Below, piece after piece: positions 1 through 28,129 of a DNA stretch of 28,129 bases. A model generated the notes under the pieces. The model made no database searches. It saw nothing but the letters and a program-made list of their open reading frames with translations, and was not told the origin of the DNA. This stretch comes from a virus. The position numbers and the translations under genes are program-made. Every line of letters starts with the position of its first letter. Positions within the stretch are counted from its first letter, which is position 1. Where the stretch lies: IMG/VR virus record IMGVR_UViG_3300046532_005078, positions 1 through 28,129 of that record. One strand, given 5' to 3'.

Positions 1-77
1 CCTGAAAGTTCATAAACTTTATCCAACATTTTCGTTGGCATTTTAAATTCTGGGACGTTATCGGGATCAAAATTCAT
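1..77 (-). CDS. N-terminal fragment of an unknown protein, cut by the window edge
   Basis: An ATG at 77-75 opens a frame that stays open for 25 codons to the window edge, reading MNFDPDNVPEFKMPTKMLDK and onward. It starts 18 bases after the stop of the nuclease gene and on the same strand, so it looks like the next gene of the recombination operon. No Shine-Dalgarno sequence is obvious in the AT-rich stretch before the ATG. Too little is visible to assign a function. Confidence 0.55.
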   Translation of the reverse strand, partial: MNFDPDNVPEFKMPTKMLDKVYELS

Positions 78-95
78 TGTTATATATTACACCAT

Positions 96-506
96 TTACA
101 ACAAAACTCCTGCTTTTTTGAAGAAATCTCTAGTCAGCTCACCTATAGAATAGATCTCGATAAGCTTTATGTTATTCATCTCGCAAAACTCTTGTTTGTT
201 CTGGTCTCTCCTTAGTTGATTGATATAGTTGTATTTATTATTGCCATGAAAGAAAGGAGTATATCGCTTGTGTTGTGCTCCTTGTACCTCTATGGCTACT
301 TTTTTATTAGCGTTATAAAAGTCTAGCGACATTTTTGTGCCAGCCACTGGAAACTCTTCGAAAACCACATGAGGTTCCCAGTATTTTTTAAGAAAATCTT
401 TTGTTGACTTCTGGATCTTGCTCCTGCTTTTCCCTTCCCACTTGATAAGATATTTCTTAGCATTAGCAATGTTTCGAGTAGCCCCCGTTAGGGTTTTAAA
501 CTTCAT
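96..506 (-). CDS. Small PD-(D/E)XK / VSR-DUF559-like nuclease
   Basis: A 136-residue protein that probably cuts DNA. The core reads as a restriction-like nuclease fold: SLDFY with D62, then IEVQGAQHK with E73, Q75 and H79, then a helix QLRRDQNKQEF with D101, followed by a strand IKLIEIYS. This order (Asp on a strand, Glu-x-Gln/Lys on the next, a downstream Arg/Asp helix) matches very-short-patch-repair/DUF559-type nucleases. Its ATG overlaps the TGA of the RecA-like gene by four bases (ATGA), so the two are probably co-translated, and the pairing suggests a role in recombination or repair, for example trimming or resolving DNA. Known: such small nucleases are common in phages. Inferred: the specific substrate. 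A homing-type endonuclease is an alternative but less likely given the coupling. Confidence 0.7.
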   Translation of the reverse strand: MKFKTLTGATRNIANAKKYLIKWEGKSRSKIQKSTKDFLKKYWEPHVVFEEFPVAGTKMSLDFYNANKKVAIEVQGAQHKRYTPFFHGNNKYNYINQLRRDQNKQEFCEMNNIKLIEIYSIGELTRDFFKKAGVLL

Positions 507-1651
507 TTAAGGGAGTCTACTTCTTGTTTTATTAAGTCTAAAAGCAAATTACAAAAAGGCTCGTGGGTTTCGAGATAATCTATTAATTTGGGCTCGCCCT
601 GTATCTTTTCGATAAACTCAATTTTTGCCTTTTCACACTTCTCTACAATTTCTTTGTCGAGAGAAATCCATGCGCCTTTCTTTTCTAGGAACCCCCAAAG
701 ATAAGCCATGTCTAATACCTCACGCTCCCTCCAGACAGATCTTCCATTTGTCCGACCATAACGAATGGGATAGCGGATTGACGTTCCTGTTTTTTCGTTA
801 ATGCTTTTTCTGAAAATAATTTTACACTGGTGCCCAATAGGGCTGCCTTTATCTTCTAGCTTAGCAGCACTTGGCTTTTCGAAAATGATATCGCTGTTGT
901 ATCTCTCTTGGAACTCTAAAATAAAATTGGCATAATGCTTGATAGCGTTGCCTCCTGCCTGCTTAGTCTTTGGACCCCCACGAGCAGCATAAGGGTTAGT
1001 GGCAACTTCCACTCGAACCTGTGAGGTCAAAATCATCATGTGATTAAGCTTAATAATGGGTAATACCATTTTCTTTAAGAAAACCGAAGTAATTAAAGCT
1101 CCTCCAGCAACCTGCTCACTATCCTCAAAAGGTTTTTCATAATCATTCTGTCTACATAACGCATCAACGCTGTCTACGATAAAAAGATATTTTTTATCTT
1201 CCTCATTCTCCTTTACTAAAAGCCGAATTAGTTCAAAAACCTTTTCAAAAACATTACAATCAAATTTAAAGAATCTTTCTTCGCTTGGGTCAATCCCCGC
1301 TCGAGTCACCATTTCTTTAGTTAAGCGTCCTTCGCTTTTAATATAAACCACTAGAGCCTTCTCCCCAAAACGATCCTGGAAGCGCTTAGCCACAGCCAAA
1401 GCACAAGAGGTCTTCCCTCCCTCGTTAACCCCCGTAAAGCGATGAACTCCTGCGGGGAACCCTCCCCCTAAAGCAAGGTCTAAATTGAGGCTACCCGTGG
1501 ATATCTTATAATCCAGTTCCTCATAATCATTATAGTGAAACTTTTTATTATCCTTGTCGTCAAGAAAGGCTTTGATTTTATTTAATGTTCCACTCATCTT
1601 ACTCTGACAAAAAATCTTTGATTGTTCTTTTACGCTTTTCAATGTTTCCAT
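503..1651 (-). CDS. RecA/UvsX-like recombinase
   Basis: A 382-residue RecA-family ATPase for homologous strand exchange. Visible are the RecA entry motif STGSLNLDLALGGG (51-64), Walker A GVNEGGKTS (74-82), the Glu of the ATP-hydrolysis loop at E107 (in YIKSEG, where most RecA proteins have Asp before Ser-Glu), Walker B YLFIVDSVD (155-163), the sensor Gln Q211 in TSQVRV, and the L2 end QAGGNAIKHY (231-240). Length is close to phage UvsX and bacterial RecA. The start at 1651 is preceded by AGGAG three bases upstream, but it overlaps the upstream gene by 53 bases; the alternative ATG at 1597 (MSGTLNK) would start just after that gene's stop. I favour 1651 because of the AGGAG. It sits between a small unknown gene and a nuclease, forming a recombination operon. 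UvsX or phage RecA cannot be separated by eye. Confidence 0.9.
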   Translation of the reverse strand: METLKSVKEQSKIFCQSKMSGTLNKIKAFLDDKDNKKFHYNDYEELDYKISTGSLNLDLALGGGFPAGVHRFTGVNEGGKTSCALAVAKRFQDRFGEKALVVYIKSEGRLTKEMVTRAGIDPSEERFFKFDCNVFEKVFELIRLLVKENEEDKKYLFIVDSVDALCRQNDYEKPFEDSEQVAGGALITSVFLKKMVLPIIKLNHMMILTSQVRVEVATNPYAARGGPKTKQAGGNAIKHYANFILEFQERYNSDIIFEKPSAAKLEDKGSPIGHQCKIIFRKSINEKTGTSIRYPIRYGRTNGRSVWREREVLDMAYLWGFLEKKGAWISLDKEIVEKCEKAKIEFIEKIQGEPKLIDYLETHEPFCNLLLDLIKQEVDSLK

Positions 1652-1940
1652 CTGCTCCTAATTTAGTTTTTTCTAGTCTTGGGGGTTCATATTTAGGTAC
1701 AACATAATTGTAATCCAAATATTTTTTCTTTACAAATTTTTTCCAGTTGGTACTGGCAAGTATAGCGAGGCTGTCAAACTTTTGATGAAAATCCACCATG
1801 CTCCAGAAGCATTGATCGGGGAATTCTTTAAGGAACCTATTTAAGAGGGTCATTTCCTTTTTCCAGAATGCCCTCTTGTTTGTCTTGGGCTCATTGATAT
1901 GCCGCTGAATGATTTGCCTTTTATTTAAACAGTTATTCAT
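1599..1940 (-). CDS. Unknown small basic protein upstream of the recombinase
   Basis: A 113-residue protein I do not recognise. It is rich in Lys and aromatic residues (WKKEM, CFWSMVDF, NWKKFVKKKYLDYNY) with no signal peptide or membrane segment, and the C-terminus is strongly basic (EKRKRTIKDF). It is the first gene after the tmRNA and overlaps the RecA-like gene by 53 bases if that gene starts at 1651. A promoter-like sequence lies at 1984-2012, and a 20-base sequence repeated elsewhere in the window abuts its ATG. A DNA-binding or recombination accessory role is only a guess from position and charge. Confidence 0.7.
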   Translation of the reverse strand: MNNCLNKRQIIQRHINEPKTNKRAFWKKEMTLLNRFLKEFPDQCFWSMVDFHQKFDSLAILASTNWKKFVKKKYLDYNYVVPKYEPPRLEKTKLGADGNIEKRKRTIKDFLSE

Positions 1941-1960
1941 GTCTGTCGTCCACTACCTTG
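1941..1960. repeat. 20-base repeat, copy 1
   Basis: The plus-strand sequence GTCTGTCGTCCACTACCTTG matches positions 26521-26540 at 18 of 20 bases. Here it directly abuts the ATG of the 113-residue gene, so on the minus strand it would be the last 20 bases of the leader. I found no third copy by eye. Confidence 0.6.
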
Positions 1961-1983
1961 CTAACTTGGTTTTCATATTTTTT

Positions 1984-2012
1984 AGAATATACGATATATC
2001 GCAAAAAGTCAA
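1984..2012 (-). promoter_or_regulatory. Sigma70-like promoter for the recombination operon
   Basis: On the minus strand TTGACT (2012-2007) is followed after exactly 17 bases by TATTCT (1989-1984). Both match the sigma70 hexamers well (5/6 and 4/6). It lies just downstream of the tmRNA 3' end and would give a leader of roughly 35 bases before the 113-residue gene. No rho-independent terminator is evident between it and the tmRNA, so read-through is also possible. Confidence 0.5.
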
Positions 2013-2020
2013 GAAGAAAA

Positions 2021-2453
2021 TGGTGGAGATGGCGGGAGTCGAACCCGCGTCCTTGTATAGATCTATAGTCTATCTCGTTACAAGTTTGTCCTGCTTTTTT
2101 ATGTTGTTGCAAACTCAACATTCAATTTCATTTATTTGTCTCCGAATACTCAGCGAGCTACAGTTTGTGAATATGAATAACTTTTTCTATTTTTGCAGAT
2201 GTCGTCCTCGCATTCCTTTATCTGCGTCCCAGATGCAAGGGGTAGCTTATGCTACGGCAGCCAGCTGACGTGCAACACTCTTACGAGCAACAACCTTGCG
2301 GGTTGCAACCTTCTTGGAAGGATTGAAGCGGTCAAGCAGACCATTTACAAGTTTAGATTTGGCACTTATATAAGCCTTGGGCTTTTTAAGGAGCCAGCCC
2401 ACTCCTACTTGCAATAAAAAATTTAGCTAACAAGTCGAATCCTTGTCATCCCC
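2021..2453 (-). ncRNA. ssrA: Transfer-messenger RNA (tmRNA), one-piece, phage-encoded
   Basis: This RNA rescues stalled ribosomes by acting first as alanyl-tRNA and then as a short mRNA. The 5' end GGGGATGACAAGGATTCGAC and the 3' end GGTTCGACTCCCGCCATCTCC plus ACCA are near-canonical tmRNA termini. The seven-base acceptor stem pairs GGGGATG with CATCTCC (one G-U), the T-arm is intact, and CCA is encoded. After the first pseudoknot, which contains CTCCTTAAAAAGCCC much as in E. coli, a tag frame begins at GCC 2363 and ends at TAA 2249-2247; that stop lies in the loop of a perfect 5-bp hairpin (GTAGC/GCTAC, 2255-2242), as expected for helix 5. The gene is about 433 nt, longer than the roughly 360 nt usual for bacterial tmRNA, largely because of the long tag. 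A protein-coding reading of this stretch has no support. Confidence 0.93.
2247..2363 (-). other. tmRNA tag reading frame, about 38 codons, basic, with a five-codon repeat
   Basis: The resume codon is most likely GCC at 2363-2361, preceded by TAAGT, which aligns with the TAGTC before the E. coli resume GCA. The encoded tag starts AKSKLVNGLLD and ends VARQLAAVA, then TAA in the helix-5 loop. It has ten Lys/Arg and one Asp. Codons 18-37 are four consecutive five-codon units, KVATR, KVVAR, KSVAR and QLAAV (2312-2253), which look like tandem expansion of a 15-nt unit. The two other frames from this point stop after about three to five codons, so this is the only frame giving a plausible hydrophobic Ala-ended tag. 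The terminus AAVA differs from the usual LAA ending. Confidence 0.75.
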
Positions 2454-2472
2454 ATATCAAATAACTAAAAAG

Positions 2473-2501
2473 AGTTTACACTATTTACTTGTAAATGTCA
2501 A
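2473..2501 (-). promoter_or_regulatory. Sigma70-like promoter of the tmRNA gene
   Basis: On the minus strand a perfect TTGACA (2501-2496) is separated by exactly 17 bases from TAAACT (2478-2473), which has four of six consensus bases. Transcription would begin about 13 to 15 bases before the mature tmRNA 5' end at 2453, leaving a short leader for RNase P to remove. The element overlaps the last codons of the protease gene. It implies use of the host's housekeeping RNA polymerase and expression independent of neighbouring genes. Confidence 0.65.
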
Positions 2502-3402
2502 GCTTGTGTTCTGTTTTGATTAAGAAAGGATAGCGAGTTACCTCTGTTGCTTCTCCTCCTTCTGAATGTCCGCTTTTAATACCACTATCTTCGATCGCAA
2601 TCTTTTGAAGGTTCTTTAAGGAGGGGGACTCTATGTTGGGGTCGATAGCCCAAAGCACATCGTTTTCCAACGCCCATCTCTTCATACGTCGGATAGGAAC
2701 GGTTAAGTTAAAACCCTCCCCAGCACCCCTTACGAGCATACCCACATAACGACCATCGGTGAGGAACACTCCGCCACCTGAGGATCCTGGAAATGCGGTG
2801 ACGGTAGTTTGATCGTACTCTCTTTTACCGTGAATTCTACCAACTTGAGAAACAATTCCTGTCGTCATTGAGTTTGCACCCATCTGCCCCAGTAAAGAAC
2901 CTACATGAAAAAGACTAGTTCCAATTGGAATGATGGCGTCGTCTTTATTAAGATAAAATCTAGCGCTTTCTTTTGAGTAATCTTTTGCTCTTACCATTAG
3001 AAGGGCTAGGTCATGCCCGTCATCTGCATTAGAATATTTAATTACCATTGCGTCCATCTTGATCTCTCCAACACGCCTTCCCTCAGCCACCAACTCTTTG
3101 ACGATCTGTGCATCCTGGAATTCTACAACCTTTCGTGGCCGTCCATTTTCATCAATGACATCCCTAACGCTTCTAAGATTATCTACTACATGCCCCGCAG
3201 TCCACACAAAAGTGACTTCCTCCCCTTCGATTTCTCTTACAATAAGAACTCCCGAACCTTCGGACTTACTCCACTTTCCTTCGGACTTAATGGTGACAGA
3301 AACATCCTGAAGGAAATTAGCGACACGCTTTCTGTTTTTTAAGTCTTCTGAGAAAACAGGTGTCGCAACTAAAAATGCCAAGAATAATGTAATATACTTC
3401 AT
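2485..3402 (-). CDS. Exported trypsin-like (S1 family) serine protease
   Basis: A 305-residue chymotrypsin-fold protease. Numbered from the ATG at 3402, the catalytic triad is H71 (WTAGHV), D131 (DDGHDLALL) and S208 (FPGSSGGG), in the order and spacing of DegP/HhoA-like enzymes. An N-terminal signal peptide (MKYITLFLAFLVATPVFS, 1-18) indicates export to the periplasm or beyond. No PDZ domain follows; the C-terminal 45 residues are unrecognised. A TTG at 3435 would add 11 residues and overlaps the upstream stop by four bases, but the ATG gives a clean signal peptide and is preferred. It is the last gene of the 3432-6248 structural-type cluster, just before the tmRNA. It may process virion or host envelope proteins, or be a cargo gene; the substrate is unknown. 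Confidence 0.85.
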   Translation of the reverse strand: MKYITLFLAFLVATPVFSEDLKNRKRVANFLQDVSVTIKSEGKWSKSEGSGVLIVREIEGEEVTFVWTAGHVVDNLRSVRDVIDENGRPRKVVEFQDAQIVKELVAEGRRVGEIKMDAMVIKYSNADDGHDLALLMVRAKDYSKESARFYLNKDDAIIPIGTSLFHVGSLLGQMGANSMTTGIVSQVGRIHGKREYDQTTVTAFPGSSGGGVFLTDGRYVGMLVRGAGEGFNLTVPIRRMKRWALENDVLWAIDPNIESPSLKNLQKIAIEDSGIKSGHSEGGEATEVTRYPFLIKTEHKLDIYK

Positions 3403-3431
3403 CCCATATGATATACTGGGCCTCAAAGATT

Positions 3432-4940
3432 TCAAAATTTTTCGACTTTCTTTTTGATGCTATTTACTAGTTTATGGAAGCTAGTATTCTGGGTGGCTTT
3501 ATTTTCTTGGGTTTTTTTATTAACTAAATGTATGCGATGCTGATTCCTGCGAGCTAAAGTTTGCATTTTTTTTAATTCCTTATGCGCTTTTCTGTAAAAA
3601 ACAATTCCATCCTTGTTATTATTTATTTTTTTTTTACTGCCCTCATAAAATTCAATAATACTCTTAATTCCTTCCTTGTCGGGAAGGTTGGGGATTTCAT
3701 CGAGCTCTTGATTTAATTCGGCTACTTGCGACTGAAGGTCATTTACTTCTTTGGCTGGTGCAAAGTCTTTGCGGGCTTGAAGCTGTTCAATTTTTGAATC
3801 TAACTCGGTGAATTTTTCAAACAATGCGTCTACGTCTAAGCCTTCTAATTTATCGTGAAACTTCTCTATCTTCTTGTGCTTAAAATATTTATGTAGTCCT
3901 CCTGCGGCAGCTAGGACTAACAGTACTGCAAGAGGATCGAAAACAAAAATCAATACAACTATGACCATACGTACCGCCTTGTCTAAGGCTATTTCGCTGG
4001 CACCTAAGTCTTGAAATAGCTTTGCAACATATTTTATAGGACCAACTTCAGCTTCGAGGGCTCGTATTCTATCATCAAAACCAAGCTTAGTAATTTGAAA
4101 TTCATTAATGCGGTCTGAGGCTTCATTGATTTGTTTATTATACTTCTCTATCTCGTCTTTTGAGGTATCATGACCTGTTCCTCTGTCCTGCTGAAAGGAG
4201 GCAATTTTTGTTCGAGATTCTTTTATCTCTTTGTCCGCTTTCTGGCGATGAGTCTGTATTCTATCTTCCGCAGTCTTAATCTTTGCTTGAATGTCTGCGC
4301 GCTCCTCTGCCTGAGCGATCGTCAGCTTTGCTAGCTTGTCTTTTTTGGTGGAGAATAATCCTCCTGGCGATGCCTCAAGCGTTGCGACTGAGGCATCTAG
4401 CTCCTGCCTTCTCTCTACTATTTTGTCGATAGCAGTCTGCTCAAAAGAAATATCTCTATTTAATTGTTCGTTTAGCTGACTTATTCTTTTTTCTTCTCGC
4501 TCTATATCTATAAGATTAATATCCTTAGAGGAGGTAAGCCTTTTTTCTTCGTCCTTGATATAAGCGTCTTGTCTAGAGATGAATTGTTTTTCTCGTGCAA
4601 TCTTCTCATCTATTTGGGTAACCTGAGCCATCTCTTTCTCAGTTAAGTAACTGTGTTCTATGTGAGCTTTTGATAAGAAGCCAAAAATACCCATGCTGGT
4701 GACTAACATTAATACCCCTACTGCTATAGTAAGGTACCATTTAATAAGTTTATTTGCTTCTTTCCAATGGGAGTGCAGCCATACCGCGGCTACAATTTTG
4801 CCAACCTCTAATACTGTACCCATAATAATTACAGAGAGCGCACTGCCAGGAAACATAGTAGCTAGACCAAGGATACTAAAATAAGCTGCCGTTGCTGAAA
4901 TACTAAGCGCCGAAAGAAGAACTAAAATATAAAAAATCAT
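3432..4940 (-). CDS. Membrane protein with long coiled coil, marine-phage structural type
   Basis: A 502-residue protein with three N-terminal membrane helices (about 3-27, 34-56, 68-90), a very long charged coiled-coil stretch (about 98-310), a fourth membrane helix (323-347, MVIVVLIFVFDPLAVLLVLA) and a second coiled-coil/basic tail. The N-terminal pattern, with small residues in helix 1, then GTVLEVGKIVAA in helix 2, resembles proteins I recall from marine myoviruses annotated as structural or hypothetical. The ATG overlaps the stop shared with the upstream small virion-like gene (4937-4940), and the stop overlaps the protease start. It could be a tail/tape-measure-like or membrane-penetration component, but that is inference. 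Even membrane topology would place the coiled coil and the tail on opposite sides only if one helix is re-entrant. Confidence 0.75.
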   Translation of the reverse strand: MIFYILVLLSALSISATAAYFSILGLATMFPGSALSVIIMGTVLEVGKIVAAVWLHSHWKEANKLIKWYLTIAVGVLMLVTSMGIFGFLSKAHIEHSYLTEKEMAQVTQIDEKIAREKQFISRQDAYIKDEEKRLTSSKDINLIDIEREEKRISQLNEQLNRDISFEQTAIDKIVERRQELDASVATLEASPGGLFSTKKDKLAKLTIAQAEERADIQAKIKTAEDRIQTHRQKADKEIKESRTKIASFQQDRGTGHDTSKDEIEKYNKQINEASDRINEFQITKLGFDDRIRALEAEVGPIKYVAKLFQDLGASEIALDKAVRMVIVVLIFVFDPLAVLLVLAAAGGLHKYFKHKKIEKFHDKLEGLDVDALFEKFTELDSKIEQLQARKDFAPAKEVNDLQSQVAELNQELDEIPNLPDKEGIKSIIEFYEGSKKKINNNKDGIVFYRKAHKELKKMQTLARRNQHRIHLVNKKTQENKATQNTSFHKLVNSIKKKVEKF

Positions 4941-5584
4941 TTTAACTTAATTAAACATTTTCTTGCTCCCGTCCAAGACTTAATGTATAAATTGTCTGAA
5001 CTAAAAGGATGCACTCCATTATAAGTATGTCTTAAGCCATTGGTATTTGTTTGTAAATAAAAATTTCTTTCTAATCCCCCGTCGTCATAGTAATAAGAAT
5101 TACTGGAATTGGGAGATAGCTTTGAAGGGTCTTCTACTTTAACAAAGACATTATTAATATTGCTGATTCCCAAACCATCAATAATATCTGTATCCGCTAT
5201 TAAATCTTCCACGGTCCCCAAGGCATCTACCTCAACGCCCGCTGAAGCGTAATCGCTAATAATTTGTGCCACTACAGAACTGGGTCCACCTCCAACCGTG
5301 AAGTCATAAGTGCTCGTAGTGATTGCAAAATTTTCATATTTAACTAACAAGGCATAGGCACTAGTAGTTCCTTGGGCCTCGAATGCTACAGAGCCTACGT
5401 GCGGAGCATAAAAATTTTGACACTGGACGGGGGAATGAAATTCAATTGCCGAATCTAGGACTACCTGGACTCCATTTATGCTGACTGTCTGGGCCCTGCT
5501 AATACTAGAAATTAATATATTTCTCTGGCTTCCAATAGAAGCGGTAGAGTTTATGCTGGCAGGAACTGTTGCTGGAGAAGACAC
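4937..5584 (-). CDS. Virion-like small protein, paralogue 3 (extended)
   Basis: A 215-residue protein starting at GTG, directly after the TAG of the preceding gene. Its first 70 residues repeat the plan of the next two upstream genes: a Ser/Ala/Pro-rich start, then NILISSISRAQ, then a GVQVV turn, then a HSPVQCQNFYAPHVGSVAF strand pattern. The remaining 145 residues are extra and include Gly/Ser/Thr-rich beta-type sequence and a Tyr run (SYYYDDGG). No signal peptide or catalytic motif is visible. The composition and tandem setting suggest a decoration, fibre or tail-associated protein; function is not established. Confidence 0.7.
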   Translation of the reverse strand: MSSPATVPASINSTASIGSQRNILISSISRAQTVSINGVQVVLDSAIEFHSPVQCQNFYAPHVGSVAFEAQGTTSAYALLVKYENFAITTSTYDFTVGGGPSSVVAQIISDYASAGVEVDALGTVEDLIADTDIIDGLGISNINNVFVKVEDPSKLSPNSSNSYYYDDGGLERNFYLQTNTNGLRHTYNGVHPFSSDNLYIKSWTGARKCLIKLK

Positions 5585-5854
5585 CTATAAGTATTGAGCC
5601 CCAATGGGTCCCTCTTGAAAATAAGCGATTTGGCCCACGCTTGTGGGAGTAAAAGAACCAACTTGAAGGGGGGAATCAAAATCCATAGGCCCCGCATTAC
5701 TTACAGTTTCATCCGCCTCTACCCCATTGGGAGGATCATAAACTAAATCGTCCTGCCTTAAGAGCGCCGTAATATAAAAGTAATTGCCGTTATCAGGAGT
5801 ATGTTTAACGGTCGACCCATTAATACTACTAGGTGTCTCATGCGAATCAGGCAT
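5585..5854 (-). CDS. Virion-like small protein, paralogue 2
   Basis: An 89-residue acidic protein with the same plan as its neighbours: a short polar start, YFYITALLRQ, a PPNGVEAD turn, then AGPMDFDSPLQVGSFTPTSV and GQIAYFQ. Aligned by eye, the strand/turn pattern and the terminal G-x-IAYxQ are shared with the 78-residue protein upstream, which indicates duplication. It starts at ATG 5854, nine bases after the previous stop, without a clear Shine-Dalgarno. Probably a small beta-rich structural subunit. Confidence 0.7.
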   Translation of the reverse strand: MPDSHETPSSINGSTVKHTPDNGNYFYITALLRQDDLVYDPPNGVEADETVSNAGPMDFDSPLQVGSFTPTSVGQIAYFQEGPIGAQYL

Positions 5855-5863
5855 TGTTCGCTT

Positions 5864-6100
5864 TTATTGCTCGTAATACGCTATTTCTCCTGCGCCAGCT
5901 GCTGTAAACGTATCGCATAAAATAGGAGACGGAAACGAAACGGGGCCTGCAGAAGCAACTGATACACCATCAATAACTGTAGTGCCCGCCTTTAAAATAG
6001 CGGTAATATATAATTGGTTGGGCCTCGTGGTGCCGCTCGCTTCAGGGGTAACCGCTCCTGCTGCGCATAATTTGCTCGGAATAGTTTTGGGACTTGCCAT
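5864..6100 (-). CDS. Virion-like small protein, paralogue 1
   Basis: A 78-residue protein with the shared plan LYITAILKAG, GVSVASAGPVSF, SPILCDTF, and GEIAYYEQ at the end. It is the shortest and perhaps the ancestral form of the three tandem paralogues. GAAGGAG lies about 13 bases before the ATG at 6100, inside the end of the 48-residue gene, so the spacing is long. No enzyme motif is present. A capsid decoration or tail accessory role is inferred from size, composition and company. Confidence 0.7.
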   Translation of the reverse strand: MASPKTIPSKLCAAGAVTPEASGTTRPNQLYITAILKAGTTVIDGVSVASAGPVSFPSPILCDTFTAAGAGEIAYYEQ

Positions 6101-6101
6101 G

Positions 6102-6248
6102 TTATTTATCTTTCTCCTTCCATTGACTTAAGCAAACCGCAATGCGCTGCTTGATGTCGGTAAATTCTTTTTTAGATACCTTGTCTCCTAAACAGCGATC
6201 CATAAACTGTTCCTTACTTTCCTCCTTCTGCTTCTTGGGTAAAGGCAT
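6102..6248 (-). CDS. 48-residue phage protein with RC...EF...QR.AVC...W motif
   Basis: A small gene from ATG 6248 to TAA 6104-6102 that encodes MPLPKKQKEESKEQFMDRCL and continues to AVCLSQWKEKDK. The pattern PLPK, F-x-x-RC, EF-x-D-I-KQR-x-AVC-x-x-x-W is one I recall from many phages, as a free small protein or as the tail end of head-maturation protease proteins. It ends one base before the ATG of the first paralogue, so it leads that operon. Two cysteines (C19, C39) sit in the motif. TATATAAT lies just upstream but no clear ribosome site. The conserved motif makes it a convincing gene; the function is unknown. Confidence 0.75.
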   Translation of the reverse strand: MPLPKKQKEESKEQFMDRCLGDKVSKKEFTDIKQRIAVCLSQWKEKDK

Positions 6249-6278
6249 ATTATATAGAATGGTTACACTTAAATATAA

Positions 6279-7208
6279 TTATGAAGACAAAAACTTAACT
6301 AATTGTGGGGGAAGCATCCGCTGAGCTTTTGCCCTCACTCTCTTGGCCATATACGGGTCCCGCTTAGAACCTGCTACCAAGTGGGTATACTTAACATCTT
6401 TGGACCCCTTATAAATTTGCGCTCCATCCCGCTTCATATCTATTCTATTACAAACATGATATCCTGGGGGCGGCTCTAACAATGGAACTACTATTCGGTT
6501 ACTTGCAAAAGTTTCTTGTCCAAAAAACCACTGTTCGTAGATGGCATTAAAGGAATCTCCAAGATCGTGAGCCTTTAGGTAGGCAATATTTTCTTTTTTT
6601 CGTAAAATAGTTAAGACTTTGTTGGCATACTTCTGAATAAAATCTACATCTGTACCTCCAAAGATACCAAAATTAGGAGTGAGTACAGGATTGTTAACCT
6701 TTTTCTTATTAATTCCCACCATCCATCCCAGCTTTTTAAATAGATTAGAGAACTGAGAAAAATCATGCCTTAAGGGAGACTCCATGATTCGTTTAAAACA
6801 AAAATCATACATAGGCATTTTGTATTCTACACTCTGGCACACTAACTCCTGATGCAGGAAAGCAAGTGGTGGACGCTCCCAAAAGAAAACATCATTGTCA
6901 ATATGCAGGAAGGGCTCTTTCTGTGCGGCATAGGTTATCATTTTGGGGTAAGCCCACAAGCTACGAGGGACACCTTCCGTGTTTAATATTTCAATATCTA
7001 AATGAACCTCATCAAACAGTTGCAAAAAAGGGTCAAGCTCTCTGTGGCCCTGCTTGTCAGTAAACAAAACCACCTTTTTAAAAAACATTTTTGCGCAGTA
7101 AATGGCCAACACAAAAGAACTTATGAAATCTTCACGAGTATTAAAACCACAATATCTATTTAAATAATTGGGGACCGCCCAATGGGTAAAAACTGCTGTC
7201 CGTATCAT
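6279..7208 (-). CDS. GT-A-type glycosyltransferase, DUF6734-like
   Basis: A 309-residue protein likely to transfer a sugar from a nucleotide-sugar. Residues 99-110 (PFLHIDNDVFFW) give a strand ending in the Asp-Asn-Asp metal/nucleotide motif (104-106), preceded by WAYPKMITYAAQ, a helix typical of GT-A enzymes. A second conserved patch, PNFGIFGG, lies near residue 180, and EQWFFGQE near 225. No signal or membrane segment is present. Its ATG overlaps the nrdB stop by one base (TAATG), so it is co-translated with the reductase. Similar proteins are annotated as DUF6734 in my recollection; donor and acceptor are unknown. Confidence 0.65.
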   Translation of the reverse strand: MIRTAVFTHWAVPNYLNRYCGFNTREDFISSFVLAIYCAKMFFKKVVLFTDKQGHRELDPFLQLFDEVHLDIEILNTEGVPRSLWAYPKMITYAAQKEPFLHIDNDVFFWERPPLAFLHQELVCQSVEYKMPMYDFCFKRIMESPLRHDFSQFSNLFKKLGWMVGINKKKVNNPVLTPNFGIFGGTDVDFIQKYANKVLTILRKKENIAYLKAHDLGDSFNAIYEQWFFGQETFASNRIVVPLLEPPPGYHVCNRIDMKRDGAQIYKGSKDVKYTHLVAGSKRDPYMAKRVRAKAQRMLPPQLVKFLSS

Positions 7209-8224
7209 TAGAAATCGTCCTCAAGCGCTCCTCCTTGTTGGTACTCTCGGACACGCCTTTCAAAAAAATTGGTCATGGCTTGGGTGTCTACTACTTCTGA
7301 TAGCCAAGGGAAGGGGTTGCTATCCGATGGGAACCTATAGTCAAGACCAATGGCCGCCATGCGGCGATTGCCGATGTAATGCATGTAATCCACAAACATA
7401 TCAGCATTTAAACCGAGGATGCCTGTAGGCAATACCTCTTTGGCGTAGGCAACTTCTAATTCCACAGTGGTTTTCATGTGCTCTGTGAACTCTTCACGAA
7501 TGGCCTTTGTCCATATCTTGGGATTTTGTTCGATCAAAGTATTGATAAGGTAAGTTCCGAATTCAATATGCAAGCTCTCGTCGCGTAATGTATATTTTAT
7601 TTGGTCTGAAATCCCTTGGAGTTTATTCTGTCTTCCTAGTGCCAGCAACATTGCGAAGCCCGAGAAGAAAAAGGTACCCTCACATATTATATAATAAGTA
7701 AATAAATTCTTAAGCAGTTCCTTCTTGCCCTCTTGTGTGTTGGTGGAAAAATCATTTCTGGTTAGGTCAGTTGTGATCTCCATTAAGAAATCGTCCTTTG
7801 CTTTGATTGAGGGGACCGTTTCATAAGCACGAAAGACTTCGTCTATATCTAGGTCGAGGCTATCGCAAATATAAACGATGGTTAAATTGTGGAGGCTTTC
7901 TTCATACGCTTGCCTTAAAATGTATTGCCTACATTCGGGGTCCGTGACGTACTTGAAGGCCGAAAGAAGAAGGTTGTTACCCACTAAGGACTCACTGCCC
8001 GCAAAGAAACCTAAGCATCTCTTCACTAAAAGCTTTTCGTCAGGAGAAATATCTCCGCCCTTCCATTGCTGGATGTCTTCCTGCATAGAAATCTCTGTAG
8101 GCATCCAATTATTGGCGCACCCTTTTAAAAATAAGTCCCAGGCGAACTTGTGGCGATGAGGTAAAATTCTATTTACCCCTGCAATTTCAGGAGTTATGAG
8201 GTCGGCTGTTTTTTCATCAAGCAT
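7208..8224 (-). CDS. nrdB: Class I ribonucleotide reductase small subunit, class Ic-like (no radical tyrosine)
   Basis: A 338-residue R2 protein that generates the radical for ribonucleotide reduction. All six metal ligands can be placed: E78 (FFAGSESL), E109 and H112 (YEESLH), E182 (IICEGTFFF), E216 and H219 (RDESLH). Two features are unlike standard class Ia: the first ligand is Glu rather than Asp, and the radical-tyrosine position four residues after H112 is I116. Chlamydia class Ic R2 shares the Glu and has Phe there. The C-terminal YQQGGALEDDF is the expected tail that binds the large subunit. No nrdA lies in the window, so it must be elsewhere or host-supplied. The gene helps make dNTPs for phage replication. 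NrdB identity is very firm; the metal type is inference. Confidence 0.94.
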   Translation of the reverse strand: MLDEKTADLITPEIAGVNRILPHRHKFAWDLFLKGCANNWMPTEISMQEDIQQWKGGDISPDEKLLVKRCLGFFAGSESLVGNNLLLSAFKYVTDPECRQYILRQAYEESLHNLTIVYICDSLDLDIDEVFRAYETVPSIKAKDDFLMEITTDLTRNDFSTNTQEGKKELLKNLFTYYIICEGTFFFSGFAMLLALGRQNKLQGISDQIKYTLRDESLHIEFGTYLINTLIEQNPKIWTKAIREEFTEHMKTTVELEVAYAKEVLPTGILGLNADMFVDYMHYIGNRRMAAIGLDYRFPSDSNPFPWLSEVVDTQAMTNFFERRVREYQQGGALEDDF

Positions 8225-8239
8225 CTTACTATCTTAACA

Positions 8240-8782
8240 CTATCCCGCACTAATGTCAAGCGTAGTTTCGGATAAGCCAGGCGGACCGATTATGAGGCAC
8301 TGAGAGTTTTCCCCAAAGTTTTTAGTAAATTTATATTTGTCAGTGTTCTCGTATCTATATGTCTCCATCTCATAACTTCTAGATACATGCCCCATAGCTT
8401 TGCGAATGAAATTCAATTCCTCGTGCAGTTCTTTTCTGTTTATATTAAAAGCATAAAGATGTGTGCGCATTAACTTCTTGGACACAACCTGGAATATCTC
8501 TTGGATGCGAGATAAATCGAGCCCTTCTTTTTCTTCTAGAGGATTAAGATTAATAAAAAAAGCATGAGGTAAAGTTGCGCCGTCTATTATTTCCATTACT
8601 TCTTCTATGGGGTCTTCACCATTGCAGGTAACTAGCGAGCCAGGAAAATTCCCCAGCACTTCTTCGGCGTTTTCACATTCATTACCAGCAATAACAAAAG
8701 TTCCCACTTCTATTTTGTCATAGCCAAAATCAATTAGCAATTGCTTGTATCTATGGGTTAGTATGTCTAGGAAGGAGGTCAT
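8240..8782 (-). CDS. Unknown 180-residue protein upstream of nrdB
   Basis: I do not recognise this protein. It has no signal peptide or membrane helix and mixes acidic and hydrophobic stretches: VGTFVIAGNECENAEEVLGN near 26-45, then PHAFFINLNPLE, then KKLMRTHLYAFNINRKELHEELNFI. The C-terminus is CLIIGPPGL. The layout suggests a small alpha/beta protein. It ends 15 bases before the nrdB ATG region and shares its strand, so co-expression with nrdB is likely. No Shine-Dalgarno is obvious before the ATG. Confidence 0.65.
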   Translation of the reverse strand: MTSFLDILTHRYKQLLIDFGYDKIEVGTFVIAGNECENAEEVLGNFPGSLVTCNGEDPIEEVMEIIDGATLPHAFFINLNPLEEKEGLDLSRIQEIFQVVSKKLMRTHLYAFNINRKELHEELNFIRKAMGHVSRSYEMETYRYENTDKYKFTKNFGENSQCLIIGPPGLSETTLDISAG

Positions 8783-8844
8783 TTTTATGTGGGCAAAAGA
8801 GCTTTAAAGCGTTATAAATTTTCGATAAAATGGGCGGGGATCCA

Positions 8845-9558
8845 TCAGTCCCCTTTAGGGAAGTAATTTAAATATTTCATTACTTCAACTATGTGCGGGG
8901 CGCGGTCGAGGTCTCGATTTTTTGACTCTACATTTCGGGGAGTATTCAAATTTTCTAATGGTCCGTGGAGGGGATCGGTTGTCGACCCTCCTTTTAAGTT
9001 CTTTATTTTACCCACGGCAACATCAAGGGTTTGAAGGGCGGGGAGAAAGCTTAATAGTCTATTTCGAGCTGATCGGGTATCCGATACTAGGTCTTCGTAG
9101 GATAAAAGTAAACAGTTCTTTAGCGAGTTATGCAACTCTGCAATTGTTTTATTGTGAAAATACCAATCTTGTACGCCATGGCGGTAACAATAAGGGTCGC
9201 GGGTAAGTAATACAAAAAAAACTTTCCCCAGCTGAGAAAAATAATGCTCGTAACTAGGGGCATGTACCGCCTCTGTAAACTTGTCGCATAAAATAGGTTT
9301 TGATGGGTCCCATAGTTTCTTGTAGGCGTCGTGTGCTTTTTGCATGGGGAGCTTGAACTCAGGAGAATATCTATTATCTGCCCATCCCTCAATAAGAGTA
9401 TCTCTCCTTAAGTGAAACAGGGCGCTTCCCTCTCCTACATGACTAGGGTTGGAAGAGGAAATGCAAGTACTAATCGCAGGGGAGGTATGGAGAATCTTAT
9501 ACAAAGCCGTAGATCCTGAGTGGGGCGCGGAAACTAAAAATAAATATTTCTTGTTCAT
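8845..9558 (-). CDS. Sulfotransferase (PAPS-dependent)
   Basis: A 237-residue cytosolic-type sulfotransferase that would move sulfate from PAPS to an acceptor, here probably a sugar. The 5'-phosphosulfate-binding loop is SAPHSGSTALY (10-20), equivalent to the usual S-x-P-R-S-G-S-T, and the 3'-phosphate-binding region is VLLTRDPYCY (116-125, R120). A conserved LLSYEDLV follows. It is last in the minus-strand glycan run and its ATG overlaps the FkbM-type methyltransferase stop by four bases. Two more sulfotransferases of other subtypes lie at 14772 and 27331. Acceptor specificity cannot be read. Confidence 0.8.
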   Translation of the reverse strand: MNKKYLFLVSAPHSGSTALYKILHTSPAISTCISSSNPSHVGEGSALFHLRRDTLIEGWADNRYSPEFKLPMQKAHDAYKKLWDPSKPILCDKFTEAVHAPSYEHYFSQLGKVFFVLLTRDPYCYRHGVQDWYFHNKTIAELHNSLKNCLLLSYEDLVSDTRSARNRLLSFLPALQTLDVAVGKIKNLKGGSTTDPLHGPLENLNTPRNVESKNRDLDRAPHIVEVMKYLNYFPKGD

Positions 9559-10241
9559 GGCAATGGATGGAGAGAGGCGAAGAAATTAATCCACTGAAAG
9601 TCATCGACGAACTTATCTATTTTAGTGAAGCCATTAACGTCTAGACTATAAACGGAATAATTAAACTGTTTTAAAAAAACGATAAAGTCGTCGAGCTTTA
9701 AGCCCGCATCTTTGGTTGCCATTCCGTATTCAAACTGAATATAATTAATTAAATTTTTTCTTAATAGGGTTTTAGCTCCTTTAAGAACCTCTAGGTCGTA
9801 GCCTTCTGCATCAATTTTAAGAAGGTCGATTGGGGTGGAGAATAAAGAATCTAAAGGCGTTAGCTCTACCTGTTTGGCCTTAACCTTAAGGCGGTCTTCT
9901 TGGAAAACGGGTCGAGCAACTACGGAAGACATATCGTTCATAACCGTTTTATCTTTGACCAATTTAAGCTCGTGAAAAGTTGCCGATTTAGTTGTTGCCC
10001 CCAAGGTTAAATTTAGCACTTTTATGTGAGGCCTATCGTTGAATCGCTCCTTCATGCGGGAGCAGCACAAAGGAATTGCATCTATTGCATAAATTTTTTT
10101 TACATTTAAAATGCTGTCCGCAAGGTTAGAGTAGTCTCCGTAGTTCGCTCCCACGTCAATAACAGTTGCGGGAGCCTTTTTTTGTCTTTTCATGTACTCT
10201 AAAAAGACCCTTTCTTCTGTTAGTCCTTGATGCCAGTTCAT
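9555..10241 (-). CDS. FkbM-family methyltransferase
   Basis: A 228-residue S-adenosylmethionine-dependent methyltransferase. Motif I is VIDVGANYGDYS (27-38) and the FkbM signature DLLKIDAEGYDLEVLKGA is at 139-156; IQFEYG follows at about 168. FkbM enzymes usually O-methylate hydroxyls and are frequent in bacterial and marine-phage glycan loci. Both ends overlap neighbours by four bases (ATGA), showing tight coupling to the fucosyltransferase-like gene before it and the sulfotransferase after it. Sugar O-methylation is the likely role. Confidence 0.85.
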   Translation of the reverse strand: MNWHQGLTEERVFLEYMKRQKKAPATVIDVGANYGDYSNLADSILNVKKIYAIDAIPLCCSRMKERFNDRPHIKVLNLTLGATTKSATFHELKLVKDKTVMNDMSSVVARPVFQEDRLKVKAKQVELTPLDSLFSTPIDLLKIDAEGYDLEVLKGAKTLLRKNLINYIQFEYGMATKDAGLKLDDFIVFLKQFNYSVYSLDVNGFTKIDKFVDDFQWINFFASLHPLP

Positions 10242-11050
10242 GATTTGTGTTCCTGTAGGTGTTTGGCGTAGAGCCCAAAAGTACTATTGTGGGACGATAA
10301 AACGAGAGACTTGCATCTACTTAGGAGTAGTAGGTCTACAGCCGCATCCGTGGCATTAAGTGGGTTACTACGGTCATAGCATAAGCTTTTTTGGGAAATA
10401 AAATTTACACCTACTTCTTTTGCTTTTTCTAGGAAGGAGTCTTCATCTGTGGAGATGAAGAAGGGTCGAGCGTTTTGTAACCTTTTCAGTTTTTCTATAA
10501 ACTTTGTGGAGTTAGTGTGTTCAGGATGCAGGTCTCTAAAGTCTTGCCCCCTAAAATGCACCCCTTTTAAGGATGCAAGCTTATATTTCTTTTCCAACCT
10601 CAATACCTTTTCGGCTATAGGGTCGCTAAAATCATTTAGATTTAGAGATTTAAAGAGACAATCAAACTTAATATGCATTCCAGTTTCCGCAATGAGGTGA
10701 ATATTCCCTTGGCGTGGGTTAATGAGGGTTCTTAATACTTTATCTGTATAAAGGGAGGGGTGCTCGGTGGATACCTGAGGTATGAGGTTGGTCTTTTCTC
10801 GATAAATAACATCCTGGCTAGAAGCCTCTAGCTGTGGGACATGTTCGGATTCTTCAAAAAGATTAAACTTAATTTCAGGCATTTTTAGTAGTTCCTCTGG
10901 CGGGGTAGACATCATGGACCCGAGTGGCCATTGTACCTCTATGCGGCTATGTGGAATTAAGGACCTCAGTTTAAGCGCGGTTTCTAAACTATACAGCCTA
11001 TTGCACAATCCGCAAGGGGGCTGAAGGTGGAGGTAGATTATTTTATTCAT
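10238..11050 (-). CDS. Fucosyltransferase-like GT-B protein (GT11/GT23/NodZ type)
   Basis: A 270-residue protein with the landmarks of the alpha-fucosyltransferase superfamily: GLCNRLYSLETAL (14-26, compare G-x-x-NR), VHFRGQDF (164-171, compare H-x-R-x-x-D), STDEDSF (200-206) and ATDAAVDLLLLSRC followed by SSHNSTFG (233-259). These form the GDP-fucose site in GT11/GT23/NodZ enzymes. The canonical Arg-Arg-Gly-Asp is here Arg-Gly-Gln-Asp. Its start ATGAATAA shares eight bases with the stop of the upstream gene. It gives the locus a second fucosyltransferase candidate next to the GT10 enzyme. Confidence in the superfamily is good, in fucose moderate. Confidence 0.7.
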   Translation of the reverse strand: MNKIIYLHLQPPCGLCNRLYSLETALKLRSLIPHSRIEVQWPLGSMMSTPPEELLKMPEIKFNLFEESEHVPQLEASSQDVIYREKTNLIPQVSTEHPSLYTDKVLRTLINPRQGNIHLIAETGMHIKFDCLFKSLNLNDFSDPIAEKVLRLEKKYKLASLKGVHFRGQDFRDLHPEHTNSTKFIEKLKRLQNARPFFISTDEDSFLEKAKEVGVNFISQKSLCYDRSNPLNATDAAVDLLLLSRCKSLVLSSHNSTFGLYAKHLQEHKS

Positions 11051-11831
11051 TAAACTGTTTTGCCCAAAAGCTAAGGTATAGCTTTTCTATATTAAAGTGT
11101 CTACCCATAAATTCTTTATATTTTTTATCGAGCCACTCTTCCGATATATCACACCAGTCTCCCACAAAAAGGAAAGGGAGGTCTTTAAACTGCTCCATTG
11201 CGGGGTGTTTTTTTACTATAGGAATACACCCCAGATACAGAGCCTCCCAGTGCCTGTGACAATCAGGGCCATTTCCTTCAGGGGAAAGACAAAATTTACT
11301 AGAAGAGAGAGATTTATAAAATTCTATATGAGGAACCTTTGGAGAGGAAGTAATCCAAGACTGCGCCTCCGCCCACACCGATAAATTCCGTCGCTGTTCG
11401 CAGGGGTCGGTGGGGTTAAAACACGAATAAACTAAATTCGAGCGAGTTTGTCTCGGGCGGTTTTTTTGATCACAAAAACTTTTAAAAATCTTTAACGGCT
11501 CTATGGTGTTTTGATCTAGGCTCGTGAAGTTAACCAATCCGATGGGAATGGAAATAATATGGGGGTGATTAGTGCGGTTGTTTTGAGCAAACCATTTGTT
11601 TTTAAAAAGGGGTGCATCTGCAATGCTAAAGCTACGAAAGTCTGAGCCCCTAGAGCTAGTTAGGTATTTGTCGCTATTATGAGTGAGGAGGTTCCAGGGT
11701 TTTTGGGTTTTTATTTTATTAAGGTGTTCGCTTTTGCAGTAGGTGGTTTTACTGTTCTGACACACAACCATTAATCTGTTTCCCGTGATTATTTCATCAT
11801 CACTAATAATTGTATTCGTCCAGTTGTTCAT
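11043..11831 (-). CDS. Exostosin/GT47-like glycosyltransferase
   Basis: A GT-B-like protein with the exostosin-type donor-binding block FCLSPEGNGPDCHR, then EALYLGCIPIV, near its C-terminus. This pattern (Ser-Pro-x-Gly-x-Gly-Pro, Arg, Glu-Ala, Gly-x-x-Pro-Ile-Val) is shared with the protein at 17584-18564. The start is uncertain. ATG 11897 would add 22 residues, has GGAG two bases upstream, and overlaps the upstream gene by 95 bases; ATG 11831 overlaps by 29. I chose 11831 because the extra N-terminus looks unlike a domain. The 3' end shares ATGAATAA with the next gene. Exostosins add GlcNAc, glucuronate, galactose or related sugars; the sugar here is unknown. Confidence 0.7.
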   Translation of the reverse strand: MNNWTNTIISDDEIITGNRLMVVCQNSKTTYCKSEHLNKIKTQKPWNLLTHNSDKYLTSSRGSDFRSFSIADAPLFKNKWFAQNNRTNHPHIISIPIGLVNFTSLDQNTIEPLKIFKSFCDQKNRPRQTRSNLVYSCFNPTDPCEQRRNLSVWAEAQSWITSSPKVPHIEFYKSLSSSKFCLSPEGNGPDCHRHWEALYLGCIPIVKKHPAMEQFKDLPFLFVGDWCDISEEWLDKKYKEFMGRHFNIEKLYLSFWAKQFNE

Positions 11832-12642
11832 ATTGTTTAAGATTACTGTTATATTCTTCCTTAAAGGTATGATTAAATAGGGGGCAGAAATTATCATTGC
11901 TCCAAGGCGCTGCCCAGCGAAAAAAATGAAGAATAGAAGTGTGGTTAGTGTTTATTAGGTTGTTGTGGTAAAGCCCCCAGAAGCAGACCTGCTGTCCAAT
12001 GGATTTCCATTCTTGATTAAATATCATATTGAGGGGTTGTTGGTCGGTCCATTGAATGCCCGAATTTAAAGACTCCTCTGTAGCGGGTATAAGGTCCTTG
12101 TATTTAGAGATGTAGTCTAAGGCTTCCGTGCCGACCGAAGGGTGGTACTTTTGAACTTTGGCTGGGCGAAAACCTACAACTCCTGAATTAAAGGCCACGC
12201 TCGAAAGTGTAAAAGATTCTTTCAGGTTATCTAAAGCACTAGAAAGAGCATGTGGAAAGTAATCCCCTAATGTAAAAACCTTATTAGTATTTCTGTCGGG
12301 CTCGCAGAACAATAAATTAGGATGTTGGTAGATTGTATCAAATAGAGGATTAATATCCCCAATGCACATGGTATCACAATCCATATACAACACTGCGTCC
12401 CAATCGAGCAAGAACCTCTCGCCCCATAAGTCCAGTTTACTTAAAATGATATGGGGGTTTTTAGGTTTATTATTTTTTCTAACAAAACAATTGGGGGCGT
12501 TAAGCTCGTCCCCCTTTATGTCGGGAGAGAGAACCCCAATTGCGCCTTTCCACTTGCCTGTAATGCGTAGGGAAACAATTAGTGATTTAACGTGTGCTAG
12601 ATAGGCGTGATTGGCGTAAAGGAGAACTAAATTTTTTTTCAT
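11803..12642 (-). CDS. GT8-like glycosyltransferase
   Basis: A 279-residue GT-A protein. Counted from the ATG at 12642, VLYMDCDTMCIGDI (84-97) contains the Asp-Cys-Asp metal-binding motif (88-90), and TDQQPLNMIF supplies the conserved Asp-Gln that often marks GT8-type folds. A substrate-side HFFRWAAPW motif lies near the C-terminus. The ATG at 12642 overlaps the previous stop by four bases (ATGA), which decides it over a start 14 codons upstream. The donor is probably a UDP-sugar; the product is unknown. Confidence 0.75.
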   Translation of the reverse strand: MKKNLVLLYANHAYLAHVKSLIVSLRITGKWKGAIGVLSPDIKGDELNAPNCFVRKNNKPKNPHIILSKLDLWGERFLLDWDAVLYMDCDTMCIGDINPLFDTIYQHPNLLFCEPDRNTNKVFTLGDYFPHALSSALDNLKESFTLSSVAFNSGVVGFRPAKVQKYHPSVGTEALDYISKYKDLIPATEESLNSGIQWTDQQPLNMIFNQEWKSIGQQVCFWGLYHNNLINTNHTSILHFFRWAAPWSNDNFCPLFNHTFKEEYNSNLKQYEQLDEYNY

Positions 12643-13337
12643 GACGGGCCCAGGGAAGTTGGAAATTGAAAGCGATAGGGCCACCCCTTATTAAGAATTA
12701 ATGAACGCAATGAGAGTCGACAGATTAACTCATTATATTTAAAATCAATAGGTACCGTCACGCTGTCCAGCTCTTTTAAGATTTTTTTAGAACACTCTAG
12801 TGAGAACATCACTGCGTGAGTTCCTCGGGTAATTAGAGGTAAACCCTTGTTGTAGTGAACCAGTTTACCGCTAAAACGGACCACTTGGTGTCCAGGAATA
12901 GCTGTATCTCCTAGGTGAAGTATGTCGCCATTGTAGTTATGGAATTCAGAAATAATTTCAGGCATAATTTTGTTAAAATCCAGTGGTATTGCTGCATCGT
13001 CTTCTAAAATTAAGAGGTACGGGGTATTGGTTAAGCTGTGTTTTCGTAGGGCTTCTTTATGTTTTAGGTAAAGAGATAATTGTCCCAAGTTAAGGCGCTT
13101 GTAAGGATTGCGGTATTCTCCATGAGCATGTTTGATGGTTATATTGTGGTGTTGAGTTTGGGGACTAATCAATTGACTGTGTGCGTCCTTAATTTCGGCA
13201 GGAGAGAAACCCTGCTCCCACCTCACTTTATTGGGGTCTATGTGTGCCGCAATAAGGTTTTCTAAAAGCTTACTCTTTCGTTCAACCAGGGTGGGGTGAT
13301 GAGCAATGGCGATAGAATAAAGAGGTGGGCGGGTCAT
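12639..13337 (-). CDS. GT25-family glycosyltransferase
   Basis: A 232-residue protein with the GT25 (LPS/collagen galactosyltransferase-like) pattern: an N-terminal Ile-Ala-His region followed by ERKSKLLENLIA, then LGQLSLYLKHKEAL (84-97), then LLILEDDAAIP (108-118) with the acidic LEDD, and THAVMFSLECSKKIL near 168-182. Family members add beta-1,4-galactose to lipooligosaccharide. Its ATG overlaps the methyltransferase stop by four bases. It is among the clearer family calls in the cluster. Confidence 0.8.
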   Translation of the reverse strand: MTRPPLYSIAIAHHPTLVERKSKLLENLIAAHIDPNKVRWEQGFSPAEIKDAHSQLISPQTQHHNITIKHAHGEYRNPYKRLNLGQLSLYLKHKEALRKHSLTNTPYLLILEDDAAIPLDFNKIMPEIISEFHNYNGDILHLGDTAIPGHQVVRFSGKLVHYNKGLPLITRGTHAVMFSLECSKKILKELDSVTVPIDFKYNELICRLSLRSLILNKGWPYRFQFPTSLGPS

Positions 13338-14032
13338 TTTTGTGCAAAAATCCAGGTAACAACAGGCCTATCTGGTTCATTTTTGAAGTGCGAGAGCTCT
13401 TTAAAGGTGGGCCAGCATTCCTTCTGGCGCTGAAACAGCCTTTGATGATAGTCTCTATTGCCCCAAAATCCAATATCTAATATATTGAACCCTACGCTTT
13501 TAAAAATGCAGCCCAAGCCGACTGGGGTAAACCCAGTAAATTGGTGAAAAGGGGTGGAGTGAGGAATGTTAACTGCAGGAAGATTCATATAGGCGATGCC
13601 TCCCTCCGCTAGGTGTTTATAGACATTATGGACCACTGCAAAAGGATTAAGGGTGTGCTCCAAAGTCTGGTTGGTCATAAAAAAATCAAAACTCTTTTCT
13701 TCTAGGTTCATTGTGTGTAAATCGAGGCTGTTGCGATCATTGTAGTATGAGTAGTGGGTTAAAGTCTTAGACTTTAAGAAGGAAAGTTCTGGGTCATTAG
13801 CCCCGTTAAAAATTAAGGACTTATTGAACTCCTGGGGGTTTTCCTTGAAGAAACGCCCGAATTCTAAAACCGCAGGTACCCGAGCACAATCAGCGTTTTT
13901 CCAATTCCACTCCAAGGCGTTTAGCGTCATAGTGGGGAGCGGATCATACCTCTGGCAATATTCATCTGTTAGCTTGGGACAAATAAAGGTGGTATAAATG
14001 TGCTGTATATCCTCGTCTGTAAGATGTCTCAT
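13334..14032 (-). CDS. SAM-dependent methyltransferase (class I, Methyltransf_11-like)
   Basis: A 232-residue protein from the ATG at 14032, which overlaps the previous stop by four bases (ATGA) and so is preferred over a start eight codons upstream. The central KSFDFFMTNQTLEHTLNPF is a motif IV/post-motif region of small-molecule methyltransferases, followed by LAEGGIAYMNLPA. The N-terminal Gly-rich motif I is weak, reading EFGRFFKEN or IFNGAND, so the fold is atypical there. It probably methylates a sugar or sugar precursor given its neighbours. Confidence 0.65.
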   Translation of the reverse strand: MRHLTDEDIQHIYTTFICPKLTDEYCQRYDPLPTMTLNALEWNWKNADCARVPAVLEFGRFFKENPQEFNKSLIFNGANDPELSFLKSKTLTHYSYYNDRNSLDLHTMNLEEKSFDFFMTNQTLEHTLNPFAVVHNVYKHLAEGGIAYMNLPAVNIPHSTPFHQFTGFTPVGLGCIFKSVGFNILDIGFWGNRDYHQRLFQRQKECWPTFKELSHFKNEPDRPVVTWIFAQK

Positions 14033-14775
14033 GGTTTTGAAAATTGTTCTGCCCACAAAGAGCGAACTTCTTTTATTTTATGGGGAAGAGTTGGCCAATT
14101 TCGAGTATGAAAATGAATATCTATCTTGGCATTCTCTCGGGAGTGGGAAAAGGAGCAGTTTTCTATTTGCCAGGGTTCTACTCGTAGCTCGCTCTTTAAG
14201 CCTAAAAGTTTCGACGAAGGGGAAGTCCTGAGTAGTTCGGGGTTTTTCTGAAAAAAAGAAGAGATCACCATTTCGTCGGTATTCCAATCTAGACCCACTG
14301 CGGTCTTGGATTTGTTTACAAAGTCTGAAAAACTAGATCCCTGGTGTAAGCGTTGGTGTAAGATATCGCCTCTGAAGGAAAAATATTGCATGGGTATTCT
14401 GTACCCATTTTCATTATAATGTTGATAGCATGGGGTGAAAAAAGAAGAGGAGTCTTGAGGGGGAAGTACCCGATCTAATATATCTCGCGCCAAAGGAAAG
14501 AGGTCGAGATCAGATATCATACTTCGCTCCTCTGTCTGGGGAGCATAATACAGCCGAACTAGTTGGGCTAATTGAGCAATAGGAACATCTATGCTCGGCT
14601 CATGTGGGACCTCTATTATGTTTTCTTGGTGAGGTAAATCTTTGACGTAACCATTATTATCCACGCAGAGCAAAAGTGGGCGTGCCCCCAGTCCGCTCCA
14701 TATATAATGCTGGGTATCCCAAAACTGATAGTAAGAGGCGTTGTTATTGGTGGAGAAAATAACGTTGAGTTTCAT
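14029..14775 (-). CDS. Putative GT-A glycosyltransferase
   Basis: A 248-residue protein. AQLVRLYYAP (70-79), an acceptor-side helix, is followed by SMISDLDLFPLARDIL (85-100), with the Asp-Leu-Asp metal motif at 89-91. This helix-strand-DxD order is the GT-A donor site seen in several neighbours. VGLDWNTDEMVI and an Arg/His-rich C-terminal IDIHFHTRNWP complete it. Its ATG overlaps the sulfotransferase stop at four bases. I cannot place it in a named family. Confidence 0.6.
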   Translation of the reverse strand: MKLNVIFSTNNNASYYQFWDTQHYIWSGLGARPLLLCVDNNGYVKDLPHQENIIEVPHEPSIDVPIAQLAQLVRLYYAPQTEERSMISDLDLFPLARDILDRVLPPQDSSSFFTPCYQHYNENGYRIPMQYFSFRGDILHQRLHQGSSFSDFVNKSKTAVGLDWNTDEMVISSFFQKNPELLRTSPSSKLLGLKSELRVEPWQIENCSFSHSRENAKIDIHFHTRNWPTLPHKIKEVRSLWAEQFSKP

Positions 14776-15320
14776 CGGGGGTATTCAAATAGTTTAAAGT
14801 CTTTTTGGTAAAAGTCATAAATTACACTGCGGCTGGGTTCATCCAGCATGTGGTGGAACTGATCGGCTGAGGATGCATTTAACTTTTCTCCAAGCAGGGG
14901 GAGTTCGGGTTTGCCTATGTACGCGGTTATTTCGGGCCATTTTTCTTGTAAGTTTTCAAGCTTAAATATAAAAGACGGAAGGCATTCTCCATTGTGAAAA
15001 AAATAAGTGTGCATGGGCTGCATAAATCCTCCTGGGTGGTGACTAGGGAATCCGTTATGTACCCATTCCGAAAAGGTACATTGAAAATCAGGGAGCGCGC
15101 GTTCCTGGTGGTACTTAAAATACGAAAGGGCGCGCCTATAAGGATTGCGGGTTACTCCCATAAACGTAAACTCTCTAATTTGAGGGGCATAGGTACTGCA
15201 TATTTCGCTTGCAGTAATGTGTTTATCTGGACCAAGGACCCCTGCCTCTGGTACGCCAAGGGATTTACTAATAGAAGTGCCGCCGCATTTAGGCGGATGT
15301 ATCAAGAAGGGTCTCTTCAT
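14772..15320 (-). CDS. Sulfotransferase (Sulfotransfer_2-like)
   Basis: A 182-residue sulfotransferase. The PAPS loop is HPPKCGGTSISKSL (8-21), the Lys-Cys-Gly-Gly-Thr form typical of carbohydrate sulfotransferases, and the 3'-phosphate region is VTRNPYRRALSYF (56-68, R58). A GGAG three bases before its ATG supports the start at 15320, although this lies 32 bases inside the upstream gene. It overlaps the next gene by four bases. Known: this subtype often sulfates glycans such as chondroitin or heparan. Inferred: it acts on the glycan made by this cluster. Confidence 0.8.
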   Translation of the reverse strand: MKRPFLIHPPKCGGTSISKSLGVPEAGVLGPDKHITASEICSTYAPQIREFTFMGVTRNPYRRALSYFKYHQERALPDFQCTFSEWVHNGFPSHHPGGFMQPMHTYFFHNGECLPSFIFKLENLQEKWPEITAYIGKPELPLLGEKLNASSADQFHHMLDEPSRSVIYDFYQKDFKLFEYPR

Positions 15321-16008
15321 TTGCTCCTATTTTCAATAAGTGGGTTAGTGTTTGCATCTTGATGTTGTTATTATGGAGGGACTCAGGAGATGTATATCCT
15401 CTTTTCTTTAATAATAAACTAAATATGCTTTGATCATGTCTATGATCGATGAATTCGGGGTATTCGTCTAGAGGAGGTTCATTGGAAATTAAATTAAAAT
15501 TTTGGCAGCTGGCGCACCACTCGCTAATAAAATCTACAGTTAAGTCATTCTTTTGCAGTAAAAAGAGCGTGGCCATCCATTGTTCGTTAAAGAAACTTTC
15601 ATGATTGCAATCAAGCAGCTCAAGACATTTTTTTTTAGTATACGCTTTTTCTTGACACCCCGTACTTAAGGTGAGTAAGCCGCCGTTCTCTGAGCATTGG
15701 CTTTTAAGCGGCGCTATGCCATGGTGAACCAGGCAATCTGCGTCGTGATAAAATAAAAAGTCTCCATAATTTAAGTTATTAAGGATATCGTTTACTATGT
15801 GAGGTTTCCATATTAGACCTCTAAAGCGGCTGTAAAAATGGTCCCAAATATTTTGATTTTGAGATATATAATCAGGGGATATATCTTTTTCACTTAATCC
15901 CAGGTACTTATCGAAAAAATGATTTTTTTGTTCCCTAGTAATCGCAGCACTAACAAAGCTTTCGTACCTTGCGCCGCTACCGTAAGTAACCCCTATGGTT
16001 TTATTCAT
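15289..16008 (-). CDS. Putative GT-A glycosyltransferase
   Basis: A 239-residue protein from the ATG at 16008, whose first eight bases (ATGAATAA) contain the stop of the previous gene; an ATG at 16029 is possible. IWKPHIVNDILNNL (66-79) is followed by GDFLFYHDADCLVH (82-95) with Asp-Ala-Asp at 89-91, the GT-A metal site. DHRHDQSIFSLLLKKRG near 205 is a His-Asp-Gln region common in this kind of transferase. The family looks close to proteins annotated only as nucleotide-diphospho-sugar transferases. The sugar is unknown. Confidence 0.65.
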   Translation of the reverse strand: MNKTIGVTYGSGARYESFVSAAITREQKNHFFDKYLGLSEKDISPDYISQNQNIWDHFYSRFRGLIWKPHIVNDILNNLNYGDFLFYHDADCLVHHGIAPLKSQCSENGGLLTLSTGCQEKAYTKKKCLELLDCNHESFFNEQWMATLFLLQKNDLTVDFISEWCASCQNFNLISNEPPLDEYPEFIDHRHDQSIFSLLLKKRGYTSPESLHNNNIKMQTLTHLLKIGANEETLLDTSA

Positions 16009-16675
16009 TGTATTTATTAAGAACGCCATACTTTGCTCTATTCCTCTCTATCCAGCACTCTTGGCTTGGAAAATGTTTAAATCTGCTTGTATCTGGGTGC
16101 GGATTATGGTAAATAGGAATATTGTTTTTATCTATATCTAGTATTACTCTTTTCATTCCTGACCGTTCTAGTCGTTGATAGCATTCGCAGTCATCAAATC
16201 CGTAGTTTTTAATGCTTTCGTTCCATCCTCCAACTTTATTTAGCGTTTCTTTGTGTGTGTATATAAAGCCATTGAGGTATTGTAGAAATCCCGTGCCGTT
16301 ATCTATTGATAGATGCTTGTGAAAGCCAGTGATGAATTCTCCTTCTTCTAGTTTTAAGTAGTCGAAAATATTGAAATATGGGTTAAGTATATAGTCCGCG
16401 TCGAGCTTGATTATCATATCGCCACGGGCATTACTAAGCGCTAAATTATAGGCTTTAGTCATTTGAAAGTTTCTTTTATTGTCTACCCTTATTATTTTTA
16501 TTCTTTTATCTAGGTCCGCCAAGTTGGGTATGGGCGGCTCTGACGACCAGTCGACTATAATAATTTCGCTGATATCTTTATTTTGCAACCAAGAGTGAAT
16601 CGAAAGCTTAAGTATTTTGGTTCTATTCATTACTGCAACGATTGCCGAAACTTTTTTATTACTAAAGGTTTGCAT
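16001..16675 (-). CDS. GT2-family glycosyltransferase
   Basis: A 224-residue GT-A enzyme: SAIVAVMNR (10-18) starts the Rossmann-like half, IIKLDADYIL (88-97) holds Asp-Ala-Asp (92-94), and VGGWNESIKNYGFDDCECYQR (148-168) gives the acceptor-site GGWNE and catalytic Asp-Asp. The last block resembles the galactosyltransferase C-terminal domain, so galactose or N-acetylgalactosamine transfer is possible. The gene overlaps the GT10 gene by 14 bases and the next by eight. Confidence 0.8.
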   Translation of the reverse strand: MQTFSNKKVSAIVAVMNRTKILKLSIHSWLQNKDISEIIIVDWSSEPPIPNLADLDKRIKIIRVDNKRNFQMTKAYNLALSNARGDMIIKLDADYILNPYFNIFDYLKLEEGEFITGFHKHLSIDNGTGFLQYLNGFIYTHKETLNKVGGWNESIKNYGFDDCECYQRLERSGMKRVILDIDKNNIPIYHNPHPDTSRFKHFPSQECWIERNRAKYGVLNKYNE

Positions 16676-17594
16676 TGAGAAGTTTTTTCATCTTGATTAA
16701 AAGAGTATCATGAATGCCATTAATAATTTTTAATGCCGAAGGGCTTAAACAGTCTTGGTTTACAAACTCTAGATAAGCGGAGGGATCTTGATCCAGTTCT
16801 TTAATCAAGCTAAGGGTTTCTTTGTCGGGTCGGCGCGGTTCCTTAATATATATAAGCCTCTGAGCGTTAAATATCCTCTCATCTATCGGGTCTCCCCAGT
16901 AAAGGGGAATTGTTTTCGCTAATAGAGCTTCGGGAAGCTTTTCGGTATTATAACCTCCTGCGCTTTTCGAGTTTTCAAAACAAATATTAAATTTATAGTC
17001 CTGCAAGAACTTTATTTTTGAAGAGGCAGGTATCTTTTCGAGGATGGTGCGATGTTCCCAAAGCTTTCCCCCTAGCGCACAGACGTCACATTTTTTGTAT
17101 TCATTTAGCTCCTTAAGGAAGCTTACTCGGTTTCCTAATTGGTCGGTGCTATTGATAAGCGCACAAAATTTAACTGGAACTGCGGAGCGATTTAGGTCTA
17201 ATTTATCTAGGCAACATTCAGGCCTGTGGGAAAATATTTGCTGGGGAGAGAGATTGAAATAAAAGAGCCATAGTGGAAACTCTAGGTATTTAGGATTATT
17301 AACAGCTTCCTGTTTTTTGAAGCCGAGCGCTAGATCTATATCCTTAAAGAGGTAATCATTATAGGCTAAGTGTCCAGGGGATTCAGTATTTTCTCCAGTA
17401 AAAAAAATTTTACATTTTATGTGAGGATTACTCTTGACGTAATTGATGGCGTACTCTTTCTTTCCAAAGACAGAAATAAATAAAATGTCCGCGTCGTCTC
17501 CCGCGGTGACCTCCGCGCCAAAGTGGTGCTTGCAAAAGTTGCTAAAAAAACATTCTCTTCCGCTGTCCCACCAGTTTAGGAATTTAACTTTCAT
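16662..17594 (-). CDS. GT10 alpha-1,3/4-fucosyltransferase
   Basis: A 310-residue enzyme expected to transfer fucose from GDP-fucose. The GT10 signature is clear: FFTGENTESP (64-73), then YKFNICFENSKSAGGY (200-215), TEKLPEALLAKTIPLYWGDP (217-236). Those residues form the GDP-fucose site in Helicobacter and eukaryotic fucosyltransferases. There is no membrane anchor, as in bacterial members. It overlaps both neighbours by 11 to 14 bases. GDP-fucose must come from the host, as no GDP-fucose synthesis genes are in view. It could make Lewis-type or related fucosylated glycans. Confidence 0.88.
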   Translation of the reverse strand: MKVKFLNWWDSGRECFFSNFCKHHFGAEVTAGDDADILFISVFGKKEYAINYVKSNPHIKCKIFFTGENTESPGHLAYNDYLFKDIDLALGFKKQEAVNNPKYLEFPLWLFYFNLSPQQIFSHRPECCLDKLDLNRSAVPVKFCALINSTDQLGNRVSFLKELNEYKKCDVCALGGKLWEHRTILEKIPASSKIKFLQDYKFNICFENSKSAGGYNTEKLPEALLAKTIPLYWGDPIDERIFNAQRLIYIKEPRRPDKETLSLIKELDQDPSAYLEFVNQDCLSPSALKIINGIHDTLLIKMKKLLNANL

Positions 17595-18564
17595 TGTAAT
17601 GCTCTCTTATGTTTTGCACAAAATTTTCTCCTGAACATTTCTTGTATACTTCTAATCCTTTTTGCCTCAGTTCGTCTTCTTGGTTTGCGCTAATCAAAGA
17701 TAAAGTCTTTCGTAACTTATTGTAATCTTTCTCGGGGACTTTTATGATGCAGTCGTCCCAATTAATGCCGTTGATTTCGGGGAACATCATGTTGTCCGCA
17801 AGTATTACAGGAATCGCGCCGCTACCTAAGCTCTCTAAGAAGCGAATTGAGTTCGGGCCAGAACCGCTTGGGCATAAAGAAAAACGTGAACGAGTTAAGG
17901 CCTCTTTATAAAACTTAGACTTCTCTTTATTTAAGTATTCTTGAACTCGAGAGGCTTTTTGTTTTTTAACCTGTTTCTGATATACATCTACGTCAAATTG
18001 CCACCCTTTTCTTTCTATTACTATTGCGTTGCGCGGATGCTTGTCTTGAAATATTTTTCTCCTAATGTCTGAGACATATTGATCATTGTGTGAGCCTATA
18101 AATGAATACAATAAATCTTTTTCTTTGTTTGCTTCTCCTATGTTGACTGGCCATAGAAATATTGGTTCTATTTTTATCCCATCAATTGTGTTGGGGAGAT
18201 TAGGGTCGTGTTGATGAAAATATTTAGCAGTAGTGAGGCCGTCTCCCTCTACCATGTGAGAAGCAAAAAGAGTCTTGATTCCAAGAGACTTAAGTAGAGG
18301 CAGAATAATATGGAACCTATCATGCTGGCACACCGTAAAGGCATCATCAAACTTATAAGTTTTAGTTAAAACATCTAGCTTATTTAATAGCTTCTTCTTG
18401 TCTTCAACTAATCCCCATTCGGCTTGATCAATAAAGGTGGCCCACGCAAACGAAAAGAAAGTGACGTTAGAGGAGAGTGGGTGGGCGCCCAATAATTCGT
18501 GCGCCTTCTGTTCTGTGAGAACGGGACGCTGCCAATCTAGAAAATCCTCATGAACAAGTTGCAC
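17584..18564 (-). CDS. Exostosin-family (GT47-like) glycosyltransferase
   Basis: A 326-residue protein with the exostosin donor block RFSLCPSGSGPNSIRF (227-242), then LGSGAIPVILAD (246-257), and an upstream YSFIGSHND segment (153-161) typical of bacterial GT47-like proteins. The start is GTG at 18564, which shares one base with the previous stop (TAGTG). Compared with the paralogous 11043 gene, only the donor block is clearly shared. It probably adds a uronic acid, GlcNAc or galactose; which is unknown. Confidence 0.8.
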   Translation of the reverse strand: MQLVHEDFLDWQRPVLTEQKAHELLGAHPLSSNVTFFSFAWATFIDQAEWGLVEDKKKLLNKLDVLTKTYKFDDAFTVCQHDRFHIILPLLKSLGIKTLFASHMVEGDGLTTAKYFHQHDPNLPNTIDGIKIEPIFLWPVNIGEANKEKDLLYSFIGSHNDQYVSDIRRKIFQDKHPRNAIVIERKGWQFDVDVYQKQVKKQKASRVQEYLNKEKSKFYKEALTRSRFSLCPSGSGPNSIRFLESLGSGAIPVILADNMMFPEINGINWDDCIIKVPEKDYNKLRKTLSLISANQEDELRQKGLEVYKKCSGENFVQNIREHYNES

Positions 18565-19064
18565 TAAAGTAGATAGAGATGCGACACATAGAAATGCGGC
18601 TTATTTATTCCAATGAACTTAATGAGTCGAGCCTTGCGGGGGTTGAATTTCTCATTAAATAAATCATGGATATTTAATGCTACTTGGCACTCTTCTCCTG
18701 CTGAGATGCCAGAGACATAACGCAGTTCTGCGGACTGAGATTCTTGTTCTTTGTCGTCCACAAAAGATACTGTACAACTAAGAGTTGCTTCTTCATAGAA
18801 GGTAAACTTCACCTCTTTGTAATTGCGAATGTCTATTCCTTTCCAGTCCGATTTATCTAGCGGGACCACCCCACACAACCAATCATTCTCCGATTCTTCA
18901 TACTCAAAATTGAGGCGCGGAGAGCCGCCCAGATGTTCTATAGGGATAGATTCCTCTACTGGAGTTGCAAGGCCGCAGCTCCAGCTCGCATCCAAATTCT
19001 TCTTCAGGCACATCGTCGGGTTAAAGACGTTTAGCATTTTAGTTTTCTTGTTTAGTCCCAACAT
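18564..19064 (-). CDS. Possible carbohydrate-binding, beta-rich protein
   Basis: A 166-residue protein without catalytic motifs. It looks beta-rich: KEVKFTFYEEATLSCTVSFV, then VSGISAGEECQVALNI, then ARLIKFIGINKPHFYVSHLYLL, a run of strands like jelly-roll carbohydrate-binding modules (CBM11-like). The start ATG at 19064 has AAGGA about 11 bases upstream and overlaps the previous gene by 13 bases; ATG 19037 is an alternative. It sits between two glycosyltransferases, which supports glycan binding, but this is inference. Confidence 0.55.
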   Translation of the reverse strand: MLGLNKKTKMLNVFNPTMCLKKNLDASWSCGLATPVEESIPIEHLGGSPRLNFEYEESENDWLCGVVPLDKSDWKGIDIRNYKEVKFTFYEEATLSCTVSFVDDKEQESQSAELRYVSGISAGEECQVALNIHDLFNEKFNPRKARLIKFIGINKPHFYVSHLYLL

Positions 19065-20530
19065 AATTGCAATAATCCTTCGTCGTTTATATACGACTCT
19101 TTCCTGATATTAATATTTTTAGCCTCATTTTCTAAGTAATTGTCTAGGGCTTGTTGCTTTTCTTCGCTTAGTGTTTGGCCTGTATAATTATTTTTATTAA
19201 GCTCTCTAAGTGAAATGAATTTTATTTCTTTAAAGCCTTCCATGATATGTAAGCCAATATTTTTTAAAGGGGTTACCTGATTAACTTTTAAAGTGGCTCG
19301 CCCCGTATGAAGAATAGGGTAGTATCTTACTTCAAAAATATCTTCCTTGATGTCTCTTTCTTTTTTGACTAGATCAATTAATACTATCTCGTAGTCCATA
19401 TGTCGCGCAAGAAATCTTTCTAATTTCTGCAGCTTAATGCGAGAGCAATCATGATTGTAGATTACTACTCCTCTCTGTTTCTCTACTGATAAAAGATCTA
19501 TATCTGAAACCCCGTATGAGCGCAGCTCCATCCAGAGTCTTTGGTTGTACTCTCCTCCTAGCGATAAGCTATTGTTGTCCCATGTGCGAGCATGGTCAAT
19601 ATGATAAACATCTGTTAGATTTTCTGTCGTTTTGTGGAGTTTCTGGCAAAGACCTGAAAGCCCTGTGTCCCAATGCGGTTCTCCTATAATAAAATCAGGT
19701 ATATAATCTCGTAAACTTTGATAAACTTTCTTTTTAAAAGCAAAAGCGTCTCGGCCTGTGGCATAAGGCCAGGATTCTCCTGCAAAAAGCTCTTCCAATG
19801 TGTCTTTGCTCTCGCAGTCACGCCTGATATATTCTACTATGTCTGAGCCGTCCTTTAATAAATTGGAATAAAAGTCGTGTGTGATAGGGCAATCGAGATT
19901 AGAATAGACTATATAGTCATCATCCTCTGCTAGGTCGGCGGCCGCATCTAGAATATCTTTTAAGAATAAAAAATCTTTACTGTGCCCTAATGTATTCTTT
20001 GCATTGCGAGGCACAAGCCGCGTGCTCCATCCCGTTCGCTCGACTGCTTCGCTAGAACAACCGAGCAAGACGACCTCTTTCCCGATAAAAGCAGCCCTCT
20101 CTAGTGATTTAAGTGTTAACTGGGTGCGATCATGCAGGGACGTGTTATTTTTAGGTGGAATAAATAAGTTAACTGCATGAATAATTTTGGCCGCAGAGCT
20201 ATCGCTTCCTTCGACAGAGGGGAGCTCCTCTAGGTCGAGCGCGTCAGAGGTGGTCATTGTGTGCGGCCGCTGAGAGGAAGCTTTAATAAAATCTTTGGCA
20301 TAATGAAAAGAATGGCCAGTTGTCTGCGCTACCCCCTTAACTTTAAGTCGCAACTGCTTATCGAGGAGAACTATTTTTTCCTCTATATATCTATGCAGCT
20401 TAAAAACCAAAAGATGTAAGCTGACAGGTGACCGAGGGCGCCACTTAAATAAATAGGACTTCAACTCCCTATCAAAAAAGATAATAAGCCTATTGACTGC
20501 CCGACTGATGGCAAACAAAAACCTACCCAT
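19052..20530 (-). CDS. Large putative GT-A glycosyltransferase with N-terminal extension
   Basis: A 492-residue protein. The N-terminal 90 residues are basic and hydrophobic and may be amphipathic (FLFAISRAVNRLIIFFDREL at 4-23), suggesting peripheral membrane binding. The transferase core starts near 115; DDDYIVYSNLDCPI (203-216) has the metal-binding Asn-Leu-Asp at 211-213, and EPHWDTGLSGL and DVYHIDHARTWDNNS supply later active-site candidates. The C-terminal 150 residues are unrecognised. It begins four bases after the ClpP-like gene's stop and looks like the first gene of the long glycan run. Confidence 0.6.
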   Translation of the reverse strand: MGRFLFAISRAVNRLIIFFDRELKSYLFKWRPRSPVSLHLLVFKLHRYIEEKIVLLDKQLRLKVKGVAQTTGHSFHYAKDFIKASSQRPHTMTTSDALDLEELPSVEGSDSSAAKIIHAVNLFIPPKNNTSLHDRTQLTLKSLERAAFIGKEVVLLGCSSEAVERTGWSTRLVPRNAKNTLGHSKDFLFLKDILDAAADLAEDDDYIVYSNLDCPITHDFYSNLLKDGSDIVEYIRRDCESKDTLEELFAGESWPYATGRDAFAFKKKVYQSLRDYIPDFIIGEPHWDTGLSGLCQKLHKTTENLTDVYHIDHARTWDNNSLSLGGEYNQRLWMELRSYGVSDIDLLSVEKQRGVVIYNHDCSRIKLQKLERFLARHMDYEIVLIDLVKKERDIKEDIFEVRYYPILHTGRATLKVNQVTPLKNIGLHIMEGFKEIKFISLRELNKNNYTGQTLSEEKQQALDNYLENEAKNINIRKESYINDEGLLQLCWD

Positions 20531-20534
20531 CGCT

Positions 20535-21233
20535 TTAAAGCTTCCCTTTTATTTCGTCTATAAGCCCTAGTTCCAAAGCTTCATCTGAAGAAATCCACCA
20601 GTCCTTGCGGTCCCAGTTTCTCTTAATTTTGAGCTTGGTTAACTCAGAACGTTTTTCAAAAATCTCTAAAATGCGAGATTCAATCCTTTTAATCCATGCT
20701 ACTTCGTCTTCAATCTCAAAAGTCTTTCCTACTGCGCCAAAGGCAGCCCTGTGAATCATCATCCAAGCTTGGTGGCCCATCCAACGATGTTCGCCTGCTT
20801 GTAATAGAACTCCTGCCATTGAGGCTGCCATACCTAAAGATCCTGTGGTAACTTTATGCCCCCGAGCACGCAATTCCTGAATAAAATCAAAAAGAACGAA
20901 GCCGTCTACGATGGATCCTCCACCTGAAGAAAAAACGATCTCAATGTCACAAGCAGGGTGGCGACGAGACCACTGGGTTAAAGTATGCATGCAGTCATAG
21001 ATACGAGTCTTGTCAACTATAGTGTTAAATCGATAGATCATATTCTCCTGGTCGGTTGCCTTATCTCTCCTCCAGTCTTGCTCTTTTTTATCCGCCTCCA
21101 TCTTCCGTAAGCGCGCAGTATGGTGAGCGGTCTCTGTCTCCGCATCAAGCTTTTTGATCTCGGCCTCTACCCTTTTCGTCTCAGCCTTAATTTTAGCCAG
21201 CTCTTCTTTTGTTTTCTTTGCGTCGTCTGCCAT
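20535..21233 (-). CDS. ClpP/SDH-family serine peptidase with N-terminal coiled coil
   Basis: A 232-residue ClpP-fold peptidase. The nucleophile is S138 in GMAASMAGVL, the base H161 in MMIHRAAFG, and the acid probably D211 in KDWWISSDEAL, an order and spacing that match ClpP (S97, H122, D171 in E. coli). FSSGGGSIVDG (101-111) is the oxyanion-loop region. An extra 60-residue Lys/Glu/Ala-rich coiled coil precedes the domain and is not part of bacterial ClpP. Phages use ClpP-fold enzymes for head maturation, but no capsid gene is adjacent; here it heads the glycan genes. Alternatives are a self-compartmentalised peptidase or an adaptor-independent one. Confidence 0.85.
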   Translation of the reverse strand: MADDAKKTKEELAKIKAETKRVEAEIKKLDAETETAHHTARLRKMEADKKEQDWRRDKATDQENMIYRFNTIVDKTRIYDCMHTLTQWSRRHPACDIEIVFSSGGGSIVDGFVLFDFIQELRARGHKVTTGSLGMAASMAGVLLQAGEHRWMGHQAWMMIHRAAFGAVGKTFEIEDEVAWIKRIESRILEIFEKRSELTKLKIKRNWDRKDWWISSDEALELGLIDEIKGKL

Positions 21234-21292
21234 ATTTTATATTAAGTGCTGCCCTTGGTTTTTAAATAAAAAAACTAAGTGTATATAAGATT

Positions 21293-21604
21293 GTGATAGT
21301 TTCAATAAGCGCATCCTTATCTGAGCCTCCAAGCTCGGTCAGTTGTTTTAGAGATGTAACTTTATATTCTCATTGTTTTTTAAATAACGAAAATCTTTTA
21401 GAGTGTCGCCCTGAATTGAAAGATATTTATTGGAGGTGGCTAAAAAAACACGGGGCATGGGATTTTATAGACGATATTATTGAACGTAACCAAGAATATA
21501 GCATATCTATTCGGCGCAAGAAGGGCTCCATCTCTATACCTGTTATAGAAGCCCATAATCTAAACTTTATTTTGGCAAGTCTAAAACAATATTCCGTGCG
21601 GTAG
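21293..21604 (+). CDS. Possible small plus-strand gene of unknown function
   Basis: A 103-codon frame fills a 333-base stretch (21234-21566) that has no minus-strand gene. It would start at GTG 21293 and reads LKDIYWRWLKKHGAWDF and then SISIRRKKGS, with realistic composition. It overlaps the convergent GT2 gene by 38 bases at its end. There is no Shine-Dalgarno; TATATAAG sits directly before the start, so the transcript could be nearly leaderless. It is alone on this strand until 24249. The codon content and the gap support it, but conservation has not been checked. Confidence 0.4.
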   Translation: MIVSISASLSEPPSSVSCFRDVTLYSHCFLNNENLLECRPELKDIYWRWLKKHGAWDFIDDIIERNQEYSISIRRKKGSISIPVIEAHNLNFILASLKQYSVR

Positions 21605-22511
21605 CTGGGCGAACTAACTCAGGTAAAAATGGGGCAGGACGACTGTTTTTTTTCAGACCCTGTGTTATCAGAAATTTATCCCTGACGCTCTCTAGGTTAT
21701 TTTGGATATAGTCTATATCTATATCGGGAGATTCTTTTTTAAAATGATCAATAATTGGCGTGGGGTCTAAGCCTAATTCCTTAAAGCCCAAAAAATAATT
21801 ATGTATTCGGTGTTGTAGGTCTAGCGGATAAGGAACTCCTCTGGGGCGCCCAAAACGATGTAGCCACCTTAAAAAAGGCAAACACCACACCGTTCTTTTT
21901 TTAAGTCTATACTTTTCATGGATGTAGCCCTCTTCTCCCCCAAACCCTATGAAGTTTTTGTTAAATCCCAGCCACTCATCGGTTTTGCATGTGACTAATC
22001 CCATCCCCTGCATCGGAATTTCAAAAGGCGGCATGTGGGGTTTTGTTCCGCGAGGATCTACCGCCCACGTACCCCACATATGCCCCCTCCATATAGGATC
22101 CATATGGGTCATGGGGTCATGGCCCTCTAAGCAATCCATAAGCAAGGGTCCATGATATAAGTCTTTATTTTTTGGGTTGGCTTCGAAGAAAGCGATAAGA
22201 TTTTTAATGGTCTGTGGCTCTAGCAGAATATGTCCATCCATATAAAGGGTATACGGTGCTTCAGCCGACTCAAAAACTTTATTCTTAACAGCTGTGCTCT
22301 TGGTTTCGGTATAGGGGATATACCGAATCTGCTGAGACTTAAGGCAAAAATCTTTAGTCGCCTCTCCTTCGGGACTACTAGGGTTATTGTCTACTACTAA
22401 AAGGTCTAATTCAGGCAAGATGTCTAAATTATTTAAACGTAATGATTGATACGTAAAAAAAATACCTTCAAAGTCATCGTAGGTCGTAGAGCCAATGGTT
22501 AACTTTTTCAT
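21567..22511 (-). CDS. GT2/GT27-like glycosyltransferase
   Basis: A 314-residue GT-A protein. LTIGSTTYDD at the start leads to LDLLVVDNNPSS (36-46) and YTLYMDGHILLEP (87-99). The metal motif is Asp-Gly-His (92-94), not Asp-x-Asp; Asp-x-His is the form used by polypeptide N-acetylgalactosaminyltransferases (GT27). GFNKNFIGFGGEEGYIHEKY and a basic-aromatic WCLPFLRWLHRFGRP follow, as in the catalytic end of those enzymes. The 3' end overlaps the plus-strand gene. Sugar and acceptor (protein or glycan) are unknown. Confidence 0.7.
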   Translation of the reverse strand: MKKLTIGSTTYDDFEGIFFTYQSLRLNNLDILPELDLLVVDNNPSSPEGEATKDFCLKSQQIRYIPYTETKSTAVKNKVFESAEAPYTLYMDGHILLEPQTIKNLIAFFEANPKNKDLYHGPLLMDCLEGHDPMTHMDPIWRGHMWGTWAVDPRGTKPHMPPFEIPMQGMGLVTCKTDEWLGFNKNFIGFGGEEGYIHEKYRLKKRTVWCLPFLRWLHRFGRPRGVPYPLDLQHRIHNYFLGFKELGLDPTPIIDHFKKESPDIDIDYIQNNLESVRDKFLITQGLKKNSRPAPFLPELVRPATARNIVLDLPK

Positions 22512-22546
22512 TAAACGATTATCTCATTATTAGAGATAAAAGTCAA

Positions 22547-23107
22547 TTAAAATATATACCTAATTATGGGATTAGTATATTTTTCTAGCTCTGTATATTG
22601 CCCGTTCTGTGGTTCGACCACGTACCAGCCAGCACTTGTATAGATTATATTGAGAGCGTGTAAGCCGTCTCCTCCTATGCCATGAAAGGGCTTCTCGCTT
22701 TTAACCATCAGTACTCCCACCAATATTTGCCTAAGGTTCTTTTTTTTAAATACAGACGTGACCATGAGACTTTTATATAAGAAGGCGAAATTCTCACAGT
22801 CAAAGGAGTCTCCATTACCATAGGTGGGGCAATGCTCAGCACGAAATTTATTAAACCACTCGGTGTATTCAATAAAATATTTAAAATTCACACCAACATA
22901 GTGGGAATCAAAGCACATAAGCTTTTTCGTGCTCCATGGCTTTAGCTCCAAGTCTTTTTCTATGTCTCTATCTGTTTTCCCTGGATAGGTATAGATGGGA
23001 GTGGGGCTTGAGCTAAAAGTAACAGGTTCTTTTTTAGGGGCTTTAATCTCGGGAGGAGAACCATAAAGGGCGGTGCCTAAAATTCCAATTAATAGTAGTA
23101 GCTTCAC
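22547..23107 (-). CDS. Exported transglutaminase-like (papain-fold) protein
   Basis: A 186-residue protein with an N-terminal signal sequence (LLLLIGILGTALYG). The later part has a Cys-His-acid layout like transglutaminase-like cysteine proteinases: C104 in SFDCENFAFLY, H150 in GLHALNII, and E165 in WYVVEPQNGQ. It starts at GTG 23107, sharing GTGA with the end of the next upstream gene, which also encodes an exported protein. It may cleave or crosslink proteins or peptides in the periplasm. The family call is by motif only, and the third catalytic residue could also be N168. Confidence 0.55.
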   Translation of the reverse strand: MKLLLLIGILGTALYGSPPEIKAPKKEPVTFSSSPTPIYTYPGKTDRDIEKDLELKPWSTKKLMCFDSHYVGVNFKYFIEYTEWFNKFRAEHCPTYGNGDSFDCENFAFLYKSLMVTSVFKKKNLRQILVGVLMVKSEKPFHGIGGDGLHALNIIYTSAGWYVVEPQNGQYTELEKYTNPIIRYIF

Positions 23108-24153
23108 TCGGGGATATCAATCTTGTTGTAGCTCTGTACTATGCCGTTCCCCACATCATTACTTCTAAATATAAAGAAAGCTTCTGCCGCGAGAATTTCT
23201 CGATCATCTATTTGCCCTGTATTTATATTAATCCACTCGTCATTAAGATTATGATAATATGTCACCCAGGCGCTCCCTGACCACGCCGCTATTTGGTCTG
23301 CTTCATTTATATTATTTGATTTTATCCAATTATTATCTGTATCTATCAATTCACTCAAGACCATACTAATAGGAAAGGGATTGGACATTAAAAATTTATC
23401 ACCAGGGCCTGGCAAGTATGATTGTATATTTTGTGGTACTAATCCAGAAAAAGAAAGCGTTAGCTCCTCTCCTCTGCGGACATATACCATTCCTTCATCA
23501 GGGTATATAATAGTTGAGCTTTGATCCTCGCGGGTTCCAAATGTCTGCCATTTATTATTATAATGAAAATATACTTTCCACCCCACAGAAGACCATATTA
23601 AGAGATTATCACCTATGGCTGGTGTTCCTGATGTACCAATAAAATCCTCACCTATACCAAATAATGATTCAAGCGTGGTTGCCTTTATAATCTGCACTCC
23701 GTCATATATTGCAAAATATGATGACATTTGATCTGCTGGTACATTAACTGTAAGGTCATTACCTATATGACCTATTATATTAAATACGTGACCGTTAACA
23801 GTAGAAAACACATTTGCATTTCCATCGGCATTTCCATCTACCACCCTTAACAAATGAGGGGTTTGCGCTAGTTCATCATCCTGCCATGGTGGATCCTCTA
23901 ACTCTGTTCCAGTAAATCCATCTAGGGTGAGCTCCGAACCATTAATAGCATCTACCCAACCAGAATACAGTGACTCCTGGGTATATGCGCTTGATATAAA
24001 CGTAAAGCTTGGGTTTGAACCGCTCCCTGCAGGAATGATTATATTAGTAACTCCTGCTTGAAGACCTGTTTGAGTTGTACCCCATTGTCCGAAGGTGTTG
24101 AGCGACGACAACAACAACACCCACAAAAAGGGCAGGGATTTTTTTAGCAGCAT
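23104..24153 (-). CDS. Exported TIGR02597-like protein
   Basis: A 349-residue protein with a signal peptide (LPFLWVLLLSSLNTFG, cleavage probably before QWG). Two similar blocks, GDNLLIWSSVGWKVYFHYNN at 181-200 and ADQIAAWSGSAWVTYYHN at 285-302, each followed by an Asn-rich Trp segment, and strand pairs ending VYVRRGEEL and FFIFRS, match my recollection of TIGR02597, a secreted family from Verrucomicrobium, Opitutus and relatives. If right, it was captured from a verrucomicrobial host. No catalytic motif is visible; a surface or adhesion role is guesswork. It is divergent from the plus-strand fusion gene. Confidence 0.55.
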   Translation of the reverse strand: MLLKKSLPFLWVLLLSSLNTFGQWGTTQTGLQAGVTNIIIPAGSGSNPSFTFISSAYTQESLYSGWVDAINGSELTLDGFTGTELEDPPWQDDELAQTPHLLRVVDGNADGNANVFSTVNGHVFNIIGHIGNDLTVNVPADQMSSYFAIYDGVQIIKATTLESLFGIGEDFIGTSGTPAIGDNLLIWSSVGWKVYFHYNNKWQTFGTREDQSSTIIYPDEGMVYVRRGEELTLSFSGLVPQNIQSYLPGPGDKFLMSNPFPISMVLSELIDTDNNWIKSNNINEADQIAAWSGSAWVTYYHNLNDEWININTGQIDDREILAAEAFFIFRSNDVGNGIVQSYNKIDIPE

Positions 24154-24170
24154 ATCTTACAATATAAGAT
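24154..24170. promoter_or_regulatory. Perfect inverted repeat in a divergent intergenic region
   Basis: ATCTTA-CAATA-TAAGAT is a perfect 6-base inverted repeat with a 5-base spacer. It abuts the ATG of the TIGR02597-like gene and lies 79 bases before the plus-strand fusion gene. It could be an operator or a leader hairpin that covers the minus-strand ribosome site. Confidence 0.4.
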
Positions 24171-24248
24171 ACACTAAAAAGGCCTTATAGCAAAGCTTTA
24201 ATTATCTTTTTATGGGTTGAATTGACATTATCCATAGTTATAATCTAT

Positions 24249-25790
24249 ATGGGTTTATCATATAACTGCGGCAAGGGGCGCGTTGAGCTTACAAAGTCTT
24301 GGGCTAAAAAAAATTTAGGGCTAGATGTATACTTGTGCTGTCCAGGGCCGTCTTTAGCTAACGTGAATCCAGAAGATTTTAAAATTCCTGGAGTATTTAC
24401 AGTAGGGCTTAATACATCGTATCCCTACATTAAGCCTAATTTATGGATAGGGATGGATAAACCTGGCTGTTATGACCCTCGACTATGGTGGGAGCCTTTT
24501 AATAAAATATGTAGAAAACCCTTTTGGAATGAAACCGTAGGGGATTACGCATTAAAGGACTTGCCTAATGTTTTATTTGCAGATATATCTAAGGCAGACA
24601 ACATAAAGGAAATATTTACTAGAAGAGCCCACGACACCTCTTTCGTTTGGAGAAAAAACACCCTAATAACTGCACTACATTTTATAATATGGATGGGAGC
24701 TAGAAGAATATTTCTTGTGGGCTGTGACTTTGGGGGAGAGAAAGATTATTATGATGATAGAGAGCTGTCTGACGGTAATCGTCAGTATAATAAAAGATTA
24801 TATTCTCAACAAGTAGAATGTATCTCTTCATTAAAAAAAGATGCAGTTAAATACGGCATAGATATTAGGTCATGTACGCCCTCCTCTCCTGTTAATGAAA
24901 AAATTTCTTATCTCCCACTTGAAGAAGCCTTGGATCAATCTTCTAAGCGGGTACCTATTATAAATTCTCCAATAGAGCATTGTTTAAACATTAATCAAAA
25001 TGCGGGGCCTAGCGCAGGGCCCAAAGGCGACAAAGGAGTGGAGGGAGAACCTGGGATAGAAGACCCTCCCTTACAGGTCTTTATTGGCGCGGAACCACAA
25101 GAATTAGTTTCCTCTAAAACTTTAGAATATACGATCTTTTCTCAAAGCTCTATACCCGTAACAGTAAAACCATTATTCGAGGCCTTAAAAGAAAAGGAGC
25201 TTCAAATACCCGTGCCTAATGATCCAGCTAATAGACCTAAAACAAACTTCTCGTTTCATAGGTGGTGCATTCCTGCTTTATGTAACTATAAGGGCAAGGC
25301 TCTATATTGTGATTCTGACCAAATTGTTTTTGAGGATGTGGCAAAGTTACTGGAGCTCTTTAAAGAGTACCCAGACAAAAGCGTAATTATACTTTCCGAT
25401 AAGAAACATTATATAGAAACGTCAGTGATGTTAATTGACTGTGAGCGAGCACGATGGGATATAGGACAAATAGTCGATAAGTTAAATTCTAATGAATTAA
25501 ATTATAATTCTTTAATGTTTGAGATGGGACACATGAAACCATGGGAGTATATTGTAGGAGTAGACAGTGCGTGGAATAGTCTAGATCATTATGTGGAAGG
25601 AAAAACTAAATTACTGCATTATACTAACCGTGCGACCCAGCCATGGATAAAAGGGCTTAGCGAACACACCAACTTATGGTTGAGTAAATTAAAATTAGCA
25701 ATACAAAACGGCTACCTTAGCAAGGAATTAGTAGAAAGATATGTTAAGAAAAATATTATTGGTAAAACTTGTTTGAAAGCTTTAGAGTGA
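24249..25790 (+). CDS. DUF115-like domain + collagen-like linker + GT8-like glycosyltransferase fusion
   Basis: A 513-residue protein counted from the ATG at 24249; an in-frame TTG 27 bases upstream (24222) is possible. The N-terminal domain (about 20-235) resembles DUF115/GT29-like proteins, with CPGPSLANV (31-39), VGLNTSY (52-58) and VGCDFGG (157-163). Five Gly-X-Y triplets follow (GPK GDK GVE GEP GIE, 257-271), like collagen. The C-terminal domain (about 276-500) is GT8-like: VFIGAEPQEL, NFSFHRWCIPAL and ALYCDSDQIV with Asp-Ser-Asp at 355-357. It is the first gene of a two-gene plus-strand unit and overlaps the second by GTGA. The fusion suggests two sugar-transfer steps on a flexible or trimeric scaffold. 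DUF115 members include a proposed motility-glycosylation enzyme, so glycosylation of a surface structure is plausible. Confidence 0.7.
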   Translation: MGLSYNCGKGRVELTKSWAKKNLGLDVYLCCPGPSLANVNPEDFKIPGVFTVGLNTSYPYIKPNLWIGMDKPGCYDPRLWWEPFNKICRKPFWNETVGDYALKDLPNVLFADISKADNIKEIFTRRAHDTSFVWRKNTLITALHFIIWMGARRIFLVGCDFGGEKDYYDDRELSDGNRQYNKRLYSQQVECISSLKKDAVKYGIDIRSCTPSSPVNEKISYLPLEEALDQSSKRVPIINSPIEHCLNINQNAGPSAGPKGDKGVEGEPGIEDPPLQVFIGAEPQELVSSKTLEYTIFSQSSIPVTVKPLFEALKEKELQIPVPNDPANRPKTNFSFHRWCIPALCNYKGKALYCDSDQIVFEDVAKLLELFKEYPDKSVIILSDKKHYIETSVMLIDCERARWDIGQIVDKLNSNELNYNSLMFEMGHMKPWEYIVGVDSAWNSLDHYVEGKTKLLHYTNRATQPWIKGLSEHTNLWLSKLKLAIQNGYLSKELVERYVKKNIIGKTCLKALE

Positions 25791-26521
25791 AGGTTATATA
25801 TGTTACCTCTTTTAATTACAAGCTCTATAAAGCTTCTGGAAAAAATTTAATTAATTCTTTTTCTAGGTTTCAGCCAGAGGATTTGATTGTAGGTTATGAT
25901 GGAGACGAATCATTTTCTGAGGGGAATGCTCATTTTTTTAATGTTGAGAGAGACCCAGCTTTTCTCGAATGGCTAAAGGCTTACCCCGATAAAATTCCCA
26001 CTTCTAACGGTGGAAGCGCCCAAGACTTGAGTAGATGGAATAGTCGGTCTACTGATTGGTATAAAAAAGTCGTAACCGTAAATCTCGTATATCAGCAATG
26101 TAAAAACCGATATGATAAATTAATATGGCTAGACTGCGATTGTGTTATTAAAAATAATATACCACCTGATTTTATTAACTCTATCTCTCAAGGATATGAT
26201 GTGGTTCATTTAAGAGGCCCTGACCGCATAAAAGATAGGCGGCAATCGGAAACTGGAGTTCTTATATATAATCTAGCAGAAAATGGAGGGAAATTTATAG
26301 AAGAATACTTGTCTTATTATCTAAGTGGTAGGGTCTTTGAGAATAAAAATTGGGATGATTGTACTGTATTCGACAGTATTCAAGGGTTTAAAAAAAGCGA
26401 TATTGCAACTAGCACATCAAAATTTAATGGCTCGACATCGAATGTAATGCCTAATTCCCCTTTAGGTTTCTATGTAGAACATTATAAAGGTCAACATAGT
26501 AGAGTATTGAAAATAGTATAG
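25787..26521 (+). CDS. Putative GT-A glycosyltransferase
   Basis: A 244-residue protein from GTG 25787, whose GTGA contains the stop of the fusion gene; the TTG 18 bases upstream is less likely. KLIWLDCDCVI (111-121) holds the Asp-Cys-Asp metal motif (116-118), and TGVLIYNLAENG and a C-terminal HYKGQHSR are as in related GT8/GT-A enzymes. The last residues end at TAG 26519-26521, immediately before a terminator-like hairpin. The sugar is unknown. Confidence 0.65.
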   Translation: MKVIYVTSFNYKLYKASGKNLINSFSRFQPEDLIVGYDGDESFSEGNAHFFNVERDPAFLEWLKAYPDKIPTSNGGSAQDLSRWNSRSTDWYKKVVTVNLVYQQCKNRYDKLIWLDCDCVIKNNIPPDFINSISQGYDVVHLRGPDRIKDRRQSETGVLIYNLAENGGKFIEEYLSYYLSGRVFENKNWDDCTVFDSIQGFKKSDIATSTSKFNGSTSNVMPNSPLGFYVEHYKGQHSRVLKIV

Positions 26522-26540
26522 TCTCTCGTCCACTACTTTG
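26521..26540. repeat. 20-base repeat, copy 2
   Basis: GTCTCTCGTCCACTACTTTG on the plus strand matches 1941-1960 at 18 of 20 bases. It begins at the last base of the plus-strand gene's stop and lies in the convergent gap to the minus-strand charged protein. Confidence 0.6.
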
Positions 26541-26563
26541 GACATGTCTTTTTTATTTTTTTT
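26528..26563 (+). terminator. Terminator-like hairpin with T-run
   Basis: GTCCA (26528-26532), loop CTACTT, TGGAC (26539-26543) is a perfect 5-bp stem, followed by five bases and then a T-rich run (26549-26563). It follows the stop of the plus-strand pair. The stem is short and the five-base gap is long for a rho-independent terminator, so confidence is modest. Confidence 0.4.
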
Positions 26564-27308
26564 AAGACTTAGCCTTATCTTTCTTCTCGGACTTCTTATC
26601 CTCCTTCTCGTCTTTTTTTAAGTCCTTAACCTGCTTCTTATCGTCCTTAATAGCGTCTTTCTCATGCTCTCCTTTTTCTTTTTTAGAGTCTTTCTTGAGT
26701 TCTTTTTTGTCCTTAAGCCACGGAGGAAGGAATCCTTTTTTTGCTTCAGCCTCTTCGTCGGCTTTAGTATATTTAACCTTATCTTCTTCGTCAAACTCCT
26801 GATCCTTCTTTAGGTCGTGGGTTTCTACAGATTTCTTAGTAGAGGGCTTTCCTTTCTTTAGTTTATTAATTTTAGATTGGTCATCCTTGACAGCATCCTT
26901 TTCGTGCTCGCCTTTTTCTTTTTTGGTGTCGCGCTTAAGTTCTTTCTTGTCAGTCTTCTCCCATTGCTTCTTGGTCTTGGCTTCAGACTCCTCTTCGCTG
27001 GCTTTTGACCAACTATCAGGCAACGACTCTTCGCAGCCTAGTTTGCTTGCGCGAGCCTTAAGTTTGCTCTTAAAAGTGTCAAAACTCATGGGTCCTTTGT
27101 ACATGCCCCAAGTACTTACGGCAGCCTTAACGTTCTTACAATCTACAACAGGAAAGGAGCGGCGCTCAGGATCGAGGAACGCGCTATCTTTAAGTTCGCT
27201 TCTCTTTTCTCCTCCAAATCTTTCGGCGGCGCAAAGAAACGAATCGTTATCTTCTTCGATAGGATATGTTAATCCTATAATTTTGTCTGAAAAGTCTAAT
27301 TCTTCCAT
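26562..27308 (-). CDS. Charged phage protein: DUF6582-like N-terminus plus duplicated Lys/Glu repeats
   Basis: A 248-residue protein. Residues 38-100 (with FLDPERRSFPV, VKAAVSTWGM, FKSKLKARASKLG) follow a pattern I recall as DUF6582, seen near head genes in phages. The rest is an extremely charged Lys/Glu/Asp region, likely disordered or helical. It contains an internal duplication at 121-152 and 201-232 that shares KKELKxDxKKEKGEHEKDA; the copies are 80 residues apart. This resembles head-core or scaffolding-like proteins, but no neighbouring capsid gene confirms it. Confidence 0.7.
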   Translation of the reverse strand: MEELDFSDKIIGLTYPIEEDNDSFLCAAERFGGEKRSELKDSAFLDPERRSFPVVDCKNVKAAVSTWGMYKGPMSFDTFKSKLKARASKLGCEESLPDSWSKASEEESEAKTKKQWEKTDKKELKRDTKKEKGEHEKDAVKDDQSKINKLKKGKPSTKKSVETHDLKKDQEFDEEDKVKYTKADEEAEAKKGFLPPWLKDKKELKKDSKKEKGEHEKDAIKDDKKQVKDLKKDEKEDKKSEKKDKAKS

Positions 27309-27330
27309 AGTAAGTTGTTATACACCTAAT

Positions 27331-27966
27331 TTAAACAAAACACCTCTCTTTAAAGGACAATTTTTTATATTTTTCATAAAGAATAAAGTCTTTAGCATAA
27401 TGTCTTTTTAAGAAACTAATAGTACTGTCTTCTATTTCTTGTTCCGATTTGCTTGTTGTGTTTTTATTAGGAAAATTAATTTCACTTGGTATTTCTAGCT
27501 CCCTAAATAATTCATTAACGTCTTTGTTTAGGTGATCTAATATCAAAATATATGCTGGGTTTTTAAACCAAAGATACTGCGGTGAATATGTCCACTTTAG
27601 TGTTGTTGGCGTTCGACCAACCCTATGCTTCTTGTCTAAGTTATAAATATAGTTTAAGCCAATTTGATGTAATTCTGAAAATGGATCATCTAAAACCTTA
27701 ACTAGATCATTAATGTTTTCAACCCCAGACTCAAATAGTTTTTTATTTTGAGGTGCTCCCGCCCATTTTTGTTTCGAATATCTTAGAGCAGAAGCAAACC
27801 TGTCTATTGGGTCTCTTAATACAATAATCTCTGTTGATTCAGAACTTCCACTGCCATTATAGGCATGGTGGTGGTATTTTATTTTACAGGATACCTCTTT
27901 ATGGTTTCTAATTAACGACTTAAAGGAACATCCCCCGTTTTTGGGAACGTGAATAAAATCTAACAT
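27331..27966 (-). CDS. Sulfotransferase (third in the window)
   Basis: A 211-residue sulfotransferase with the PAPS loop HVPKNGGCSFKSL (6-18) and the 3'-phosphate region IIVLRDPIDRFASALRY (47-63, R51). It is a short, divergent member, related most to the Sulfotransfer_2 group with Pro-Lys-Asn-Gly-Gly. It is separate from the main glycan run and follows 18 bases after a gene of unknown type. Substrate unknown. Confidence 0.75.
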   Translation of the reverse strand: MLDFIHVPKNGGCSFKSLIRNHKEVSCKIKYHHHAYNGSGSSESTEIIVLRDPIDRFASALRYSKQKWAGAPQNKKLFESGVENINDLVKVLDDPFSELHQIGLNYIYNLDKKHRVGRTPTTLKWTYSPQYLWFKNPAYILILDHLNKDVNELFRELEIPSEINFPNKNTTSKSEQEIEDSTISFLKRHYAKDFILYEKYKKLSFKERCFV

Positions 27967-27984
27967 AGGGAATGTTATATTTGT

Positions 27985-28098
27985 TTACCTACTTTTTCCA
28001 CTCGGTACTGCATAAAATCCTACAACCATAAAGCATAGCTCAAAGAAATGCATTAATAATAAGCCGCCCGTAAGCTCTACTATTTCAAATTCCTTGTT
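27985..28098 (-). CDS. C-terminal end of a truncated, possibly membrane gene
   Basis: An open frame of 37 residues ends at TAA 27987-27985, reading NKEFEIVELTGG, then a hydrophobic stretch LLLMHFFELCFMVVGFYAV that could be a membrane helix, then PSGKSR. It comes from a gene starting beyond the window. Upstream it runs into the G-rich contig end, where the reading frame cannot be trusted. Confidence 0.4.
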   Translation of the reverse strand, partial: NKEFEIVELTGGLLLMHFFELCFMVVGFYAVPSGKSR

Positions 28099-28129
28099 GG
28101 GGGGGGTGGGGGTGGGGGGGGGGGGGCGC
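28099..28129. other. G-homopolymer-rich contig end, probable artefact
   Basis: The last 31 bases are almost pure G with two T and two C, unlike the AT-rich genome. The composition change is abrupt at 28099. It is more likely a sequencing or assembly artefact at a contig end than a biological element. Confidence 0.6.

Follow-up and report, generated by a model that had tools for sequence, protein, structure and literature searches.

This locus raised the question of whether a phage can carry a tmRNA whose tag is as long and as basic as its letters imply, or whether the tag region is an insertion that merely resembles a reading frame. The window we analyzed is the whole of a 28,129-base virus record with phage genes, for which an initial annotation had proposed a phage tmRNA with a tag of about 38 codons, built partly of five-residue units, containing ten Lys/Arg and one Asp and ending in AAVA. 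Translation of 2363-2247 bore out each of these particulars, giving a tag of 38 residues with ten Lys/Arg, one Asp and a UAA stop.

A complete one-piece tmRNA gene

A cmscan search matched RF00023 at 2453-2021 on the minus strand with 111.8 bits (gathering threshold 47), the match covering the full model (1-374) with no truncation, and in 11 related viral contigs the RF00023 matches scored 98-127 bits. The resume codon of RF00023 (GCA) aligned with GCC at 2363-2361, in the frame that had been claimed; at this position L106 has GCA, and the rest of the family has GCC or GGC. The features of the locus are collected in Table 1.

Table 1. Positions of tmRNA features and of selected genes in the window
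Feature	Positions	Strand	Basis
One-piece tmRNA (ssrA) gene, CCA encoded, 433 nt	2021..2453	-	RF00023 whole-model match
Acceptor stem 5' arm GGGGATG, partner CATCTCC at 2031-2025; G3:U70 alanine identity pair	2447..2453	-	compensatory variants
Pseudoknot 1 (PK1), AGGAG/CTCCT + GGGCT/AGCCC	2379..2406	-	pairing in 9 sequences
Resume codon GCC (Ala); A at -4, U at -5	2361..2363	-	aligned to RF00023 resume GCA
Tag reading frame, 38 codons, AKSKLVNGLLDRFNPSKKVATRKVVARKSVARQLAAVA, net +9	2250..2363	-	translation; in-frame pN/pS
Three imperfect 15-nt units (KVATR, KVVAR, KSVAR)	2268..2312	-	unit identities 8, 10, 12 of 15; codon shuffles
Helix 5, GTAGC-ATAA-GCTAC; tag stop UAA (2249-2247) in loop	2242..2255	-	variation among relatives
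Pseudoknot 2 (PK2), CCTTGCAT/ATGCGAGG + GCAGAT/ATCTGC	2195..2240	-	covariation, first stem
T arm, GCGGG-TTCGACT-CCCGC	2032..2048	-	replaced with pairing retained in L131
Promoter-like TTGACA-17-TAAACT, upstream of tmRNA 5' end	2473..2501	-	10/12 consensus (sigma-70-like), match only
UvsX/RecA-like	503-1651		
Ribonucleotide reductase small subunit	7208-8224		
ClpP-fold head maturation protease	20535-21233		PHROGs

Supporting the proposal of a phage tmRNA, the stems change in a compensatory manner among the related viruses. The acceptor stem occurs as GGGGGCG/CGCCTCC, GGGGGTG/CACCTCC and GGGCGTG/CACGTCC with G3:U70 retained in all, and every PK1 pair forms across nine sequences, with compensatory changes of AT to CG, GC to TA and CG to GC. 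The first stem of PK2 covaries at several pairs (CCTTTTCT/AGAAGAGG, CCTTTCC/GGAAAGG, CCTCGC/GCGAGG) and its second stem is invariant. In L131 (L140) the T arm has AGCAG/CTGCT in place of GCGGG/CCCGC, all pairs being retained. Helix 5 has 5 bp (GUAGC-AUAA-GCUAC), its second pair being TA, CG or TG among relatives, and in every relative compared a UAA or UAG tag stop lies within its loop, which is the expected place for the stop of a tmRNA tag (PMC1168896). The gene thus combines a whole-model RF00023 score, G3:U70 with a T arm and 3' CCA, PK1 before and PK2 after the resume codon, and a frame whose stop is in the helix-5 loop; by every structural criterion that can be checked from sequence, it is a tmRNA. 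ARAGORN reported no tmRNA on the window, and it gave a wrong or truncated tag in L106, L124, L125, L154, L156 and L162 (e.g., ADINWKGRYLHTRKIFFI, AREEYDNLVQFEQAEELEMVA).

The promoter-like site is of a quality for which we found three sites in the region, where shuffles predicted 1.5. TTGACA with a similar -10 element is retained in L125 and L131, and TTGACA also in L121; we saw no such site upstream of the tmRNA in L123, L106 or L133-L135.

Neighboring genes

A trypsin-like serine protease gene (2485-3435) adjoins the tmRNA and its product is 66% identical to one in the virus of L106. Adjoining uvsX is a small protein (96-506) whose PHROG matches are homing and HNH endonucleases and which is 57-82% identical in related viruses. 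Glycosyltransferase-like (GT2, GT8, GT10, GT25, GT47), sulfotransferase-like and methyltransferase-like genes are dense at 8845-18564, 21567-22511 and 27331-27966, and a DUF6734 gene lies at 6279-7208; together they form a sugar-modifying load that is notable for a phage fragment. Positions 26562-27308 encode a low-complexity protein that is very rich in Lys and Glu and contains internal repeats, among them KKELKRDTKKEKGEHEKDA and KKELKKDSKKEKGEHEKDA. The ClpP-like gene was considered as a phage-supplied protease for tagged proteins and set aside, as its PHROGs are those of the head maturation protease.

The tag is a conserved peptide

A DNA pattern based on PK1 matched seven viral stretches. 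One of these, L035, was 99.8% identical to the window; the remaining stretches held four more distinct tags, each of 38 codons in the same frame, and L131/L132 supplied a fifth, giving with the window six distinct 38-codon tags in one shared frame. Among five close tags pN/pS was 0.30 in this frame versus 1.13 and 1.68 in the other two. The most distant tag, that of L106, is 49% identical to the window tag in a whole-length alignment with one internal and one terminal gap, and net charge is +7 to +9 in all six tags. No Pfam match to the window tag was found. The initial annotation had named a structural insertion with a broken frame as one finding that would overturn its reading; the relatives instead show the same 38-codon frame with compensatory pairs. 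Equal length, in-frame selection and compensatory pairing together indicate that the tmRNA is intact and that its tag is conserved as a peptide: on the pattern of substitutions, the frame is real and the peptide is under purifying selection.

These same observations bear on whether the gene is a degenerate or selfish passenger with a drifting tag region or a structural insertion. Such a passenger would fit with the failure of ARAGORN to find the gene or call its tag, and with the imperfection of the repeats described below, but it is contradicted by the length fixed at 38, the purifying selection in frame, the stop retained in the helix-5 loop and the compensatory pairs, and we give it almost no credence.

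Periodicity within the tag

Codons 18-37 of the window tag read KVATR KVVAR KSVAR QLAAV, as had been claimed when four five-codon units were proposed. The first three units are related at the DNA level (Table 1), whereas QLAAV agrees with them at no more than 6-7 of 15 bases and so is not a convincing fourth unit. At a lag of 15 nt the window tag matches itself at 22 of 30 positions, exceeding all 5000 codon shuffles, and four close relatives also show significant lag-15 periodicity (p 0.0002 to 0.005). In L123 the periodicity over any lag is weak (p 0.03), and the L106 tag, of equal length, has no lag-15 signal (p 0.46). With a second statistic, computed on 24-nt windows at any lag, the p values were 0.007 (window) and 0.09 (L123). 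Judged by these shuffles, the 15-nt periodicity is real in the window's clade.

The further proposal, that the tag grew by tandem expansion of a 15-nt unit, is a possibility; this origin is not established, because the homologous L106 tag reaches the same length without the repeat. An explicit version, which concerns origin and not function, is that an ancestor of about 20 residues (of the GKNKSRVVAFSPKAEKLALAA type) was lengthened through 15-nt tandem duplication of a KxxxR unit. It draws on the lag-15 similarity, which reaches significance in the window and in most of its close relatives, and on short tags being the commonest class on the scaffold (see below). Against these we set the missing repeat signal in L106, our failure to find intermediate lengths of the 38-residue basic type, and a likeness between the 20-residue tag and the N-terminal half that was judged by eye only, and on balance we are inclined to doubt it.

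Four tag classes on one scaffold

We searched for the wider family with a PK2 pattern and then with a 3'-scaffold pattern (71 stretches), and extracted 61 genes with 47 unique tags. The relatives, which together with the window make up an uncultured phage lineage, are metagenomic viral contigs throughout. Since they were located mostly by exact DNA patterns, the following class frequencies are biased: short tags of 19-21 residues, typically GKNKSRVVAFSPKAEKLALAA or GNKSRIKAYSPKSESLALAA, make up 30 of the 47; very basic tags of 31-33 residues with net charge +10 to +12 (e.g., GNKNRVRALGFKNRLAAKRFGFKGRKLALAA; L183, L190, L208, L221 and L232) make up five; the basic 38-residue class of the window, six; and acidic tags of 34-40 residues with net charge -9 to -11 (e.g., GEGYDSIEELLEAAREEYDNLVQFEQAEELEMVA; L133, L134, L135, L176, L180 and L217), another six on the same scaffold. 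Acidic tags were started at the family resume-codon position (GGC, or GCC in L176), which makes them 34 or 40 residues long; starting at an earlier in-frame GCT would lengthen them by three. The 38-residue class was seen only near the window.

In the assigned frame pN/pS was 0.30 for the acidic class (34-residue tags), 0.19 for 31-residue tags, and 0.47 and 0.42 for short tags, versus 0.90 or more outside it. All 47 unique tags end in Ala, with LAA, MAA, MVA, AVA, VAA or LVA as the last three residues.

We noted a possible 11-codon internal duplication (a GFKxR block) in the 31-33-residue tags that is marginal at the DNA level; a tandem origin of these tags was not retained (p about 0.03-0.1, and 0.66 in L183). 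Also excluded were L137, which matched the PK2 pattern yet had no tmRNA match, and weak second tmRNA matches in G001 and G002, suspected to be decoys containing only a tRNA-like domain; the one checked, in G001, was an ordinary tRNA-Met.

Exchange of PK1 and tag

When we compared the window with L121, the outer 5' and 3' segments were 59-63% identical, versus 92-100% for PK1, the linker and the tag. L121 and L134 showed the reverse pattern (75-82% in the outer segments, 37% in the tag), and between L203, with a short tag, and the acidic-tagged L134 identity was 93% in the 3' part but 29% in the tag. UvsX was found in 19 of 39 further contigs, at 44-72% identity to that of the window, and not in the other 20, possibly fragments. 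On the UvsX tree the four tag classes require seven changes versus a minimum of three, and both deep clades contain short tags that are nearly identical, although one of these clades is only 44-49% identical in UvsX to that of the window. The straightforward reading of these alignments is that a segment comprising PK1 and the tag has been exchanged between phages over a shared tmRNA scaffold.

Proposed function and alternative readings

Given the tmRNA structure, frame, peptide selection, C-terminal rule and cassette exchange, all of them read from sequence, we think it probable that the gene serves functional trans-translation with host SmpB, appending a lineage-specific body that is under selection and, after it, a C-terminal degron. 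Charging, SmpB binding, tagging, release and proteolysis are the established steps (PMC8012679). During infection the host alanyl-tRNA synthetase would charge the phage tmRNA, G3:U70 being retained, and host SmpB would bring it to ribosomes stalled on truncated mRNA; the SmpB is assumed to be that of the host because we found no smpB gene in 13 viral records, some possibly fragments. The ribosome would resume at GCC 2363, adding Ala plus the 38 encoded residues, and would be freed when translation ended at the UAA in the helix-5 loop. A host AAA+ protease would then recognize the last residues, LAAVA, as a C-terminal degron. The AAVA end had been taken as a departure from the usual degron; this does not imply loss of the degron, because every one of the 47 unique tags in the family ends [LMAV][AV]A and E. 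coli ssrA variants ending in LVA are rapidly degraded (PMC9097571, PMC11003136), and by analogy the end appears compatible with a degron. The basic body would most likely be a long unstructured handle or docking segment fitted to a given host's protease or adaptor, in which charge may play a part. The long tag of Mesoplasma florum, which that species' own Lon protease recognizes (PMC9097571), suggests such matching by analogy, and a host-fitted body would explain the exchange of PK1 and tag as a cassette with the tRNA-like scaffold retained. It is rather unlikely, in our estimate, that this widespread phage lineage goes as far as re-addressing rescued proteins through these cassettes, with body and C-terminal end together setting a host-tuned destination; if it did, the body would direct a tagged protein to one protease, one adaptor or one site in the cell, and the lineage would switch between strongly basic and strongly acidic long tags.

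Instead of marking rescued proteins for degradation, the basic body could confer nucleic-acid or membrane binding, as the initial annotation had suggested, or protection, or could poison host proteins. The net charge of +7 to +9 kept in all six 38-residue tags and the still higher charge of the 31-33-residue tags in related phages would suit such a role, but the tags of sister phages on the shared scaffold are charged at -9 to -11, so that one charge-based role cannot account for the whole family; the degron-like end is universal, and no Pfam DNA-binding match was found. Since the sign of the charge flips among sister phages, a shared nucleic-acid-binding role is unlikely family-wide and possible for the basic classes, and overall we regard these other fates as improbable. 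Alternatively, the long tags may be those of uncultured hosts, where they would be ordinary, captured together with PK1 by recombination with host ssrA. The behavior of PK1 and tag as an exchange cassette agrees with capture, as do the near-identical short tags in both deep UvsX clades; however, a tag-pattern scan of 85,462 GTDB species genomes, with strict patterns and with many hosts unsampled, found no bacterial relative of the 38-residue tag. A scan of the same genomes with a 5'/PK1 DNA pattern found no related locus. We treat host capture as conceivable, with somewhat more doubt than confidence.

Comparison with known systems

Like the bacterial one-piece tmRNA (RF00023), the window gene has a CCA-encoded tRNA-like domain with G3:U70, PK1, a resume codon, PK2, a stop in the helix-5 loop and a small hydrophobic tag end; unlike it, the gene is phage-borne and has a 38-residue tag with a strongly basic body. 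Phage-borne tmRNAs occur in mycobacteriophages Bxz1 and Wildcat, Bacillus phage G, Streptomyces BE1 phages and the OM43 phage Melnitz, with which the window shares the location of the gene on a phage genome. Among the matches listed, Streptomyces phage tags are short and LALAA-like or FALAA-like (e.g., ANSNVASAYALAA), unlike that of the window, and the Melnitz tmRNA is two-piece (PMC9004378) whereas the window's is one-piece. A tblastn search of cultured phages gave no match to the window tag or to a 21-residue family tag, and the best cultured-phage matches listed for the tmRNA DNA covered only the conserved 3' end.

As the initial annotation stated, the tag is longer than most described: a 2021 review gives 8-35 residues (PMC8012679), a range that is descriptive and not defining, and it is exceeded by the 38 residues of the window's clade and the 40 of L180 (counted from the family resume codon). 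In the available portion of a 2025 database paper covering 79 phage sequences, the commonest length is 10 residues and no maximum is stated, so a longer tag may exist there (PMC11915505). The ssrA/mf-Lon system of M. florum also has a long tag (AANKNEENTNEVPTFMLNAGQANYAFA; 27 residues if the Ala borne by the tmRNA is counted), but that tag is cellular, not basic, and ends in AFA (PMC9097571), whereas the window tag is basic and phage-borne. The Carsonella tag is unusual for a charged last residue (PMC4131195); the tags of the present family invariably end in Ala and carry their charge in the body.

In the literature we searched there was no description of charge-switching, exchangeable long tags in one phage lineage. 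Because ARAGORN misses or miscalls such genes, viral tmRNA surveys that rely on it would mis-state tag diversity. The usual view of the ssrA tag is that of a short C-terminal degron. In these related phages a single tmRNA chassis carries exchanged long bodies from +12 to -11 net charge under purifying selection at the peptide level, which makes it directly testable what the body does beyond the last residues and whether phages adapt their tags to host proteolysis.
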